A DNA stretch of 64,000 nt, from assembly GCA_031292215.1 (NCBI GenBank), contig JARLHO010000112.1:62001-126000 (forward strand). Direction: 5' to 3'. The stretch's first letter is position 1; each line of letters opens with the position of its first letter. The DNA comes from Syntrophobacteraceae bacterium (GTDB taxonomy: Bacteria > Desulfobacterota > Syntrophobacteria > Syntrophobacterales > Syntrophobacteraceae). Of this stretch, positions 1 to 64,000 are shown piece by piece. Position numbers and translations under genes: made by a program. The notes under the pieces are model-generated. The model searched no databases. It worked only from the letters and a program-made list of their open reading frames with translations, and was not told the origin of the DNA.

Positions 1-220
1 TCATCATCCCGGGTATCCCCAGGCAGTGGTCGGCATGCAGGTGCGTTACGGCGATCACCTTGAGGCCCCGCACCCCGAGTCGGGCTTTTTTCCAGTTTAT
101 CTGCGTTCCTTCCCCCGCATCGAACAGATAGAGCGCCCCGTTTAGCCGTACTGCCATGGAAGAGAGCATTCTATAGGGCATCGGCATCATTCCGCCGGTC
201 CCGATCAATATGCATTCCAA
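1..220 (-). CDS. rnz: Ribonuclease Z, N-terminal part (cut by window edge)
   Basis: Read on the minus strand, this gives the N-terminal 73 residues of a metallo-beta-lactamase-fold tRNA 3' processing endonuclease. The start of the protein reads ECILIGTGGMMPMPYR, followed by the typical LFDAGEGTQ segment and the zinc-binding THLHADH motif near residue 62. No ATG is in frame; an in-frame stop lies about 80 bases upstream. I chose the TTG at 220 because it puts Met directly before the family's usual start and because GAGGA sits seven bases upstream. RNase Z trims the 3' trailer of tRNA precursors in the cytoplasm. The gene continues beyond base 1. The following 122 bases (221-342) are a divergent spacer to the next gene and show no clear promoter to me. 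Confidence 0.85.
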   Translation of the reverse strand, partial: MECILIGTGGMMPMPYRMLSSMAVRLNGALYLFDAGEGTQINWKKARLGVRGLKVIAVTHLHADHCLGIPGMM

Positions 221-342
221 TTCGTGTTCCTCTTCGTCAATGGAAAGATAAAAATACCGAATCCGCCTTTTGATGGAATTTTTTCCACTGGTAAAGTATC
301 ATTAAACCGATTCGATTAGAAACCGGCGTTTTAGAAGGGAGC

Positions 343-1038
343 ATGAAAATGGTTGACGAAAGCGGGTGTAGCACGGATTACGTAAAGATGCCGGTAAGCC
401 GGCTGGACAAAGGGGAGATGGGGGCCTTGCTGGCTCGGGCCGGCGCGGGAAAAACAGCGGTTCTTACTCATCTTGGGCTGGGGTACCTCCTCGACAGGCA
501 ACCTGTGCTCCATGTATGCGTCGACGTTGTCCCGGAGAAAGTCAAACTCTGGTACAACGAGCTTTTGAGGGACATTTTTTCGACCGCCGCCCCCCAAAGC
601 AACCTGGCCGATCTGCAGCATGCCGTTGAACCCTTGAGATTCATCATGTCGTTTCTAAACCAGACGTTTAGTCCGGAAAAACTGGAAACGGGCATCGACA
701 ACTTAAGGAGTCAGGCCGGGTTTGAGCCTGCGGTTATCATTTTAGACGGTCTGGACTTCGGGCGGGAGAGGGCTCTTATCGAAAAATTAGCAGAGCTCGC
801 CCGTAAACTTTCCACCCCCGTCTGGGTTTCCGCAAGGTCTCATCGCCACATTCCAGACGTTAACGATAGAGGGGTCCCCTACCCGATCGATGCGATGGAC
901 GATCTGTTTAGCTCCATCTTTATCCTTGAGGCCGAAGACGCCGGCATACGGCTTAAGGCGCTAAAGGAAAAGGGTAGCTACAATCCGGTGGCTACCGACT
1001 TTTTTCTGGACCCCATCACTTTTCTGCCGCGCAAGTAA
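343..1038 (+). CDS. P-loop ATPase of RecA/RAD55-like type
   Basis: This 231-residue soluble protein has a clear Walker A motif near residues 31-38 (A-x4-GKT, seen as ARAGAGKT) and a hydrophobic strand ending in Asp near residues 130-140 (IILDGLDF) that serves as Walker B. The arrangement, with a short N-terminus before the P-loop and a D-G-L-D after the Walker B strand, resembles small RAD55/KaiC-like or AAA ATPases found as unassigned proteins in Desulfobacterota. The substrate and partners are unknown. The following gene starts 26 bases later on the same strand, so the two are probably co-transcribed. An ATG at 349 is an alternative start. I am sure of the ATPase fold but not of the function. 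Confidence 0.7.
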   Translation: MKMVDESGCSTDYVKMPVSRLDKGEMGALLARAGAGKTAVLTHLGLGYLLDRQPVLHVCVDVVPEKVKLWYNELLRDIFSTAAPQSNLADLQHAVEPLRFIMSFLNQTFSPEKLETGIDNLRSQAGFEPAVIILDGLDFGRERALIEKLAELARKLSTPVWVSARSHRHIPDVNDRGVPYPIDAMDDLFSSIFILEAEDAGIRLKALKEKGSYNPVATDFFLDPITFLPRK

Positions 1039-1064
1039 TTGCATTTTCCGCTGCGCGGCGGACC

Positions 1065-1808
1065 GTGAAAAATGGTGAGGTCTTCGGTCCGCTTATGGAT
1101 GACGATCTGATTTCGAGCCTCACGCGACAGGTAAAACAGGAGGTAGTGGAAAACTATCTGCTGGAGCGTCGCCTCATAGAGCTGCAAATCGACCATGTAG
1201 AGGAGTTGGCCGGTGCTGCGAGGAAACAGGCGCAAGCCGTCGGTCTGCGGCTGGCAAGGATTTCCACCCTCATGATCGAGCCCGGGATGCGGGGCAGGCT
1301 CGATGAAATTCTCGGAGTAAACCTTACCTGCTTTTGGACCTCCTGCCTGGAGGGGAAGTACAGGGGGCAGGTGCGCTTTATCCGGGCAAGAGGGCTTACG
1401 AAAAATTCGAAATTTCGAAAAGTTGTCCTTGAGGCTTACAGCCGGCTTCATTCCTGGATGGCACGCTATGAAAAAATGTATGGCCGGATTGCAGAGGAGT
1501 GCAAAGCGGTCAACACGAACATCGAAACCTTTCAGAGAAATTTCGACTTGCTTTGCATTCTAAATTTTCTGAAAGGGTTGGACACGCAGGGGATCGAGAG
1601 GAAAAAAATCCTGGGGGAAAATTTTACCGCCCGGGAAATGGGCGCCTTGGACCAAAACCTTTACATCAATCCCGTGTCGGTGGAAAAAATTGATGTTCCG
1701 CCCCCCTTGCATCTTCCCGCTCCCGATTCGGTCAGGGGGAAACTGTGTATGCTGGCAGATGAAATATTTGTCCGCTACCCTGAAAAGGTGAGAAAAATCC
1801 TCATGTAG
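1065..1808 (+). CDS. Uncharacterised alpha-helical protein, partner of the P-loop ATPase
   Basis: This 247-residue protein starts with GTG and lies 26 bases after the ATPase gene. I do not recognise a family. It has no signal peptide or membrane segment. The composition is rich in Leu, Glu, Lys and Arg, and long stretches (about residues 10-70 and 110-170) look helical. Charged heptad-like runs suggest a scaffold or an adaptor. The pairing with the upstream ATPase is the only functional hint. It could be a regulatory subunit or a substrate of the ATPase. It is a real gene by codon texture and by its tight spacing, but its role is unknown. Confidence 0.55.
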   Translation: MKNGEVFGPLMDDDLISSLTRQVKQEVVENYLLERRLIELQIDHVEELAGAARKQAQAVGLRLARISTLMIEPGMRGRLDEILGVNLTCFWTSCLEGKYRGQVRFIRARGLTKNSKFRKVVLEAYSRLHSWMARYEKMYGRIAEECKAVNTNIETFQRNFDLLCILNFLKGLDTQGIERKKILGENFTAREMGALDQNLYINPVSVEKIDVPPPLHLPAPDSVRGKLCMLADEIFVRYPEKVRKILM

Positions 1809-2001
1809 GACTTCCCCGGCGATCTTTTTCGGCGGATTTTTCGCTTATTTGCGATTTGACGGTTTGCCGGTTTGGGTATATCTCTCTCCTCGCTTGCATG
1901 AATTTTTGCTTGGCAGGACTTCCGGCCCGCGGGTTTGGGCCGGATTATTTTCTCCTTGTCGCCTCCGAGGGGGCGACAACGACTCGGGTTGTGGAGGGCA
2001 G

Positions 2002-3054
2002 TTGGTTAGAATAGCCACTCGGAAGAGGTTCTGGGTCGCCGCTCTTTTTGGCGTCCTAATCCTGTTTTATACCGTCAGGCAGGCCAACTTCCACAAGTTT
2101 GTGGAACACTTTGGTGATATAGATCCCTTTTGGGCCGCTATGGTGGTCGCCTCGGCCTTCCTGAGCTATGTCTGCATCGCGGGGGTGCTTAAAAAGCTGC
2201 TTGGCGGCATCAGCTTGCCGATCTCTTTTGGGTCGTGCCTTAAAATCTCGCTTTTGTCAAATACGCTCAACTCCCTCATGTCGGTCGCCGGACTGAGCGG
2301 GGTCGCCGCCAAAGTCTACCTGCTCTCGCGCGAAGACATCCCGCCGAGCAATACGCTTTCAGTTTCGATCATCCACGGATTTCTCACCAACACTATTGCG
2401 GTTTTGTTCATCTACCTGGGGTTTTTCTACCTTTACAGCAAACACCAGATAACCGATCTCGACCAGGTGGTGTTCGGGGTGTTGATTCTTCTTGTCGCAT
2501 TCCTTTTGACCCTTGTGACCATCCAGACGATCATCCACGAGGGGTTTAGAACCAGGCTGTGGAATGTGGGGCTTAGGATAGCCACCGCATTGTGCACAAA
2601 AATCGGCAAGCCCCACTGGATCAAAAGGGAACGGGCCGAAGCTTTTTTTCAAAACTTTACCGGCAGCCTCAATACGATTATGAATAACCGCGGGGTGCTG
2701 CTTGCCCCGGCGACTCTTGCTCTTTTCGACTGGCTGTTTATGTTTCTTTGCCTCAAGTTTTCCTTCATCGCCATTGGCTACCCGGTGGATAATAAAACGG
2801 TGATGGTGGGGTTTTCGGTGGGCCTGTTCATAAGCATGTTTTCCCTGACTCCGGCCTCGATAGGACTTATGGAGGGTTCGATGGCCTGGACTTTCTATCA
2901 GATGGGGCAGGATTACGATCTGGCCCTTCTCGCCATCCTGATTTACAGAATAGCCTACTATTTCATTCCGATCGGAGTGAGCCTTCTTTTCCTCAAACGC
3001 TTCTTCCCGGATACCGACCTTGGAAAGCAGGGCAAGGGGTACGGAAAAAGCTAG
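2002..3054 (+). CDS. Flippase-like integral membrane protein (lysylphosphatidylglycerol synthase TM-region family)
   Basis: The product of about 350 residues is a polytopic inner-membrane protein of the AglD/MprF transmembrane family (UPF0104). Visible signs are a TM segment right after the start, a second TM with a short KKLLGG loop, the SLLSNTLNSLMSVAGLSGV region, and the late segment SLTPASIGLMEGSMAWTFY, which fits the family's conserved P-x-G-x-G/E loop. Members act as putative lipid flippases or as the membrane half of MprF. I set the start at TTG 2002, preceded by GGAGGG, because the open frame upstream (from 1849) encodes an implausible Cys/Gly-rich stretch before the first TM. Its neighbours give no further clue about the lipid moved. 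Confidence 0.7.
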   Translation: MVRIATRKRFWVAALFGVLILFYTVRQANFHKFVEHFGDIDPFWAAMVVASAFLSYVCIAGVLKKLLGGISLPISFGSCLKISLLSNTLNSLMSVAGLSGVAAKVYLLSREDIPPSNTLSVSIIHGFLTNTIAVLFIYLGFFYLYSKHQITDLDQVVFGVLILLVAFLLTLVTIQTIIHEGFRTRLWNVGLRIATALCTKIGKPHWIKRERAEAFFQNFTGSLNTIMNNRGVLLAPATLALFDWLFMFLCLKFSFIAIGYPVDNKTVMVGFSVGLFISMFSLTPASIGLMEGSMAWTFYQMGQDYDLALLAILIYRIAYYFIPIGVSLLFLKRFFPDTDLGKQGKGYGKS

Positions 3055-3301
3055 GTAAATCTCCGATATGTATATGCTTTGGTAATCCAATAAATGCATC
3101 GAAATCTCGGGTTTGTCTTTCCAAAATTCCCGCCGGCACTTCCATTTTCCTCAAACAAGCTTAGGTTGACTTTTAGCGGGACTTCAAAACGTGACCGTTT
3201 TAGTCCAACTATCTCAAGAAGCGGGTAGTGTATGGATTTCGATTGGATATCATAGCTCAAGCAGCCGTAATTAGTGTAAAATCAATATATAGGGGGCTCT
3301 C

Positions 3302-5281
3302 ATGAACGGTGGGAGAGATGAATTTTTAAAGTCCATGGAAAAGCTGATCCAAAAGTCGGGATCGCAAAGCGTGATGTGGGAAGGAAGCATGAAGGAGTAC
3401 CTCGCCTTTGTCGCCGAAAACCCCAAAGTTGCTCAAACTGCTCCTGCCCGCATATACGATATGATCGCCTCGCGGGGAACCTCCGATCCCCTGGGGCTCG
3501 AAAAGCTTCCTCATTACGAGGATCTGGTTCGCTACAATTTTTTCTCGACCGAGATCTTTGGAATCGAGGAATCCTTGCACGACCTGGTGCGCTTTTTCCG
3601 GGCGGGGGCCAATCGCACCGAGACGGGCAAGAGGATCCTGATACTGGTGGGGCCGGTTTCCTCGGGGAAATCCACCATAGCGACCCTTCTTCGGGCGGGG
3701 CTGGAAAAAGTGGAAATTCCCGTCTATGCGATCAAGGGGTGCCCGATACACGAGGAACCGCTGCACTTGATTCCTCGCTCGCTTCGGGCGGAATTTGAAA
3801 AGCTTCTCGGGGTAAAGATCGAAGGCGACCTGTGTCCGGTGTGCAAATGGAACCTGGAAAACGGCCATGGGGGCGACGACGTCCGTTTTGGCTGGCAGGA
3901 CATGCCGGTTATTCAGATAGGTTTGAGCGAGCGCGACCGGGCGGGCATAGGCACCTTTCAGCCCTCGGATCCGAAAAATCAGGACATCTCCGAGCTGATC
4001 GGCCATGTCGATCTGGGAAAAATCACCAAATACGGCGAGGCGCATCCCCTGGGGTATAAATTTGACGGCGAGATCGAGATCGCCAACCGGGGGCTCATAG
4101 AATACATCGAAATCTTAAAATGCGACATCAAGTTCCATTATGTGCTGATAACGGTTGCCCAGGAACAGTTGATCAAGGCCCCGGGGTTTCCCCAGATATA
4201 CATCGACACGGTGATCTTAAGCCACACCAACCAGACCGAGTTCGATAAATTTAAGGCCAGCAAGGAAAACGAAGCCCTCCACGACAGGATGTACCCGATA
4301 TATGTTCCCTACAACCTGCGGATAAAAGACGAGGTTTCCATCTACACGAAGTTGACCGAAAGGAGCGAATTCGACCGCAAAGTCCATATTGCGCCGTTTA
4401 CTTTCGAAGCCGCTGCGATGTTTGCGGTGCTGACCCGCCTTGCCCCCTCGAACCTTTGTCCGGAACTGGTGAGGAAGGCGAGGTATTACGACGGCCAGGT
4501 CATAATGGAAAAGGAAAAAGACCCGGTGAGCGTAAAAAAATTGCGCCTCGAGGGAAGGGACCGGTCCGAGGGGATGAGCGGGATAAGCCCCCGGTTCGTT
4601 ATGAACGCGATAAACATCGCCATGGGCTCGGCCCTGGAGGCGAGCGGCTGCATTAGCCCGGTCGATATCATTCGGGCGCTCACTCACCAGTTCGAGCACC
4701 ACATCGGGTTTAGCGATGAGGAAAAGGCCCGCTACCTCGAGTTGCTAAAAGGCGAAAAGGGCAGCGCGCTATCCGAATACCGCGACGAAGCAAAGCGTGA
4801 GGTAAACCATGCCTTCCTTTTTGCCTACGAAGACCAGGCGCAGGCGCTTTTTGAAAATTATATGAAAAACGCCGTGGCCTTTTGTCTTAAACGAAAGACC
4901 ATGGACCCGGTCACCCAGGAGGAGCAGGAGCCCGATGAAAGGCTCATGCGCTCCATCGAGGAGATGATCGGGATATCGGAGCTTGCCAAAAGGGAGTTTC
5001 GCCAGGGGCTTTTCGTATTCAAGTCCGATGCCCTGGACCGGGGGGAAAAGTTTAGCTTCGATACGTACCTGCCGCTTCAGGAGGGGATTGAAAAGAAGCT
5101 TATGGCCGATCTAAGAAATATTGTTTCGCTAACGCTTGCCGATGAGAACATCAAAGGAGATCCCAAAAGGCAGAAGCGCCGGGAAGATGCCCTCTCAAGG
5201 CTCATGGAGAAGGGCTATTGCGCCGTGTGCGCAAATAATCTGCTCCATTTCGTGGGGGAGATGTTGAGAAAGGAGGAGTAG
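3302..5281 (+). CDS. prkA: PrkA AAA+ serine protein kinase / protease-like
   Basis: This 659-residue protein matches PrkA along its length. The N-terminal third holds the AAA-type P-loop (GPVSSGKSTIATLL, about residues 116-129) and a C-x2-C pair (CPVCKW) typical of PrkA from this lineage. The middle contains the conserved E-F-x-K-F and Y-x-P-Y segments, and the C-terminal part is the PrkA kinase-related domain. PrkA is described as a serine protein kinase in Bacillus and has AAA+ protease-like features. It is linked to sporulation, nitrogen or stationary-phase stress. It leads the well-known three-gene set with the next two genes; the spacing of four bases and the ATG overlap after that indicate one operon. 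The RBS AGGGGG lies five bases before the ATG. Confidence 0.93.
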   Translation: MNGGRDEFLKSMEKLIQKSGSQSVMWEGSMKEYLAFVAENPKVAQTAPARIYDMIASRGTSDPLGLEKLPHYEDLVRYNFFSTEIFGIEESLHDLVRFFRAGANRTETGKRILILVGPVSSGKSTIATLLRAGLEKVEIPVYAIKGCPIHEEPLHLIPRSLRAEFEKLLGVKIEGDLCPVCKWNLENGHGGDDVRFGWQDMPVIQIGLSERDRAGIGTFQPSDPKNQDISELIGHVDLGKITKYGEAHPLGYKFDGEIEIANRGLIEYIEILKCDIKFHYVLITVAQEQLIKAPGFPQIYIDTVILSHTNQTEFDKFKASKENEALHDRMYPIYVPYNLRIKDEVSIYTKLTERSEFDRKVHIAPFTFEAAAMFAVLTRLAPSNLCPELVRKARYYDGQVIMEKEKDPVSVKKLRLEGRDRSEGMSGISPRFVMNAINIAMGSALEASGCISPVDIIRALTHQFEHHIGFSDEEKARYLELLKGEKGSALSEYRDEAKREVNHAFLFAYEDQAQALFENYMKNAVAFCLKRKTMDPVTQEEQEPDERLMRSIEEMIGISELAKREFRQGLFVFKSDALDRGEKFSFDTYLPLQEGIEKKLMADLRNIVSLTLADENIKGDPKRQKRREDALSRLMEKGYCAVCANNLLHFVGEMLRKEE

Positions 5282-5285
5282 TGTT

Positions 5286-6629
5286 ATGGGGGTGCTTAAA
5301 CCTGACTACGATTCCATCTCGCGGGGGAGCGCCGATGCCGCCCGCCATCGCGAAAAGATAAAGGAAGCCATCCAGAGGAATCTGCCCGACATCATAAGCG
5401 ATGAAGCGATAATAACGAAAAGCGGAGATCAGTTGGTCCGGGTGCCGGTGCGGGGAATAAAGAGCTTTCGGTTTATCCACCGGTATGCCGACTCGGTCCA
5501 GGGGGGATTTGGAAGCGGCGAGTCCGAAGAGGGTAAAGTGATAGGCAGGCGTCCCCGGCCGGGAAATGGAAGACCTGGCAAGCCCGGCGAAGAGCCCGGG
5601 GTGGATTATCTGGAAACCGAAATAGAGATTGCCGAACTGGTGCGGATGATGCTCGAAGATATCGGGCTTCCCAACCTGCAGCGAAAAGAAGTCGTGGAAG
5701 CGGTCGTTACCAGGGGCTGGAAACACTATTCGATCGAAAAACACGGCATAGTCCCTCGGCTGGAAAAAAAGCGAACGATAAAGGAGGCCATAAAAAGAAC
5801 CCAGATCCTGGTGCAGAACCTGATGCTGCGGTCGCAAAGAGATGAGGACGCGTGCCGGCAGGCCTTAGATGAGGCCAACGGAGATTTTGACGAGGCCCTG
5901 GAGCGGTTATTGTCTGTAAATGTGGTCCATCCGGCGCCGGGGGCCGAGGGCCTTTCCGACTCGGGGGCCCTTCGGATCGAAAACTCCGACCTGCGTTTTC
6001 GAACGATCGAAGAAGATGCCCAGTACCAGTCAAATGCTGTGGTCATCGCCATGATGGATGTCTCGGGCAGCATGGACACCATGAAAAAATACCTTGCGCG
6101 CTCCTTTTACTTTTGGATGACTTCCTTTTTACGGGTCGTCTACAAGAGGGTGGAGATACGGTTCATCGCCCACACTACCACGGCCCGCCTGGTGGACGAA
6201 CACCAGTTCCTGCACCAGGGCGAATCCGGGGGGACCTCGTGCCATTCGGCCTATGAGCTTGCCACCAACCTCATCGACACCGAATACCCGACCTCCCGGT
6301 GGAATGTCTATCCCTTCCATTTCTCGGACGGCGAAGACTGGGACGTCGATCGCACGATACATTCCCTGGAAAGAATGCTCCAAAGGGGAGTGGCCAACTT
6401 CGGCTATGGCGAAATCCAATCGGAGCACTCTTCCTCGGTGCTCATGGAAGCCTACAGGAAAAAGATCGGGCTGGAAGCCGACCGGTTTGAAAATTTTTCC
6501 TTCTTTCGCGGGGCCGGGGGGCCCTCTCCGGTCCTTGGCGTTATAATTAAGGGGAAATCAGATATTTATCCGGCACTTAGAGTGTTTCTCCATTCGGCCG
6601 ATCGCAAGGGGGGGAGGCTAGGGGCATGA
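5286..6629 (+). CDS. yeaH: YeaH/YhbH family protein (DUF444, VWA-like)
   Basis: This 447-residue cytoplasmic protein is the DUF444 member that always accompanies PrkA. The C-terminal half contains a von Willebrand A-like metal site: DVSGSM near residues 258-263 (an exact D-x-S-x-S MIDAS start) and a later DGEDWD. The N-terminal part is charged and carries a Gly-rich linker typical of the family. The gene starts four bases after prkA with AAAGGAGG upstream, and its stop overlaps the ATG of spoVR (ATGA). Together these genes form a stress-response module in enterobacteria, and the VWA part probably mediates a protein interaction with the PrkA kinase. Confidence 0.92.
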   Translation: MGVLKPDYDSISRGSADAARHREKIKEAIQRNLPDIISDEAIITKSGDQLVRVPVRGIKSFRFIHRYADSVQGGFGSGESEEGKVIGRRPRPGNGRPGKPGEEPGVDYLETEIEIAELVRMMLEDIGLPNLQRKEVVEAVVTRGWKHYSIEKHGIVPRLEKKRTIKEAIKRTQILVQNLMLRSQRDEDACRQALDEANGDFDEALERLLSVNVVHPAPGAEGLSDSGALRIENSDLRFRTIEEDAQYQSNAVVIAMMDVSGSMDTMKKYLARSFYFWMTSFLRVVYKRVEIRFIAHTTTARLVDEHQFLHQGESGGTSCHSAYELATNLIDTEYPTSRWNVYPFHFSDGEDWDVDRTIHSLERMLQRGVANFGYGEIQSEHSSSVLMEAYRKKIGLEADRFENFSFFRGAGGPSPVLGVIIKGKSDIYPALRVFLHSADRKGGRLGA

Positions 6630-8116
6630 GCGATCTCGATCTAAAGAAACTAAACGAGGCCGACAGGCTCATACGGGAAATCGGAGCCCAATTTGGCCTC
6701 GACTTCCTGGAGCAGGAATTCGAGGTGGTTCCGGCGCGAAAGATGCTCGAAATTCTTGCCTACCGCTTGCCCGTAAACTTTTCTCACTGGAGCTTCGGGC
6801 GCGATTATGAAATCGAGCGCACTAAATACGAGCACGGTTTTTCGGTCCCCTATGAGGTCGTTTTCAACTCCGATCCGGCGCGCGCCTATCTCATGGAAAC
6901 CAACCCGTTGCCGGTCCAGATCCTGGTGATGGCCCACGTCTATGCCCACAATGATTTCATTAAGAATAACCGCCATTTCCAGATAACGCGCCGCGACATG
7001 ATCAGCTCGGCCTCGGAGGCCGCCCGCCGCTTTCGCCGCTACGAAGAGGACTACGGCCGGGCGCCGGTCGAAAAGCTTGTCGACGCCGGGATGGCCATCG
7101 AGTGGAATATTGACCCGGACGAGCTCATTTTGCCCGAAACCGAGGCCCAGACCCGCGAGAGGCTCTATGGGTGGTCTGGAAAACCTCCCGTTGACGGAGG
7201 CTTTGACGACCTGCTGCCGAAAAAAAAGAGCATCTCCACCGAAGAAAAGCGAATGCTCAGGCGAAAGACGCCCCCCGAGCCCACCATGGACATTTTGAAA
7301 TACGTGATCGAAAATTCGCCGGTCCTGTCCTTCGAATGGCAAAAGGATATCTTGAGCACCATTCGCGGCCAGGCTCTTTATTTTCTGCCCTACAGGCGCA
7401 CCAAGATCATGAACGAGGGGTGGGCCACCTTCTGGCACGAAAAGATAATGAACCGGCTTTTTTCGGAAGGTTTTTTGAACGCCGAGGCCCACGGCTACTA
7501 CAACCTGTATAACTCCCGGGTAAAGGCTCACAGCCCCCGGACAATCAACCCGTACCTGCTTGGAAGCGCTCTTTTTAGAAATATCGAGATGCGGTGGAAC
7601 ACCGGCCGGTTCGGTTCTGCCTACGAATCCTGCTCCGATGCGGAAAAGAGGCAAAACTGGGATCTGCACCTCGCAAAGGGCCGCGAAAAGATTATGGAGG
7701 TGCGGCGAACGCACATGGACTGGTTTTTTATCGACGAATTTCTTAATCGCGACGTTGTGGACGAACTGCAGCTCTACGTCTACCAGGAATCCGACCAGGG
7801 CACCCACCTCGATTTGAAGGTCGGGGAAACCGACTGGAAAAAAATCAAACAGTTGATGGTCCAAAGCCTCATGAACTGGGGGATACCAAGGATTTTGGTA
7901 ATGGACGGAAACTACCGCAACAGTTCCCAGTTATACCTCAAGCATGAATTCGAAGGGATGCCGCTAGACGATGAGTATTGCCGAAAAACCCTCGAACATA
8001 TCCATTTCCTTTGGGGCCGCCCGGCCCACCTGGAGACTATCGACCCGGAGTCCTCACGCAAAGTGGTCTATTCGGTCGATACCGACGGCGCGCACCGCGT
8101 GATTCGAACGGAATAG
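6626..8116 (+). CDS. spoVR: SpoVR family protein (YcgB-like)
   Basis: This 496-residue protein is a full-length SpoVR homologue. Supporting segments are the early YRLPVNFSHWSFGRDYE region, the MNEGWATFWHEKIMNRL motif in the middle (H-E and W-A-x-F/Y-W conserved), the downstream YYNLYNSRV and NPYLLGSALFRNIE, and the C-terminal basic tail. SpoVR is needed for spore cortex formation in Bacillus. In non-sporulating Gram-negatives it is a stress gene of unknown biochemical action encoded with prkA and yeaH, as here. The four-base overlap with yeaH shows translational coupling. Nothing in the window suggests sporulation. Confidence 0.93.
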   Translation: MSDLDLKKLNEADRLIREIGAQFGLDFLEQEFEVVPARKMLEILAYRLPVNFSHWSFGRDYEIERTKYEHGFSVPYEVVFNSDPARAYLMETNPLPVQILVMAHVYAHNDFIKNNRHFQITRRDMISSASEAARRFRRYEEDYGRAPVEKLVDAGMAIEWNIDPDELILPETEAQTRERLYGWSGKPPVDGGFDDLLPKKKSISTEEKRMLRRKTPPEPTMDILKYVIENSPVLSFEWQKDILSTIRGQALYFLPYRRTKIMNEGWATFWHEKIMNRLFSEGFLNAEAHGYYNLYNSRVKAHSPRTINPYLLGSALFRNIEMRWNTGRFGSAYESCSDAEKRQNWDLHLAKGREKIMEVRRTHMDWFFIDEFLNRDVVDELQLYVYQESDQGTHLDLKVGETDWKKIKQLMVQSLMNWGIPRILVMDGNYRNSSQLYLKHEFEGMPLDDEYCRKTLEHIHFLWGRPAHLETIDPESSRKVVYSVDTDGAHRVIRTE

Positions 8117-8310
8117 CCGGCCAAAGCGCCCGGCGCCACCCGATAGCACTGAAAGTGGTGAGCCCGCTGCGCGTTAACGTTTCCCCGGGCGTCTTTTGCG
8201 GCCAATACCCCAGGCCGTGGAAGTCCCCTCTTAAGGGCTGGCCGCGGGACTTAAAATCGGTTATATTCAGTAGCCTTCATATACGGCCGGAAACTAACGG
8301 GAACCAGCAA

Positions 8311-9603
8311 TTGAGACACTTGATCGATGAAACAAGCGGCCGAGGCCGCTTTAAAAATGTCTTTCGCGCCCTTCGCCACAGAAACTACCGCCTTTTTTTC
8401 ATCGGACAGGGACTATCGCTTATCGGCACGTGGACTCAGCAGGTCGCCCTCAGTTGGCTGGTCTATACCCTTACCGGCTCGACCGTTTTGCTTGGGACCG
8501 TCGCCTTTTGCAGTCAGGTCCCCATGCTCCTTCTGGGGCCTTGGGCAGGGGTTTGCGCCGACAGGTTCGACCGAAAAAAGCTCCTGCTCTGGACCCAGGG
8601 GCTCGCGATGGCGCAGGCGTTTGTCCTGGCAGGGCTTGTGCTAAGCGGTCTTATCCGCACCTACGAGATCATTGCTCTAAGTGTTTTGATCGGCGCCATA
8701 AACGCCTTCGATATCCCCATCAGGCAATCGTTTGTCATGGCGATGGTAGAAGATAAAGAGGATCTGGGGAACGCGATAGCGCTAAGTTCCGCGATGTTTA
8801 ACTGCGCCCGTTTGATCGGACCTTCGGTTGCGGGGATCCTCATTTCGGCTTTCGGGGAGGGGATCTGTTTTCTGATAAACGGCGTAAGCTTTGTGCCTGT
8901 GCTGATTGCCCTTCAGGCCGTCAGGGCGCCGGGAAAAAAGGCCGGCGCAAAAAAGGGCAGGGTGTTTAGCGAGTTTGGCGAAGCAGTCGTCTACGCGCGC
9001 AGGTTCGAGCCGATCCTTGCGATTCTTGCGATGCTCGCCGTGTTTGGTCTTGCCGGTTCCCCCTACATCGTGCTCTTGCCCGCCGTAGCAAAAAACGTTC
9101 TCCACGGGGGCGCCTATGCCTACGGATTTCTTATGTCTTCCTCGGGGCTTGGAGCCATTGCGGGCACTATCTATCTGGCTTCCCGCAGGAGCGCCAAGGG
9201 GCTGATTAAAGCCATCCCCGCGGCCATGGGAATATTTGGAACGGCCATAGCCGCCTTTGCCTTCTCGCATACGTTTGTCCCTTGCGTGCTGTTCATGTTC
9301 CTTGCCGGCTTTTCGATGATGATCCAGATCGCTTCGAGCAACACGATCATTCAAACGGTGGTGGAGGAAGACAAGCGGGGCCGTATAATGGGTCTTTACG
9401 CAATGTCGCTTATGGGCGTCATGCCCTTCGGAAGTCTTCTTGCCGGAAGTATCGCCGGTAAAATTGGAGTCGAGAGCACCCTGCTGGGAAGCGCTGCCCT
9501 TTGTATTGTCGGGGCCGCGGTTTTTGCCGGCAGACTTCCTCGCCTGGGCCATATGCTTCAGCCGATGTTTTCCAGGATCGAAGCGGAGACCTCGAAAAAT
9601 TAA
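8311..9603 (+). CDS. MFS transporter (MFS_3 / EntS-like exporter)
   Basis: This protein of about 430 residues has the MFS_3 family layout of twelve membrane segments. The start region FKNVFRALRHRNYRLFF leads into TM1, then SLIGTWTQQVALSWLVY, a class-specific loop (GVCADRFDRKK, the MFS motif A between TM2 and TM3) and a second half beginning near residue 220. It most likely exports a small lipophilic compound or siderophore. No ATG fits well: the open frame starts upstream inside spoVR, and TTG at 8311 or 8320 gives the normal family N-terminus. The gap of 194 bases from spoVR could hold a promoter, but no convincing one is seen. It is probably not functionally tied to prkA. Confidence 0.8.
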   Translation: MRHLIDETSGRGRFKNVFRALRHRNYRLFFIGQGLSLIGTWTQQVALSWLVYTLTGSTVLLGTVAFCSQVPMLLLGPWAGVCADRFDRKKLLLWTQGLAMAQAFVLAGLVLSGLIRTYEIIALSVLIGAINAFDIPIRQSFVMAMVEDKEDLGNAIALSSAMFNCARLIGPSVAGILISAFGEGICFLINGVSFVPVLIALQAVRAPGKKAGAKKGRVFSEFGEAVVYARRFEPILAILAMLAVFGLAGSPYIVLLPAVAKNVLHGGAYAYGFLMSSSGLGAIAGTIYLASRRSAKGLIKAIPAAMGIFGTAIAAFAFSHTFVPCVLFMFLAGFSMMIQIASSNTIIQTVVEEDKRGRIMGLYAMSLMGVMPFGSLLAGSIAGKIGVESTLLGSAALCIVGAAVFAGRLPRLGHMLQPMFSRIEAETSKN

Positions 9604-9648
9604 GCGGGAGGACTTTTTGCCGTTACCTTGCGAGAAGGAGGAGACCGC

Positions 9649-10539
9649 TTAGGAGGTCCCCTTTAAAAGAGACACCAGGAATTTGAAAGCATCCCGAAAT
9701 CCGGAAGCCTTTTTTGGAGGGGGCTCGGGTTTGTTGCGGTTCATATCCCGCACAACTTCCAGGGCGATCTCGGTATCTACGGGGTTTCGCTGATAGCCCA
9801 TGCCGGTGACCAGGGCATTGTCGCACAGGATATTTATAACCCGCGGGATCCCTTGTGCTTCCTCGACGATTATATTCATTGCGTCCAGGGTAAAAACAGG
9901 CGAATAAACCGAAGACGATTTCATGAGCCTGTGTAGAATGTAGGCAATGCCCTCATCGTGGGTTAGCGGGTTTATCCGGCCGTGAACGGCGATGCGTTGT
10001 TCGAGCTGTCTTAATTCGGGCAGTTCCAGTTTTTTCTGGAGTTCCGGCTGACCCACCAATATTATTTGTAAGAGCTTGTCCTCGGCGGTCTCGAGGTTTG
10101 AGAGCAGCCTGAGTCGCTCCAGGGTATCGTTTGGCATATTCTGAGCTTCATCGATTATAAATATCACGCACCGTTTTTTGTTAAATTCTTTTACGATGAA
10201 ATAGAAAAGCCTGTTTATACGATCGCTATCGTCTTCATCTTTAAGCGGAATACCGAGTTCCAAAAGAATCTGCTTTAAAAGCTGAGTAAATGAAACCGCC
10301 GAGTTGAATATATAAATGACCTTGAACTTTTTCGGATCTATTTGCTTCAAATAGGATCGCAATATCGTGGTTTTGCCAACTCCTACCTCGCCGGTTATGC
10401 AAATGAATCCCTTGCGCTCTTCAATCCCGTAGATGATCGATGAAATGGCTTCCCGGTGGCTCGCGCTGAGGAAGAGGAACTCCGGGTCCGGAGTTATGTG
10501 GAAGGGATTTTTCTCAAGCTTGTAGAAGTCTAGGTACAT
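9649..10539 (-). CDS. ExeA/GspA-like AAA ATPase
   Basis: This 296-residue ATPase begins MYLDFYKLEKNPFHITPDPEFLFL, here split by the typical Phe and Pro positions of the ExeA family, and continues with Walker A GEVGVGKTTILRSYL (about residues 46-60), Walker B CVIFIIDEAQNM (about 130-141) and a sensor region VGQPEL. ExeA/GspA uses ATP to insert the secretin ring through peptidoglycan, usually with ExeB. Here no ExeB, secretin or periplasmic peptidoglycan-binding domain follows and the protein ends soon after the ATPase lid domain, so it is a short stand-alone form like those near type II/IV or exopolysaccharide genes. It runs convergent to the MFS gene with 45 bases between their stops. A small DNA-binding-like gene lies upstream. 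Confidence 0.85.
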   Translation of the reverse strand: MYLDFYKLEKNPFHITPDPEFLFLSASHREAISSIIYGIEERKGFICITGEVGVGKTTILRSYLKQIDPKKFKVIYIFNSAVSFTQLLKQILLELGIPLKDEDDSDRINRLFYFIVKEFNKKRCVIFIIDEAQNMPNDTLERLRLLSNLETAEDKLLQIILVGQPELQKKLELPELRQLEQRIAVHGRINPLTHDEGIAYILHRLMKSSSVYSPVFTLDAMNIIVEEAQGIPRVINILCDNALVTGMGYQRNPVDTEIALEVVRDMNRNKPEPPPKKASGFRDAFKFLVSLLKGTS

Positions 10540-10641
10540 ATTGCCCTGAGAGTTTCAAATGACTAGACGGCGCCATGCAGGCGCAAGTGAGTTGACGCGG
10601 TCTTCATCGCTTCCGATGAGGCGCCAACACGAAAATCCAAC

Positions 10642-10896
10642 CTATTCGGATTCCGCGGCTCTTTCGCCACGCAGCAACCGCATGCTCTGAGTCATGGAAA
10701 AGCCCCCCTGGTTATCCGCGACCGGGACCACCCGCTTTTGGGGCAAAACGATTTCCACTTCGTCGTAGGTCTTTTCGATCAGCTCAACGAGCAGCTCGTT
10801 TAGGGGAACATCGATATCGGCGGCCATCATCCGCAGCTTCCTGTACGTGGAATCAGCCAATTTTACGGTAAGTTCGGTCCGTTTTCCCGCTTCCAT
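10642..10896 (-). CDS. Small ribbon-helix-helix-like protein
   Basis: This 84-residue protein has a short beta-strand-like start (ELTVKLAD), then two predicted helices (STYRKLRMMAADI and PLNELLVELIEKTYDEV), the pattern of CopG/Arc ribbon-helix-helix dimers. A charged tail follows. Such proteins are DNA-binding repressors or antitoxins. No toxin gene is adjacent. It lies 102 bases upstream of the ExeA-like gene in the same direction, so it could regulate that gene or itself. Dyads found just upstream (10962-10998) are candidate operators. The TCTTCCTCC complement before the start gives a GGAGGAAGA ribosome site. Confidence 0.6.
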   Translation of the reverse strand: MEAGKRTELTVKLADSTYRKLRMMAADIDVPLNELLVELIEKTYDEVEIVLPQKRVVPVADNQGGFSMTQSMRLLRGERAAESE

Positions 10897-10980
10897 CTAC
10901 TCTTCCTCCAGATAAATTCATTTAGAAACAAAATATTTAACGAGAATCTAAAGAGCTTTCGACGATATCGTATTCTTAAT

Positions 10981-10998
10981 ATTTCTGTCAACAGAAAT
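10981..10998. promoter_or_regulatory. 18-bp inverted repeat, candidate operator
   Basis: ATTTCTGTCAACAGAAAT is symmetric at 16 of 18 positions (8-bp arms, 2-bp centre). It lies in the 321-bp divergent spacer (10897-11217), 85 bases upstream of the small RHH gene and 220 bases upstream of the ligase gene. A second smaller perfect palindrome, ACGATATCGT, lies at 10962-10971. Either could bind the RHH protein or the RpiR regulator encoded in the BMC locus. The function is inferred from symmetry alone. Confidence 0.4.
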
Positions 10999-11083
10999 GC
11001 TCACTTAGAGTTGCGAGCAAATAAAATGTCCACATGACTGCGGTTTATTCCCGCGTGGTCGGAGCCCGGAATTTTCTAGTGGT

Positions 11084-11099
11084 GAAAATGATCACTTTC
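11084..11099. promoter_or_regulatory. 16-bp imperfect palindrome upstream of the BMC operon promoter
   Basis: GAAAATGATCACTTTC matches its own reverse complement at 14 of 16 positions around a TGATCA core. It ends 33 bases upstream of the predicted -35 box, a position suiting an activator or a repressor of the metabolosome operon. RpiR-family regulators bind short inverted repeats, and one RpiR gene lies in the locus, but the pairing is not shown by sequence alone. Confidence 0.4.
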
Positions 11100-11132
11100 G
11101 GCAGTTTGCAATCCGGGTATAAAAGATTTGCC

Positions 11133-11161
11133 TTGACACTATTTTTGAAAGAAAATATACA
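11133..11161 (+). promoter_or_regulatory. Predicted sigma70-type promoter of the BMC operon
   Basis: A perfect TTGACA (11133-11138) is followed by 17 bases and TATACA (11156-11161, four of six matches to TATAAT). The region is AT-rich, unlike its surroundings. Transcription would begin near 11168, leaving a leader of about 50 bases before the ATG at 11218, whose ribosome site GAGGAGGGA is strong. It would drive the ligase gene and, since most downstream gaps are short, perhaps the entire locus to 28.5 kb. Confidence 0.6.
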
Positions 11162-11217
11162 AACATTATAACAAAAAATTTGTTAAATTACATTCACGTG
11201 CGGCCGAGGAGGGACCC

Positions 11218-12552
11218 ATGGACAAAGAGGAGGTTCTAAAAAGGATCAAAGAGGCCCGGGTAGATACGGTCAGGGTAGAGTTTCCCGATATGCACGGGGT
11301 AAATCGAGGAAAGATTGTCCCGGCAAAGCGCATCGAGGAGGTTCTAGAGGAGGGGATAAACTGCGCAAAGCCCACCTTCGCCTTGGATCTCAACTACAAT
11401 GTTTTCTCCGGGACCGGAACGGCCGAAGAAGTTGACTATGCGGACATGACAATCATCCCCGACCTCGCGACCTTCTCCCTTGTCCCCTATCAGAACAATA
11501 CGGCCCGTATCATTGGTGACCTCTACGCGGATGGCGAGCTTTTCGCCTATTCTCCAAGAAGCCTGTTAAAGAAGGTGCTAAAGCGTTACAAAGAGATGGG
11601 CCTTGACCCGATCGCCGCAGTCGAATTGGAATTTTTTGTCTTCAAACAAAACGGCGCGGCCTTCGACTATTATTGCGACAGGCCGAGCAATGTTTACACC
11701 ATGACTCCGCGTACGGACCCCTCCGACCTGGTGCGCACCATCCAGAACACCTTACTGCAAATGGGGTTTGATGTCCTCTACTGCAACCACGAGTTCTTCC
11801 AGGGGCAGTACGAGATCAACTGGAAACACTCGGATGCTCTTAGCGCGGCCGATCAGGCCTTTACCTTCAAGGGGGTGTGCAAGGAACTGGCAGCCATAAA
11901 CGGTCTGTATGCGACCTTTATGGGGCGCCCGAAAAGCGAGATGGGCGGCAGCGGCTGTCACCTTCATTTTTCGATAAACGATGTGAAAACCGGAAAAAAC
12001 CTCTTTGACGATCCCAACGGCGACCAGGGCATGTCGACTCTGATGCGCAGTTTCATTGCCGGCCAGATGGCCCACGCAAAGGCGATGACCGCCTTTTTCG
12101 CACCCAACATCAATTCGTATAAGCGGTATGTGCTGGGAAATTTTGCCCCTTACTACCTGGCCTGCGGACTGGACAATCGGACCACCTACATCCGGGTTCC
12201 CCGCGAAAGGGGCAAGGCTACCAGAGTGGAAAACCGGGCCGCGTGCGCCTCGGTTAACCCCTACCTGGCGCTTGCCGTGGGGTTGATCGCAGCCCTTGAC
12301 GGTATTGAGAAAAAGATGGACCCCGGCGAATTCTACGTGGGCGATATCTATCGGGAGGAGCCCGGCAAGTTCGAAACGGTGCCTCTCTATCTGCACGAGG
12401 CCGTTGTCGAACTGAAAAAAGATGCCGTTCTGTGCGAGGCGATCGGCCCGGAGATCGTTAAAAATTTTACCACCATCAAAATGGGCGAAGCCGAAAGATT
12501 TCGAACGCACGTGACGGATTGGGAATTTAGCGAATATTCTTACCACCTTTAG
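11218..12552 (+). CDS. Glutamine synthetase-family gamma-glutamyl-amine ligase (GlnT/GmaS/PuuA-like)
   Basis: This 444-residue enzyme has the glutamine synthetase beta-grasp and catalytic domains. Visible motifs are the metal-binding VELEFFVF near residue 140, the glutamate/metal site GGSGCHLHFS near 242-251, the ATP loop N-S-Y-K-R-Y near 299-304, and an Arg-rich R-V-E-N-R segment near 336-340. The classic D-P-S-x-N-P-Y is replaced by C-A-S-V-N-P-Y, as in the side branches of the family that use amines rather than ammonia. Such enzymes join glutamate's gamma-carboxyl to an amine using ATP. The next three genes are glutamate-synthase-like subunits, the same set as gmaS-mgsABC of the N-methylglutamate route, so I infer that the substrate is an amine. 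Authentic GSIII activity cannot be excluded. Confidence 0.82.
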   Translation: MDKEEVLKRIKEARVDTVRVEFPDMHGVNRGKIVPAKRIEEVLEEGINCAKPTFALDLNYNVFSGTGTAEEVDYADMTIIPDLATFSLVPYQNNTARIIGDLYADGELFAYSPRSLLKKVLKRYKEMGLDPIAAVELEFFVFKQNGAAFDYYCDRPSNVYTMTPRTDPSDLVRTIQNTLLQMGFDVLYCNHEFFQGQYEINWKHSDALSAADQAFTFKGVCKELAAINGLYATFMGRPKSEMGGSGCHLHFSINDVKTGKNLFDDPNGDQGMSTLMRSFIAGQMAHAKAMTAFFAPNINSYKRYVLGNFAPYYLACGLDNRTTYIRVPRERGKATRVENRAACASVNPYLALAVGLIAALDGIEKKMDPGEFYVGDIYREEPGKFETVPLYLHEAVVELKKDAVLCEAIGPEIVKNFTTIKMGEAERFRTHVTDWEFSEYSYHL

Positions 12553-12586
12553 GTGTTCTTTTATCCCAAGATTTGAGGGGTGCTCT

Positions 12587-13486
12587 ATGTGCGGTATAGC
12601 GGGTCTGATTGTCAAGGACTCTGCCTCCCTGGGCGAGGACCTGATCGACATGTTAAAGGAACTTGAACACCGGGGAAAAGACGCCACTGGAATTGCCGTC
12701 TATGAAGATCGAGACGACATCCAGATTCGAGTGTCATTAATGGACCCATGCTGGAAAAAGGATTTGGAGGAGGTTGTCTGCGGATTTGGAGTCGCTTCCA
12801 ATGCAAAAATCTACAAAGGCGTAGGGAAGTTCACTTTCTATGAGGCCTCCCTGGCCATGGACCCCGAAAAGATATCCGAACTAAACTGGGCGATAGACTC
12901 AAACCCCAATCTCTGCGTGCATTCCCTTGGAAAGCACCTCAAGATCTACAAAGACCAGGGTTCCGCAGTCGAGCTCCAGCGCGTTCACCAGATTGCTCGA
13001 ACAAAAGCCACACACGGCATCGGCCATGTTCGCCTGGCTACCGAAAGCGTGGATAACATCAATTTTGCCCATCCCTTCACCTCCTATCTCTACCCCGAAC
13101 TGGCGATCGTCCATAACGGACAGTTTACCAACTACTTTAACATGCGCAGGAAACTGCAGAACCTGGGCGTTCGCTTCAAGACCAATAACGATTCCGAGAT
13201 GGCCGCCCACTTTCTGGCCTACCAGATGAAAAAAGCAAACATGGGGCTGGAAGAGGCCCTCTACAAGGCTTTGGACACCTTCGACGGGGTCTTTACCATC
13301 CTGGCGAGCACGACCAGCCAGATCGGCGTTGTCAAAGACCGACTGGGGATCAAGCCAATGCTCTTTTTCGAACAGGGCGATGGTGTGGTGCTCTTAGGGT
13401 CGGAGCAGATCTGTCTAACCCCAAGGGTCTCCGATGTATACGCGACGGAGATGGATCCGGGAGGCGTTAAAGTATGGTCCGTTTAG
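12587..13486 (+). CDS. Class II glutamine amidotransferase subunit (MgsA/GlxB-like)
   Basis: The 299-residue protein starts M-C-G-I-A-G, so Cys2 becomes the N-terminal nucleophile after Met removal, as in all Ntn amidotransferases. Further family marks are ELEHRGKDATGIAVY, the GHVRLATES segment near residue 147 and VHNGQFTNYF near 179. It equals the isolated GATase domain of glutamate synthase. In N-methylglutamate synthase the equivalent subunit (MgsA) splits a gamma-glutamyl amide and passes the amine to the FMN subunit. It overlaps the following GXGXG gene by 13 bases. The free-standing length agrees with MgsA/GlxB rather than with GltB (about 1500 residues). Confidence 0.87.
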   Translation: MCGIAGLIVKDSASLGEDLIDMLKELEHRGKDATGIAVYEDRDDIQIRVSLMDPCWKKDLEEVVCGFGVASNAKIYKGVGKFTFYEASLAMDPEKISELNWAIDSNPNLCVHSLGKHLKIYKDQGSAVELQRVHQIARTKATHGIGHVRLATESVDNINFAHPFTSYLYPELAIVHNGQFTNYFNMRRKLQNLGVRFKTNNDSEMAAHFLAYQMKKANMGLEEALYKALDTFDGVFTILASTTSQIGVVKDRLGIKPMLFFEQGDGVVLLGSEQICLTPRVSDVYATEMDPGGVKVWSV

Positions 13487-14175
13487 ATTTGCTGGGCATG
13501 GGCTCCCGCGAGGTCAACCGGAAGCTAAAAGAGATGCTGGGGAGCGAATCGGAGATCGATGTCGTAAACCCTCACTCCATCCACAACTTCGCAACGGCGC
13601 TCGCCGGTGGGGCGACGATTACCGTGCATGGCAGCACCGGCTTCTACACGGGGGGGTTTCTCGATGGCCCCACGGTGATTGTAAAGGGAAACACGGGCTG
13701 GTACACCGGAGACAACATGTCCGGTGGGGAAATTATTGTCGAAATGAACACGGGAAGCAATGCCGGGCCCTCGATGCTTGGCGGCACACTGCTCGTCAGG
13801 GGAAACAGCGGGAGCAGGGCCGCCTACGGAATGAAGGGCGGCAATTTTATCGTCTGCGGCAATGTGGGGCGCTGGCTGGGTCAAATGACTCTGGGCGGCC
13901 GTATCATTGCGCTTGGCGAAGTGGGCCAGGGGGTTGGCGAGTCGGTCTATAACGGCGTCATTCATGTTGTCGACCCCGGGGTCGAAGAGAAGCTGGGCGG
14001 CAATGTCCGAGTGATTCCCATAGAAGATCGGGAAAAGAAGGAAATCGAGGTAATTTTTAAAAAATACGGAATCGAGCGTGGTGTCGACGACTTTCGCAGT
14101 ATCGTTCCCAAGATATACGGGCGCCATCAATATGTGCTGTTCAAACCTACTCACCTAAAAGCGGTGCAGCCATGA
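13474..14175 (+). CDS. GXGXG beta-helix subunit of a glutamate-synthase-like complex (MgsB/GlxC-like)
   Basis: This 233-residue protein is the isolated C-terminal GltB domain: it shows repeated short turns of G-x-T/N-x-G-x-Y/x-T-G, for example HGSTGFYTGG, KGNTGWYTGD, EMNTGSNAG, RGNSGSRAAYGMKGG, which build a right-handed beta-helix. The domain has a structural and channelling role in glutamate synthase. The start overlaps the GATase gene by 13 bases and the stop overlaps the next ATG by four bases, so the three subunits are translationally coupled. The length equals that of MgsB and GlxC. Confidence 0.87.
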   Translation: MVRLDLLGMGSREVNRKLKEMLGSESEIDVVNPHSIHNFATALAGGATITVHGSTGFYTGGFLDGPTVIVKGNTGWYTGDNMSGGEIIVEMNTGSNAGPSMLGGTLLVRGNSGSRAAYGMKGGNFIVCGNVGRWLGQMTLGGRIIALGEVGQGVGESVYNGVIHVVDPGVEEKLGGNVRVIPIEDREKKEIEVIFKKYGIERGVDDFRSIVPKIYGRHQYVLFKPTHLKAVQP

Positions 14176-15467
14176 CGGGAAAAGAAGATAAGCAGACCAA
14201 GGCAAAAGATGTGCAACGGGGTGTCTGGAGTCCTGAGACAATAGCGAACATCAAAATTGCCGCGGAAACGGGAAAACACCGAATCCGGGGCTGTGGGACT
14301 CCGAGGAAGTTCCCCAATTTCGATGACTTGCTTGTCCTGCCGTCTCAATTGACGCGGATGGCGATCGATACCTACAGAGAGGACTGCAAGACGCAGACTG
14401 TTCTTGGAGCCCGCTATGCAAAAAAGCCTCTGATCCTGGAGACGCCCATTATGATATCGGGCATGTCTTACGGCGCGATCAGCAAAGAGGCGAAGATAGC
14501 CCTGGCAAAAGCCACGAGCATTGTTGGAACCTCGATCAATAACGGTGAAGGCGGTCTGCTTGCCGAAGAAAGAGCCAACTCCTACAAGCAGGTTGTCCAG
14601 ATCCTGCCCAGCCGGATAGGCTTTTCGCTCAAAAGCATCCAGGCGGCCGACGCTCTTGAGATCATCACCGGAATTGGCGCCAAACCTGGTCTTTCCGGCC
14701 ATTTAATGGGGAGCAAGATCACCAAGGAGATAGCCGCCTTCCGGCAACTGCCCGAGGGGATCGATCTGCACAGCCACCCGCGACACGGGGATATCTTCGG
14801 GGCCGACGACCTGTGTCTCAAAGTGGCCGAATTGCGGGATGTGACGGATAATCAGATACCGATCTTCATAAAGATCGCCGCCGGAAGGACTTGGGAAGAC
14901 GTAAAGATTGCCGTAAAGGCCGGCGTGGACGGCATTGTCGTCGACGGGGCCGAAGGGGGGACGGGTGCGGCTCCGGTTATCGCCGCCAACAACATCGGGA
15001 TCCCCGCCATGCCGGCGCTGGTTCAGGCGGTTCGAAGCCTGGAGGACATGGGGGTAAAGGATGAAGTCTCCCTCGTTATCTCGGGTGGCATAAAGGACGG
15101 CGCCGATGTGGCCAAGGCGCTCGCCCTGGGGGCGGATGCGGTAGCCATCGGGACTGGAGCGATGGTGGCCATGGGCTGTGTCGTGTGTCTTCGATGCCAT
15201 GAGGGCCGGTGTGCTTTCGGCATCGGTACGCAGGACCCGGAGCTCAGGAAAAATCTTGACATCGATCAAGCCGCTCAAAGAGTAGCCAACTATATCCAGG
15301 CAATGACCTATGAGGCCGTAGTTATTGCCAAGGCTGCCGGAAAGACCCAGTTGCAAAGCATGGAAAGAGAGGATCTTCGAAGCTTGACCCTGGAAGCGTG
15401 CGCCATGACGGGTGTTCCTCTCATTGGGTCCAACTATGTCTTCGGGGAAAGATTCGGTTTTTGCTAG
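14172..15467 (+). CDS. FMN-binding glutamate synthase-like subunit (MgsC/GlxD-like)
   Basis: This 431-residue protein is the FMN/[3Fe-4S] synthase domain. Signatures are PIMISGMSYGAISKEAK (about residues 95-111), SINNGEGGLL, the phosphate-binding GVDGIVVDGAEGGTG stretch (about 254-268), SGGIKDGADVAKALALGADAVA near 302-322, and a cysteine set C-x5-C-x4-C (Cys 336, 342, 347), which is the spacing of the [3Fe-4S] cluster in GltB. In the N-methylglutamate route this subunit reduces the imine of 2-oxoglutarate with the amine. The subunit lacks an NAD(P)H domain, so a separate electron donor is needed. The nearby ferredoxin and FAD/NAD proteins could supply it. Confidence 0.88.
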   Translation: MTGKEDKQTKAKDVQRGVWSPETIANIKIAAETGKHRIRGCGTPRKFPNFDDLLVLPSQLTRMAIDTYREDCKTQTVLGARYAKKPLILETPIMISGMSYGAISKEAKIALAKATSIVGTSINNGEGGLLAEERANSYKQVVQILPSRIGFSLKSIQAADALEIITGIGAKPGLSGHLMGSKITKEIAAFRQLPEGIDLHSHPRHGDIFGADDLCLKVAELRDVTDNQIPIFIKIAAGRTWEDVKIAVKAGVDGIVVDGAEGGTGAAPVIAANNIGIPAMPALVQAVRSLEDMGVKDEVSLVISGGIKDGADVAKALALGADAVAIGTGAMVAMGCVVCLRCHEGRCAFGIGTQDPELRKNLDIDQAAQRVANYIQAMTYEAVVIAKAAGKTQLQSMEREDLRSLTLEACAMTGVPLIGSNYVFGERFGFC

Positions 15468-15495
15468 CCGTCTTTGATGCTTTCTTTTTCGTGGG

Positions 15496-15822
15496 ATGGT
15501 GAAAATGAGAATAGAAGAGCATCCCATTTTGGGAACTTTCGAAAAGGGCAAGACGGTGAAGTTCACCTTTGACGGCAAGACCATGGAAGGATGTGAAGGG
15601 GAGCCCATCGCCATGGCCTTGAGGGCCCGGGGGGTGATCATTCACCGCTATACGACCAGAAGGAACGAGCCAAGAGGGGTTTTTTGCGCCATTGGGCGCT
15701 GTACGGATTGCATCATGGTAGTGGATGGAGTTCCCAATGTCCGTACCTGCGTGACTCCCCTCAGGGAGGGCGTGGATGTTCGCACCCAGATGGGAAAGGG
15801 ACCCGAAAGGATGCAAGGGTAG
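15496..15822 (+). CDS. (2Fe-2S) ferredoxin-like subunit of amine dehydrogenase (HcnA / SoxA N-terminal type)
   Basis: The 108-residue protein is a Fer2_4 domain: the motif C-x4-C-x2-C near residues 64-72 (FCAIGRCTDC) and a fourth Cys eleven residues on (VRTC) bind the [2Fe-2S] cluster. This is the N-terminal domain of sarcosine oxidase alpha and the first subunit in HcnABC-type and opine or proline dehydrogenases. A second ATG at 15505 is also possible. It is three bases upstream of the FAD/NAD protein gene, its expected partner. The complex appears split into separate polypeptides here (this one, 15826, 22849 and 23558). Confidence 0.85.
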   Translation: MVKMRIEEHPILGTFEKGKTVKFTFDGKTMEGCEGEPIAMALRARGVIIHRYTTRRNEPRGVFCAIGRCTDCIMVVDGVPNVRTCVTPLREGVDVRTQMGKGPERMQG

Positions 15823-15825
15823 AAT

Positions 15826-16914
15826 ATGCAAAGGCGCGAAGTGGTGGTGATAGGTGCGGGACCTGCGGGCCTTTCGGCGGCTATCGAGGCGGCCGGAAAC
15901 GGGGTCGATGTCGTCGTGTTCGACGAAAACGACAGGCCGGGCGGACAGTTGTTCAAGCAGATTCACAAGTTCTTCGGGTCAAAAGAGCATCGCGCCATGG
16001 AAAGAGGCTTCAACATCGGCAAGGATTTACTCGAGGAGGCGAAGTCTCTGGGGGTTTCGGTCGTTTTGAATGCCGTGGTGCTCGGTATTTATGAAAACGG
16101 CGTGATGAACGTGGTGCTAAACGATCGCATCGAGGAAGTAAAGGGGGAGAGGATCCTGGTCGCCACGGGGGCCTCCGAGAACATGGTCCCCTTTCCGGGC
16201 TGGACTCTTCCCGGGGTGATCGGCGCCGGCGCGGCCCAGACCATGACCAATATCCACGGTGTGCGGCCCGGCAGCAGGCTCCTCATGGTGGGCTCCGGAA
16301 ATGTCGGGGTCGTTGTCAGCTATCAAATGGTCCAGGCCGGCTGTGAAGTGGTCGCGGTGATCGATGCCGCGCCCAAAGTCGGGGGCTACGGCGTTCACGC
16401 GGCAAAGATCGCCCGGCAGGGCATTCCGTTTTTCCTCTCTCACACGGTCAAAGAGGCCCATGGGGCCGGGAGAGTCGAAGGGGCGACGATTATCCAGGTC
16501 GACGATAAATGGAAACCGGTCCCGGGGACGGAAAAACACTTTGAAGTCGATACCATCTGCGTGGCGGTCGGCCTCACCCCGATGACAAAGCTTTTGGGAA
16601 TGTCGGGTTGCAAAATGACCTATATACCGGTTCTGGGTGGCGCGGTTCCCGTTCACGATAGAGATCAGAGGACATCGATTCCCACCACCTATGTGGCGGG
16701 GGATGTGTCCGGCATAGAAGAGGCGAGCACCGCCATTTTGGAGGGGCGAATCGCCGGGCTGGCCATCGCCCGCAGCCTGGGCTACCTTGAAGACGGGGCC
16801 TTCTTGTCTCGGCGCGAAGAGTTGCTAAACAGCATGGCCGGGTTACGAGACGGGCCTCATGGAATTGCCCGAAGAGAGGCCAAAGAATTGATAAACGCTG
16901 CGGTTCAAGGATAA
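15826..16914 (+). CDS. FAD/NAD(P)-binding subunit of amine dehydrogenase (HcnB / SoxA-like)
   Basis: The 362-residue protein has an N-terminal FAD Rossmann motif G-A-G-P-A-G (about residues 10-15), an internal NAD(P) motif G-S-G-N-V-G near 157-162, LVATGASEN and the C-terminal T-Y-V-A-G-D-V-S-G segment contacting FAD. It equals the central domain of sarcosine oxidase alpha and of HcnB, but the BFD-type Fe-S tail normally fused at the C-terminus is absent and instead is encoded at 22849. The family passes electrons from a DAO-type flavoprotein to the respiratory chain or NAD. Its neighbours (2Fe-2S subunit and ferredoxin) form a tight cluster with gaps of three and four bases. Confidence 0.87.
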   Translation: MQRREVVVIGAGPAGLSAAIEAAGNGVDVVVFDENDRPGGQLFKQIHKFFGSKEHRAMERGFNIGKDLLEEAKSLGVSVVLNAVVLGIYENGVMNVVLNDRIEEVKGERILVATGASENMVPFPGWTLPGVIGAGAAQTMTNIHGVRPGSRLLMVGSGNVGVVVSYQMVQAGCEVVAVIDAAPKVGGYGVHAAKIARQGIPFFLSHTVKEAHGAGRVEGATIIQVDDKWKPVPGTEKHFEVDTICVAVGLTPMTKLLGMSGCKMTYIPVLGGAVPVHDRDQRTSIPTTYVAGDVSGIEEASTAILEGRIAGLAIARSLGYLEDGAFLSRREELLNSMAGLRDGPHGIARREAKELINAAVQG

Positions 16915-16918
16915 TCCC

Positions 16919-17422
16919 ATGGCTGATCACTTATCGAAAAAAGGCTATATCTCCGACGAAGAGCTCAAGCTCGGCTCGGGAGTGCCTTCCGAACAAAGGC
17001 GACGTCGAGGGCCGGTGGCGGTCATCGAATGCATCGAGGCAATCCCTTGCAACCCGTGCGAATCGAGTTGCAAGGCCCGGGCTATCTTTGTGGGGGCCGA
17101 CATCACCCATCCCCCCGAACTCTTCGAGGACAAATGTATCGGGTGCCTGTCCTGCGTTCCGATATGCCCCGGGCAGGCTATTTTTGTTGTCGATGAGAGT
17201 TACTCGGACCAAAGGGCTAGCGTAACTATGCCCTACGAGTTTTCTCCCCTGCCGGAGAAAAATGAGGTTGTTACCGCTTTGGACAGGTCGGGCCAGGTCT
17301 TGGGGGATGCGACCGTCAAGGCGGTCAGAAAGACGAAAAAAATGGATCGGACCGCCCTGGTGACCATTGAGGCGCCCAGGGAGTGGTCTATGAAGGCAAG
17401 GGCTTTTCGGTTGAAACGTTAA
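16919..17422 (+). CDS. 4Fe-4S ferredoxin-type subunit
   Basis: The 167-residue protein has a lower cysteine group C-x2-C-x3-C ([14 protein letters not shown], about residues 42-50) and a full C-x2-C-x2-C-x3-C-P set ([13 protein letters not shown], about 74-86), so probably two [4Fe-4S] clusters. A basic, Gly/Val-rich C-terminal part follows. Homologous proteins accompany HcnB-type dehydrogenases of proline or opines in anaerobes. It probably carries electrons from the amine-oxidising complex to the glutamate-synthase-like complex or to the PduS-like protein. It lies just four bases after the FAD/NAD gene and 25 bases before the first shell gene, joining enzymes and shell in one transcription unit. 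Confidence 0.78.
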
Positions 17423-17447
17423 GAAGTCAATAACAGGGAGAAAAGGC

Positions 17448-17729
17448 ATGGCTGAACAAGCGTTGGGAATGGTGGAAACAAGGGGACTGGTGGCTGCCAT
17501 CGAGGCTGTGGACGCGATGGTGAAAGCTGCCAACGTTAAGGTTGTGGGCAAGGAAAAAGTTGGCGGCGGGCTGATTGCGATTTTCGTAAGAGGCGATGTC
17601 GGCGCGGTGAAGGCGGCAACGGATGCGGGGGCCGCTGCAGCTCAGAAGGTTGGGGAACTTGTCTCCGTACACGTCATCCCCAGGCCCCATGCGGATATCG
17701 AGTTTATCTTGCCGAAGCCCGAAAAATAG
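17448..17729 (+). CDS. BMC-H hexameric shell protein (PduA/PduJ/EutM type)
   Basis: A 93-residue single BMC domain. It shows A-L-G-M-V-E-T-R-G near residues 5-13, the V-x-A-A-D/N-A-M-V-K-A-A-N helix, the pore-loop region [17 protein letters not shown], and the end [12 protein letters not shown], all as in PduA and EutM. Such proteins form flat hexamers that tile the facets of the polyhedral shell and have the central pores for substrate. It is the only canonical BMC-H in the locus, so it should be the major shell protein. A strong stem-loop follows the gene, and may protect the upstream message. Confidence 0.95.
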
Positions 17730-17743
17730 AGGTTTCAGCGCGA

Positions 17744-17791
17744 GGGTTCCTGTACGGCGTCCCACGTGGGATGCCCGGTTGCAGGGAACCC
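17744..17791 (+). other. Intercistronic stem-loop after the major shell gene
   Basis: The 78-base gap contains outer arms GGGTTCC (17744-17750) and GGAACCC (17785-17791) and a nested stem GCGTCCC (17757-17763) with GGGATGC (17768-17774, one G-U pair) around an ACGT loop. No T-run follows, so it is not a typical intrinsic terminator. A stem here could stabilise the upstream mRNA and lower readthrough, which fits the need for more BMC-H than of the other shell proteins. Confidence 0.55.
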
Positions 17792-17807
17792 CCCGGAGAG
17801 GTCCTGA

Positions 17808-18113
17808 ATGGCTCTTACTGTACAGCTCATTACTCGTCCCGGTCCGGGGGTCATCGATATATTGATGACCCGCATGGGGCTTGGGGCGAAAAAGACGCTC
17901 GAAAAAGTCGACTTCAGCGCCGTGGGCCTGGTGCAAGGCAAGGTGATCGACATGATCTTTGCCGCGGACATAGCCGAAAAGACGGCCGATGTTCAGGTCT
18001 ATGACCTCAAGGGGACCTGCCCTCAGCATTTGACCACGATAGGTATTTTTGGCGATATCGCCGCGGTCAAGGCGAGCCTGGACGCGATAAGCGCTGAAAA
18101 AAGGCTGGGATAG
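17808..18113 (+). CDS. Permuted single-domain BMC shell protein (PduU/EutS/GrpU-like)
   Basis: This 101-residue protein has the order of a circularly permuted BMC-H. It begins with a hydrophobic strand (ALTVQLITRPG), then a helix, and the part normally found at the start of BMC-H (VGLVQGKVIDMIFAADIAEKTADVQV) comes later. It ends with IGIFGDIAAVKASLDAI, the usual pore-adjacent helix. Between these lies G-T-C-P-Q-H near residues 69-74. From memory, a Cys at this place binds an Fe-S cluster in GrpU of glycyl-radical compartments, so redox activity is possible. Permuted hexamers are minor facet components. I am sure of the BMC class but less sure of the subgroup. Confidence 0.8.
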   Translation: MALTVQLITRPGPGVIDILMTRMGLGAKKTLEKVDFSAVGLVQGKVIDMIFAADIAEKTADVQVYDLKGTCPQHLTTIGIFGDIAAVKASLDAISAEKRLG

Positions 18114-18120
18114 TCGGTTT

Positions 18121-18216
18121 GCAGCCGCGCCCGGGTCATTCCAATACGGGGTGGGGCTGCGGGTAGTCGATGCGCATCGAACGCGCCCCGTTGATTTGAC
18201 CGGTCTGCTTACCGGT
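18121..18216 (+). other. Structured 172-base spacer with two hairpins
   Basis: The gap between the permuted shell gene and the vertex gene holds one stem of GCAGCC (18121-18126) with GGCTGC (18155-18160), extended by further G-C pairs, and a second stem ACCGGT (18199-18204, 18211-18216) with a six-base loop. There is no T-run. I see no open frame with a ribosome site. These structures may tune the relative levels of the shell parts, since vertex proteins are needed in small amounts. Confidence 0.4.
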
Positions 18217-18285
18217 CCCGCCGCCGGCCGGCTTTGAAGGATTGGCCTTGTTGCCGCCGCCAGAGCCGGACACGAGGGGAAGCTC

Positions 18286-18570
18286 ATGAAACTTGCCAGA
18301 GTCGTCGGAAATGTTTGGTCGACAAAAAAAAACGACAAGATACATGCCCTGCGGCTGCTTTTCGTGCAGCCGCTGGGAAGGGGCCTGACCGAGGTCGGTG
18401 ACGTCATTGTGGCTGCCGATGAGATCGGCGCGGGCGCCGGGGACTTGATCCTTCTTTGCGAAGGAGCACCGGCGATGCAGGCATTCGACAGGAAAGAGCC
18501 GATTCCTGTGGATGCGGTGGTGATCGGTATAGTTGACAGCCTCGAGATGCCGGAAAAAGTCGGTGAATAG
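18286..18570 (+). CDS. BMC-P pentameric vertex protein (EutN/CcmL/PduN type)
   Basis: The 94-residue protein begins MKLARVVGNVWSTKKND, then HALRLLFVQPL, DVIVAADEIGAGAGDLILLCEG, and ends in a VVGIVD-like strand (AVVIGIVDSLEM). These are the marks of the EutN/CcmL family, which form pentamers closing the twelve corners of the shell. It is the only vertex gene in the locus. Its presence with BMC-H and BMC-T genes proves that the locus can encode a closed polyhedral compartment rather than loose tubes or sheets. The PduS-like gene starts eleven bases after its stop. Confidence 0.95.
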   Translation: MKLARVVGNVWSTKKNDKIHALRLLFVQPLGRGLTEVGDVIVAADEIGAGAGDLILLCEGAPAMQAFDRKEPIPVDAVVIGIVDSLEMPEKVGE

Positions 18571-18580
18571 GGCGAGAGGT

Positions 18581-19906
18581 ATGCGTAAGGCTATTGTCGA
18601 TAAGGTGCGCGAGGCCGGCATCGTGGGGGCCGGTGGGGCAGGGTTCCCCGCCCATGTCAAGATTAATGCCGACGTGTCGCGGGTGCTTGCCAACGGGGCT
18701 TCCTGCGAGCCCCTGCTGATGAGCGACCCATGGCTTATGGAATCTTTGCCGGGCAAAGTCCTGCGTGGTCTGCGACTGGTAATGGAGTGTACCGGCGCGG
18801 CCCTGGGCACGGTTTGTCTCAAGGGAAAACACGGCGGGGCCATGGAGGGGATGCGGACAACTGTTGGAAGCTCCGAGGACGTGGAGCTTTTCGAGTTATC
18901 CGACTTCTATCCCGCCGGTGACGAACAGGTCCTGGTGTACGAGGTCATGAAAAGGGTCGTTCCCGAGGGGGGAATACCCCTGCAGGTGGGAGCTGTGGTG
19001 TGCAATGTCGAATCTCTTATCAATGTGGCCAACGCTGTCGACGGTGGCTTGCCGGTTACCGAGAGATATTTGACCGTAACAGGCGAAGTGGCCCGGCCAT
19101 TGGTCGTGAAGGTCCCCGTCGGCATAAGTCTTGGCGAGGTCATCGACCTCGCGGGCGGGGCGACGATCGGCGACTTCAGGGTCGTGGTCGGGGGGCCGAT
19201 GATGGGCCAGGTGGTAAAGGATTTGTCTTTGCCGGTCACAAAAACGACAAGCGGCGTTATCCTGCTTGCCGCCGACCATAACGTGGTCGCCGGAAAGACC
19301 ACCGACCCCGAGCGCCTCAGGCGGATCACCCAGATTGCCTGCTGCCAGTGCTCCCGCTGCACCGACATCTGTCCGAGGAATCTTTTGGGCCATTCGTTGT
19401 CTCCCCATAGGATCATGAGAGGTCTGGGGTTTCAGACAGCACAAACGGGTGGGGTTGCCGAGGATGCGCTCATTTGCTCGGAGTGCGGGATCTGCGAGAA
19501 GTTCGCCTGCCCGATGATGATTTCCCCCCGTGAAGTCAATGCGCAGATAAAGCGCGAATTACTGGGCAAGGGTATAAAACGCTCGCCCAGGCAGGACACT
19601 TACCGCCCATCGGCGTTCCGGGATTACAGGAAAGTCCCGACGAAAAGACTCATCGAGCATCTGGGTCTGGGCAAATATGACGGACATCCCCAATTTTTGG
19701 CGCGCGAGGTCCTGGTCCAAACGGTGAGCATACCCCTCAAACAGCATTTGGGCGCCCCTGCGGTGGCCGTAGTAAAGAAGGGGGACCGCGTGAGAAAGGG
19801 GGACCTTATCGGTGAGATCGCGAAGGATTCTCTTGGCGCCAGGGTCCATGCCAGTATCGACGGGGTGGTGAGTTCCATCGGGGCAAATGTCATCATAACA
19901 CAATGA
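18581..19906 (+). CDS. PduS-like Fe-S flavoprotein (RnfC-like electron carrier)
   Basis: The 441-residue protein has an N-terminal FMN/NAD-binding G-A-G-G-A-G-F-P motif (residues 13-20), an SLBB-like middle part, two cysteine sets (C-C-Q-C-S-R-C-T-D-I-C-P near 247-258 and C-S-E-C-G-I-C-E-K-F-A-C-P near 304-316) for [4Fe-4S] clusters, and a lipoyl-like beta-barrel tail (AVVKKGDRVRKGDLIGE). This is the layout of PduS, the B12 reductase of Pdu compartments, related to RnfC. No B12-dependent lyase or dehydratase is in this locus, so it more likely regenerates NAD or moves electrons over the shell, together with the PduT-like protein that follows. I chose ATG 18581 because GAGAGG lies just upstream. 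Confidence 0.87.
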   Translation: MRKAIVDKVREAGIVGAGGAGFPAHVKINADVSRVLANGASCEPLLMSDPWLMESLPGKVLRGLRLVMECTGAALGTVCLKGKHGGAMEGMRTTVGSSEDVELFELSDFYPAGDEQVLVYEVMKRVVPEGGIPLQVGAVVCNVESLINVANAVDGGLPVTERYLTVTGEVARPLVVKVPVGISLGEVIDLAGGATIGDFRVVVGGPMMGQVVKDLSLPVTKTTSGVILLAADHNVVAGKTTDPERLRRITQIACCQCSRCTDICPRNLLGHSLSPHRIMRGLGFQTAQTGGVAEDALICSECGICEKFACPMMISPREVNAQIKRELLGKGIKRSPRQDTYRPSAFRDYRKVPTKRLIEHLGLGKYDGHPQFLAREVLVQTVSIPLKQHLGAPAVAVVKKGDRVRKGDLIGEIAKDSLGARVHASIDGVVSSIGANVIITQ

Positions 19907-19922
19907 AGAAAAGGCCTTAGCC

Positions 19923-20474
19923 ATGCAATACCGAGCCATCGGACTGCTCGAACTCAACAGTGTCGCCAAAGGAGTTCAGTGCGCTGACGAAATGATAAAG
20001 TCGGCCAATGTCGAGCTTATCCTCGCCCGACCGGCTTGCCCGGGCAAGTACCTTGCCATGGTCGCGGGCGACGTGGGTTCGGTGCAAAGCGCGGTGGAAG
20101 CGGGCAGGGAAAAGGCACAGGAGTTTCTGGTAGACTCCTTTTCGATCGCCAATGTCCATCCCGACATCTTCCCGGCCCTTAGCTGCGCCTCATCGTTTCC
20201 GCAGATAGACGCTTTGGGGATAATCGAAACATACAGCGTGGCTTCCTGTATAACCGCGGCCGACGAGGCCGCAAAGGCCGCCGATATCGCCCTTATCGAA
20301 ATCCGCTGCGCCACCGGTTTGGCCGGCAAATCTTATGTGAGCCTCACCGGGGATGTCAGTTCGGTAAACGCCGCCGTCAGTGCGGGAATCAGCTCCCTGG
20401 AAGACAGGGGGCTAATACAGTGCTACGTGGTCATTGCCTCTCCGAGCAAGGACCTCTACACGAGAATGGCATGA
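19923..20474 (+). CDS. Tandem BMC-T shell protein with Fe-S pore cysteine (PduT-like)
   Basis: The 183-residue protein has two BMC domains (residues 1-90 and 95-180). Cys39, in the A-C-P-G-K-Y loop, is at the place of Salmonella PduT Cys38, where three subunits hold a [4Fe-4S] cluster in the trimer's central pore. The second half starts with ALGIIETYSVASCITAADEA. The protein thus forms pseudohexamers that could pass electrons through the shell. It lies 16 bases after the PduS-like gene, as in pdu operons, where PduS and PduT bind each other. Its stop overlaps the EutJ-like start (ATGA). Confidence 0.9.
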   Translation: MQYRAIGLLELNSVAKGVQCADEMIKSANVELILARPACPGKYLAMVAGDVGSVQSAVEAGREKAQEFLVDSFSIANVHPDIFPALSCASSFPQIDALGIIETYSVASCITAADEAAKAADIALIEIRCATGLAGKSYVSLTGDVSSVNAAVSAGISSLEDRGLIQCYVVIASPSKDLYTRMA

Positions 20475-21310
20475 AAGAGATGTCGCAAACGTTTGCCCGG
20501 ATCCTTAACCGGCCCGACCACTGGGATTTTACCGGGGCAGAGGAGTTCTTTGTCGGAGTGGATGTGGGGACCTGCCGGATCAAGGTGGTGGTTGTCGACG
20601 AGAAAGGACTTCCCAGGGCGGCTCTTATGAGAAGCGCCGATGTTGTGCGCAGCGGCCTGATCGTCGACTACGTCGGCGCCCTCAAAATTGTGCGTGAACT
20701 TATGGAAAGCGTAAGAGGCAGGTGCCCCTACCCCCTCGCAAAGGGGGCCACCTCTTATCCGCCCGAGACCGAGTCGGGAAATATCTTGACCACCAGCTAC
20801 ATCCTCGAAACGGTGGGGCTGGAGGTTGTAAGCGTTATCGACGAACCAAGCGCGGCCAACCTGGTATTGAACCTTGTCGATGGAGCCATAGTCGACGTTG
20901 GGGGGGGTACGACGGGCGTAGCTGTCGTTCAGGGGGGAAAGGTCGTCTACACAAATGATGAGGCCACGGGTGGAGTGCACCTGTCGCTGGTCCTGGCCGG
21001 CAGTCTCAAGATCGGCTACGAGCAGGCCGATCGGTTAAAGATAGAGGGTAAGGACAGAGGGGAGATTTTTGCCATCGTCGCACCGGTTATAGACAAGATT
21101 TCCAGTATCATTTCCCGGCATATTGGCGGGTTTTCCGGTCTCACAAAGGTCTGCATGGTAGGTGGCACATGCGAGTTGGACGGTTTGACCGAAAGGGTAA
21201 GCCGGAACCTGGGGCTCGAGGCTTTTCGCCCGAAGCTGCCCCAGGTGATCACACCCCTGGGGATCGCCTTGTCCTGTCTTGGTGGAAAAACCCGGCGGAT
21301 GTGCGCTTGA
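20471..21310 (+). CDS. EutJ-like Hsp70/actin-fold chaperone
   Basis: This 279-residue protein has the actin/Hsp70 ATPase fold in the short EutJ form: phosphate-1 loop VGVDVGTCRIKVVVVD (about residues 32-47), EPSAANLVL, phosphate-2 loop IVDVGGGTTGVAVV (about 143-156) and the adenosine motif V-G-G-T-C-E (near 236). EutJ and PduG-reactivase relatives in BMC loci are thought to help assemble or reactivate cargo enzymes. I start it at ATG 20471, which overlaps the preceding stop. The length and the lack of a substrate-binding domain separate it from DnaK. Confidence 0.85.
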   Translation: MKEMSQTFARILNRPDHWDFTGAEEFFVGVDVGTCRIKVVVVDEKGLPRAALMRSADVVRSGLIVDYVGALKIVRELMESVRGRCPYPLAKGATSYPPETESGNILTTSYILETVGLEVVSVIDEPSAANLVLNLVDGAIVDVGGGTTGVAVVQGGKVVYTNDEATGGVHLSLVLAGSLKIGYEQADRLKIEGKDRGEIFAIVAPVIDKISSIISRHIGGFSGLTKVCMVGGTCELDGLTERVSRNLGLEAFRPKLPQVITPLGIALSCLGGKTRRMCA

Positions 21311-21350
21311 AAGATCGCCCCTCCACTTCTTGGGTAAATGGGATGCGGAC

Positions 21351-22145
21351 ATGGATACTCTGAGCCTGGAATCTGTCATGAAGGTCGTGCGGGAAGTCCT
21401 GCGCGAGTTGGGGGTGGGGGCCAAAGAGGCTGCCCAGCCCGTTGAGAAAAAGGGGCCCAGGGTTCTTTTTGTCTTCCACAGCGGAGTGCGCAGGCTCGAT
21501 GTCGCCCTCGAACAGGTCCGGCTGATCGAAGCCTCCCCGGTAAAATGCGGGGTCTACACCGTCTCGTCGGCCCGCAACCGGGTGTGTGGAGGCGATGTGA
21601 GGGAAAAAGCCGGGAGCCAGTGCATTCTGGATACGGTAAAACCCGAGGGGCTCGAAAAAGTTCTCTTGCTCTCCGATATCCTGGTGTTGCCAACTTTCTG
21701 CCTGAAAACCGCTGCCAAACTGGCCCGGCTGATTTGTGACGACGATGGTTCCAGTGTCGTTTTGTCCGCGCTGCTCCAGGGGAAAAGGATCCTTGCCTCG
21801 CGCGACGGCTTCCTGCTCTGCGACGCTTTGGGAAACGATAAAATCAGAGATGAGGTCGAAGGGATTTTGGCCAAACTGCAGAGCTTCGGAATGGTCTTTT
21901 GTCCAACGGACATGTTGCACGAGACCTTTCAGGCAATGATGAGTGAAAAGAAAGAAAAGATCGCTGCCGCTGCCGGGATCTCCCTTGCCGCCCCGGGCCT
22001 GAGGCTTGTCACATCCAAAGAGGTCTACGCGGCTGTCGAGGCAAAACAGAAAACGATATGTCTGGCCGCCAACGGGAGAGTGACTCCTCTGGCAAGGGAC
22101 CTGGCAAAGGAATACTCCCTGGAGATCGTCGGAGCTGCTAGATAA
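21351..22145 (+). CDS. BMC-associated flavoprotein-domain protein with N-terminal encapsulation-like helix
   Basis: The product has 264 residues. The start is an amphipathic helix (residues 4-20, LESVMKVVREVLRELG) and then a Lys/Pro-rich linker, the pattern of an encapsulation peptide. The main part begins with VLFVFHSGVRR and contains LLLSDILVLPTFCLKTAAKLA, like the flavoprotein domain (HFCD family, PF02441) found as an accessory in several BMC loci. The end carries TICLAANGRVTPLARDLAKE, a short module common in EutQ-type BMC proteins and also found at the N-terminus of the protein at 22849. The catalytic role is unknown; it may bind FMN and act on thiols or electrons. The chosen ATG lies 40 bases after the EutJ-like stop. 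Confidence 0.68.
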   Translation: MDTLSLESVMKVVREVLRELGVGAKEAAQPVEKKGPRVLFVFHSGVRRLDVALEQVRLIEASPVKCGVYTVSSARNRVCGGDVREKAGSQCILDTVKPEGLEKVLLLSDILVLPTFCLKTAAKLARLICDDDGSSVVLSALLQGKRILASRDGFLLCDALGNDKIRDEVEGILAKLQSFGMVFCPTDMLHETFQAMMSEKKEKIAAAAGISLAAPGLRLVTSKEVYAAVEAKQKTICLAANGRVTPLARDLAKEYSLEIVGAAR

Positions 22146-22198
22146 GTCCCGGCGCCCCCAAAGGAGAACGGAAGCTACAATGTCGAGGAGACCGATCT

Positions 22199-22813
22199 AT
22201 GGCTGAGCTAAGGGTATATTGCTATCTGGACCGTTTGCAACCGCAGTTTGCATCCTTGTTTGCATCGCGCTGTCGCGGGTTTCTCTCCGTTGAGGGGATG
22301 GCTGCGCTTTTTGTCGAAGTCGACCCCGGGGTTGAGATAAACCGCCTTGCCGACATCGCCTTGAAGGTCACAAACTGCAAGCCTGGTGAAATGATCGTCG
22401 AGAGGCGTTATGGAATGCTGGAGATTCATTCCTTCGACCAGGAGGAGGTGCGTCACGCGGGGGAAATGATTTTGAACGCGGTCGGTCTCAAAGAGGAAGA
22501 CCGGCTGGCCCCAAAGATTCTGGCCACCAGCATTGTCAACAAAATCGATCCTTACCAGGCAGTGATCCTCAACCGCAACAGCAAAGGGATGCTCATCCTG
22601 GGAGGAGATGATGTGTGCCTGCTGGAAGTCACCCCGGCCGCCTACTCCTCCATTGCGGCCAATGAGGCCGAGAAGCACTGCAACGTGCGATTGGTGGATG
22701 CAAGCTTTTTTGGGGCGGCGGGGAGGTTGTACCTTGCCGGCACGGAATCTGAGGTTTCGGCCGCGGCCAGGGTGGTTGTCGAAACGCTCAATTCTTTGAC
22801 GGGCAGACGGTAA
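22199..22813 (+). CDS. Double-domain BMC-T shell protein, stacking type (CsoS1D/Hoch_5816-like), copy 1
   Basis: A 204-residue tandem BMC protein. It begins AELRVYCYLDRLQPQFASLF, continues with the R-G-F-L-S-V-E-G segment, the EVDPGVEINRLADIALK helix and ERRYGMLEIHS, and its second half contains LLEVTPAAYSSIAANEAEK. This pattern belongs to BMC-T trimers that can stack face to face and open or close a large pore, passing larger molecules such as cofactors. A paralogue lies at 24781. GAGGAG is placed eight bases before the ATG. Confidence 0.88.
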   Translation: MAELRVYCYLDRLQPQFASLFASRCRGFLSVEGMAALFVEVDPGVEINRLADIALKVTNCKPGEMIVERRYGMLEIHSFDQEEVRHAGEMILNAVGLKEEDRLAPKILATSIVNKIDPYQAVILNRNSKGMLILGGDDVCLLEVTPAAYSSIAANEAEKHCNVRLVDASFFGAAGRLYLAGTESEVSAAARVVVETLNSLTGRR

Positions 22814-22848
22814 TCGATGCGCGGCGGGGCAGTTCGAGGGAGATATCG

Positions 22849-23478
22849 ATGAAACCAAACTTCATCTTCGCACAAGACGTTAAAGCGGTGCTAAGGGATG
22901 GCACAAAGAAGATCACGATTCCGCAAAACTCTCGGATCTCGGCGGCCGCGCTGGATCTGATCAAGGAAAACGGGGTCGAGCTTACCTACGCCGGCTCGCT
23001 TAATGACCAGTCGGACATGGCCGTTGCCGCTCCTTTGGTCGAGCAGGCGAGCGGGGTTAGCGCGGAAAATATTGGCGATGCGGGTCCCGAGGTGGCCGAT
23101 GAACCGATGCCCGAGGAAATGGTCGAAGAGATAGCGCGCCGGGTCATCGCACGGTTTCGGGAGCTAAAAGGCGCGCCTGCGGTCGCATCTCCCCTGGCTG
23201 GACAAAAATTGGAAGATGAAGACGATTTGGTGATTTGTCGCTGTGAAGAGATCACCAGAAAAGAAATAAAAGAGGCTATCCGGAACGGAATGAAAACCCT
23301 AAACGGGATCAAACGCGTAACACGCGCGGGAATGGGTCTTTGCCAGGGGCAGACCTGCCAACGGCTGGTGACTCAGTTGCTGGCCGGGGAGCTTGGAATG
23401 GCGCCGGCTCAAATCAAACAAATGACACCGAGGGCCCCGGTTAGACCCGTTGCTCTTTCGGTTCTGGCGGCAGGATAG
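22849..23478 (+). CDS. BFD-type [2Fe-2S] protein with internal encapsulation-like helix
   Basis: The 209-residue protein has three parts. Residues 1-50 carry the EutQ-like module (KKITIPQNSRISAAALDLIK). Residues 51-87 are a flexible Ala/Asp-rich linker leading to an amphipathic helix at 88-107 (PEEMVEEIARRVIARFREL), then another linker. Residues 126-190 are a BFD-like domain with Cys130, Cys132, Cys165 and Cys170, which bind a [2Fe-2S] cluster, and the end QMTPRAPVRPV matches the C-terminus of HcnB and sarcosine oxidase alpha. So this is the detached tail of the dehydrogenase alpha subunit (15826), fused to sequences that could place it in the shell. Such a fusion is unusual. Confidence 0.8.
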   Translation: MKPNFIFAQDVKAVLRDGTKKITIPQNSRISAAALDLIKENGVELTYAGSLNDQSDMAVAAPLVEQASGVSAENIGDAGPEVADEPMPEEMVEEIARRVIARFRELKGAPAVASPLAGQKLEDEDDLVICRCEEITRKEIKEAIRNGMKTLNGIKRVTRAGMGLCQGQTCQRLVTQLLAGELGMAPAQIKQMTPRAPVRPVALSVLAAG

Positions 23479-23557
23479 TTTTCACTGCTCGCAGGGGGCG
23501 ACCGGGGCGGTGTCGGATTTTTAGCCACGCAGGGGTTGGGGCATCTCGGAGGCGTAC

Positions 23558-24763
23558 ATGGTTGGGAAAGCGGATGTGGTAATTGTGGGTGGAGGCGTCA
23601 TGGGATGCGCCCTCGCGTATAATCTTGCCAAAGAGGGTCTTAAGCCCGTTGTGATCGAACGCTCAGACATAGGCGGTGAGGAATCGGGCGCCAACGGGGG
23701 CGGTGTTCGCCAATCGGCGAGAAATCTCAAGGAAATGCCACTGGCCATGGAGAGTGTGCGGCTGTTCGCCCAGTTGCACGAAGAACTCGGCATGGACGTC
23801 GAATATGTGCGCAAGGGAAACCTTCGCCTCTGTTCGACCCCCGAGGACATGGTCAACATGCGCAAGTCTGTGGAGAACCAGAAAGCGGTCGGTCTCCAGT
23901 TGGAATTGCTGGACCGAAAACAGGTGCTCGAAATAAACCCTTATGTCGGCGACGGTGTTATCGGGGCGACCTTCTGCCCCACAGACGGTCATGCCAACCC
24001 CCTTCTTGTAAGCTATGCCTTTTTCAAAAAGGCCAAAAGCCTCGGCGCCCGTTTTTACACGCAGGAAGAGGTAAAGGACATAGTGCTCAAAAAGGGCAGG
24101 GTCGCTGCCGTGGTGACTGACAAGCAGCGGATCGAAACGGACCTGGTCGTGAACGCCGCGGGCATGGCCGGCAGGAAGATCGCCAACATGGCGGGGTTGG
24201 ATTTTCCCGTAAAAGCGGTTTTTACCGAAGCGCTGATCACCGAAGCGCTCCCCCCCCTTTTCCCGCAGATGCTCGGCCAGGCCAGAGGGCTGTTCTACGG
24301 GAGGCAGACCCTTCACGGTTCTTTCTTTATGGGTGGGTTTGTGGGGACCGAGGAATTCATCTACCGGGACGGCAAACCTCTTTTCAACTTTATCGGTCCG
24401 GCTATTTCGCGGCTGGTAATCGAGTACCTGCCGGTGTTAAAGGACCTGCACGTGGTGCGAACGTGGTCGGGAATCATCGACCAGACCTCGGATTCAATCC
24501 CTGTACTGGGCCTTACCCCGGAAGTTCCGGGGTTCGTGTTCTGCACCGGGTTTAGCGGCCATGGCTTTGGTTTGGCCCCCGTCATAGGGCGCTTGATGTG
24601 CGAACTGATCATGGACTGTCGAGTCTCGTTGCCTATAAACGACTTCTGCTATTCCCGGTTTGGCAAGGGGGCCGATCACGTGTGCGCATGCAAGGGAAAT
24701 GCCGCTTGCACCACCGCTACCGCCCTGTGTCCCAACAAAAGGGAATGGCTCAAAAATATCTAG
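23558..24763 (+). CDS. DAO-family FAD amine dehydrogenase (HcnC / SoxB-like) with Cys-rich tail
   Basis: A 401-residue flavoprotein with the N-terminal FAD site VVIVGGGVMGCALAYNLA (about residues 5-22), the GGGVRQSARN segment of the sarcosine oxidase beta/DAO family, and C-terminal G-F-S-G-H-G-F-G-L-A-P that closes on FAD. It would oxidise an amine or an N-alkyl amino acid at the C-N bond to an imine, which breaks down to an aldehyde and the amine. A short Cys-rich tail follows (Cys376, 378, 384, 391; C-x-C-x5-C-x6-C), which I do not know from this family and which could bind metal or an Fe-S cluster. GGAGG lies four bases before the ATG. It sits between two shell genes and so is likely a core enzyme. 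Confidence 0.86.
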   Translation: MVGKADVVIVGGGVMGCALAYNLAKEGLKPVVIERSDIGGEESGANGGGVRQSARNLKEMPLAMESVRLFAQLHEELGMDVEYVRKGNLRLCSTPEDMVNMRKSVENQKAVGLQLELLDRKQVLEINPYVGDGVIGATFCPTDGHANPLLVSYAFFKKAKSLGARFYTQEEVKDIVLKKGRVAAVVTDKQRIETDLVVNAAGMAGRKIANMAGLDFPVKAVFTEALITEALPPLFPQMLGQARGLFYGRQTLHGSFFMGGFVGTEEFIYRDGKPLFNFIGPAISRLVIEYLPVLKDLHVVRTWSGIIDQTSDSIPVLGLTPEVPGFVFCTGFSGHGFGLAPVIGRLMCELIMDCRVSLPINDFCYSRFGKGADHVCACKGNAACTTATALCPNKREWLKNI

Positions 24764-24780
24764 ATTGAGGGAAAAGCGAT

Positions 24781-25398
24781 ATGGTCGAGCTCAGAAGTTT
24801 TGCGTTTATCGATCGGCTGCAAAAGCAGTTTGTCGGCTTCATCGGGTCTACGGCGCTCGGGTACTACCCGATCCCCGGTCAGTCGGCCCTCTTCCTCGAA
24901 ATTGCGCCGGGAATCGAGATTAACGGCATTACAAACGCGGTTATGAAAAAAGCCGCCGTTTTCCCCGGCGCCATGGTGGTCGAGAGAACATACGGGATGC
25001 TGGAGGTCCACGCGGATTCTCCCTCCGATGTGATAATGGCCGGCGACGTGGCATTGGAATATCTTGGGATGAAGACCCTGGATCGATTGCGGCCCAAGAT
25101 TTTGTCCTCGGTTGTCGTCGAAAGACTCGATCCCCACATGAGCCAGATAATCAATCGCTTCAGAAACACCGGCGTCTCGTTAAGTGATGAAACGCTCTAT
25201 ATCCTCGAGATGGTCCCGGCCGGGTATGCCGGCTATGCGGCCAATGAAGCTGAAAAAGCCGCCGATATCAGGCTGATCCACGTTACCGTGTTTGGCGCCA
25301 GCGGTCGGCTGTATCTATCCGGGAACTCTTCGGACGTCCAGGCGGCAAAACAGGCCGCCGAGGCTTCCCTGGCCGCCCTTGAGGGCAGGGACCACTGA
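24781..25398 (+). CDS. Double-domain BMC-T shell protein, stacking type, copy 2
   Basis: The 205-residue protein is the paralogue of the one at 22199, with MVELRSFAFIDRLQKQF, the GYYPIPGQSALFLEIAPGIEIN region, ERTYGMLEVH and ILEMVPAGYAGYAANEAEKA. Both halves are BMC folds. Two different stacking BMC-T trimers in a locus are common in metabolosomes with large-substrate or cofactor traffic, and they may mix. This copy is closer to the Haliangium type than copy 1, which has a less typical first half. It starts 17 bases after the flavoprotein gene with GAGGG upstream. Confidence 0.9.
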   Translation: MVELRSFAFIDRLQKQFVGFIGSTALGYYPIPGQSALFLEIAPGIEINGITNAVMKKAAVFPGAMVVERTYGMLEVHADSPSDVIMAGDVALEYLGMKTLDRLRPKILSSVVVERLDPHMSQIINRFRNTGVSLSDETLYILEMVPAGYAGYAANEAEKAADIRLIHVTVFGASGRLYLSGNSSDVQAAKQAAEASLAALEGRDH

Positions 25399-25419
25399 GG
25401 GACACCAGGAAAATAATCA

Positions 25420-26394
25420 ATGAATGCCGCCCAAAAAGATTTTTTCGATAAGATTCACAGGGCTTATCCCAACTTGTCCCCCAAGAAAAAGCGGGTGGCG
25501 GACTTTATGATAAAGGACTACAAAAAAGTCTTCTTCATGACCGCCAGAGAGATCGCGTTGGAATGCCGTGTGAGCGAGCCTACGATTAACCGGTTCGTTA
25601 TGGACCTGGGGTTTGCAGGGTATGCCGAATTTACCCACCACATGAAGGGGTTGCTTCACGGGGTCCTTACTAGCGTTGACCGGCAATTGAAGGCAAACGA
25701 ACGCACCGACGGCAGTTTGATTGACCTGTATTGTCAAAATGCCATCATGAACATTGAAAATCTCAGGCGCATGATTTCTGCCAGTGAACTCGAACAGATT
25801 GCCCGCGTGATTCACAGGGCGGAAAAGGTATTTGTCGTTGGCTACCGCGCCTCTGCCACACTGGCCAACTATTTCGGCTATCTTCTGAAGAAAATACGAG
25901 ATGACGTATTCGTCGATACGACACTTTCATGGGATCTGAAAGACACGCTGATTCGGAGCCCAAAATCGAGTATTCTCTTTGCCATCGCCTTTCCCAGATA
26001 TCCGAAGAGGACAATCGAGTTCCTGGAGCTTGCAAAGCTAAACAATATCAAGATTATCGGCCTAAGCGATACGTCCAGTTCTCCGATCATAGGGCTTGCC
26101 GATCATTACGTCATGATTGACGTGGAAGGGATCTCGTTTATAGATCCCTTCGCTCATATTATTGTTTACTTAAGTGCTCTTATTCATAAAATTATTTTGT
26201 TGGATAAACCCAAGGCAATGGAATATCTCGCCAAGTTCGAAGACGGCCTGAAGGGGAGCCTGGAATTTGTTACGCCTGAATGGTTTGGCGCGGAGGCCGG
26301 GCAGGACGAAAGCCATTTGCATTCCTGGTTTGAAAGAGGGATCGATAATGCTTTGGGAGAGCTAAAAGGCAGGAAAGTCAGGGCCAAGGTATAG
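25420..26394 (+). CDS. RpiR/MurR-family transcriptional regulator
   Basis: This 324-residue protein has an N-terminal helix-turn-helix of the HTH_6 type (about residues 8-75; TAREIALECRVSEPTINRFVMDLGFAGYAEF) and a C-terminal SIS domain (about 115-250, AEKVFVVGYRASATLANY). RpiR regulators bind sugar phosphates or related acidic ligands. Its gene stands within the metabolosome, 21 bases after the second BMC-T gene, so it is probably the local regulator, with the dyads at 10981 and 11084 as possible targets. A known SIS ligand would be a phosphosugar, which is not obvious for an amine pathway, so the effector is open. Confidence 0.87.
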   Translation: MNAAQKDFFDKIHRAYPNLSPKKKRVADFMIKDYKKVFFMTAREIALECRVSEPTINRFVMDLGFAGYAEFTHHMKGLLHGVLTSVDRQLKANERTDGSLIDLYCQNAIMNIENLRRMISASELEQIARVIHRAEKVFVVGYRASATLANYFGYLLKKIRDDVFVDTTLSWDLKDTLIRSPKSSILFAIAFPRYPKRTIEFLELAKLNNIKIIGLSDTSSSPIIGLADHYVMIDVEGISFIDPFAHIIVYLSALIHKIILLDKPKAMEYLAKFEDGLKGSLEFVTPEWFGAEAGQDESHLHSWFERGIDNALGELKGRKVRAKV

Positions 26395-26510
26395 GAGGGG
26401 TGTTGCAATAGTTGCAGCCCGATGACGGTCGAAGTGTGGTTGTTTGGAGTGGTCTCTAAGCAGTATGGGTTTTGTGCTGGAATATATCAATCTGGGGCGA
26501 GGAGCCGGTG

Positions 26511-27956
26511 ATGAGTTTAGACGAAAAGCTGATAGAACGTGTGGTCGAGATGGTAGTAGAAAGGCTTTCGAAGAATGTCGTCGAAGTCCAGGCTCAAACG
26601 GGGGGTGCTGAAGGCTGTCCTGCCGTAAAGGATGGCGTCTTTAAAGAGATGGATGATGCCATAAATGCGGCTGAAAAGGCTCAAAAAGCACTGTTGGCTC
26701 TGCCTCTTGCGGTCCGTGGAAAAATTATTCAGGCGATGCGGGACGCCGGTGTCGGCCACGCGGAGGAATACGCCGTGATGGAGTTTGAGGAGACTGGAGT
26801 AGGAAAGGCGGCCGACAACGCAAAGAAGGTGCTGGCAGCCTGTAGAGTCCTCGGGATGGAGGACCTTGGGCCCGAGTGCTACACCGGAGACAAGGGACTT
26901 ACGGTTATCGAGAGAATTCCGTTTGGCCTTATTTCCTCGGTAAATCCCGTGACCCTTGCCGTCCCCACCATCTACTTTAACGCCATTATGACCCTGGCCG
27001 GCGGCAATGTGCTGGTAAATAACCCTCATCCCAAGGCCAAAAACGTTTCCGCACGGGCGGTTCGTGACATCAATCTGGCCATCGTGAAGGCGGGGGGCCC
27101 TCCAAACTGCGTAACCTGCATCGAGGAACCTTCGATTAAGACCTCGCAGTATCTCATGACGCACCCCAAGACCAAGATGATTGTGGTCACCGGAGGCCAC
27201 GGCGTTATAAAGTTTGCCGCTCAGACGGGCAAAAAGGTCATTCCCGGTGGACCGGGCAACCCGCCCGTGGTTGTTGACGAATCGGCCGATCTCCAAAGGG
27301 CTGCCCAGTGCATTGTCGAGGGCGCCTCGTTTGCCAACTGCACTCCCTGCGCGAGCGAAAAGGAGATTTTCGCCGTAGACTCCATTGCCGATCGCCTCAA
27401 AGATTTGCTCAAAAAATCAGGCGCCTGTGAGATAGACGCCCGGCAGGGTGAAGAACTGATGAAGCACATCTTCAAGGAGGTAAACGGGCCCGGCAAGCCG
27501 GGGGTGGTCAATATGGAGTTTGTCGGAAAATCCCCCGAATTCATTCTCAAAAGCATTGGCCTTTCGGTTGGTCCCGAAACCAAAATCGTTCTTTTGGAAA
27601 CCGATGTGAATCACCCCCTGGTCTGGACGGAGCAGATCATGCCCGTAATTGCCTTCGTTAGATGCCAGGACGCCGACCAAGCAATCAACCGCGCGGTTCT
27701 GGCCGAACAGGGTTGCGGTCACACGATCGTCATGCACTCCAATAATCTTAAAAACCTGGCCAAGATGGCCGGCAAGGCCAACGTCTGTTCTTTCGTCAAA
27801 AACGGCCCGTCCCTTGCGGGTGTCGGTGTGGCCGGGGAAGGCTTTATTTCGTTTCATATCGCAACCGATGGAGCGGGTCACACTCGCCCCAGAACATTTA
27901 CGAGGATGCGTCGATGCGCGATGGTCGATGACTTCCGGCTTCGTTTCAGCTCGTAA
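26511..27956 (+). CDS. CoA-acylating aldehyde dehydrogenase of BMC (EutE/PduP-like)
   Basis: A 481-residue enzyme that turns an aldehyde, CoA and NAD into acyl-CoA and NADH. The cofactor region IPFGLISSVNPVT (about residues 139-151), GGPGNPPVVVDESAD and the Cys motif N-C-T-P-C near 284-288 (catalytic Cys in the T-P-C position of EutE) are clear, as is the end R-T-F-T-R-M-R-R-C. Residues 2-19 (SLDEKLIERVVEMVVERL) form an amphipathic helix followed by a variable linker, a classic encapsulation peptide. I chose ATG 26511 since GAGGA lies upstream. The 116-base gap before it may carry a promoter. It is the signature enzyme of the metabolosome; the acyl group depends on the amine. Confidence 0.92.
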   Translation: MSLDEKLIERVVEMVVERLSKNVVEVQAQTGGAEGCPAVKDGVFKEMDDAINAAEKAQKALLALPLAVRGKIIQAMRDAGVGHAEEYAVMEFEETGVGKAADNAKKVLAACRVLGMEDLGPECYTGDKGLTVIERIPFGLISSVNPVTLAVPTIYFNAIMTLAGGNVLVNNPHPKAKNVSARAVRDINLAIVKAGGPPNCVTCIEEPSIKTSQYLMTHPKTKMIVVTGGHGVIKFAAQTGKKVIPGGPGNPPVVVDESADLQRAAQCIVEGASFANCTPCASEKEIFAVDSIADRLKDLLKKSGACEIDARQGEELMKHIFKEVNGPGKPGVVNMEFVGKSPEFILKSIGLSVGPETKIVLLETDVNHPLVWTEQIMPVIAFVRCQDADQAINRAVLAEQGCGHTIVMHSNNLKNLAKMAGKANVCSFVKNGPSLAGVGVAGEGFISFHIATDGAGHTRPRTFTRMRRCAMVDDFRLRFSS

Positions 27957-28041
27957 GGCCCCGATCCCCCCGGGGGACAAGGCGCCGGAATTTAGAACGA
28001 GATGACCCGAGTGGTCGTAAAATGCAGATGCAGGAGAAAAG

Positions 28042-28464
28042 ATGGAACTCTTGAAGCGCGAAAACTTTTCCTCGGGCGCCCCATTTGAAGAAAAGGTCGG
28101 CTATAGCCGGGCGGTAAGAGTCGGAAACCATATCTTCGTGGGGGGAACGACCACCACGAATTCGGAAGGCGTTGTGGAAGGCGAGGGGGATCCCTACCTG
28201 CAGACCAGGATTATCCTGGAAAAGATTCGCTCGGCCATTGCCACCGCAGGCGGGACCCTTTCCGATGTCGTTCGAGTCCGTTTCTATGTGACGGATATAA
28301 GCAAGGGCGCGGAGTACCTCAGGGCCTATTCCGAGTTCTTCAAAGCCATCAAGCCGACCATCACGATGGCCGAGGTAAAAGCCCTGGCGAGGCCGGCCCA
28401 TCTGGTTGAAATCGAGGCCGATGCCCTCGTTGGCGCCTACATGACTTCTGCCGGCAGGAGGTGA
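28042..28464 (+). CDS. RidA (YjgF/UK114) family enamine/imine deaminase
   Basis: A 140-residue RidA-family protein with the marks GYSRAVRVGNHIFVGGTT, the LEKIRSAIATAGGTLSDVVRVRFYVTD middle (with the Arg that binds the carboxylate, near residue 80) and AEVKALARPAHLVEIEADA at the end. RidA proteins hydrolyse reactive enamine and imine products of amine oxidation or PLP enzymes. This suits the neighbouring DAO-type dehydrogenase, whose first product is an imine. It lies 85 bases after the aldehyde dehydrogenase with GGAG seven bases before the ATG, and closes the BMC locus. Confidence 0.87.
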   Translation: MELLKRENFSSGAPFEEKVGYSRAVRVGNHIFVGGTTTTNSEGVVEGEGDPYLQTRIILEKIRSAIATAGGTLSDVVRVRFYVTDISKGAEYLRAYSEFFKAIKPTITMAEVKALARPAHLVEIEADALVGAYMTSAGRR

Positions 28465-28510
28465 TGTGGCCGCAATTATCGGCGAAGACAGTATCGGGGC
28501 GTTCTTTTAG

Positions 28511-28618
28511 GGAAAACAACTCATTTTGCTGGGAGTTGCCCCCCACCAGATCGGCGAAATACCGGTCCTGATGACCATAGTCGGGGGCAAGATCGTTTTT
28601 GACAAGATCTTTGGCTGA
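28511..28618 (+). pseudogene. C-terminal remnant of an amidohydrolase (YtcJ-like) gene
   Basis: One frame reads LLGVAPHQIGEIPVLMTIV followed by G-G-K-I-V-F and a stop. This is the usual end of metal-dependent amidohydrolases (A-D-L-x-V-L-D ... I-x-x-I-x-V-x-x-T-I-V-G-G-K-V-V). A stop codon (TAG, 28508) lies directly before it and the rest of the gene is missing, so only about 35 codons remain. It suggests that an amidohydrolase once stood at the end of the BMC operon and was deleted, or that a recombination breakpoint lies here. Confidence 0.55.
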
Positions 28619-29406
28619 TTCCAAGATGTTTGCTTGTCCTTTTAAGCCAATAGGACATTTTTTGCCTGGAATTGGTCGGTTTCCCTCTGAAAGTTGGCTC
28701 CAAGCCATAGTAGGTTGGTGCGGAGCCTTCGGGGAGGCGGTGGTCCAAAATTTCAGGCATCGTCGTGGATGGATTGTCTTGGGGCAATTCTTCCTCTGGC
28801 CTGAAGCTCCTTTCACAGACTTTAAAGAAACTGGCAATCGGTTCCATCGGCTTTCATGATCTTTATCCGTTTCACTGCGGGCAAGGCATTACTCTCCTTT
28901 CGATACTTCCTGTGTAGCTGCTCTCACCTCATGCTCTTATACAAGGCGCCGTGGCCTTCGGTACGGACGGAACGGACCACCTTTGGATAAAAGACAGGCC
29001 GGCCGGCGAAGCTGGCCTCAATCCTGGTCCTAAAGGCCCGGCGAACTTGGCCAAAAAAGTATCATGTGAAATATTAATAACAATATTGTTTATTTTATGA
29101 ATGATAAATTCCATGTATCCCCGGAATTTCCCTTACGATCCGGCCATTTGTGGTATTGGCACAGAACGTGATACCTCGGGGGGGTCATCTCTTGGGGGGG
29201 CGGGGATTTTTTCGAAACGATCATGCTCTTTGGGTCCGACCTGTAGAGGGCATGCGGGCATAACGCAATGGATAAAGTCTAGGGCTGCAGGGGGCGGGGA
29301 TAAATTCGGGAGTGGCCGAAGTGGCGTGTGTAAGGCGATTCGATGAGTCAAGCAGTACCGGGGGGATTTTTGTCACACAATGCAGAGCAACAGAGAGGAG
29401 AACACG
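28619..29406. other. 788-base gap without a gene
   Basis: No frame in this stretch has a believable start, codon texture or known motif. A minus-strand open frame at 28521-28847 looks like decayed coding sequence but matches nothing I know. An AT-rich patch at 29068-29100 contains the perfect palindrome AACAATATTGTT (29079-29090), in the likely control region of the DUF1329 operon. The mixture of remnant, decayed frame and AT-rich spacer marks this as a junction between the BMC locus and the next operon. Confidence 0.5.
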
Positions 29407-30789
29407 ATGATCAGGAAAGCATTGGCGATGATTGCTGTTATTTTGGCAATTGGGTGTACGGCGCGGGCTGTGTGGTCCCAGGACGCGGGTCGTTTGGGAA
29501 AAGACCTCACCCCCGCCGGGGCCAAGAGAGCCGGCAGCAAAGATGGGCTCATTCCCGCGTGGAGCGGCAAAGACGTTCCGTTGCCGGGATGGTCTTACGG
29601 CAAACTCCGTGGTGATTACTGGCAATACAAAAACGAAAAGCCCCTGTTTTCCATCGATGCCTCAAATGTCGACAAGTACGCCGATAAACTGAGCCCGGGA
29701 CAGGTGCAAATGATAAAGCAGACTCCGGGCTACCGGATGGACGTCTACGCGACGCACCGAAACGCGGGTTACCCCGACTGGGTGTATGCGAACATAAAAA
29801 AGAACGCAACAGAGGCCAAACTCGGTTCGGACGGCACCTCGCTCGGGACGGCAAATCTTCCCGGCGTGCCGTTTCCAATCCCCAAAAACGGCGCCGAAGT
29901 CATGTGGAACTTCCTGATGCGCTACTGTGGCGTGGGAATTCTGTGGCATGACACCAACACGGTGACATCGCCAAGACCGGGAAGCAACGACTGGATAAAT
30001 ACGCACGGGCCGCAGAGCATATTCGAACCCTGGGGGGCTCCGGGGTCGCACACTCCAGCCAGCGTGGATAACGTCCTGTACAGCATCTACTTTTCCTATG
30101 TCTCACCACCCGCTCTGGCTGGACAGTCGGTGGCGCTGACCATGTTTACGAACAACCACGACAATGAAACCTACTATTATTTCCCCGGTCAGCGCCGCGT
30201 GCGCCGCATGCCGTCCTATTCCTACGACGCGCCGCAAATTGGTTTTGAAGGCGAGTATACCGTCGATGAGCCATTTGTTTTCAACAGCGCTCTGGACCGG
30301 TTCGACTGGAAGATAGTGGGCAAAAAAGAGATGTATATCCCGTACAACTGTTTCGGAATGTATAATTTCAACGAAAAATTACACGATGTGCTCCTTCCCA
30401 AGTTCCTAAATAATGCCAATCGCCGGTACGAGTTGCACCGGGTCTGGGTCATCGAGGCCACCGTAAGAAAGGGGATGCGCCATGTCGCCCCCAAAAGGTT
30501 TTTCTATGTCGATGAGGACAGCTGGCTTGCCCTGGTTAGCGATGACTACGATGCCCAGGGCAAATTGTGGCTGGTGCGCGAGGGGTTTCCAATCCCGATT
30601 TGGGAAATCGGGGGAGCCTTCGATCTCCGGCCGTTCGTCCAGTACGATCTCATAAACGGCCGCTATGTCCAGGACCAGTCGGTTCTCGGGACCGGGACCG
30701 ATGTCCAATATTTTCCGGATAGCAACCGCCCCGAGTTCCACAGGGATTACTATACCGCAGATAATCTGCGGGCACGTTGTGAGCGCTGA
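29407..30789 (+). CDS. DUF1329 periplasmic/outer-membrane lipid-carrier-like protein
   Basis: This protein of about 460 residues starts with a signal peptide (MIRKALAMIAVILAIG, then an A-R-A cleavage site near residue 20). The body has the DUF1329 marks: G-A-K-R-A-G-S-K-D-G-L-I-P-A-W near residues 37-52, and the late V-A-P-K-R-F-F-Y-V-D-E-D-S-W segment, which resembles the LolA/LolB lipoprotein-carrier fold. DUF1329 genes go with DUF1302, an RND exporter and a YCF48 protein in many Proteobacteria, as here. The four are thought to move lipids or hydrophobic compounds across the envelope, but no substrate is known. GAGGAG sits before the ATG. Confidence 0.85.
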   Translation: MIRKALAMIAVILAIGCTARAVWSQDAGRLGKDLTPAGAKRAGSKDGLIPAWSGKDVPLPGWSYGKLRGDYWQYKNEKPLFSIDASNVDKYADKLSPGQVQMIKQTPGYRMDVYATHRNAGYPDWVYANIKKNATEAKLGSDGTSLGTANLPGVPFPIPKNGAEVMWNFLMRYCGVGILWHDTNTVTSPRPGSNDWINTHGPQSIFEPWGAPGSHTPASVDNVLYSIYFSYVSPPALAGQSVALTMFTNNHDNETYYYFPGQRRVRRMPSYSYDAPQIGFEGEYTVDEPFVFNSALDRFDWKIVGKKEMYIPYNCFGMYNFNEKLHDVLLPKFLNNANRRYELHRVWVIEATVRKGMRHVAPKRFFYVDEDSWLALVSDDYDAQGKLWLVREGFPIPIWEIGGAFDLRPFVQYDLINGRYVQDQSVLGTGTDVQYFPDSNRPEFHRDYYTADNLRARCER

Positions 30790-30811
30790 GCGGGGAACGG
30801 GTTAAGGCAGA

Positions 30812-30859
30812 GTTTTGGGCGCCGTTCCTTCCGCCGGGGCGTGGAGCGGCGCCCAAAAC
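30812..30859 (+). other. Strong intercistronic hairpin between DUF1329 and DUF1302 genes
   Basis: Perfect 13-base arms GTTTTGGGCGCCG (30812-30824) and CGGCGCCCAAAAC (30847-30859) enclose 22 bases, and the stem can grow by four more pairs, one of them G-U. No T-run follows the 3' arm, so a Rho-independent terminator is unlikely. An mRNA-stabilising or partial-attenuation role for the abundant upstream product is more likely. Confidence 0.6.
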
Positions 30860-30909
30860 AGGCGCCGATTGCGGGATTAATGTATTGCAGATTATAAAGG
30901 GGGAGGGCG

Positions 30910-32658
30910 ATGAAGGGGCGTTTTTCGGGTATCTTTGCGGCAACTTTGGCAACGTTGGTGGCAACTGTGCTGAGCCTTGTGTGCACGGCCGGTGTGAGCA
31001 TCGCATTTGATTTTGACATGGGCAACGGGATAAAAGGGGCGATTGACTCCCAGGTAACTCAAACATTCGGTGTGCGTTTGACCGGCCCGTCGAGCGATAT
31101 GGTTGAAAGTGTTCCGGGGGCGCCGGGGACAATGGTCTACTCGAACGCCGACAACGGCGACCTCAATTACCACGCGGGCCAATTGTTCAACTTCGAGGAG
31201 AAGTTCACCTCGGAAATGCTGCTCTACTTTCCGGATCAATTAAGTTTCATGGTGCGCGGGACCGGATTTATCGACGAGTTTGCCAACAAAACCGATCGCA
31301 CGCCGCTCGAGCGCGATGCGCAGGAACAGACCTGCTATAACTTTCGGCTCCTGGACCTTTGGGGCGCCAAGCAATTCGATTTTGGCGGGCAGACGGCCAG
31401 GCTAAGAGTCGGCAACCAGGTCATAAACTGGGGAGAAACCATTTTCGCCCTGGGAGGCATCAATTCGACCAATGCTCTCGATGTCCAGAGATTGCTGACC
31501 CCCGGGACCCAGTTAAAGGAGGCCGTGCTGCCCGCCCCGATGATAGACTTTACGAGCGGTCTGGGCCACGGCCTTAACGTTGATATGTATTATCAGTTTT
31601 TATGGAACGAGGACCGCTTTCCAGCCGTTGGCAGCTATTTTTCCACCAGCAATCTGCTGGGGTATGGACGCACGCCCATATTCATAGACCCGAGCAACCC
31701 CAACGTCGGGGGACCGGACAACTTTGCCTTTCCGGGCTACAGTTTTCCTGTGGGCTGGGCCCCGGACCAAAGAGCCTCCAGCCAGGGGCAGGGAGGCCTT
31801 TGCTTGCATTATTCGCCGCCTCAGTGGGCGGCCGACTTTGGCCTCTACTTCATGAACTATCATGACAAATCGCCGGTGCTCGATTCGCTCAATTATGGCG
31901 CGGTTTACCAACAGGTCTACCTTGAGAACCGCCAGTTATACGGGGCGAGCATGAACTTCCCGCTGGGCTCATGGGCTGTTGGCACGGAACTGTCCTATCG
32001 ACCTCACGACGCGATCTCTTTGAGCTCGCCCTATACTCCCGGAGGGCCGCTTGATCTGCTGACAAACTCGAGCTCAGCCCCTAATGTGCCGCTGTGGAAA
32101 GACGAGCAGAAATACGAACTTGACGTGACCGGCCTGCTGAGCCTCACACCTTCGGGGACCGGCGGGGCCCTGCTCAGGCTGCTAAGAGCCGACACCGCCA
32201 CTCTGACCCTGGAGGGTACGACTATCTGTTATCCGGATTTGAGCAACCGGATTTACTCGACTGTCAATGGGATCCCGGTAATGCAGGCCCCTGCCGCCGG
32301 CTATTATACCTGGCTCGCCTACAACAGCGGTTCGGGATATCCGATCGGCGCGGCGGTGGGCACCAAGTGGTCGGGGGGAATCACCGAGGATTTCAACTGG
32401 GTCTACGATGGCACGATCATAAAGGAGTGGCAGGTCAACCCGGGATGCACGTTTTTCTTCACGGCTTTTGGCAATACGCCCAATGCCACGGGCAACTTTC
32501 TTGCGGGGGACACGTCGATCAATGTCTATGTGAACTTTATTCAAAACCCGCCCAAATGGCAGATCACTATCAATTACACCAAATGGATGGGCGGAACCAC
32601 GGCCCAGCCGTTGGCCGACAGAGACATGATTGGTGGGTTTGTAACCTACAACTTCTAG
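30910..32658 (+). CDS. DUF1302 outer-membrane beta-barrel protein
   Basis: A 582-residue protein with a long signal peptide (about residues 1-36, ending at SIA-FDF). Following this are the DUF1302 marks: a Gly/Asp-rich first strand (FDMGNGIKGAIDSQVTQTFGVRL), many alternating hydrophobic beta-strands with aromatic girdles, RLRVGNQVINWGETIF (about residues 163-178) and a C-terminal aromatic residue (VTYNF), the signal for BAM insertion. It probably forms the outer-membrane pore or docking barrel of the exporter encoded downstream. It lies 120 bases after the DUF1329 gene. Confidence 0.87.
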   Translation: MKGRFSGIFAATLATLVATVLSLVCTAGVSIAFDFDMGNGIKGAIDSQVTQTFGVRLTGPSSDMVESVPGAPGTMVYSNADNGDLNYHAGQLFNFEEKFTSEMLLYFPDQLSFMVRGTGFIDEFANKTDRTPLERDAQEQTCYNFRLLDLWGAKQFDFGGQTARLRVGNQVINWGETIFALGGINSTNALDVQRLLTPGTQLKEAVLPAPMIDFTSGLGHGLNVDMYYQFLWNEDRFPAVGSYFSTSNLLGYGRTPIFIDPSNPNVGGPDNFAFPGYSFPVGWAPDQRASSQGQGGLCLHYSPPQWAADFGLYFMNYHDKSPVLDSLNYGAVYQQVYLENRQLYGASMNFPLGSWAVGTELSYRPHDAISLSSPYTPGGPLDLLTNSSSAPNVPLWKDEQKYELDVTGLLSLTPSGTGGALLRLLRADTATLTLEGTTICYPDLSNRIYSTVNGIPVMQAPAAGYYTWLAYNSGSGYPIGAAVGTKWSGGITEDFNWVYDGTIIKEWQVNPGCTFFFTAFGNTPNATGNFLAGDTSINVYVNFIQNPPKWQITINYTKWMGGTTAQPLADRDMIGGFVTYNF

Positions 32659-32670
32659 AAAAAGGTAAGC

Positions 32671-32695
32671 GGGGCGGGCGCGATGTGCCCGCCCC
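32671..32695 (+). other. GC-rich hairpin after the DUF1302 gene
   Basis: Nine-base arms GGGGCGGGC (32671-32679) and GCCCGCCCC (32687-32695) enclose seven bases, only 12 bases after the stop codon. There is no T-run behind it. Its place, like the hairpin after DUF1329, suggests that messages for the envelope proteins are protected, with less of the downstream RND gene made. Confidence 0.6.
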
Positions 32696-32770
32696 CCACA
32701 TGTTCCGGCATCGGGTATAGGTTTTACTGATTAGTATGGCAATTTATGCATAGCAGCAGGACGGTGAGTG

Positions 32771-35158
32771 ATGGACAAGGACGGCCGTGTGAGCGGTGTG
32801 AAAAAAGTAGTTGAAGACCTTGAGGCGTTTTTCTTCAGATATCGATTCGGCACGCTTGCGGTAATGATGGCATTCACCGTGATTATGGGCTATTTCGGCG
32901 TACAACTGCGCATGGATGCGGGCTTTAATAAACAGTTGCCGCTCCCGGGCGCCAATTCCTATATTCAAACCTTTCAAAAATATCGCAAGGATTTATTCGG
33001 GGCCAATCGTCTCACGGTGGTCGTCAAAGCTCGCAAGGGCACCATCTGGACCCCGGCCGCCCTCGCCAGGCTCTACCAGGTCACGCAGGCGGTTGTTTTT
33101 CTGCCCAACGTCGATCGCATGAACGTCATGTCGCTGTGGACCCCCAACTGTTTCGTAAACGAAATTACCGAAGAGGGCTTCAGCGCCAGACCCGTCATTC
33201 CCGGAACGGTAACCCCGGAGTCGCTTACGCCGGAAGTGATGGGCAATATAGAGCGCTCCGCCATCCAGGGGGGCTTTGTGGGCACCCTCGTTGCCCGCGA
33301 TCAAACGAGCGCGATGATAACCGCGGAGCTAAACGACGCGGACCGAAACGGCCAACGGCTGGATTACATAGCGTATAACAAAAATTTGAACGAGCTTCGA
33401 AAAAAATTCGAAGACAAAGACTTCAAGATTGAAATCATTGGTTTCGCCAAGGAGATCGGCGATATCGCCGAGGGAGCCTCCTCGGTGGAAATCTTTTGCG
33501 GCTTTGCGGTCCTGCTCACCTTGCTGGCCGTGTATTGGTTCAGCCGCTCGTGGCGCATGAGTTGTGTGGCGGTGGGCTGCTCGCTGACCTCGCTTGTCTG
33601 GCAATTCGGTACACTCAAGCTCATGGGCTTCGGCCTCGATCCTCTCGGCGTGCTGGTGCCTTTCCTGGTATTTTCCATCGGGGTCTCACACGGGGTCCAG
33701 CAAATCAACTTCATCGTGCGCTACCTGGCCAGGGGGAAAAAAACCATGGAGGCTGCCCGCGCGAGCTTTACGGGCCTCCTGGTGCCCGGCACGCTTGCCC
33801 TGGTCACCGCCTTCATATCTTTTGCAACCTTGGTGCTCATCCCGATTCCCATGATAAAGGAGCTTGCGGTAACCGCCTCGATCGGTGTGGGCTACAAAAT
33901 TATCACGGACCTTGTGATGCTGCCCGTGGCCTGTTCTTACTTCAACTTCCCCCCGGACTACGCCCACAAGGCCATGCTGCGGCGCGAAAAACGTGCGCGG
34001 ATCCTGCGGCTCATGGCCTCCGTGGCGAGAACCCGAAACGCAGTGGTCCTTACATGCCTTGCCTTCTTGGTGCTTGGGGTATCCGTCTGGCAGAGCCGGG
34101 GTAGAATCGTCGGCACTCTACAGCCGGGGGCCCCCGAGTTGCGCGCGAGTTCGCGCTACAATCGGGATGCCGAATCGATAACCAAAAGCTACGATATGGG
34201 CCTGGACTGGCTGACCGTAGTGTTCGAGGCCGCGCCCAATTCCCTGGACGATACGGCCATAGGTTTCTACCAAAGCGATTTTGTCTACAGGCTCAACCAC
34301 GTCGCAGGGGTGCTGGCGGTCACCTCCTTTGCGACCCAGCTTGGCACCTACAACGAAGGCTATAACGAGGGGTATCCGAAAATGGACGTGGTGCCCCACG
34401 ATCCGAGCACCTACGGGGCGCTTGCCACCGAGATCAACCGCACCCGGGGCTATATGAACAGCGACTGCTCCATGACCGCCGTCAATTTCTATCTGACCGA
34501 TCACAAGGCAACCACCATAAACGGCCTGATCGCCGCGGTAAAAGCCTTTCGCCGGGCGGACCCCAACCCGGCCATCCGCATCCGCCTGGCTTCAGGCAAT
34601 GCGGGGGTGCAGGCGGCCATAAACGATGAGTTGGTGAAAAGCGAAACCCCTATGCTCCTTTACGTGTATGCGGCAATTCTTAGCATGGTGCTGTTGGTCT
34701 ACCGCGACTTCAGGGCGGCCGTGGCATGCTGTATGCCGCTTACGATCGCCACATTCATCGGCTACTGGTTCATGAAGGAGTTCGAGATCGGACTCACTGT
34801 GGCGACCCTTCCGGTCATGGTCCTGGCGGTGGGCATAGGCGTGGATTACGCCCTCTATATATACAACCGGTTGCAGATGCACCTGGCCGATGGCGAGACC
34901 ATGATCACCGCCATGGGGTATGCGCTGGAATTCGAGGGCATGGCGACTATTTTCACAGCGATCACGCTCTCGGTAGGTGTGGCTACCTGGGCGTTTTCGG
35001 TCCTCAAATTCCAGGCTGACATGGGGATGTTGTTGTCTTTCATGTTCATAGTCAACCTGGTCATGGCGTTCACGGCGCTGCCTGCTCTTGCCGTGGTGCT
35101 TGAGAAAGTCTTCGTCCGTAAAAAACCGGCATACTCCCCCTCTATACTGAAACATTGA
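32771..35158 (+). CDS. MMPL/RND superfamily exporter
   Basis: The product of about 795 residues is an inner-membrane exporter of the MMPL type. TM1 follows the N-terminal FFRYRFGTLAVMMAF segment, and a periplasmic loop of about 200 residues leads to a first block of five membrane spans that includes ISIGVSHGVQQINFIVRY in its broad sense (residues near 300-317). A second large loop and a second block with VGIGVDYALYIYNRLQMHL, the family's proton-relay motif, follow. It would use the proton gradient to move a lipid-like cargo, with DUF1329, DUF1302 and YCF48 proteins as periplasmic and outer-membrane parts. The start may be GTG 32768 or ATG 32771. Confidence 0.88.
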   Translation: MDKDGRVSGVKKVVEDLEAFFFRYRFGTLAVMMAFTVIMGYFGVQLRMDAGFNKQLPLPGANSYIQTFQKYRKDLFGANRLTVVVKARKGTIWTPAALARLYQVTQAVVFLPNVDRMNVMSLWTPNCFVNEITEEGFSARPVIPGTVTPESLTPEVMGNIERSAIQGGFVGTLVARDQTSAMITAELNDADRNGQRLDYIAYNKNLNELRKKFEDKDFKIEIIGFAKEIGDIAEGASSVEIFCGFAVLLTLLAVYWFSRSWRMSCVAVGCSLTSLVWQFGTLKLMGFGLDPLGVLVPFLVFSIGVSHGVQQINFIVRYLARGKKTMEAARASFTGLLVPGTLALVTAFISFATLVLIPIPMIKELAVTASIGVGYKIITDLVMLPVACSYFNFPPDYAHKAMLRREKRARILRLMASVARTRNAVVLTCLAFLVLGVSVWQSRGRIVGTLQPGAPELRASSRYNRDAESITKSYDMGLDWLTVVFEAAPNSLDDTAIGFYQSDFVYRLNHVAGVLAVTSFATQLGTYNEGYNEGYPKMDVVPHDPSTYGALATEINRTRGYMNSDCSMTAVNFYLTDHKATTINGLIAAVKAFRRADPNPAIRIRLASGNAGVQAAINDELVKSETPMLLYVYAAILSMVLLVYRDFRAAVACCMPLTIATFIGYWFMKEFEIGLTVATLPVMVLAVGIGVDYALYIYNRLQMHLADGETMITAMGYALEFEGMATIFTAITLSVGVATWAFSVLKFQADMGMLLSFMFIVNLVMAFTALPALAVVLEKVFVRKKPAYSPSILKH

Positions 35159-35169
35159 GGCCAGGTCCG

Positions 35170-36165
35170 ATGATGGATAAAAAACTAAAGTATTTCGGAT
35201 GTGTAGTGGCGTGTTTTCTGCTTTTCCCTCCCATTTATTCCCGTGCGGGGGAGATCGGTTACAAACATCGGCCGGCGTTGGTATTTGCGGGGGCTTCCAC
35301 GACGATGATACTGGGGGCGGCTTTGGCCGGCAATAGAATTGTCGCTGTGGGAAACCATGGGGCGGTGCTGCTGTCCGACGACCAGGGGAAAACGTTTCGA
35401 CAGGCCAAAGGGGTGCCCACAAGCGTAATGGTTGACGCGGTAAGTTTTGCCGATGCCAAAAATGGATGGGCCGTGGGCCACCTGGGGGTGATTATCCACT
35501 CGACCGATGGCGGTGAGACCTGGACCATGCAGCCCGAAGCCCTGAGTCATGACGAGCCCTTGTTTACGGTATGGTTTAAAAACGATAGCCTCGGTTTCGC
35601 AGCCGGCCTGTGGGGGATGCTGATAAAGACCGTCGACGGCGGAAAGACCTGGCAGCAGGTGAAACTACCGCCATTACCCGACGGGAGGAAAGACGATAGA
35701 AACCTCTTTGCGATTTTCCCGGACCGGTTGGGAAACATCTTTATTGCCGCCGAGCGGGGCACACTGTTTAAGTCCGAAGACGGCGGGCTCAGTTGGAAGT
35801 TGATCGATACGGGCAACAAGGGGTCGTTGTGGGCAGGGGTCGCCCTGCAGGATGGTTCTCTCGTTGTCGCGGGACTAAGAGGCAAGATTTTGCGCAGCCG
35901 CGACGACGGGGAGCACTGGACCGTGGTGCATACCGGCACCAAGAGTTCCATTACCGGTTTGACGGAGTTGAGCGACGGGCGGATCGTTGCCGTGGGACTG
36001 GATGGGGTCACACTGGAGAGCGCCAACGAAGGCGGTTATTTCCACGTTGTGTCGAGGCGGCCCGACCGCATGGATCTCACCGCGGTGGTTGCCGGTGGGC
36101 CCAAAAATGATGCGGCGGTGGTTTTTTCCGCAAACGGGCCGGTCGCTGCCCCGCAGTGTCATTGA
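35170..36165 (+). CDS. YCF48/BNR-repeat beta-propeller protein of the RND cluster
   Basis: A protein of about 331 residues with a signal peptide (FGCVVACFLLFPPIYSRA, about residues 7-25). It has four or five repeats of the BNR/YCF48 type, each with a D-G-G-x-T/S-W turn: STDGGETWTM, TVDGGKTWQQ, SEDGGLSWKL and SRDDGEHWTV, spaced about 45 residues apart. This is a periplasmic seven- or six-bladed propeller similar to the photosystem II factor YCF48/Hcf136. In this four-gene cluster it probably scaffolds the RND exporter. A second ATG at 35173 is possible. Confidence 0.85.
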   Translation: MMDKKLKYFGCVVACFLLFPPIYSRAGEIGYKHRPALVFAGASTTMILGAALAGNRIVAVGNHGAVLLSDDQGKTFRQAKGVPTSVMVDAVSFADAKNGWAVGHLGVIIHSTDGGETWTMQPEALSHDEPLFTVWFKNDSLGFAAGLWGMLIKTVDGGKTWQQVKLPPLPDGRKDDRNLFAIFPDRLGNIFIAAERGTLFKSEDGGLSWKLIDTGNKGSLWAGVALQDGSLVVAGLRGKILRSRDDGEHWTVVHTGTKSSITGLTELSDGRIVAVGLDGVTLESANEGGYFHVVSRRPDRMDLTAVVAGGPKNDAAVVFSANGPVAAPQCH

Positions 36166-36213
36166 AAACAGATACGATTATCGGGCAATACTTATTCGGG
36201 CAGGAGAATGGCA

Positions 36214-36621
36214 ATGCGAATTATGGCCTGTTATGACGATTCCGAGGAAACCCCGGAAGTGTTAAGGGTGGCTCTAGATCACGCCAAAGCCTTTGATGGT
36301 GAAGTTCTGCTGGTGACCTCGGTTGTTTCCGCAGACAAATTTTATCCTGATTTGTTAGTGCCCCATGAACAGGCGCTAAAAAAAGCAGAGCAATATTTTT
36401 CCGGCAACGCCATCGCCTGCGAGACCAAAATTGCTTTCAGGGGGCTTGAAGAAAATGCCGGCGAGGCTCTTGTCATGCTGGCCGCCAAAGAGAAAGTCGA
36501 TGAGATTGTCATTGGCATCAAGAGAAGATCGAAACTTAGTAAATTGATTATGGGTTCGGTAGCTCAGTTTGTGATCCTCCAGGCTGACTGCCCCGTGGTT
36601 GGAGTGAAGAAAAAGTCCTGA
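36214..36621 (+). CDS. Universal stress protein (UspA family)
   Basis: The 135-residue protein has the UspA fold (MRIMACYDDSEETPEVL at the start, EIVIGIKRRSKLSKLIMGS and ADCPVVGVKK at the end). The nucleotide motif G-x2-G-x9-G-S is altered: the second Gly is Arg (G-I-K-R). It may therefore bind ATP weakly or not at all. ATG 36208 also fits, but the AGGAG spacing favours 36214. The gene stands before an amino acid/amine permease, a pairing often seen with APC-family transporters, where the USP is thought to modulate the transporter. Confidence 0.85.
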   Translation: MRIMACYDDSEETPEVLRVALDHAKAFDGEVLLVTSVVSADKFYPDLLVPHEQALKKAEQYFSGNAIACETKIAFRGLEENAGEALVMLAAKEKVDEIVIGIKRRSKLSKLIMGSVAQFVILQADCPVVGVKKKS

Positions 36622-36712
36622 GTTCCGGACATTCCAGCCGCATCCTGGGCGTAATCGAACATCTGCCGGATGGTTTTTGGCGACAGATACATTGGGTACG
36701 GAGGCTTATCGG

Positions 36713-38104
36713 ATGGACCACAAGGCCAGTGTGGAGGAATTCGGGTATAAGCAGGAGTTGCGGCGGTCTCTTAGCGTCAGGGACCTGGTCATCTTCGGAA
36801 TGGTTTTCATGTCCCCGATCTCGAGTATGGTCCTGTTTGGGGTAATGGACGTCGAATCGCACGGACATAATTTTCTGTCGTATCTGTTCGGATTTACGGC
36901 CATGCTTTTTACCGCCCACAGCTACGGGAAGATGGTGGAAGCATTTCCGATCGCAGGCTCGACCTATAGCTATACGCAAAGAGCAATAAGTCCGAAATTG
37001 GGTTTCATGGCAGGCTGGGTGATTTTACTCGACTATTTCCTGATACCTACGCTTTTGTACGTCATCTCCGCTAATTTCGTTCATGCATTAATACCGCAAG
37101 TTCCATTTTGGGTATGGATCGTTATCTACATTATTCCCGTTACAATCGTCAACATCATGGGTGTAGAGGTTGCCGCGAAGATTAATTTCGGAATTACCGT
37201 GCTCATGATAGCAGCGGTAGTGGCATTTGTCGCGGCTGCATTCAGATACGCCATGATTACCCATGGGTATTCGGTTATTACACCAGCGGCAATATATAAT
37301 CCTGCAACGTTTTCGTGGAATGCGGTTGTCGCAGGGTCGTCGATGGCCGTGCTATGTTATCTTGGATTCGATGCAATAACTACATTATCCGAGGAAGCGG
37401 ATGCGACAAGCCATAAGATGGGCATGGCCATAATCATGGCGTGCGTAATTCAGACCGTACTATACTTGGCGATTGCTTATTTCGGAATGATCGTTGCTCC
37501 CGCCTACACTCATCTTAAAGATGTCGATACTGTTTTTTTTGGTATGGCATTCAAGGTCGGGGGCTATGCACTTCAGGTATTTACAACTCTTGTGATCGCG
37601 ATGTCGGGCGTAGCAACGGCCCTGGCCGGCCAATCGGCTGCCAGTCGCGTGTTGTATGGCATGGGAAGAGATAAAATGATCCCGCCGGAGTTTTTTGCAT
37701 ACCTGCACCCAAAGTTTAAAACTCCCACTTACAACATTTTGGCCATGGGAATAATCGGATTGATCGGCTCTCTTACCATCAGCATGACCCACCTGGGAGA
37801 AATGGTAACCTTTGGCGGGCTGTTTGGATTCATCTGTGTGAATCTATCCGTGATCTGGCATTTTTACATCAAGAAAAAGGAAAGGCGCCGGTCCCTGTTG
37901 CTCTATGTTGTTTGCCCGTTCATCGGCATGGTTGTGTGCGCCTACATTTTGATGGACTTATCTCCACTTGCAAAAATGGTTGGGTTCCTGTGGATGGGGC
38001 TTGGAGTACTTTACCTGGTCATAAGGTCTTTTCTGTCTACGGATTTCCAGCACATTTTGGAGAAAAGCTCTCTTGTCGACCCTGATGCGAATTTCGTCGA
38101 ATGA
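36713..38104 (+). CDS. APC-family amino acid/amine permease (PuuP-like)
   Basis: The 463-residue protein has twelve likely membrane spans. It begins with SVRDLVIFGMVFMSPIS and contains SYGKMVEAFPIAGSTYSYTQ, GFMAGWVILLDYFLIP, and the TM6 region LCYLGFDAITTLSEEAD. These segments correspond well, from memory, to the E. coli putrescine importer PuuP. The base composition is lower in GC than that of its neighbours, which may point to acquisition. ATG 36713 is preceded by GGAGG at eight bases. It would import a cationic amine or amino acid, so it is a candidate supplier of the metabolosome, though 8 kb away. The next gene, glutamate dehydrogenase, is 112 bases downstream. Confidence 0.82.
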   Translation: MDHKASVEEFGYKQELRRSLSVRDLVIFGMVFMSPISSMVLFGVMDVESHGHNFLSYLFGFTAMLFTAHSYGKMVEAFPIAGSTYSYTQRAISPKLGFMAGWVILLDYFLIPTLLYVISANFVHALIPQVPFWVWIVIYIIPVTIVNIMGVEVAAKINFGITVLMIAAVVAFVAAAFRYAMITHGYSVITPAAIYNPATFSWNAVVAGSSMAVLCYLGFDAITTLSEEADATSHKMGMAIIMACVIQTVLYLAIAYFGMIVAPAYTHLKDVDTVFFGMAFKVGGYALQVFTTLVIAMSGVATALAGQSAASRVLYGMGRDKMIPPEFFAYLHPKFKTPTYNILAMGIIGLIGSLTISMTHLGEMVTFGGLFGFICVNLSVIWHFYIKKKERRRSLLLYVVCPFIGMVVCAYILMDLSPLAKMVGFLWMGLGVLYLVIRSFLSTDFQHILEKSSLVDPDANFVE

Positions 38105-38216
38105 ATTCAACCCTGCTTTGCACCACGTATCCATGGCTTGCCCGTTGTGGCATCGTGAGGGCCGATAGAGGGCTATTGCCGGCGATTGTGAGCGGTTTGA
38201 AAAAAAGGGGGGGGCA

Positions 38217-39575
38217 GTGGAAAAAGTCATAGCCAAAGTCAAAAGTCGAGACCCAAACGAGAGGGAATTTCACCAGGCTGTCTACGAGGTGTTGCAATCG
38301 ATCAAGCCCGTGGTCGATCGTCATCGCGAATACGGTCGCACCAAGATTCTAGAGCGCCTCGTGGAGCCGGAAAGAGTGATCCTTTTCCGCGTCCCCTGGG
38401 TCGATGATACCGGAGAAATCCATGTAAACCGGGGCTTTAGAGTCCAGATGAACAGCGCCATCGGCCCCTACAAAGGCGGGTTGAGGTTTCATCCCTCGGT
38501 TAATTTGAGCATAATGAAGTTTTTGGCCTTTGAGCAGGTCTTCAAGAATGCGTTAACCACTCTTTCCATGGGGGGAGGCAAGGGTGGGTCGGATTTTGAT
38601 CCAAAGGGAAAGTCCGATGGGGAAGTCATGCGGTTTTGTCAGTCTTTTATGAGCGAACTTTTCCGTCACATCGGCCAGTTTACCGACATCCCCGCAGGGG
38701 ACATCGGTGTGGGTTCCCGCGAAATCGGGTATCTATTTGGCATGCACAAAAAACTGGCAAACGAGTTCTCGGGGGTCCTCACCGGAAAAAATCTCAATTG
38801 GGGTGGAAGTCTCATCCGGCCTGAAGCGACTGGTTACGGATGTGTCTACTTTGCTGCCGAGATGCTGGCCGCAAGGCGCCGGAGCCTCGAAGGAAAGACA
38901 TGTCTGGTGTCGGGTTCCGGAAACGTTGCTCAATACACGGTGGAAAAACTCATCGACCTTGGGGCAAAGCCTGTCACGCTCTCCGATTCCTCGGGTCACA
39001 TCTATGATGGCGAGGGCATAGACCGCGAAAAACTCTCTTTTGTGAAGACGCTCAAAAACCTCAGGCGGGGCCGCATTGAAGAATACGCCGAAAAGTACCG
39101 CTCCTCGGTTTATACCGCCATGGATTCTTGCGCGGACGTTCCGGACTCCCATGCCCTGTGGGGCCACAAGGCCGATTGCGCCTTCCCCTCGGCCACCCAG
39201 AACGAAATCAACGGCGCAGATGCCCGAAATCTTGTAAAAAATGGCATAATGCTGGTGGCCGAAGGCGCAAACATGCCCGTTACACCCGAAGGAATCGCCA
39301 CTTTTATTGAAAACGACGTCCTCTACGGGCCGGGCAAAGCGGCTAACGCCGGGGGCGTTTCGGTCTCAGGCCTGGAAATGACTCAGAACAGCATGCGCCT
39401 TGCCTGGACCCGGGAAGAGGTAGACAACCGGTTGAAGATCATTATGAGAAGTATTCACACCATTTGCTCCGAAGCCGCCCAATGGGTGAACATGCCTGGA
39501 AACTACCTGGTTGGAGCTAATGTGGGTGGCTTTATAAAAGTTGTTGGGGCAATGATGGAGCAGGGTTTGGTGTAG
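38217..39575 (+). CDS. gdhA: Glutamate dehydrogenase, NADP-type
   Basis: A 452-residue hexameric-type GDH that interconverts glutamate with 2-oxoglutarate and ammonia. The catalytic Lys region GPYKGGLRFHPSVN (about residues 82-95), the second Lys in GGGKGGSDFDPKGKSD (about 122-137), PAGDIGVGSREIG and the nucleotide motif SGSGNVAQYT (about 234-243) are all present. It starts with GTG behind a run of GGGG. The AT-rich 112-base spacer may contain a promoter. In this setting it could supply glutamate and 2-oxoglutarate for the ligase and the N-alkylglutamate synthase of the BMC locus. Confidence 0.93.
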   Translation: MEKVIAKVKSRDPNEREFHQAVYEVLQSIKPVVDRHREYGRTKILERLVEPERVILFRVPWVDDTGEIHVNRGFRVQMNSAIGPYKGGLRFHPSVNLSIMKFLAFEQVFKNALTTLSMGGGKGGSDFDPKGKSDGEVMRFCQSFMSELFRHIGQFTDIPAGDIGVGSREIGYLFGMHKKLANEFSGVLTGKNLNWGGSLIRPEATGYGCVYFAAEMLAARRRSLEGKTCLVSGSGNVAQYTVEKLIDLGAKPVTLSDSSGHIYDGEGIDREKLSFVKTLKNLRRGRIEEYAEKYRSSVYTAMDSCADVPDSHALWGHKADCAFPSATQNEINGADARNLVKNGIMLVAEGANMPVTPEGIATFIENDVLYGPGKAANAGGVSVSGLEMTQNSMRLAWTREEVDNRLKIIMRSIHTICSEAAQWVNMPGNYLVGANVGGFIKVVGAMMEQGLV

Positions 39576-39638
39576 GTTTTCGACGAGCAAAAGGGGTGAA
39601 AGCACAAATGTAGCCGCTGGAATGGAAACGATATTACA

Positions 39639-42605
39639 ATGGCTCGATGCGGACCTTTAGAAGATGAACATGACCCGCGGTTCAAAGTATTTCACGAACT
39701 GATGAGGAGGAAAGTTCGCGAAATCCTTTTGATCTCGACCCCGTATGATGCGTCGGTAATGGAGGAGGACTGCCGGCTTTCGGAGGCCATCATCTCGGAA
39801 TACAGGGGATTGAACCTGAGCCGGCCGCCCAGGTTGAACTGGGTCTCTTCCACTGAGGCCGCCTTATCGGCTCTAGACAGCATGAAACTCGACCTGGTAA
39901 TCGTAATGGCTCGTGTTGCGGATGCAAACTTCCTGGCTGCTGCCGAGACGATCAAATCAAAAGCCCCGAAGCTGCCCGTAATGCTGCTTTGTCACAGCCT
40001 GGATCCAGCGCTCGAGGGGTTGTATCGCCAGTTGCAACATTCTTTATTCTACCGCATTTTCGTTTGGCGAGGCAATTCCGATCTGCTGCTGGCGATGATC
40101 AAGAATGCCGAAGACTTTGCAAACGTGGAACACGATACCCGGTATGCGGCCATTCGGGTGATCCTTTGCGTGGAAGATTCGCCCGAGTATCTGTCCTCGC
40201 TTTTGCCTATTTTTTATCGGGAGCTTGTCCTGCAGACCCAAGCGGTTATGGAAGAGGGACTAAATAACGAGCATCGGCTCCTGGCCATGCGGGCGCGCCC
40301 GAAAATTTTGGTGGCCGATACCTTTGAGGGCGCCGAGGAGCTGTTTGACAGATACCAGCCGTATGTTTTTGGAGTACTTTCGGATGTGCGTTTTCCCCGA
40401 AACAATCGATTGGATGAAAACGCGGGTGTCGATCTTCTCAAGGCAATACGGGGCAAACGGCAAGATATCCCCGCGCTGCTTATGAGCAACGATCCGAAGA
40501 ATGGAGCCAAAGCCGCGGGGATCCCCGCCGTATTCGTAGACAAGAATTCCCCGGCTCTTCTGTCCGATATTCGCTCTTTTTTTCTAAATCATCTGGGGTT
40601 CGGGGACTTTGTTTTCCGTTCCCCGGCGGGCAAGGAAATTGTGCGCGTTTCGAACCTGAGGATGCTGGAAAAAACGCTCCCCCGTATTTCCGAGGAATCC
40701 TTCGCCTATCATTGCAATCGAAACGATTTTTCCCGGTGGTTGTTTGCCCGCTCGGAAATCGAACTCGCGGGCAGGGTGAGGCCTGTAAAAGAAGATGATT
40801 TTTCCGGCATCGAATCCCACCGGCAATTTCTCATATCCACGATTCACGAGCGACGGATGCGGCGTCAAAAAGGCGTGATCGTCGACTTTGACCCCGGGGC
40901 CTTCGATGAGGACAGTGAAATCGTAAAGATCGGGAAAGGGTCTCTTGGGGGAAAAGCCAGGGGGCTCTCTTTTGTGTCTTCCCTGTTGGGTCGGAGCCCA
41001 TCTTTATTGAGCAGGTTTAGCCCGGTAAAAATCGCTATTCCCCAGACACTGGTTGTCACAACCGAAGTATTCGACATATTTGTGGCCGAGAACAATCTCC
41101 AGGGTCTGGCCAAAGAGGATCTTGAGGACCGGTTCGTCGAAAACCGTTTTTTGCAATCGAGATTTCCCGCCGAATTTGAAGCCCGCCTGCGCGACTTTTT
41201 GTCTCACTTCGCTTATCCGATCGCCGTTCGCTCTTCGAGCCTGCTGGAAGATGCCCAATTCCGGGCCTATGCCGGTTTGTACAAGACCTACATGCTGCCC
41301 AACAACCATGCGGATCTCGATTGCAGGCTAAGACAACTCATCGAGGCAATCAAGCTGGTGTATGCTTCGACTTATTTTCAGGGCCCCAAAGCCTTCTCCC
41401 GGCGTATCGGTCACAGGACCGAAGAGGAGAAGATGGCGGTTATCGTGCAAAAAATTGTCGGCCGAAGTCACGGAAACTATTTCTATCCGGCCATGGCGGG
41501 CGTAGCGCAGTCCTACAACTATTATTGCTTCTCAAAGATGAAGCCCGAGGAGGGAATTGCAACCATTGCCCTCGGGCTGGGCAAAACTGTCATGGATGGA
41601 GAAAAGGCCCTGCGCTTCTCGCCCGTTCATCCCGAATTGCTTCCGCAACGCTCTGGTGTGGATGACATTTTGGAGAATGCGCAGCGATTTTTCTACGCTT
41701 TGAAGTTGGACCCGACGATGTGCGGCCTCGGGCCAAACGACACGGACATGCCGGCCAAACGTGAGGTTGGCGACAGCCAGGATGAAGAGCCCGTAAGGCT
41801 TTTGAGCAGCACCTATTTTCCGGATGAACATTGCCTGCGCGACTCCGATTTTTCGCCCGGATACCGCGTGATCACCTTTGCCCGGGTCCTAAAGCACGGG
41901 CTGTTTCCCTTGGCGCAGATTGTAAGGGAAGTCTTACTGCTCGGCCGCGAAGGGATGGGATGCCCTGTTGAACTCGAATTTGCCGCCGATCTTTCCTTGG
42001 ACCGGAGCGTCGAGCCGCTGTTTTCAATACTGCAACTTCGACCGATGAGCGCGCGGGAAGATACCGTGAGCGTAGAGATAACCGATGAGGACTTGCGCAA
42101 GGCCTTTTGTGTTTCCAGGAAGGCTCTTGGCAACAGGATAAGCAACGAGATAACCGACATCCTGTTGGTCAAGCCGCAGGCTTTCGATCCTGCGCTCACC
42201 CGGGAGATCGCAGGGCAAATTGGCCGTATGAACGCTTTGCTCAATCGGGAGGGGCGCCAATACATACTGATAGGGCCGGGCCGCTGGGGTTCAGCCGACA
42301 GATGGCTGGGCATCCCGGTTAGTTGGGCCGATATCGGCGGTGCAAAGGCCATTGTGGAAACCGCCCACGGCAAGCTTAGCGCTGAACCGTCACAGGGTTC
42401 CCACTTCTTCCACAACATCATTTCGCTGGGTATCAATTACTTTACGGTAAGTGAGGACCCCGGGAACGGATTAGATTGGGAGTGGCTTCTGTCACTGCCA
42501 AAGAAAAATGAAACCGATTCCGTGGCATGGGTGTCGCTTGAGCGGCCGGTGACCATAAAGGTGGATGGGCACAGCTCCTTGGGGGTCCTTATCTACGATG
42601 CGTAG
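39639..42605 (+). CDS. Receiver-like + PPDK/PEP-synthase N-terminal domain protein
   Basis: This 988-residue protein joins three parts. Residues 26-160 and 172-312 are receiver-like; the second has an acidic pair (E179/D180), a candidate phospho-acceptor D249, S283 and K302. Residues about 440-760 form the ATP-grasp domain of pyruvate phosphate dikinase (GGKARGLSFV; PIAVRSSSLLEDAQF with the G-L-Y-K-T loop; then LQLRPM near its end). The His swivel (T-x-H) and the PEP-binding barrel are missing. The C-terminal part (GRWGSADRWLG, SQGSHFFHN) is of unknown function. It is more likely a phosphotransfer regulator than a PEP synthase. The related proteins in Desulfobacterota have no known role. Confidence 0.75.
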   Translation: MARCGPLEDEHDPRFKVFHELMRRKVREILLISTPYDASVMEEDCRLSEAIISEYRGLNLSRPPRLNWVSSTEAALSALDSMKLDLVIVMARVADANFLAAAETIKSKAPKLPVMLLCHSLDPALEGLYRQLQHSLFYRIFVWRGNSDLLLAMIKNAEDFANVEHDTRYAAIRVILCVEDSPEYLSSLLPIFYRELVLQTQAVMEEGLNNEHRLLAMRARPKILVADTFEGAEELFDRYQPYVFGVLSDVRFPRNNRLDENAGVDLLKAIRGKRQDIPALLMSNDPKNGAKAAGIPAVFVDKNSPALLSDIRSFFLNHLGFGDFVFRSPAGKEIVRVSNLRMLEKTLPRISEESFAYHCNRNDFSRWLFARSEIELAGRVRPVKEDDFSGIESHRQFLISTIHERRMRRQKGVIVDFDPGAFDEDSEIVKIGKGSLGGKARGLSFVSSLLGRSPSLLSRFSPVKIAIPQTLVVTTEVFDIFVAENNLQGLAKEDLEDRFVENRFLQSRFPAEFEARLRDFLSHFAYPIAVRSSSLLEDAQFRAYAGLYKTYMLPNNHADLDCRLRQLIEAIKLVYASTYFQGPKAFSRRIGHRTEEEKMAVIVQKIVGRSHGNYFYPAMAGVAQSYNYYCFSKMKPEEGIATIALGLGKTVMDGEKALRFSPVHPELLPQRSGVDDILENAQRFFYALKLDPTMCGLGPNDTDMPAKREVGDSQDEEPVRLLSSTYFPDEHCLRDSDFSPGYRVITFARVLKHGLFPLAQIVREVLLLGREGMGCPVELEFAADLSLDRSVEPLFSILQLRPMSAREDTVSVEITDEDLRKAFCVSRKALGNRISNEITDILLVKPQAFDPALTREIAGQIGRMNALLNREGRQYILIGPGRWGSADRWLGIPVSWADIGGAKAIVETAHGKLSAEPSQGSHFFHNIISLGINYFTVSEDPGNGLDWEWLLSLPKKNETDSVAWVSLERPVTIKVDGHSSLGVLIYDA

Positions 42606-42633
42606 AGTCCCATCTCCCTGAGCAGACGCGTTT

Positions 42634-43347
42634 TCACGCGCCCTCCCCCAAAGTGCGTCCCCGGTGAGCCCAGCCACAAACCTTCACGGGGGCGCCGGTG
42701 GCTCTGGCAACTGTGCAGTCGAAATTTCGAGCCGCTCCCAGAGCTTTCATCCCGGGCATGCGGAGCGGGTTTGCCATGCCATAGACACTCCAGTTGGCGC
42801 AGTGGTCGATCGCCAGCAGGGAGGCCTTTACCGTGGCGCGAAAAATAGTGCAGGCGCTGCTCACATAGGAATACACGGCCGGCACCGTGCAACTATCGCA
42901 GCGGTCCGCTCCAATGGGGCCCGCAGTTATCGGTATCCCCGCGCCCGGATAGAGGGTTCCGGCTTCGGCGTCGGCAACGGCCCGGGGGGTATTTAAAATC
43001 AGGATGACATTCCTGACGCCGACTCCGTATAGCTCATCGACGACCTTTGCGCCGCTAAACGTAACGAAGGAGGGCGCGGACCAACTCTTGTCCGGAAGGC
43101 GAGTGACGAGGACCCCGAGTTGCTGCCCCCCGCCGAACAGGAGCCTGGATTTGAGCGCGTTCGGGACCACCACTATCCCCCGGGCGTTGTTTAAAACGCA
43201 ACGGGGAACCATTGCCGGCATTTGCTCGAATGCCGCAGCGGCATTGCGTATCAGGTTCATTTGACCCGTGGAGGCAGCCGCCCTTGCGACTGGAGGCATA
43301 ATCAGCAACAGTGAAGCAATCAAAGCAGGTAGAACGAAATATTTCAT
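42634..43347 (-). CDS. SYLF/Ysc84-domain protein, exported
   Basis: The 237-residue protein starts with a signal peptide (residues 1-23, VARA cleavage). It has the SYLF-domain marks ARGIVVVPNALKSRLLFGGGQQ, SAPSFVTFSGAKV, and the long hydrophobic turn ITAGPIG. The end has several cysteines (SCTV, SSACTIF, DHCANW, NFDC, KVCGW), which is unusual and fits an oxidising periplasm. SYLF proteins bind membrane lipids such as phosphoinositides in eukaryotes; the bacterial ones are unassigned. It is separated from the epimerase genes by 131 bases that may hold its promoter, and it converges with the PPDK-like gene. Confidence 0.78.
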   Translation of the reverse strand: MKYFVLPALIASLLLIMPPVARAAASTGQMNLIRNAAAAFEQMPAMVPRCVLNNARGIVVVPNALKSRLLFGGGQQLGVLVTRLPDKSWSAPSFVTFSGAKVVDELYGVGVRNVILILNTPRAVADAEAGTLYPGAGIPITAGPIGADRCDSCTVPAVYSYVSSACTIFRATVKASLLAIDHCANWSVYGMANPLRMPGMKALGAARNFDCTVARATGAPVKVCGWAHRGRTLGEGA

Positions 43348-43478
43348 GGCAGGCTCCTTTGCCCCGATTTCAAAACGTGCGCAATCCTTTGCCGGCGGAA
43401 CTATTCAACAAAAGCTACATTCAACGTAAGCAGGAGCGGGCCACATTGTCCAGACCGAAGTCCAGGGAAATTACTTTT

Positions 43479-43904
43479 TCAGGTCTTGCCGGCATCATCT
43501 ATAATTTCGGTCATAACACCGTTAAGCTTTCCGGGGTGGATGAGCGCATACTCACCCTCACGGAATGGCCGGGCGATCTCACCCCGGTTATCGGGTAGGA
43601 AGGGATAACCCTTTTCCTGGAGCTCCTTTGCCGAATCTCGGGTATTATCTACATTGAAACTAACGATCATGACGCCCTCACCGTTTTTTTCGATGAATTT
43701 GGCGACATGACCATCCGGCGCCGTTGACTCCATCAATTCAAATCCAACTTCACCAAGGTAGTAGCGAAGGACTCTGATCTTCTCCGGTTCGTGAACGTAA
43801 GAATCATCGGGTTTATTTTTCCCCAAAAGCGGCTCCCAGGTTTTGCGGGCCTCCTCGAGATCTTTTACCGCGATACAAATATGATCGACCTTATTTATTT
43901 TCAT
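43479..43904 (-). CDS. VOC-family protein, methylmalonyl-CoA-epimerase-like (a)
   Basis: A 141-residue VOC protein. It begins INKVDHICIAVKDLEEA, as does methylmalonyl-CoA epimerase, with the first metal ligand in DHI. The middle part (EKIRVLRYYLGEVGFELMEST) and the end (GVMTEIID, with the Glu ligand) follow the family. The conserved L-H-H-I-A/C-F motif is V-M-I-V-S-F here, so one metal-binding His is missing. The tandem neighbour (43970) has the same loss. I infer a variant epimerase for the mutase substrate or product. The ATG at 43904 was chosen because it gives the normal N-terminus; an ATG lies at 43958. Confidence 0.75.
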   Translation of the reverse strand: MKINKVDHICIAVKDLEEARKTWEPLLGKNKPDDSYVHEPEKIRVLRYYLGEVGFELMESTAPDGHVAKFIEKNGEGVMIVSFNVDNTRDSAKELQEKGYPFLPDNRGEIARPFREGEYALIHPGKLNGVMTEIIDDAGKT

Positions 43905-43969
43905 TCCGGACCCCATTGCCAAAATCCCACCGCTTTGCAAAACACTCGTATCTTCCACCGCGAGCGGGA

Positions 43970-44389
43970 TTATTTGTTTACATCGAAATCTCCGTCCAAA
44001 AGTTCGGTGAGAACCCCGTTGAGTTCCCTCGGGTGGTGGACGAAGGCATAACGATTTCCGTACAGCTCTCGCGGCTTTTTGTCGATAAGCCTTACGTTTT
44101 TGGCCCGTAGTTCGTCCATTGCCTTGGGTAGGTCATCGACTTTGTAGGAGATAAGAAAGAAGCCTTCTCCTCTGGCTTCGATATATTTGGCCACCTCGCC
44201 CTCAGGGGATGTGGACTCCATGAACTCCACGGCCACCTCACCCATACGGTAGCGGGCAACCCTTATTTTTTCCGATTCCGCCACATATTCGCAGGCGGGT
44301 TCAAGACCGAAATCCCGCCGGTAGACCTCTTTGGTCTTCTCAAGGTCCTTTACCGCAAAGCAGATGTGGTCAATTTTTTCAAGCTTCAT
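43970..44389 (-). CDS. VOC-family protein, methylmalonyl-CoA-epimerase-like (b)
   Basis: A 139-residue paralogue of the next gene in the operon. It starts LEKIDHICFAVKDLEKTK, continues with EKIRVARYRMGEVAVEFMEST, and ends with GVLTELLD. Where methylmalonyl-CoA epimerases show G-L-H-H-I, it has G-F-F-L-I-S-Y, so the same metal His is replaced. Two variant copies in tandem suggest a heterodimer or two related steps. The genes stand at the 3' end of a run of minus-strand genes with a B12-dependent acyl-CoA mutase at its 5' part. Confidence 0.75.
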   Translation of the reverse strand: MKLEKIDHICFAVKDLEKTKEVYRRDFGLEPACEYVAESEKIRVARYRMGEVAVEFMESTSPEGEVAKYIEARGEGFFLISYKVDDLPKAMDELRAKNVRLIDKKPRELYGNRYAFVHHPRELNGVLTELLDGDFDVNK

Positions 44390-44473
44390 ATCGGCGTCTT
44401 CCTCTTTTAGCAGGGTGCTGAAAAGGGCATGATATTCCCGCCATAATCCGGGACTGTCATCCTTATAAGGTGT

Positions 44474-44770
44474 CTAGCCTCCGGCCAGGGGCTCCATATA
44501 AGCTGTAACGAGGACGGTGTCGCCCTCGTTCACCTTCGTTGCCAACCCTTGCGAAAATGAAAAATGGCTCTCGCCGTTTAGGTAAACATAGCGCAGATCC
44601 TCACCCATCTCACCATCTTCTTCGATGAACTTCAACGGGTGGTACAGATCGGAGAGTTTTTTAAGAAGGTCCTGTAAGCTGTTTTCACCCACATCGAGTT
44701 CCATCTCGACGGGAGGTTCAAACCTGTTTGCTATTCGGAGATTGGAATTGATTTTGACCCTGATTTTCAT
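44474..44770 (-). CDS. MoaD/ThiS-like sulfur-carrier-type protein ending in Gly-Gly
   Basis: This 98-residue beta-grasp protein starts MKIRVKINSNLR, has the hydrophobic pattern of MoaD/ThiS (SLQDLLKKLSDLYHPL near residues 31-46), an N-E-G-D-T-V-L-V strand, and ends with L-A-G-G, the diglycine tail to which sulfur is attached as a thiocarboxylate. Its neighbour at 44803 is a close paralogue. No MoeB/ThiF activator is in the window. Since it stands beside Mo-hydroxylase genes, a role in molybdenum cofactor sulfuration or another sulfur transfer is plausible. GGCGAGG lies before the ATG. Confidence 0.72.
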   Translation of the reverse strand: MKIRVKINSNLRIANRFEPPVEMELDVGENSLQDLLKKLSDLYHPLKFIEEDGEMGEDLRYVYLNGESHFSFSQGLATKVNEGDTVLVTAYMEPLAGG

Positions 44771-44802
44771 CTTCGCCTCGCCTTTGCGCCTCTGCGCGAT
44801 GC

Positions 44803-45090
44803 CTAATGGCCGTCCCGAGGCTCCATGTAGGCCTCCACCAGGACGATGTCGCCCTCGTTTATCTTCTTTCCCAACCCTTCCGAAAATGAAAAATGGCTCT
44901 CCCCGTTGAGGTAAAGGTAGCGCAGATCCTCTCCCATCTCCCCCTCCTCGATGAACTTCAAGGGGGGGCACATATCGCAGAGTTTCTCAAGAACATCGCT
45001 CAGGCGGTTATTGGCGCCATCGAGAACCATCTCCAGGGGCGGTTGAAAGATATTTTCTATTCGAAGATTGGAATCGACCCTGATCTTCAT
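44803..45090 (-). CDS. MoaD/ThiS-like paralogue without a diglycine tail
   Basis: The 95-residue protein shares most of its length with the protein at 44474 (the PPLKFIEEGEMGEDLRYLYL stretch and the NGESHFSFSEGL motif), but ends D-G-H instead of G-G. It so lacks the residue needed for adenylation and thiocarboxylate formation. It may have become a structural partner of the GG copy or of an enzyme. It stands 120 bases after the Fe-S subunit gene and 32 bases before its paralogue. Confidence 0.68.
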   Translation of the reverse strand: MKIRVDSNLRIENIFQPPLEMVLDGANNRLSDVLEKLCDMCPPLKFIEEGEMGEDLRYLYLNGESHFSFSEGLGKKINEGDIVLVEAYMEPRDGH

Positions 45091-45210
45091 TGCCAAGCCC
45101 CCTGTAATCCAACTTCCCGTGATTTGCGCCGGACAAGTGAAGCGCCCCGGGCGGGTCATAAAGCGGGCAGCTTTGTTTGCGCCGCACCCTCCGCCTGTAG
45201 AACCAAAAAA

Positions 45211-45681
45211 CTATGCCGTCTTCTTTGAGGCTTCTCCAACGGCCTTGACGATCTTCTTGTAGCCTGTGCACCGGCAGACATTGGAGGAGATCGTCTTTAT
45301 GATCTCCTTTTGGGTAGGCTGGTTGTTTTTGTCCAGCAGAGTCTTGGCGGTCATGATCATGCCTGAGGTGCAGAATCCGCACTGAACGGCGCCTTCCTCC
45401 ATAAAGGTTTGCTGGAGCGGATGGAGTTTTCCCTCCCGGTTGAGTCCCTCAACGGTCGTGATATCCGCTCCCTGCATCTCGGAGGTAAGCACAATGCACG
45501 ACCTGAGCGGCAAACCGTTTACCTCGACGGTGCATGCTCCGCAGGAGCCTATGCCGCAGGACTCCTTGGCCCCGGTCAGGTCGAGCCTCTCGCGAAGGGT
45601 TTCAAGGAGGGTCTCGTTAGGACTTACCTGGAGAACCGTTTCTTCATTGTTTACTGTAAAGGCAACTTTTACCGTCTCCAT
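45211..45681 (-). CDS. [2Fe-2S] small subunit of a molybdenum hydroxylase (HcrC/CoxS-like)
   Basis: A 156-residue protein with a plant-type [2Fe-2S] domain (Cys42, 47, 50 and 62; S-C-G-I-G-S-C-G-A-C) and a second all-helical [2Fe-2S] domain (Cys101, 104, 136 and 138; C-G-F-C ... C-R-C-T-G-Y). These are the two clusters that take electrons from the molybdopterin. The start codon overlaps the stop of the FAD subunit gene by one base. This is the third subunit of the trio with the HcrB-type FAD/[4Fe-4S] subunit, so it most likely belongs to a 4-hydroxybenzoyl-CoA-reductase-like enzyme. Confidence 0.9.
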   Translation of the reverse strand: METVKVAFTVNNEETVLQVSPNETLLETLRERLDLTGAKESCGIGSCGACTVEVNGLPLRSCIVLTSEMQGADITTVEGLNREGKLHPLQQTFMEEGAVQCGFCTSGMIMTAKTLLDKNNQPTQKEIIKTISSNVCRCTGYKKIVKAVGEASKKTA

Positions 45682-46625
45682 TATGCTCCCTCCCTCAGGA
45701 CTTTTTGGACCGCTCTTCGAAACAGGACGCCCACCATCTTTTTACGGTAGGCGGGGGAAAGTATTGCATTGGGGACAGCCCTGGCATCGGTAGATGCGCT
45801 ATTGGCGGCGTCCCTGAGAGTCCCCTCGTCGGTTCCCGCCAGTTCATAGACAAGGGGGGCCGGACCTACGCCACCCACGCAGACCCTGGCGACGCTCTTT
45901 TTCATGGCGACCGCCACAGCCGCCAGGGGATAGTCGATGGAATTTCGGACCCTCAATTTTTCATATACGCCCTTTGACTTCTCCAGCGGTATGCGTATCC
46001 TGGTAAGGAGAGTCCCGGGTTCGACGACAAAGGGTTTGCTGCCGCTGCCGGTATAGATCTTTTCGAGTCCTGCCGTTTTTTCGCCCCCGGCCTCGGCAAG
46101 GTCTGCCTCCGCCGACAACGCAACAAGCGAGAGCGCGTTGTCGCTGCAATAGTTGGAAAGACACACTCGGGAATGTGGAACCACGTTGCAGCACTTACCT
46201 CCCATCTTCAGGCAGAACCCCCGGGCGGCGCGCCATTCCAACGATTTGTTGTACTCGATGCAGCGCGTGTCCTGGAGAAGATTTCCGCCGATAGTGGCCC
46301 GCATTTGGAGCGTTTCACAGGAAGTGGCGTCAAGGGATTGATAAAGGAGCGGAAAATATTCTTTCACCACGGGGTGGTTTTTCAGTTCAAAAAGGGTGAC
46401 ATTGGCCCCTATCGTCAGCCATCCGTCGATAGCGGCGATTGCCTTGAGCTCTTCGATTCCCTTGAGGTCTATGATTGCTGCGGGCGCCGCTAACCTGTAC
46501 TTCAAAAGAGGCATGAGGTCGGTGCCTCCGGCCAGATAGCGCGCTTTTCCCTCGAAATCGTTGTAGAGAGCGATTGCATCGGCAACACTTGTGGCTTTCC
46601 TGTATTCGAACCCGGGCAAGATCAT
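45681..46625 (-). CDS. FAD/[4Fe-4S] subunit, 4-hydroxybenzoyl-CoA-reductase beta-like (HcrB type)
   Basis: A 314-residue subunit with the FAD-binding motifs ARYLAGGTDLMPLLK (about residues 28-42) and TIGGNLLQDT (about 111-120) of the xanthine dehydrogenase family. It has an insertion with Cys122, Cys138, Cys146 and Cys155, exactly the positions and spacing that I recall for the extra [4Fe-4S] cluster of HcrB. That cluster allows 4-hydroxybenzoyl-CoA reductase to take low-potential electrons from ferredoxin. The other FAD subunit in this window (55711) lacks the insertion. So this trio may be reductive or run electrons to ferredoxin. It overlaps its neighbours at both ends. Confidence 0.9.
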   Translation of the reverse strand: MILPGFEYRKATSVADAIALYNDFEGKARYLAGGTDLMPLLKYRLAAPAAIIDLKGIEELKAIAAIDGWLTIGANVTLFELKNHPVVKEYFPLLYQSLDATSCETLQMRATIGGNLLQDTRCIEYNKSLEWRAARGFCLKMGGKCCNVVPHSRVCLSNYCSDNALSLVALSAEADLAEAGGEKTAGLEKIYTGSGSKPFVVEPGTLLTRIRIPLEKSKGVYEKLRVRNSIDYPLAAVAVAMKKSVARVCVGGVGPAPLVYELAGTDEGTLRDAANSASTDARAVPNAILSPAYRKKMVGVLFRRAVQKVLREGA

Positions 46626-48901
46626 CCTTTTTCCTCCGTTGCTTTTTCCACCATCTCCAAAACCTTGTCCGGCGTTAGCGGCATTTCTTTGAATAAAACC
46701 CCCGTAGCGTTCGTAAGAGCACAGGCTACGGCGCTGTAGGCGTTCATGCGAATTGCGATGCCCCCTTCCTTGGCGCCGAAAGGCCCGACAGGATCACCGG
46801 ATTCCACAATGATAGCGTCTATTTCAGGCATATCGCAGGCCAGGGGGACCTTGTATTCCAAAAGATCGGGGTTTAGCAGGTGGCCCCCGTCCCAGAGGTT
46901 TCCCTCGGTTATGGCCGCCACCCCCGCCTGCTGGACCGAGCCTTCTATCTGCCCTTCAACCGCCATTGGGTTTATGGCGCGTCCGCAATCGTGGGCTGCC
47001 GTGAAACGGGGCATGGTGATCATGCCCGTTTCGGAGTCGACCGCAATCTCGGCTACGGAGGTGGCATAGGAGAAGGTCCCCGCCATCTGACCCCAGGGTC
47101 GGGAGATCCACTCTCTTTCCAGGTCGATGTCCGGGAAGAAAGTGCCAGTGGCCACGACCGGCTCCGCCCTGGCGAAGGCCTCCCGCACGACCCACGCAAT
47201 GGGCATCTTCTTTTCCGGATTGGCAACGGAATAGACGAGCCGGTTTTTTAGCGCGATGTCCGTTTCGGAAACGGCAAGTTTTTCCGCCGCAATGGCCACG
47301 ATCTGCTTTCGCGCCTTCTCACAGGCGATCTTGACCGCATTTGTGCTCACAAAGGCAGCCGCTTGCGAGTAGGCCCCCGGGTCGAGGTTGGTGATTTCCG
47401 TGTCGGCATTTACCAGGTTGATGTCCTCCATGGGGACGCCCAGGATTTCCGAAGCGGCCTGGATCACCATGGATTCGTTTCCTTGCCCGTTGTCCACAAC
47501 GCCGGTCACAAGGGTTACGTATCCGTCATCGTTTATCTTGAGGTAACACGAAGAGCCCGAGCGAAACCCCATGGGGAAACCGCACATAATGGCAACGCAC
47601 CCCATGCCGATGCCCTCAAGCTTTTGCGGTTTGGCCCATCGTTTTTGGAAGTCGGTCTTCCGCGCGGTTGTCTCGATTGTCTCTTGTAAGCCGCAACTGG
47701 TTATCCTGGATTTGGTCGCGGTCATCTCACCGGCTCTCAGTCCGTTTTTTAGACGTATCTCCACCGGGTCCAGCCCCAGTTCTTTGGCCATCAAATCCAT
47801 CTGGGCTTCGTTGCCGGCGAGGAAAGCCCTGCCGTGGCAGCCGTACATTCCCCGTATCCCCTTGTTGGTAATGATCCGGTAGCCGTTGTAGCGGATGTTG
47901 GGGAAACGGTAGCATTCCTCGTAGACATAAAAAGGGACAGAGGTGGCTATGGGGCCTGTCGAGCTGTAGGCGCCTCCGTCGTAGATCGCGCGCAAGTCCT
48001 TGGCCACGATGGTTCCGTCCTTACTCATGGCTGTTTTGATCGTGGCGCTCATGTCGTGGATCTGCCTGGAACTCGTGGCGTTTTCCTCGCGTGAGAGGAC
48101 GAGCTTTACGGGTCTATCGGCCTTGATGGACAAAAGCGAGGCAACCAGATCCGCTGGGGCCACCTCCGAGCGCCCCCCGAATGCGCCCCCGGAATTTATG
48201 TGACGCACACGCACCTTGTTTAAGGGCATTTTGAGAAGGTTGGCGAGCGCTTTGGCGCGAACGTGGGGGCCGGCGTTGGGCATCCACAGATCCAGGAAGC
48301 CGTTTTGGAAAGAAGCAACTACCGCGTAAGGCTCCATCATGGCATAGGCCTCGCCGGCGGCCTTGAAGGTATCCTCCCGGACGAGGAAGGCGCTTTCCAT
48401 GGCCTTGTCGACATCCCCGACGTCGATATGGACGTGAATGTTGATGTTGTTTTTGTACTGCTCGTGGATGATCGGGGCACCCTCCCGCATCGCTTCGAGG
48501 GGATCGAAGACCGAGGGCAGGGGCTCGTAGTCGACTCTTATGCGGGAAAGGGCTTCCAGGGCCGTTTCCTCATCGACGGCTGCGACCGCCGCCACATCCT
48601 CGCCAATGTAGCGCACCTTGTCGGTTGGGAGCATGGCGTGGTCCTGGGTGTAGCGAAAGACACCCCATTTGATCCCCGAGCCGTCAAAACCGCTGATTGC
48701 GGCCTTGACCCCGGGTACCTTACGCGCACCGTCAAGGTCTATTGCGAGAATCTTCGCATGAGGATGGGGACTTCTTAGCACCTTGGCCACGAGCATGTTG
48801 GGCATCTTCAAATCGGCGGTGTAGCGCGCCCGGCCGGTTACCTTGGCCAAAGAATCGCTGCGTACGACTCTTTTTCCCACAATATTCAGATTATCCTCCA
48901 C
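46622..48901 (-). CDS. Molybdopterin-binding large subunit of a hydroxylase, second trio
   Basis: This 759-residue subunit has the typical start IVGKRVVRSDSLAKVTGRA, the GGAFGGRSEVAPADLVASL motif near residue 240 and a late molybdopterin segment. Near the C-terminus, where family members have G-A-K-x-x-G-E with the catalytic Glu, it has G-A-K-E-G-G-I: the catalytic Glu position is Ile. This suggests changed chemistry. It starts with GTG after AGGAGG. The trio with HcrB-like and Fe-S subunits follows HyuB by 44 bases. The substrate is unknown, but an aromatic CoA ester or a heterocycle is likely by context. Confidence 0.85.
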   Translation of the reverse strand: MEDNLNIVGKRVVRSDSLAKVTGRARYTADLKMPNMLVAKVLRSPHPHAKILAIDLDGARKVPGVKAAISGFDGSGIKWGVFRYTQDHAMLPTDKVRYIGEDVAAVAAVDEETALEALSRIRVDYEPLPSVFDPLEAMREGAPIIHEQYKNNINIHVHIDVGDVDKAMESAFLVREDTFKAAGEAYAMMEPYAVVASFQNGFLDLWMPNAGPHVRAKALANLLKMPLNKVRVRHINSGGAFGGRSEVAPADLVASLLSIKADRPVKLVLSREENATSSRQIHDMSATIKTAMSKDGTIVAKDLRAIYDGGAYSSTGPIATSVPFYVYEECYRFPNIRYNGYRIITNKGIRGMYGCHGRAFLAGNEAQMDLMAKELGLDPVEIRLKNGLRAGEMTATKSRITSCGLQETIETTARKTDFQKRWAKPQKLEGIGMGCVAIMCGFPMGFRSGSSCYLKINDDGYVTLVTGVVDNGQGNESMVIQAASEILGVPMEDINLVNADTEITNLDPGAYSQAAAFVSTNAVKIACEKARKQIVAIAAEKLAVSETDIALKNRLVYSVANPEKKMPIAWVVREAFARAEPVVATGTFFPDIDLEREWISRPWGQMAGTFSYATSVAEIAVDSETGMITMPRFTAAHDCGRAINPMAVEGQIEGSVQQAGVAAITEGNLWDGGHLLNPDLLEYKVPLACDMPEIDAIIVESGDPVGPFGAKEGGIAIRMNAYSAVACALTNATGVLFKEMPLTPDKVLEMVEKATEEKG

Positions 48902-48945
48902 ACATTCCTCCTGAGATGCATCCGGTATGTAAAGTACTTTATGGT

Positions 48946-50664
48946 TTATCCGCGGGATTGCCGCCGGGAGCGGGTCGCTTCCAGGTCGACCTCGCCGGTC
49001 ACCGTATCGATCACCACCCCGTAGAGCGTCTGGGCGCTTTCCGGGGTTACGTACCCGTCGAGTACGTCCTCGGCGACAAGTTGGGGGTCACGCTCGAAGG
49101 GGTCCCCGTAGCCCCCGCCGCCGGCGGCGTCCATGGTCACCAGGTCGCCGGGTTGGAGCCGGGTCAAGCCGTAAGGGTCACCGGCCCTGTCATTTACCAG
49201 GAACTTCGCCCTTGCCCCGCTCATTCCCCCGAAGAGTCCTTCGGGCGGGTAGCGCAATCTGCCCGACTGGATTCCCAGGTTTACCGGGGGGCGAGGGGCA
49301 TGGGCATCATCGGGTATGCGGAAGACGACCCGCCTGCCAAGACCTCCCTTAAATTTTCCCGGCCCCCCCGAATCGGCAAGAAGCTCCCGTTTTTCCACGA
49401 TAAGCGGGGTGTCGCTTTCGAAGATTTCCGCCGGGGTATTGGCCCCGTTGGCGGGAAAGATGTACACGTGGTTTCCGTCGCCCTGCGCGCTTGCCCCCAT
49501 CCCGCCGCCCCGGATGATGACCGAGTGGAACGGGCGGCCGTCCTGGCGCCTGCCGTAGAAGACATTCATTGTCGCCGGGGTCCCCCCGCTGCCGGCCAGC
49601 ACACGGTGGGGAAGGGCGGGCGCCATGGCGCGGTAGACGATCTCGGTTATGAAGTGGCCTATTTGCATACGGGCGGCCACTGCGGCAGGAAACCTGCAGT
49701 TGACGACGCTGCCTTCGGGGGCTTTTAAGGAAATCGGCAGGGCGCACCCTTCGTTGTTGGGGATTTCCGGGTCGAACATGCTCTTCATGGCCATGAAGAC
49801 ATAGGCGTAGGTGAAATTGAAGACGACATTTCCTCCCCAGTCAACCTGGGGGGAAGAGCCGTCCAAATCCACCTCGATGGAGTCGCCCTTTACGTGCACG
49901 GCGACCTTTATCACCACGTCGTCCTTGCCTTCGGTCTGTTCGACAATCCCTTCGGCGCGATATACCAGGTCGGGAACCCTGGCGATTGCCTGCCGCATGC
50001 TCTGTTCGGTGCGCTCGATTATCTCATCGGCCAGGTCGTCGAGCCCGTCCATTTCGTTTTCTTCGAGCATCCGGCAGATTTTTTGCGCGCAGACATGGTT
50101 TGCGGCTATCTGGGAGCGGATGTCTCCGATCACTTCGTCGGGGGTTCGAACGTTCCAGCGAATCGTCTCGAGCAGGGCCTCATTTGCCACGCCCCCGTCG
50201 TAGAGCTTGACAAAAGGAATGAACAGCCCGTCTTCAAAGACATCATGGTTATCGGAGGAGACCCTCCCGCCGATGTCGGAGTGATGAAAAACGCAGGCAG
50301 TAAAAGCTGTCAGGCGCTCCCGGTAGAAGATGGGGCTCATCACGCACACGTCGTTTAGATGTCCGGCAAGCGCCCAGGGATCGTTTGTAATGAATACGTC
50401 TGCGGGCCGGCAGTCCCCCTCGGCCAGCGCGGCCACAAGCTTTTTTATCCCCAGGGCCATCGCCCCCGACTGGCCGGGTGTGGCGAAGGAGCCCTGCGCC
50501 AGTTCCCGTCCTCTCCGGTCGGTAAACATACAGGTATAGTCATGTGCGTCTCGTAGCAGACTGGAAAAGGCCGTCCTGGCAACGGCGCCGTCGGCTTCGT
50601 CGACAATGGAGATAAGCCTTCGCCAAAGTATTTCCAGGGTTACCGGGTCGAACCTGCCGCCCAT
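48946..50664 (-). CDS. Hydantoinase B/oxoprolinase-family subunit
   Basis: A 572-residue HyuB-family protein that starts with FDPVTLEILWRRLISIVDE and contains the motifs TPGQSGAMALGIK and VFITNDPWALAGHLNDV. It is the metal-binding partner of HyuA. Together these enzymes split cyclic amides (hydantoins, 5-oxoproline) with ATP or act as acetone-carboxylase-like enzymes. In the anaerobic indoleacetate route, such a pair opens the lactam ring after C2 hydroxylation. Here they lie between two molybdenum hydroxylase trios, which supports this reading. The gap to the HyuA gene is 47 bases. Confidence 0.88.
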   Translation of the reverse strand: MGGRFDPVTLEILWRRLISIVDEADGAVARTAFSSLLRDAHDYTCMFTDRRGRELAQGSFATPGQSGAMALGIKKLVAALAEGDCRPADVFITNDPWALAGHLNDVCVMSPIFYRERLTAFTACVFHHSDIGGRVSSDNHDVFEDGLFIPFVKLYDGGVANEALLETIRWNVRTPDEVIGDIRSQIAANHVCAQKICRMLEENEMDGLDDLADEIIERTEQSMRQAIARVPDLVYRAEGIVEQTEGKDDVVIKVAVHVKGDSIEVDLDGSSPQVDWGGNVVFNFTYAYVFMAMKSMFDPEIPNNEGCALPISLKAPEGSVVNCRFPAAVAARMQIGHFITEIVYRAMAPALPHRVLAGSGGTPATMNVFYGRRQDGRPFHSVIIRGGGMGASAQGDGNHVYIFPANGANTPAEIFESDTPLIVEKRELLADSGGPGKFKGGLGRRVVFRIPDDAHAPRPPVNLGIQSGRLRYPPEGLFGGMSGARAKFLVNDRAGDPYGLTRLQPGDLVTMDAAGGGGYGDPFERDPQLVAEDVLDGYVTPESAQTLYGVVIDTVTGEVDLEATRSRRQSRG

Positions 50665-50711
50665 TGTTTCCTCCGCAAAAATATAGCCCGTGGTTTACGG
50701 GTGCTCTCGGG

Positions 50712-52841
50712 TTAGAATCGATTCGCGTTTGCCGGCTGAGAATCGTTTTTTGCCACCAGCATATCGATCCACAAAAAGCCGAACCCATCTACGCAAACCT
50801 CGGCATCCTCACTGACGATAACGGTCGATTCGCGTTCCTCGATTATCGCCGGGCCGGAAAATTTGGCCCCCTCGAAGAGTTTGTAGCGATCATAGACGGT
50901 GTGCGGGATAAAGTCTTTTCTGCGGGCGCAGTAGGCTGGCCTTTGGCCCTTCACGGCCTCGGAGAGCGACGAAAAACCACGTTCCAGCCGGGAAAGAGTA
51001 AGAAGGCGTTCAGGAAGGGCTGCCCGCACCTTGAAATTTATGAACTCCACGGGGCTCTCGGCATAGGTCCGTCCGTAAAGCGCGGCATAGGTCCGGTCGA
51101 AACAGTTTCGAATTTCTTCGGGTTTTACCTCGGCCATCGAATTTTGGGCGATCACCACATTGGTTTCCGACCCCTGACCGATAAAGCGCATATCCACCGA
51201 CCTTTCAAACCTGATGTCCCCCCCGGCGCCGGTTTTTGCCAGGGCCTTGGCCCCTTCTTCCTCCATCTGCCCGAAGAGCTTTTCGATCTGTTCAAAGTCC
51301 GCCCCAACGAGGGCTACCTTGTGGCTGCGCACCAAATCGAAGGCTCTCGGGGCGGTGAAAAAACCGAGCGCCGACCCCACTCCCGCATTGGGCGGCACAA
51401 GCAACCGGGGGGCCCCGAGTTTTTGTGCCAGTCCGCAGGCATGTACCGGCCCTGCGCCGCCGAAAGCGACAATGGTGGCCAGCCCGGGGTTTCCGCCTTT
51501 TTCCGCGATATGGGTCCTGGCGGCGGCGGCCATGGTTTCGTTTATCAGGTCGTGAATACCCCAGACCGCCTGAATGAAGGAGATGCCCAGGGGGGCGGCT
51601 ATGCGCTCGGCGATTCCGCGCCGGGCGGCTTCCCTGTCGAGCTTTATCTCCCCGCCGAGAAAATAGTTTTCGTCGAGGTAACCCAGGAGCAGGTCGGCGT
51701 CGGTGACCGTGGGGGCCGTACCGCCTCTTCCGTAGCAGATCGGCCCGGGGTCGGCGGAGGAACTCTGAGGCCCCACCTGAAGTGTGCCAAGCCGGCTGAC
51801 CTTTGCGATGCTGCCGCCCCCCGCGCCAATCTCCATCAAATCGACCACCGGCACCTGGATGGTCAACCCGCTTCCCTTCATGAACCTTTGCACGCGGCCC
51901 ACTTCAAAGGTGGGCACCACGCCGACCACCCCCCGCTGAATGAGGCAGGATTTTGCGGTCGTTCCCCCCATGTCGAAGCAGAACATCTCCGGGATGCCGA
52001 AGAGTTTCCCGTAGTACTGCCCGGAGATGACCGCCGCGGTCGGCCCGGATTCGATGATCCTTACGGGGAACCGCGAGGCCGTGTCAACCGAGGTGATGCC
52101 CCCGCTTGAGAGCATGATGAAAAGTTTGGCTTTGACCCCGATGGACTCCAGCCGCCTTTCCAGCCCTGCGAGATATCTTCCGGTCAACGGCTTGACGTAA
52201 GCATTGGTCACGGTGGTGCTGGTTCTCTCATACTCCTTTATCTGTGGAAGCACTTCAAAGGAGATCGACGTGGAGACACCGGGGGCCTCTTGCTCGATTA
52301 TCTTCTTGATAAGCCATTCATGGTCCGGATTTTCGAAGGAGTTGAGAAGGCACACCGCGATCGACTCGACCCCGAGGGCGAGCAGTTCCCTCACCACCCT
52401 TCGCGCATCGTCGGCATCCAGAGGCCTTAGCACCACGCCATCGCTTCGAACCCGCTCCTTTACTTCGACCCGCAACCTCCTGGGGACCAGGGGCTTGGGG
52501 AATTCGGCGAAAATGTCATAGGGCGCGTAGCGCATTTCACGCCCCAGCTCAAGGACGTCGCGAAAGCCTTCCGTGGTTATAAGGCCGGTCTTTGCCCCCT
52601 TTCGCTCTATGATCGAATTGATCACAAGCGTGGTGCCGTGAATGACTTCGTCTAGCATCGGCACATAGCCGGGGACCTTTTTGGTCAGCTCCAGGATTCC
52701 CTGCTCGACGGCATCGGAGGGGTCGGCCGGCGTGGTCAGGCATTTGTTTATGTGAATCTCGCCCGTGCGGTCGTTTATAAGGACGAAGTCGGTGAACGTC
52801 CCCCCTATGTCGCAACCCAGACGATAGCACTTATCCGACAT
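50712..52841 (-). CDS. Hydantoinase A/oxoprolinase-family ATP-dependent subunit
   Basis: The 709-residue protein has the phosphate-binding G-C-D-I-G-G-T-F-T-D-F near residues 9-19 of the actin/Hsp70 superfamily, the second phosphate site FCFDMGGTTAKSCL (about 293-306) and a typical HyuA C-terminal part. It phosphorylates and thereby opens a cyclic amide. The start overlaps the stop region of the upstream Mo subunit gene by 11 bases. ACX-type carboxylases have a similar subunit, but no gamma subunit (about 170 residues) is nearby, so a lactam hydrolase is more likely. Confidence 0.9.
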   Translation of the reverse strand: MSDKCYRLGCDIGGTFTDFVLINDRTGEIHINKCLTTPADPSDAVEQGILELTKKVPGYVPMLDEVIHGTTLVINSIIERKGAKTGLITTEGFRDVLELGREMRYAPYDIFAEFPKPLVPRRLRVEVKERVRSDGVVLRPLDADDARRVVRELLALGVESIAVCLLNSFENPDHEWLIKKIIEQEAPGVSTSISFEVLPQIKEYERTSTTVTNAYVKPLTGRYLAGLERRLESIGVKAKLFIMLSSGGITSVDTASRFPVRIIESGPTAAVISGQYYGKLFGIPEMFCFDMGGTTAKSCLIQRGVVGVVPTFEVGRVQRFMKGSGLTIQVPVVDLMEIGAGGGSIAKVSRLGTLQVGPQSSSADPGPICYGRGGTAPTVTDADLLLGYLDENYFLGGEIKLDREAARRGIAERIAAPLGISFIQAVWGIHDLINETMAAAARTHIAEKGGNPGLATIVAFGGAGPVHACGLAQKLGAPRLLVPPNAGVGSALGFFTAPRAFDLVRSHKVALVGADFEQIEKLFGQMEEEGAKALAKTGAGGDIRFERSVDMRFIGQGSETNVVIAQNSMAEVKPEEIRNCFDRTYAALYGRTYAESPVEFINFKVRAALPERLLTLSRLERGFSSLSEAVKGQRPAYCARRKDFIPHTVYDRYKLFEGAKFSGPAIIEERESTVIVSEDAEVCVDGFGFLWIDMLVAKNDSQPANANRF

Positions 52842-55242
52842 TGGAGCCTCCTGATTTGCGTTTTCTAAGAGCCGCGAGCACCTTCTCCGGCGTAATGGGC
52901 AACGACTTGATCCTCACTCCGACAGCATCGAAGACGGCGTTGGCGATCGCCGGGGCGGTGGGCACCAGTCCCGGCTCCCCGACTCCCTTGGCCCCGAAAG
53001 GCCCCTTCGGGTCGTCGGTCTCGATGCACTCGATGTGGATGGGAAAGTCCACGTCGGGCGCGGCTAAAATCTTGTAATCGAGAAAGTTGGGGTTAAGACT
53101 TCTGCCCCGGTCCGTTTTGTATTCTTCACAGAGCGCGTAGCCAAGACCCTGGACTATGGCGCCGTAAAGCTGACCTTTGAGGGTCTGCGGGTTAAGGACC
53201 TTTCCCACGTCGTGGGCGGCCGCAAACTTTAGGACGGTGACCTTTCCGGTCTCTTCGTCCACTTCCACCTCGGCGCCCTGCACCCCGAAGACGTAAGCCG
53301 CCGATATATTGCCCCGGCAGGTTTTGGGGTCCAGCATTTCGTGGCAGGGGTCATAGAAGGCTTCGGTGACTATAATGGTCCCCTGTTCCCTGTAGTGGGC
53401 CTCTCGCAGCAGTTCTTCCAGGGGGACCCTCAGAAGCGGGTCGTCGGGCCGGTCTTTTAGGAAGACGAAGTTGTGCCTGAGATCGAAATCGGAGACCGAG
53501 AGCGTGCCGATAGAATCCAGATCGGGCCCCTCAAACCCCGGCTCCTTTCTCGCCCGTTTCTTCATGGCGGCCGACACCCTGGCGATGAAATGTTCGGCGG
53601 CCAGTTCGAAGACCTTCTGTCTTGCCTTGTCGGCGGCAAGAATCGCGGCGTTGCAGGCGGTGAAAGCCCCTCGGCTTGCGTGTGTGCCCACGTCCCAGGG
53701 ACAGATGGCGGTGTCCCCGATTATGACTGTCACCATGTCGGGGGAAACCCCCAGGGCTTCGGCGGTTGCCGCGGTGAGCACCGAGGTGAAGCCCTGCCCC
53801 ATTTCCACGGCGCCCGAAGTAATCGACACGTGGCCAAAATCGTCGAGCTTCATGATAACGCCTGTCCCGTCGGAGCGGTACACTCTCGCCGCCCCGCCGA
53901 CATGGAACAGGGAAGCCATCCCTACCCCCCGGCCACGATTTCTGCCTTTTCCCCTCTTCTCCCCCCAGTCCAGTTCGCGCGCCACCGACTCCAGGCAATC
54001 CTTGAAGCCGCAAGTGGTAATCTTTAGGCCCATGGGGGTCGTCTCATCGGCGACATTGGCGTTTGTCATGCGGAATTGGTACGGGTCGATCCCCGCCTTT
54101 TGGGCAAGCTGATCGAGGTTGCTCTCGATCGCCCAGGCGGCCTGAGGGTTCCCGTAGCCGCGCATCGCCTGGCAATAGGTATTGTTGGTGTAGACGATAG
54201 TGGTTTCGAAATGGATATTGGGGACCCTGTAGAGGGAGGAGACGGGCAGCATCATGACACTTGGCGTGGTGGCGCCCCAGGAGGTATAGGCGCCATTATC
54301 GAGGACCATTCGCATCTGCCTGAAGGTGAGCCTGCCCTCCGAATCGCAGCCCTGGATTATATGGGCCCTGGTGGACTGTCGCGGCGATAGAGCGGTGAAT
54401 TCCTCGTGGCGGTCGAACACTATCTTGACCGGTTTGCCCGTTGTGTATGCCAGAAGGATGGCGATATATTCATAGGCGTGAGTATCGAGGCCGGTGCCGA
54501 AAGAGCCTCCGACCGCGGGGACTATCACCCTGGTTCGCCTGCCCTGGAGGCCCATGTCCGCGAGGGCGGCATTGAAGTCGTTTTGCGCAAGAAACGGGAT
54601 TTGAGTCTTGGTGTGGATGATCAGGTTGTTCATCAGATCGAATTCGGCGATGCACCCTGCCGTGCCCATGCAGGACTGCAGAATCAGGGGGGTGTCATAA
54701 TAATCTTCGACAACCACGGCCGAGGCATCCCTGGCTTTGTCAACATCGCCCGCCGTGAACTTCCACGGCACGGGGACAATGTTATCCTTCCTCGGCCTTT
54801 CTTTGGGGTCGAGTTCGTGGATAAGCGTCGCATCGGGGCGCAGCGCCTCCTCGACGCTGAACACACAGGGCAGTTCTTCATACTCGACCTCGATCAGCTC
54901 CACGGCTTCGGCCGCCGTCTCCGCATCGACTGCGGCCACTGCGGCCACCTCGTCTCGAAACTGCCGCACCTTGTCCTTTTTTAAGGCAAAGTTGTCCTTT
55001 ATGAACCCGATTCGTATCTGCGGCGTGTTGTAGCCGGTTATGACCGCCCGGACCCCGGGGAGTTTCTCGGCGCGCGAGGTGTCGATATGCTTGATCCTGG
55101 CGTGGGCGTATTCGCTGAATTTGATCTTGCCGTGCAGCATCCCGGGCCTTACCAGGTCATGAATGTAGAGAGCCCTTCCCGTCGCCTTGTCCGGTCCGTC
55201 GGGCCTCGGGTGCGTCTTCCCGATGTAGTGAAATTCACTCAT
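52831..55242 (-). CDS. Molybdopterin-binding large subunit of a hydroxylase, first trio
   Basis: The protein of about 803 residues starts MSEFHYIGKTHPRPDGPDK, the family pattern, with AVGGSFGTGLDTHAYEYIA, the molybdopterin-contacting GAVEMGQGF, and a normal catalytic Glu in G-A-K-G-V-G-E-P near the C-terminus. It should hydroxylate a ring carbon next to nitrogen, such as C2 of an indole. The ATG at 55242 was chosen since it gives the usual start; the frame reaches up to 55281. It overlaps the Fe-S subunit gene by eight bases and HyuA by eleven. Confidence 0.9.
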   Translation of the reverse strand: MSEFHYIGKTHPRPDGPDKATGRALYIHDLVRPGMLHGKIKFSEYAHARIKHIDTSRAEKLPGVRAVITGYNTPQIRIGFIKDNFALKKDKVRQFRDEVAAVAAVDAETAAEAVELIEVEYEELPCVFSVEEALRPDATLIHELDPKERPRKDNIVPVPWKFTAGDVDKARDASAVVVEDYYDTPLILQSCMGTAGCIAEFDLMNNLIIHTKTQIPFLAQNDFNAALADMGLQGRRTRVIVPAVGGSFGTGLDTHAYEYIAILLAYTTGKPVKIVFDRHEEFTALSPRQSTRAHIIQGCDSEGRLTFRQMRMVLDNGAYTSWGATTPSVMMLPVSSLYRVPNIHFETTIVYTNNTYCQAMRGYGNPQAAWAIESNLDQLAQKAGIDPYQFRMTNANVADETTPMGLKITTCGFKDCLESVARELDWGEKRGKGRNRGRGVGMASLFHVGGAARVYRSDGTGVIMKLDDFGHVSITSGAVEMGQGFTSVLTAATAEALGVSPDMVTVIIGDTAICPWDVGTHASRGAFTACNAAILAADKARQKVFELAAEHFIARVSAAMKKRARKEPGFEGPDLDSIGTLSVSDFDLRHNFVFLKDRPDDPLLRVPLEELLREAHYREQGTIIVTEAFYDPCHEMLDPKTCRGNISAAYVFGVQGAEVEVDEETGKVTVLKFAAAHDVGKVLNPQTLKGQLYGAIVQGLGYALCEEYKTDRGRSLNPNFLDYKILAAPDVDFPIHIECIETDDPKGPFGAKGVGEPGLVPTAPAIANAVFDAVGVRIKSLPITPEKVLAALRKRKSGGSNVG

Positions 55243-55714
55243 TTCCCTGTTCCTTTTCAGCGGCCTTTGCGATGCTCTCAATTATTTGAACATAGCCGGT
55301 GCAACGGCACAAATTGCCCGATATTCCCCGCCGGATCTCGTCGGCGCCGGGATGGGGGGTTTCGTCCAGAAGAGCTTTGGCGGACATGATCATCCCCGGG
55401 GTGCAGTAGCCGCATTGAATCCCGCCGTTTTCCACGAAGGACTTCTGGAGTGTGTGAAGCTGGTTTCTCGCACCCATTAGCCCTTCGATGGTCGTCACTT
55501 TCCTCCCCTCGATTTCGAAGGCGGGATAGAGGCAGGAATCAACGCTCGCCCCGTCGACCAGCACGGTGCAGGCGCCGCATTCCCCTTCTCCGCAGCCGTA
55601 TTTGGTCCCGGTCAGGTGCAAAGTGTCCCGCAAGACCTCGAGCAGCATCTGGTGGGACTCGGCTTTAACCGCTACGGCGTGGCCGTTTACAGTGAATTGA
55701 ATCCTTTTTTTCAT
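55235..55714 (-). CDS. [2Fe-2S] small subunit of the first hydroxylase trio
   Basis: A 159-residue protein with Cys41, 46, 49 and 61 for the plant-type cluster and the later C-G-Y-C ... C-R-C-T-G-Y set for the second [2Fe-2S] cluster. It overlaps both neighbours (four and eight bases), so the three subunits are translated together. The trio has the CoxM-CoxS-CoxL order FAD, Fe-S, Mo, while the second trio has Mo, FAD, Fe-S, so they did not come from a simple recent duplication. Confidence 0.92.
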   Translation of the reverse strand: MKKRIQFTVNGHAVAVKAESHQMLLEVLRDTLHLTGTKYGCGEGECGACTVLVDGASVDSCLYPAFEIEGRKVTTIEGLMGARNQLHTLQKSFVENGGIQCGYCTPGMIMSAKALLDETPHPGADEIRRGISGNLCRCTGYVQIIESIAKAAEKEQGNE

Positions 55715-56595
55715 CCTAAGACCTCCTGCCCGTCCGGGTACACTTTCCGTAAAGCCTGCTTGATCGCGCGGCCGACAATCACCCCGGTCACCACCCTGCG
55801 GTAATCCTCGGAGGCGCGCACGTCGGTAATGGGGCTTATCTCGCTCTCGACCATCGCGCCAACCCTGCCGAGCAGCTCTTTATCGATTTTTTGGCCTTCG
55901 ATCGCGGATTCGGTAGCCTTCAAACGCAGCGGGACCGGGGCGACTGCTCCCACCGCAAGGCGGCATTTGCGGCACATCCCGTCTTCCATGACCAACAAGG
56001 CAGCGGCGTTGGTGAGGGCAATGTCCTGGTTGACTCGTACAGACTTTAGAAAAGCCATCCCCGTCTTGTCCGGCAAAGAGGGGATGGTGATGCGGGTGAT
56101 GATTTCCAGGGGGGCGCAGCAGGTTCGGCCCGGTCCCTGAAAAAACTCGCTGATGGGGACATCTCGTTTCCCGCCGGGTCCCTCGAGGGTGAGCCAGGCT
56201 TCAAGGGCCAAAAGAGGGGGAGCGCAGTCCGCGGACGGGGCAGCGTTTGCAAGGTTTCCCCCCACGGTCGCGACGTTTCGGACCTGGGGGTTTGCCAGCG
56301 CCACGGCGGCTTGGCTAAGAGCGGGCAAATTCTTTGTGAAAACGGGCTCCCTTTCGAGTTCCCGAATGAGCGTCATGCTTCCTACAGTCAGCGCTCCGGC
56401 CCCGTCCACCTCGATTCCCCGCAGCTCCTCCAGCCCCCTTAGCGAGATCAGCGCCTCTGGGCTCGCCACCCCCTTTTTTATGCGCACGATGATGTCCGTG
56501 CCGCCTGCGATATAGCGGGCCAGGCCGTTATATTTTTCCATCAGCCGGAAGGCTTCCTTAAGGGTTTGAGGCCTGTGATAATTATACTTCTTCAT
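55711..56595 (-). CDS. FAD-binding subunit of the first hydroxylase trio (CoxM-like)
   Basis: The 294-residue protein has ARYIAGGTDIIVRIKKG near residues 25-41, NVATVGGNLANAAPSADCAPPL near 106-128 as two FAD contacts, and the usual C-terminal domain. Unlike the subunit at 45681 it has no Cys-rich insertion, so electrons would go from the two [2Fe-2S] clusters to FAD and then to an outside acceptor, as in xanthine dehydrogenase or CO dehydrogenase. It follows the CoA ligase gene by 18 bases. Confidence 0.9.
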   Translation of the reverse strand: MKKYNYHRPQTLKEAFRLMEKYNGLARYIAGGTDIIVRIKKGVASPEALISLRGLEELRGIEVDGAGALTVGSMTLIRELEREPVFTKNLPALSQAAVALANPQVRNVATVGGNLANAAPSADCAPPLLALEAWLTLEGPGGKRDVPISEFFQGPGRTCCAPLEIITRITIPSLPDKTGMAFLKSVRVNQDIALTNAAALLVMEDGMCRKCRLAVGAVAPVPLRLKATESAIEGQKIDKELLGRVGAMVESEISPITDVRASEDYRRVVTGVIVGRAIKQALRKVYPDGQEVLG

Positions 56596-56613
56596 GGGCG
56601 ATCCCCGAATGTT

Positions 56614-57906
56614 TCAGTTTCTGTTGTCCAAGACCCGCCGGCTCTTACGTTCGGAGCGAGGCAAAGAACCGTAGTCGACGACCTGCACGGTGGCGCTCAC
56701 CAGGATCGAATGTTTGATCTGCGAGGCGATTTTGCGGCTAAGGTTTTCGTTTTGAGACGCGTCCACGCTCTGGTCTCTTTCTGCTTTTACCGTCATATAC
56801 TCCTTGCCGTCGGATCCCCTTTCGAGCACGATCTGGTATTCGCAACTGATGCCCTCGGTGGCGGACAGGATTTTATCGATCGTGCGAGGATACATGTTCA
56901 CGCCCCGAAAGATGATCATGTCGTCGGTTCTGCCAAGCAGCCGGTCGTGCCTTGGAAGAGGAGACCCGCAGGGGCACTCGCCGGGCAGAAGGCGCGTCAG
57001 GTCGCGGGTCCGGTACCTGATTAGCGGGACCCCTTCCTTTCTTAGCGAGGTCACCACCATTTCGCCTATTTCGCCTTCGGGCGAGGGCGCGAGGGTTTCG
57101 GGGTCGACCGTTTCAAGGATATAGTAGTCGGCCCAGTAGTGAATTCCTGTGTGATGAACGCAGTCAAGGCCCGTTCCCGGCCCGTAGAGTTCGGTCATGC
57201 CCGGGATATCGAACATGTGCTCCAACCCCAGCAGTTCCCGCATACGCGCCCGCATGGCTTCGCTCGACCGCTCGGAGCCAAAGATCATTTTCTTTAGTTT
57301 TATCTTGTCCCCGATTCCCCTGCGGTTGACCTCTTCGGCCAGCAGCAGCCCCATCGAGGCCGTGCAGCACATCACGGTGCTTTCAAAATCGACCAGGAAC
57401 TGGCACTGCATATCCATGTTGCCCGGCCCCACGGGGACTGCCATGGCGCCAAACTTTTCACAGCCCAGTTGAAAGCCAACGCCTGCTGTCCACACGCCGT
57501 AGCCCACCGCTATCTGGACCCGGTCCTCACGGCTGAGTTCGGCCATCTCAAAGCAGCGGGCGAAAAAGTATGCCCAGTCGTCGATGTCTTTTTGCGTATA
57601 GCACAGTACCTTCCTCTTGCCGGTTGTACCCGATGAGGCATGGATGCGGACAACCTTGTCAAAGGGCACGCAGACAAGAGGGAAAGGGTAGCCTTCCTGG
57701 AGATCGTCGGCAGTGGTGAACGGCAGATGGCGCAGGTCGTCTAGCGAGTGTATGTCCTGCGGGCCGATACCGGCGTCAAGGAGTCGTTTTTGGTAGCGCG
57801 CAGAGCCTTTGCAGGCATGGCCAACGGTCCATTGCAGCCCTTTTAGCTGAAGGTTTTGCAACTCTTCCGCCGTCTTATATTCGGGCATGAAACGATTTGT
57901 TCTCAT
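56614..57906 (-). CDS. Aryl-CoA ligase (phenylacetate-CoA ligase family)
   Basis: A 430-residue AMP-forming ligase of the PaaK type. Motifs are the P-loop S-S-G-T-T-G-K (about residues 92-98), the FGSERSSEAMRARM region in the middle, YRTRDLTRLLPGECPCG near 307-323, and the Lys-bearing C-terminal ATP lid (MIIFRGVNMYPRTIDKIL). It activates an aryl-acetic acid or succinate with CoA. In the anaerobic indoleacetate pathway a PaaK-type ligase has this part. It stands between the mutase and Mo-hydroxylase genes. PaaK itself would be expected with a phenylacetate oxidation set, which is missing here. Confidence 0.87.
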   Translation of the reverse strand: MRTNRFMPEYKTAEELQNLQLKGLQWTVGHACKGSARYQKRLLDAGIGPQDIHSLDDLRHLPFTTADDLQEGYPFPLVCVPFDKVVRIHASSGTTGKRKVLCYTQKDIDDWAYFFARCFEMAELSREDRVQIAVGYGVWTAGVGFQLGCEKFGAMAVPVGPGNMDMQCQFLVDFESTVMCCTASMGLLLAEEVNRRGIGDKIKLKKMIFGSERSSEAMRARMRELLGLEHMFDIPGMTELYGPGTGLDCVHHTGIHYWADYYILETVDPETLAPSPEGEIGEMVVTSLRKEGVPLIRYRTRDLTRLLPGECPCGSPLPRHDRLLGRTDDMIIFRGVNMYPRTIDKILSATEGISCEYQIVLERGSDGKEYMTVKAERDQSVDASQNENLSRKIASQIKHSILVSATVQVVDYGSLPRSERKSRRVLDNRN

Positions 57907-57936
57907 TGCTTACGCCTCGTTTGTGTGAGGGTGTAT

Positions 57937-59565
57937 TTAAAAAATAGAAGGTTCAATGTGTTCGCCGAAGACCTGGCGAAACACATCGGCCATTTCACCC
58001 ACTGTTGCGTAGCTTTTGCACGCCTCGACCAGGGGCGCCATGACATTTTTCTTTTCCCTGGCCGCCTTCTCCACGGCCCTTAGCGCTTCCTTTACACCCT
58101 TGGCGTCCCTGGTCCTGCGCAACTCCTGCAACCGTTCTGTTTGAATCTGCGGCCATTCTTCATTGTACTGGTGGAGCTCGACCTCCATGTCGACTCCGTC
58201 GGTGTATTTGTTTACCCCGACCTTGGTCACCAGACCCTTCTGGAGCCTTTTTTCCCATTCATAGGCCTGCCTTGCGACCTCCGCCTGGACATAGCCCGAG
58301 GAGACCGCCCGGACCATTCCGCCGATTTTGGCGACCTTGTCCATTTCTTCCAAAATCTTCTGCTCCATCTGCAGGGTCAGGGTTTCCATGAAATAGGAGC
58401 CGGCCAGAGGATCGACCGTATCCCGGAGCCCGACTTCTTCGAGCAGGATCTGGAAGGTCCGCAAAGACAGCAGCGCCGCCCGTTCGGTGGGAATCGTGTA
58501 CGCCTCGTCAAACGAACAAAGAGCGGTCGTCTGAGCTCCCGACAGGGCGGCGGCCAGGGCGTAATAGGCCCCTCGCATGATATTGTTTTCCGGCTGCTGC
58601 TTTGTCATGCCCGAACCGCCCCCGCCGAAAATTCCCCTCAGAAAAAGCGCCTTTTTGTCCTGGACGTCGTAGCGCTCTTTGAGCAACTTTGCCCACAGCT
58701 TACGGGCGGCCCGAAATTTGGCCACCGTTTCCCACAGGTTTCCATAGATATTGAGGTTGAACGAAAACCTGCCCACGAAGTCCTCGGCCCGATAGCCCCG
58801 CGCCACCACGTTGTCGATATAGGCGAAGGCGATCATCAGAGCGTAGGAGATTTCCTGGGCCGGCGTACATCCCGATTCCCTGATGTGGTAGCCGCACACC
58901 GAGACCGGATTACACTTGGGCAGCTCCTTCATGGCGTATTCGATAGTGTCCCCGATGAGGCGCACTGCCGGCTCAACCGGATAGACCCAGGCCCCTCTTC
59001 CCACCATCTCCTTTAGAATATCGTTTTGCGGCGTGGCCGAAATTTCGGTCCTGCTGTAGCCGAATTTTTCCGCCACCGCCTGGTACATCGCGAGCATGAC
59101 GCAGGCCACGGCGTTGATGGTCAGCCCCACGCCGATCCGGTCCAGGGGAATGTCTTCGAACGCGATTTCAAAATCGCGCAAAGAGTCCACGGCCATTCCA
59201 ACCCGGCCCACTTCCCCTTCGGCCATCGGGGAATCGGAATCGAATCCCATCTGCGTGGGCAGGTCGAAGGCGACGTTTAAGCCCGTCTGCCCATGGGCGA
59301 TCATAAGTTTAAATCTCTCATTGGTCTGCTCGGGAGTGCCAAAGCCGGTATACTGTCGGGTCGTCCAATCCCGGCTCCGGTATCCAAGAGGATGTATGCC
59401 GCGAGTGAACGGAAATTCTCCGGGGGCGCCCAAGTCGTTGTCATAAGAAAAGCCCGCCTGCTCCAGGTCTTCGGGAGTGTAGACCGGTTTTATCTCGATG
59501 CCGGAATTGAGCACGACTTTGTCTACACCGTTCTTTTCATTCTTTATATAGGTTGCTACTCCCAT
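57937..59565 (-). CDS. B12-dependent acyl-CoA mutase, large subunit
   Basis: A 542-residue protein of the methylmalonyl-CoA mutase large-subunit family. It has the substrate-site segment T-R-G-I-H-P-L-G-Y with the conserved Tyr, W-T-T-R-Q-Y-T-G-F-G, and ATPQNDILKEMVGRGAW, where the Arg that holds the substrate's free carboxylate is kept (isobutyryl-CoA mutases have Gln) but the following Asn is Gly. The length lacks the B12 domain, which is encoded separately at 59575. The kept Arg points to a dicarboxylic acyl-CoA, and the Gly could make room for a larger group such as aminobenzyl. This fits a 2-aminophenylsuccinyl-CoA mutase rather than plain methylmalonyl-CoA mutase. Confidence 0.88.
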   Translation of the reverse strand: MGVATYIKNEKNGVDKVVLNSGIEIKPVYTPEDLEQAGFSYDNDLGAPGEFPFTRGIHPLGYRSRDWTTRQYTGFGTPEQTNERFKLMIAHGQTGLNVAFDLPTQMGFDSDSPMAEGEVGRVGMAVDSLRDFEIAFEDIPLDRIGVGLTINAVACVMLAMYQAVAEKFGYSRTEISATPQNDILKEMVGRGAWVYPVEPAVRLIGDTIEYAMKELPKCNPVSVCGYHIRESGCTPAQEISYALMIAFAYIDNVVARGYRAEDFVGRFSFNLNIYGNLWETVAKFRAARKLWAKLLKERYDVQDKKALFLRGIFGGGGSGMTKQQPENNIMRGAYYALAAALSGAQTTALCSFDEAYTIPTERAALLSLRTFQILLEEVGLRDTVDPLAGSYFMETLTLQMEQKILEEMDKVAKIGGMVRAVSSGYVQAEVARQAYEWEKRLQKGLVTKVGVNKYTDGVDMEVELHQYNEEWPQIQTERLQELRRTRDAKGVKEALRAVEKAAREKKNVMAPLVEACKSYATVGEMADVFRQVFGEHIEPSIF

Positions 59566-59574
59566 AAGATCTCC

Positions 59575-59985
59575 TTAGGTGGATTGGTGACCAGTCACTG
59601 CTCGTTTGATGAAATCGACGATCTCGTCAAAAGGAGTTCCCCCCGGGAAGATCCCTTCCACCCCCAACTCTTTCATGGCCGGAAAGTCCCGGGCGGGGAT
59701 GACGCCCCCCACGACGACGTGGATATCGTCCAACCCCTGCTCCCGGATCATGGCCATCAGTTTGCGGCTAATAGGGACATGGGCGCCGGACATGATCGAG
59801 AGCCCTATGACGTCTACGTCCTCCTGGACCGCCTGGTTTACGATGCTTTGCACTGTTTGGTGCAGACCCGTATAGATAACCTCCATACCCGCCTCTTTCA
59901 TGGCGTGGGCCACTACCTTCGCGCCCCTGTCATGACCGTCGAGGCCTGGTTTGGCCAAAAGGACCCTGATTTTTCTTCCCGCCAT
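59575..59985 (-). CDS. B12-binding small subunit of the acyl-CoA mutase
   Basis: The 136-residue protein has the cobalamin-binding motif D-G-H-D-R-G near residues 16-21 (with the His that becomes the lower ligand), the S-I-M-S-G-A-H segment and the GGVIPARDF segment. It is the stand-alone form of the C-terminal domain of methylmalonyl-CoA mutase. The gene is nine bases upstream of the large subunit gene. Its length and motifs leave little doubt about the role. Confidence 0.93.
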   Translation of the reverse strand: MAGRKIRVLLAKPGLDGHDRGAKVVAHAMKEAGMEVIYTGLHQTVQSIVNQAVQEDVDVIGLSIMSGAHVPISRKLMAMIREQGLDDIHVVVGGVIPARDFPAMKELGVEGIFPGGTPFDEIVDFIKRAVTGHQST

Positions 59986-60027
59986 GGCGACTCCTTCGAA
60001 AAGGCAAAAGTAAAAAGGTAAAAGGGG

Positions 60028-60729
60028 TTACTCACAGAGATCGAAATGGCGCAAAATCACCTCTTTGCCTCTGAGGATGTGTTCGCGAACCAGCTTCTCG
60101 ACCTCGTCGGCATCGCGTCTTCGGATGTGGGCGATCATCAGCTTGTGATCTTCGTTGCTTAGCCGCGCCATCTCTTCGAGGCTCAGCAAGACCTTTCGAA
60201 AACGATATACCGGATCTCGGAGTTCGTTGATCAACCGGATCAGTTTCGGACTTCGGCTAAGTCCGTAGAGTAGATCGTGAAATTCGGTGTTGATCAGCGT
60301 TAATTCCTCGATCCGGTCCTCATCGAGGCAGCGCTGGTATTGGTTGATCTTTTGTTCGAGCGGCAGCAGTTCCGTCTCTTTATGCATCAGGGTCGCAACT
60401 CTTGCCGCGTAGCTCTCCAGTACGCTTCGAATGCCAAACGTTTCCTCTATGTCCTGTCGTCTCAGCCCGGTAACGAAGAAGCCGCCGCCCGGAAAACGCT
60501 CGAGCAGCCCCTCGCGCTCCAATTTGTGAATGGCTTCCCGCACCGGTGTGCGACTGATGCCAAGGGCGGCTGCGACATTGATTTCAACGAGATGGCTCTG
60601 CGGCGGGAAATCCCCTCTAACGACCGCCTGCTTGAGCTTCTCGTAGGCGGTTTGCCCGAGGGATTTTTTCGGCGGCAAGGACTTTAGCCCGCCGAGCAGA
60701 CCAGCGCCGGTCGTCGATTGCCTGCTCAT
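60028..60729 (-). CDS. GntR-family regulator (FadR/FCD type)
   Basis: A 233-residue regulator. The N-terminal winged helix-turn-helix (about residues 20-90; SHLVEINVAAALGISRTPVREAI) is followed by an all-helical FCD ligand domain (about 100-225) with the usual Asp/His metal residues (EFHDLLY and the late DHKLMIAHI). It likely responds to an acyl-CoA or aromatic acid of the pathway. It is located between the acyl-CoA dehydrogenase gene and the mutase genes, in the same direction and three bases after the former's stop, so it would control its own operon. Confidence 0.88.
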   Translation of the reverse strand: MSRQSTTGAGLLGGLKSLPPKKSLGQTAYEKLKQAVVRGDFPPQSHLVEINVAAALGISRTPVREAIHKLEREGLLERFPGGGFFVTGLRRQDIEETFGIRSVLESYAARVATLMHKETELLPLEQKINQYQRCLDEDRIEELTLINTEFHDLLYGLSRSPKLIRLINELRDPVYRFRKVLLSLEEMARLSNEDHKLMIAHIRRRDADEVEKLVREHILRGKEVILRHFDLCE

Positions 60730-60732
60730 ATC

Positions 60733-61866
60733 TTAAAGTCCCGCCCACTTGGCGATGTTGGTCTGCAGAATTTCATGGGTTCCGCCTCCGTAGAGCAGAA
60801 ACCGGGTATCCCGGTAATATCTCTGGGGCGAGTATTCCATCGAGTACGCATAGGCGCCGAAGATGCGGGTAGAAAGGTCTGCGGCCCGGCAAGCGGCTTC
60901 GGTGGCAAAATACTTGGCCATCGAGGCTTCGGCCAAACAGGGCAGCTTGTCGTCGACCATGCGGGCCGCCTTGTAGGTGAGCAGGCGGGAGGCTTCCAGG
61001 TCCACGGCCATGTTGGCGATTTTCGCCTGAATGAGCTGATATTCTCCGATGGTTTTCCCGAACTGGGCCCGCTCGCGGGCATAGCGGATAGAGTCGTTTA
61101 GGGCCGCCCTCTGGAGGCCGACGGCCAGGGCGGCGGTCATGGTTCGAATTTCGGCCAAAATCGAGAGCAGGTTGGTCATGCCCTGTCCCTCCGCGCCCAG
61201 CAGGTGATCGAGCGGAACAAAACAATCCTTGAACGCAATTTCGCAGATTTTTGTGTTCCTGGTCCCTAAAAGGTCGAATGGTTTTCCGCGGGAAAGCCCC
61301 GGTGTGTCTGCCGGGACAAAGAAAAAATTGAGCCCCTTGAATTTCTTCTCAGGGTTGGTCTGGCACAGGACCGTGTAAAAATCGGCAACCGGTCCGTTGG
61401 TGACCCAGGTTTTCATTCCGTTTATGATAAAACCGCCCGCGGTTGGAACCGCCTGGGTGGAGGCATTGCCGAGGTCGGATCCGGCCTCCGGTTCGGTCAG
61501 GCAGAAGCAGGCGACTTTTTCGCCCCTCATTGCCGGGTGGAAAAACTTCTCCTTGAGTTCCTCGCTGCCGTAGCGGAACAAAAAATTGGTCCCCATCAGC
61601 GCCTGCATGGCCGAAGTCGCCGCCAGGCTCATCAGCCCCCGCGCCAGTTCCTCGCAGACGGTGCAAAATAGGACGCAGTTTCCCCCCGCGCCCCCCTTGG
61701 CCTTCGGATACCGTATCGCGAAGACCCCCATGCGGCCAAGCTCTTCAAACAGCTCCCTTGGAAACTCGCCCGTCGCGTCGAGTTCGTGCGCCTTCGGGAC
61801 CACCTCGTTATCCACGAACCTTGCCATGCTTTCCCTGATTAAGTTTTGGGCGTTCGACCTGATCAT
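60733..61866 (-). CDS. Acyl-CoA dehydrogenase, variant without the usual catalytic Glu
   Basis: A 377-residue FAD enzyme with the family motifs CFCLTEPEAGSDLG (about residues 121-134), NGMKTWVTNGPVADFY, RAQFGKTIGEYQLIQ and the C-terminal flavin segment. The place of the catalytic Glu in Y-E-G-T is Gly (Y-G-G-G-T). The alternate base site of isovaleryl and long-chain enzymes is also not Glu (A-E-I-R, with Glu one residue earlier). A decarboxylating dehydrogenase does not need an alpha-proton base, so the substrate could be a malonyl-type CoA ester made by the mutase. ATG 61866 has GGAGG upstream; GTG 61878 is the other choice. Confidence 0.88.
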   Translation of the reverse strand: MIRSNAQNLIRESMARFVDNEVVPKAHELDATGEFPRELFEELGRMGVFAIRYPKAKGGAGGNCVLFCTVCEELARGLMSLAATSAMQALMGTNFLFRYGSEELKEKFFHPAMRGEKVACFCLTEPEAGSDLGNASTQAVPTAGGFIINGMKTWVTNGPVADFYTVLCQTNPEKKFKGLNFFFVPADTPGLSRGKPFDLLGTRNTKICEIAFKDCFVPLDHLLGAEGQGMTNLLSILAEIRTMTAALAVGLQRAALNDSIRYARERAQFGKTIGEYQLIQAKIANMAVDLEASRLLTYKAARMVDDKLPCLAEASMAKYFATEAACRAADLSTRIFGAYAYSMEYSPQRYYRDTRFLLYGGGTHEILQTNIAKWAGL

Positions 61867-61885
61867 CACTTCCTCCACCCTCCCT

Positions 61886-63070
61886 CTACAGGCCTCTTTT
61901 TAGCTGCCTGACGAGTTCCGGGATCACTTCGCGAAGGTCTCCCCGGATACCCCAGTCGGCGACCTGAAAGATCGGCGCCCGAGGGTCCTTGTTTATGGCG
62001 AGCACGTAGCGGGAATTCAACATTCCGGCCCTGTGCTGGATGGCGCCCGAAATGCCGCAGGCGATATAGAGTTCGGGCCGAACCGACTGGCCTGTCTGGC
62101 CAACCTGCCGGTCTGCGGGTATCCAGCCTTCCTCGACCGCGACACGGGTTCCGGCCACGGCGCCGTCTACGATTTCAGCCAGTTCTTCGAGCAACCTGAA
62201 GCCCCCGGCGTCCCCCAGCCCCCTGCCGCCGGCAACGATCACCTTGGCCTCGCAAAGCTTCACTGCGTCCTTTTTTTCCCTTACGGTCTCCAGCAGCTTG
62301 GCGGCGCAACTCCTTTCGCTCACCCAAACGGGGACTGTGACCACACGGCCCGCGTTTTCGGGCCGCTCGACGGCTTCCATGACACCGGGCCGCACGGTAG
62401 CCATCTGGGGACGGGAGTAACGGCTCACAATTGTCGCCATCACGTTTCCGCCAAAGGCCGGCCTGGTTTGAAGCAGGATTTTTTCGTCCGGGTCCACCTC
62501 GAGTTCGGTGCAGTCGGCGGTGAGCCCCGCCCCCACGCGCCGGGACACTCGCGGGGCCAGATCCCGTCCGAGATGAGAGGCGCTCATGAGAAAGACCCCC
62601 GGGCGATATTTTTCGATCATACCCTCCAGCACGTCGGTGTAGGGGAGGGTGCGGTAATGGGCGAGTTCTTCATGCTCGGCGAGATAGACCGTTCGGGCGC
62701 CGTACCGGATGAGGGTTTGCGCAAGGTGTGAGACGCCGTGGCCAACAAGCAGCGCGCAGACCTCCTGGTCGAGCACCTCCGCCAGTTGGCGCGCCTTGCC
62801 CAGCAATTCGAGCGTTCCATGACTCAGTTGGCCGTCACGCCGTTCGGCAAATACCCAGATTCCCTTCCAGTCGCTAAAATCCGGCACGGTCCGGGGCAAA
62901 ATATCGGACTTGAGGGCGCCCTGGCGGCACAACTCGATACAGGCGCCGCAGGAAGTGCAGCGGTCCAGCACCGAGGCCTTTTCCCCGGAAAACTCGAGCG
63001 CCCCGTAGGGACATCCCCTGAGGCAGCGTTTGCACCCGTTGCAAAGGTCCGCTTCAACCCAGACGGTCAT
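61886..63070 (-). CDS. etfA: Electron transfer flavoprotein alpha subunit with N-terminal ferredoxin domain
   Basis: A 394-residue protein. Residues 1-60 hold two 4Fe-4S motifs (C-x2-C-x2-C-x3-C-P near 10-20 and C-x2-C-x2-C-x3-C near 37-48). The remainder is EtfA, with its FAD-binding end AGGRGLGDAGGF, QVGQTGQSVRPELYIACGISGAIQH, and INKDPRAPIF. Ferredoxin-fused EtfA is known in anaerobes, including enzymes that bifurcate electrons to ferredoxin. It overlaps etfB by four bases and precedes the acyl-CoA dehydrogenase by about 19 bases, so it most probably takes its electrons. Confidence 0.92.
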   Translation of the reverse strand: MTVWVEADLCNGCKRCLRGCPYGALEFSGEKASVLDRCTSCGACIELCRQGALKSDILPRTVPDFSDWKGIWVFAERRDGQLSHGTLELLGKARQLAEVLDQEVCALLVGHGVSHLAQTLIRYGARTVYLAEHEELAHYRTLPYTDVLEGMIEKYRPGVFLMSASHLGRDLAPRVSRRVGAGLTADCTELEVDPDEKILLQTRPAFGGNVMATIVSRYSRPQMATVRPGVMEAVERPENAGRVVTVPVWVSERSCAAKLLETVREKKDAVKLCEAKVIVAGGRGLGDAGGFRLLEELAEIVDGAVAGTRVAVEEGWIPADRQVGQTGQSVRPELYIACGISGAIQHRAGMLNSRYVLAINKDPRAPIFQVADWGIRGDLREVIPELVRQLKRGL

Positions 63071-63909
63071 GATTTTTTTCCTTCCTGCCCCACAGCGCCG
63101 GCCTGAGCCCCGGGCAAGACCAGGTGTTTTTCCTGCAGTTTTTCAAGCAGGGTCCGCACAACTGTCCCTGTGTCGCCTTCGAGCATCTCCGTGCGCCTCC
63201 CGCCCTTCGGGGCAAAGGTCCTGATGACATGGGTAAGAGAGCCGGCCAAACCGACCTCGCCCGTCTTGGCCCCGATGTCGGCCGCGTTCCAGATTTGTAC
63301 GGGCGCCCGCTCCGCGCACGCATCGATCAGCCTGCCGATCGCGGGATAGCGGGTCCGGTTCATTTCCGCAATGACCGTCAAGACAGCGGGCAGGGGGCAT
63401 TGCACCATTTCATAGCCACCCTCGCCGCGCTTTTTGACCATGATGGTCCCGTCGTCCCGTGCGGCCTCGATATCACAGGCGTATGTGACCTGGGGCAGGC
63501 CGAGGTATTCCGCCACCTGGGGGCCGATCTGCGCCGTGTCACCATCTATGGCCTGCCTGCCGCAGAGGACGAGGTCGTATTTTGCGATTTTTTCGATGGC
63601 CTTGCCAAGGGTCGAGGAGGTGGCCCATGTGTCGGCTCCGGCAAAGGCGGAGTCGCTAAGCAGGATTCCTTCGTCTGCGCCCATGCCGATGGCTTCGGAG
63701 ACGATATCGACCGCCTGGGCCGGTCCCATGGACAAGGCGACGACTTTGCCTCCCTGCGCCTCCTTGAGGCGCACTGCGGCTTCCAGCGCGTGCCGGTCAT
63801 CCGGGTTCATGATGCTGCCGATGCCTTCCCGCAACAGGTGTCCTGTTTTTGGGTCCAGTTTCACCTCAGTGGAATCGGGCACCTGCTTGATCAAAACGAC
63901 AATGTCCAT
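63067..63909 (-). CDS. etfB: Electron transfer flavoprotein beta subunit
   Basis: A 280-residue EtfB with the start IVVLIKQVPDSTEVKLD, NPDDRHALEAAVRLKEA, and the nucleotide-binding loop DLVLCGRQAIDGDTAQIGPQ near residues 111-130, typical of the EtfB forms that bind FAD/NAD in bifurcating ETFs. It leads the minus-strand run, so a promoter may lie in 63910-64000 or beyond the window's edge; I cannot identify one. The ATG at 63909 follows GGGAG with nine bases between. Confidence 0.92.
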   Translation of the reverse strand: MDIVVLIKQVPDSTEVKLDPKTGHLLREGIGSIMNPDDRHALEAAVRLKEAQGGKVVALSMGPAQAVDIVSEAIGMGADEGILLSDSAFAGADTWATSSTLGKAIEKIAKYDLVLCGRQAIDGDTAQIGPQVAEYLGLPQVTYACDIEAARDDGTIMVKKRGEGGYEMVQCPLPAVLTVIAEMNRTRYPAIGRLIDACAERAPVQIWNAADIGAKTGEVGLAGSLTHVIRTFAPKGGRRTEMLEGDTGTVVRTLLEKLQEKHLVLPGAQAGAVGQEGKKS

Positions 63910-64000
63910 TCGTTGGGCTCCCGTGTTTTACCGATATCGGAGGCGCTGTCCGCAAAGGGCTCAACATGTCCCCTGATGCGTGACGCGGGTTCAAATCACG

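Follow-up and report, generated by a model that had tools for sequence, protein, structure and literature searches.

A putative IaaF-type decarboxylating acyl-CoA dehydrogenase lacking both known catalytic glutamates, encoded in a predicted anaerobic indoleacetate degradation operon

We analysed a 64,000-nucleotide stretch of a Syntrophobacteraceae genome (hereafter the window) that carries a gene for an unusual acyl-CoA dehydrogenase. The open reading frame runs uninterrupted from its ATG on the minus strand and encodes 377 residues, with an in-frame GTG at 61878. Its product contains three acyl-CoA dehydrogenase Pfam domains, and the AlphaFold2 model (pLDDT 96) has the canonical fold, with Z values of 50-57 against many solved enzymes. 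The surrounding genes, from a CoA-transferase of the IaaL type to the second of two molybdenum enzymes, all lie on the minus strand and are separated by gaps of about 80 bases or less (Table 1).

Table 1. Positions of the operon genes and of the two motif sites in the window.
Feature	Position	Strand	Basis
Second Mo enzyme, [2Fe-2S] subunit	45211..45681	-	family models
Second Mo enzyme, FAD subunit, carrying a four-Cys insert like that of 4-hydroxybenzoyl-CoA reductase beta	45681..46625	-	four Cys aligned to 1rm6_B
Second Mo enzyme, large subunit, 4-hydroxybenzoyl-CoA-reductase-like	46622..48901	-	family models; beside iaa genes in L043, L169, L050, L171
Hydantoinase B-like subunit	48946..50664	-	28% to A. 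aromaticum
Hydantoinase A-like subunit, IaaC/E-type, proposed lactam ring opening	50712..52841	-	34% to A. aromaticum
Mo hydroxylase large subunit, proposed indole-ring oxidation	52831..55281	-	44% to A. aromaticum
Mo hydroxylase [2Fe-2S] subunit	55235..55714	-	50% to A. aromaticum
Mo hydroxylase FAD subunit	55711..56595	-	homologue in A. aromaticum iaa cluster
Phenylacetate-CoA-ligase-like enzyme, candidate for IaaB step	56614..57906	-	PaaK model 391 bits, below cut-off 646
Acyl-CoA mutase large subunit (IaaG/H-type), proposed (2-aminophenyl)succinyl-CoA to (2-aminobenzyl)malonyl-CoA	57937..59565	-	55% to A. aromaticum counterpart
Acyl-CoA mutase B12-binding small subunit (IaaG/H-type)	59575..59985	-	55% to A. 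aromaticum counterpart
GntR/FCD family transcriptional regulator	60028..60729	-	domain match
IaaF-type acyl-CoA dehydrogenase, proposed (2-aminobenzyl)malonyl-CoA dehydrogenase (decarboxylating), 377 aa	60733..61866	-	family and operon homology
Codons of Y359-G-G-G-T363, G361 replacing the catalytic Glu of Y-E-G-T	60778..60792	-	alignment
Codons of A238-E239-I240-R241, I240 at the isovaleryl/long-chain Glu site	61144..61155	-	alignment
EtfA fused at its N terminus to a 2x[4Fe-4S] ferredoxin domain, candidate electron acceptor	61886..63070	-	ETF, ETF_alpha, Fer4 domains; neighbouring gene in close relatives
EtfB	63067..63909	-	family models; adjacent in close relatives
IaaL-type family III CoA-transferase, 3' end; body beyond the window (contig C46:125991-127181)	63991..64000	-	38% to A. 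aromaticum homologue

Nine of these genes have counterparts in the indoleacetate (iaa) cluster of Aromatoleum aromaticum: those for hydantoinase A and B, the dehydrogenase, the two mutase subunits, the three Mo hydroxylase subunits and IaaL. No homologue of the window ligase was found in the 19.9-kb A. aromaticum region examined. The order IaaL, EtfB, EtfA, dehydrogenase, GntR regulator and mutase is common to close relatives of the window enzyme. The mutase type itself is well delimited, with 59-84% identity within the IaaG/H type against 47% or less to ordinary mutases.

The second Mo enzyme of the operon (45211-48901) recurs beside iaa genes at the four other loci named in Table 1; we speculate that it reductively deaminates 2-aminobenzoyl-CoA, the expected product of the pathway. 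Just past the window end, and divergent from the operon, a plus-strand gene (L039 7568-9256) encodes a ThDP enzyme resembling benzoylformate decarboxylase (648 bits with model NF005485, exceeding its cut-off) that possibly feeds arylacetate metabolism. Genes for a PrkA kinase, a DUF444 protein and SpoVR stand in a row at 3302-8116 of the window, a common conserved trio.

A sequence-only reading of the dehydrogenase gene had reported that Glu is missing from both known base positions and that the E of A-E-I-R is displaced by one residue from the helix site, and alignment bears out both observations. The C-terminal motif reads R355-F-L-L-Y359-G360-G361-G362-T363-H-E, and in ungapped HMMER alignments with 4n5f, 4m9a, 5ol2 and the rat short-chain enzyme 1jqi, G361 occupies the place of the catalytic Glu of Y-E-G-T. 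Y-G-G-G-T contains no insertion: the Tyr has moved by one position and all three residues of YEG are replaced by Gly. The helix motif reads L237-A238-E239-I240-R241. The isovaleryl-type Glu, which directly precedes the invariant Arg, aligns with I240 when two enzymes of the same genome (L005, LDIER; L008, MMYER) serve as guides, placing Glu239 one residue ahead of that site.

We compared both sites across 127 aligned acyl-CoA dehydrogenases, grouped by their identity to the window enzyme into 52 IaaF-type sequences (about 42% and above) and 75 others (below about 40%). This split was made after an initial inspection of the sites, and the counts describe the two groups and are no blind prediction. 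Neither site is acidic in any of the 52 IaaF-type sequences, and exactly one of the two is acidic in all 75 others. Position 361 is Gly in 52/52 IaaF-type sequences and Glu in 60 of the 75 others, while position 240 is Ile, Val or Ala in every IaaF-type sequence. That the helix site lacks an acid as well emerges from our alignment and goes beyond what PMC8360864 says of IaaF. The adjacent position 239 carries an acid in 51 of the 52 (48 Glu, 3 Asp; the remaining sequence, L061, has Lys) versus 7 of the 75. Within the window genome, the dehydrogenase described here is the only one of 15 that lacks both acids, and the other 14 keep one each. Given these counts, the double absence is systematic in the IaaF type and not a product of chance. 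It also offers a simple sequence marker for finding further family members, present here in 52/52 versus 0/75 sequences.

Among characterised enzymes, IaaF of A. aromaticum comes closest; it is the benzylmalonyl-CoA dehydrogenase (decarboxylating) that acts in the breakdown of indoleacetate (Schuhle et al. 2021, PMC8360864). This enzyme converts benzylmalonyl-CoA to cinnamoyl-CoA and CO2 by coupled oxidation and decarboxylation, uses some alkylmalonyl-CoAs slowly, neither makes nor uses phenylpropionyl-CoA, and does not reduce cinnamoyl-CoA or form a saturated product; a GGG motif is common to all IaaF (PMC8360864). A whole-genome search of the genus of Aromatoleum toluolicum gave a single family of matches at 47-49% identity, and two of these agree exactly with the gene-specific parts of both published primers, by which we recognised the gene of A. 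aromaticum EbN1. Its product is 47% identical to the window dehydrogenase over nearly the full length, and L-A-E-I-R and G-G-G-T occur in both. A scan of named genomes, which covered 80 loci from a restricted list, produced an A. toluolicum candidate (L109) that retains Glu and is of the ordinary kind, and the best-ranked match in the plasmid collection was only 41% identical to the window dehydrogenase.

In a phylogenetic tree, a single branch with an SH-aLRT support of 98 divides the 61 Glu-less sequences from the others. The Glu-less sequences still form one group when both motif regions are masked, with a support of 62, which makes the exact family boundary less firm than the place of the window protein in its own branch (17 rows, support 100). 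The sub-branch of the window protein is not that of the A. aromaticum enzyme, and the two may accordingly differ in substrate. Judged by its sequence, the window gene is a member of the IaaF family, a kind of enzyme whose chemistry has been known since 2021; to this our analysis contributes figures for the double absence, the conservation of the shifted acid (51/52) and the tight tie to the mutase described below. IaaF-type genes also occur on contigs (L058, L059, L061, L062, L063, L064) labelled, with the labels taken at face value, as Sphingomonadales, Rokubacteria, Planctomycetota, Flavobacteriales and Aminicenantes MAGs. Two loci (L057 and L170) carry tandem pairs of Glu-less dehydrogenase genes (45-48% identity) upstream of a different, shorter ETF. 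One nearest-neighbour sequence (L196, genome G142) falls just outside the IaaF group; it has GGG together with Asp in the helix base position (LVDDR) and is possibly an intermediate form.

The sequence-only reading had also pointed to the mutase of the operon as the maker of a malonyl-CoA-type substrate. The IaaG/H-type homology of the mutase agrees with this prediction, as does its distribution among 297 genomes drawn from the phylum. With thresholds of E <= 1e-100 for the dehydrogenase type (41 genomes) and E <= 1e-200 for the mutase type (57 genomes), the IaaF type was found in 38 of the 57 genomes with the mutase versus 3 of the 240 without it (Fisher p = 3.7e-30, a value inflated by related genomes). 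Among the 19 genomes with the mutase only, nine encode elsewhere a Glu-less IaaF type of greater divergence, another contains a fragment, and a further one is the G142 genome with GGG and an Asp at the helix site. A Glu-less enzyme was not found in eight or nine of the 57 mutase-bearing genomes, the majority of which are incomplete or have a cut contig. At two loci considered as mutase-less (L046 and L053), the mutase gene does lie on the contig, at a distance of about 13-15 kb. At four loci of one family (L172, L173, L175, L178), mutase and hydantoinase genes stand together with no dehydrogenase or ETF gene nearby, joined by the ligase in two of the four stretches read and, in the L173 operon, by a fused hydroxyacyl-CoA dehydrogenase/enoyl-CoA hydratase; each of these genomes has a diverged Glu-less dehydrogenase elsewhere.

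Taken together, homology and gene context make it very probable that the product of the window gene is a decarboxylating dehydrogenase of the IaaF family that depends on FAD, and that its operon serves the anaerobic degradation of indoleacetate (auxin). A decarboxylating dehydrogenase had been proposed from the motifs, and the 47% identity to A. aromaticum IaaF, the operon and the co-occurrence with the mutase lend this prediction support. From the sites, operon, family and co-occurrence that we observed, and the reaction known for the A. aromaticum enzyme, we infer the substrate, mechanism and electron acceptor in this organism as follows. The ligase would convert indole-3-acetic acid to indoleacetyl-CoA, the Mo hydroxylase would oxidise its ring, and the hydantoinase pair would open the ring to give (2-aminophenyl)succinyl-CoA. 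Once IaaL had shifted CoA from one carboxyl to the other, the B12 mutase would form (2-aminobenzyl)malonyl-CoA. In the dehydrogenase, CO2 would leave C2, its electron pair standing in for the usual alpha-proton, as a hydride passes from C3 to FAD, yielding 2-aminocinnamoyl-CoA. A catalytic Glu would not be needed, and the three Gly would provide space for the alpha-carboxylate. The reduced FAD would probably pass its electrons to the adjoining EtfBA. The idea that decarboxylation makes removal of the alpha-proton needless, raised in the earlier reading, coincides with the mechanism proposed for IaaF, in which proton abstraction is replaced by CO2 loss from C2 (PMC8360864). Such chemistry is unusual for an acyl-CoA dehydrogenase and was published in 2021.

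The same chemistry could also act on another alpha-carboxyacyl-CoA, derived from a different N-heteroaromatic compound or from an arylsuccinate. The genomes that encode relatives of 37-60% identity vary in their hydantoinases and ligases, the ligase of the operon is PaaK-like and only a candidate for the IaaB role, and A. aromaticum IaaF slowly uses some alkylmalonyl-CoAs (PMC8360864). Homologues of the Mo hydroxylase, the hydantoinase pair, IaaL, IaaGH and IaaF are, however, found together in the operon, and we regard a different substrate as unlikely. Less probable still is that the enzyme is a conventional dehydrogenase that does not decarboxylate and uses the shifted Glu239 as its alpha-proton base. 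An acid at this position is conserved in the IaaF type and uncommon elsewhere, as this explanation would have it, but A. aromaticum IaaF has the same AEIR and is inactive on phenylpropionyl-CoA (PMC8360864), and the relative with Lys would have no such base. The model argues in the same direction: residues 239 and 240 share an unbroken helix (229-265), in which residue 239 would point about 100 degrees away from 240, making it unlikely that both face the substrate. The operon mutase would, moreover, provide a malonyl-CoA-type product and no plain acyl-CoA. Least probable of all is operation in reverse or without oxidation, as an enoyl-CoA reductase or a plain decarboxylase: the acryloyl-CoA reductase AcrC is the highest-scoring NCBIfam model for the dehydrogenase, and EtfA and EtfB also score well against the electron-transfer subunits of that reductase, but at 300 bits the AcrC match stays below the cut-off of 640, which led us to reject that identity, the characterised IaaF shows neither cinnamoyl-CoA reduction nor a saturated product, and the operon is catabolic.

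Under our preferred assignment as a decarboxylating IaaF, the position of EtfBA directly upstream of the dehydrogenase bears on a published question, that of the electron acceptor of IaaF. A. aromaticum IaaF reacts with O2 and not with ETF, and an ETF paralogue lies inside the iaa operons of Desulfatiglans anilini, other sulfate reducers and Ferroglobus placidus (PMC8360864). The window genome has a dsrA gene that scores above the cut-off, as expected of a sulfate reducer, and the host is probably a sulfate-reducing bacterium. We tentatively suggest that the ferredoxin-fused EtfBA re-oxidises the dehydrogenase in this strict anaerobe and that E239 positions the substrate's alpha-carboxylate or 2-amino group, a combined proposal that we consider possible but doubtful. 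If true, the role of EtfBA would answer the question of IaaF's electron acceptor, and the window copy, with an ETF of its own, would let this question be tested directly.

Glutaryl-CoA dehydrogenase, a comparison that the earlier reading had suggested together with IaaF, shares the fold, FAD chemistry and predicted decarboxylation of the window dehydrogenase but keeps the YEG Glu, oxidises first and loses the gamma-carboxyl afterwards; the window enzyme has G361 in place of that Glu and scores 253 bits against the glutaryl-CoA model (NF045552, cut-off 470). Isovaleryl-CoA and long-chain acyl-CoA dehydrogenases likewise lack Glu at the C-terminal site but have it directly before the invariant Arg, where the window enzyme has I240, and we rejected this type on that ground. 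3-Sulfinopropionyl-CoA desulfinase also has the acyl-CoA dehydrogenase fold without the YEG Glu, but it removes a leaving group instead of a proton with no net oxidation, and this identity was rejected at an NCBIfam score of 222 against a cut-off of 600. The closest likeness is to IaaF of A. aromaticum EbN1 (ebA2055), which also has 377 residues, no Glu at either site (AEIR, GGGT), and mutase, hydantoinase, Mo hydroxylase and CoA transferase genes in its surroundings. The two differ in the residue at position 359 (Tyr in the window enzyme, Ile in A. aromaticum), in their ligases and in their redox context, with no ETF in the A. aromaticum cluster region examined but an adjoining EtfBA and a genome with dsrA for the window enzyme. 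For strict anaerobes, PMC8360864 names predicted IaaF from Desulfatiglans anilini, Ferroglobus placidus, NaphS2 and Desulfocarbo indianensis, and the dedicated ETF paralogue that it describes in the iaa operons of D. anilini, other sulfate reducers and F. placidus corresponds to the arrangement in the window operon.
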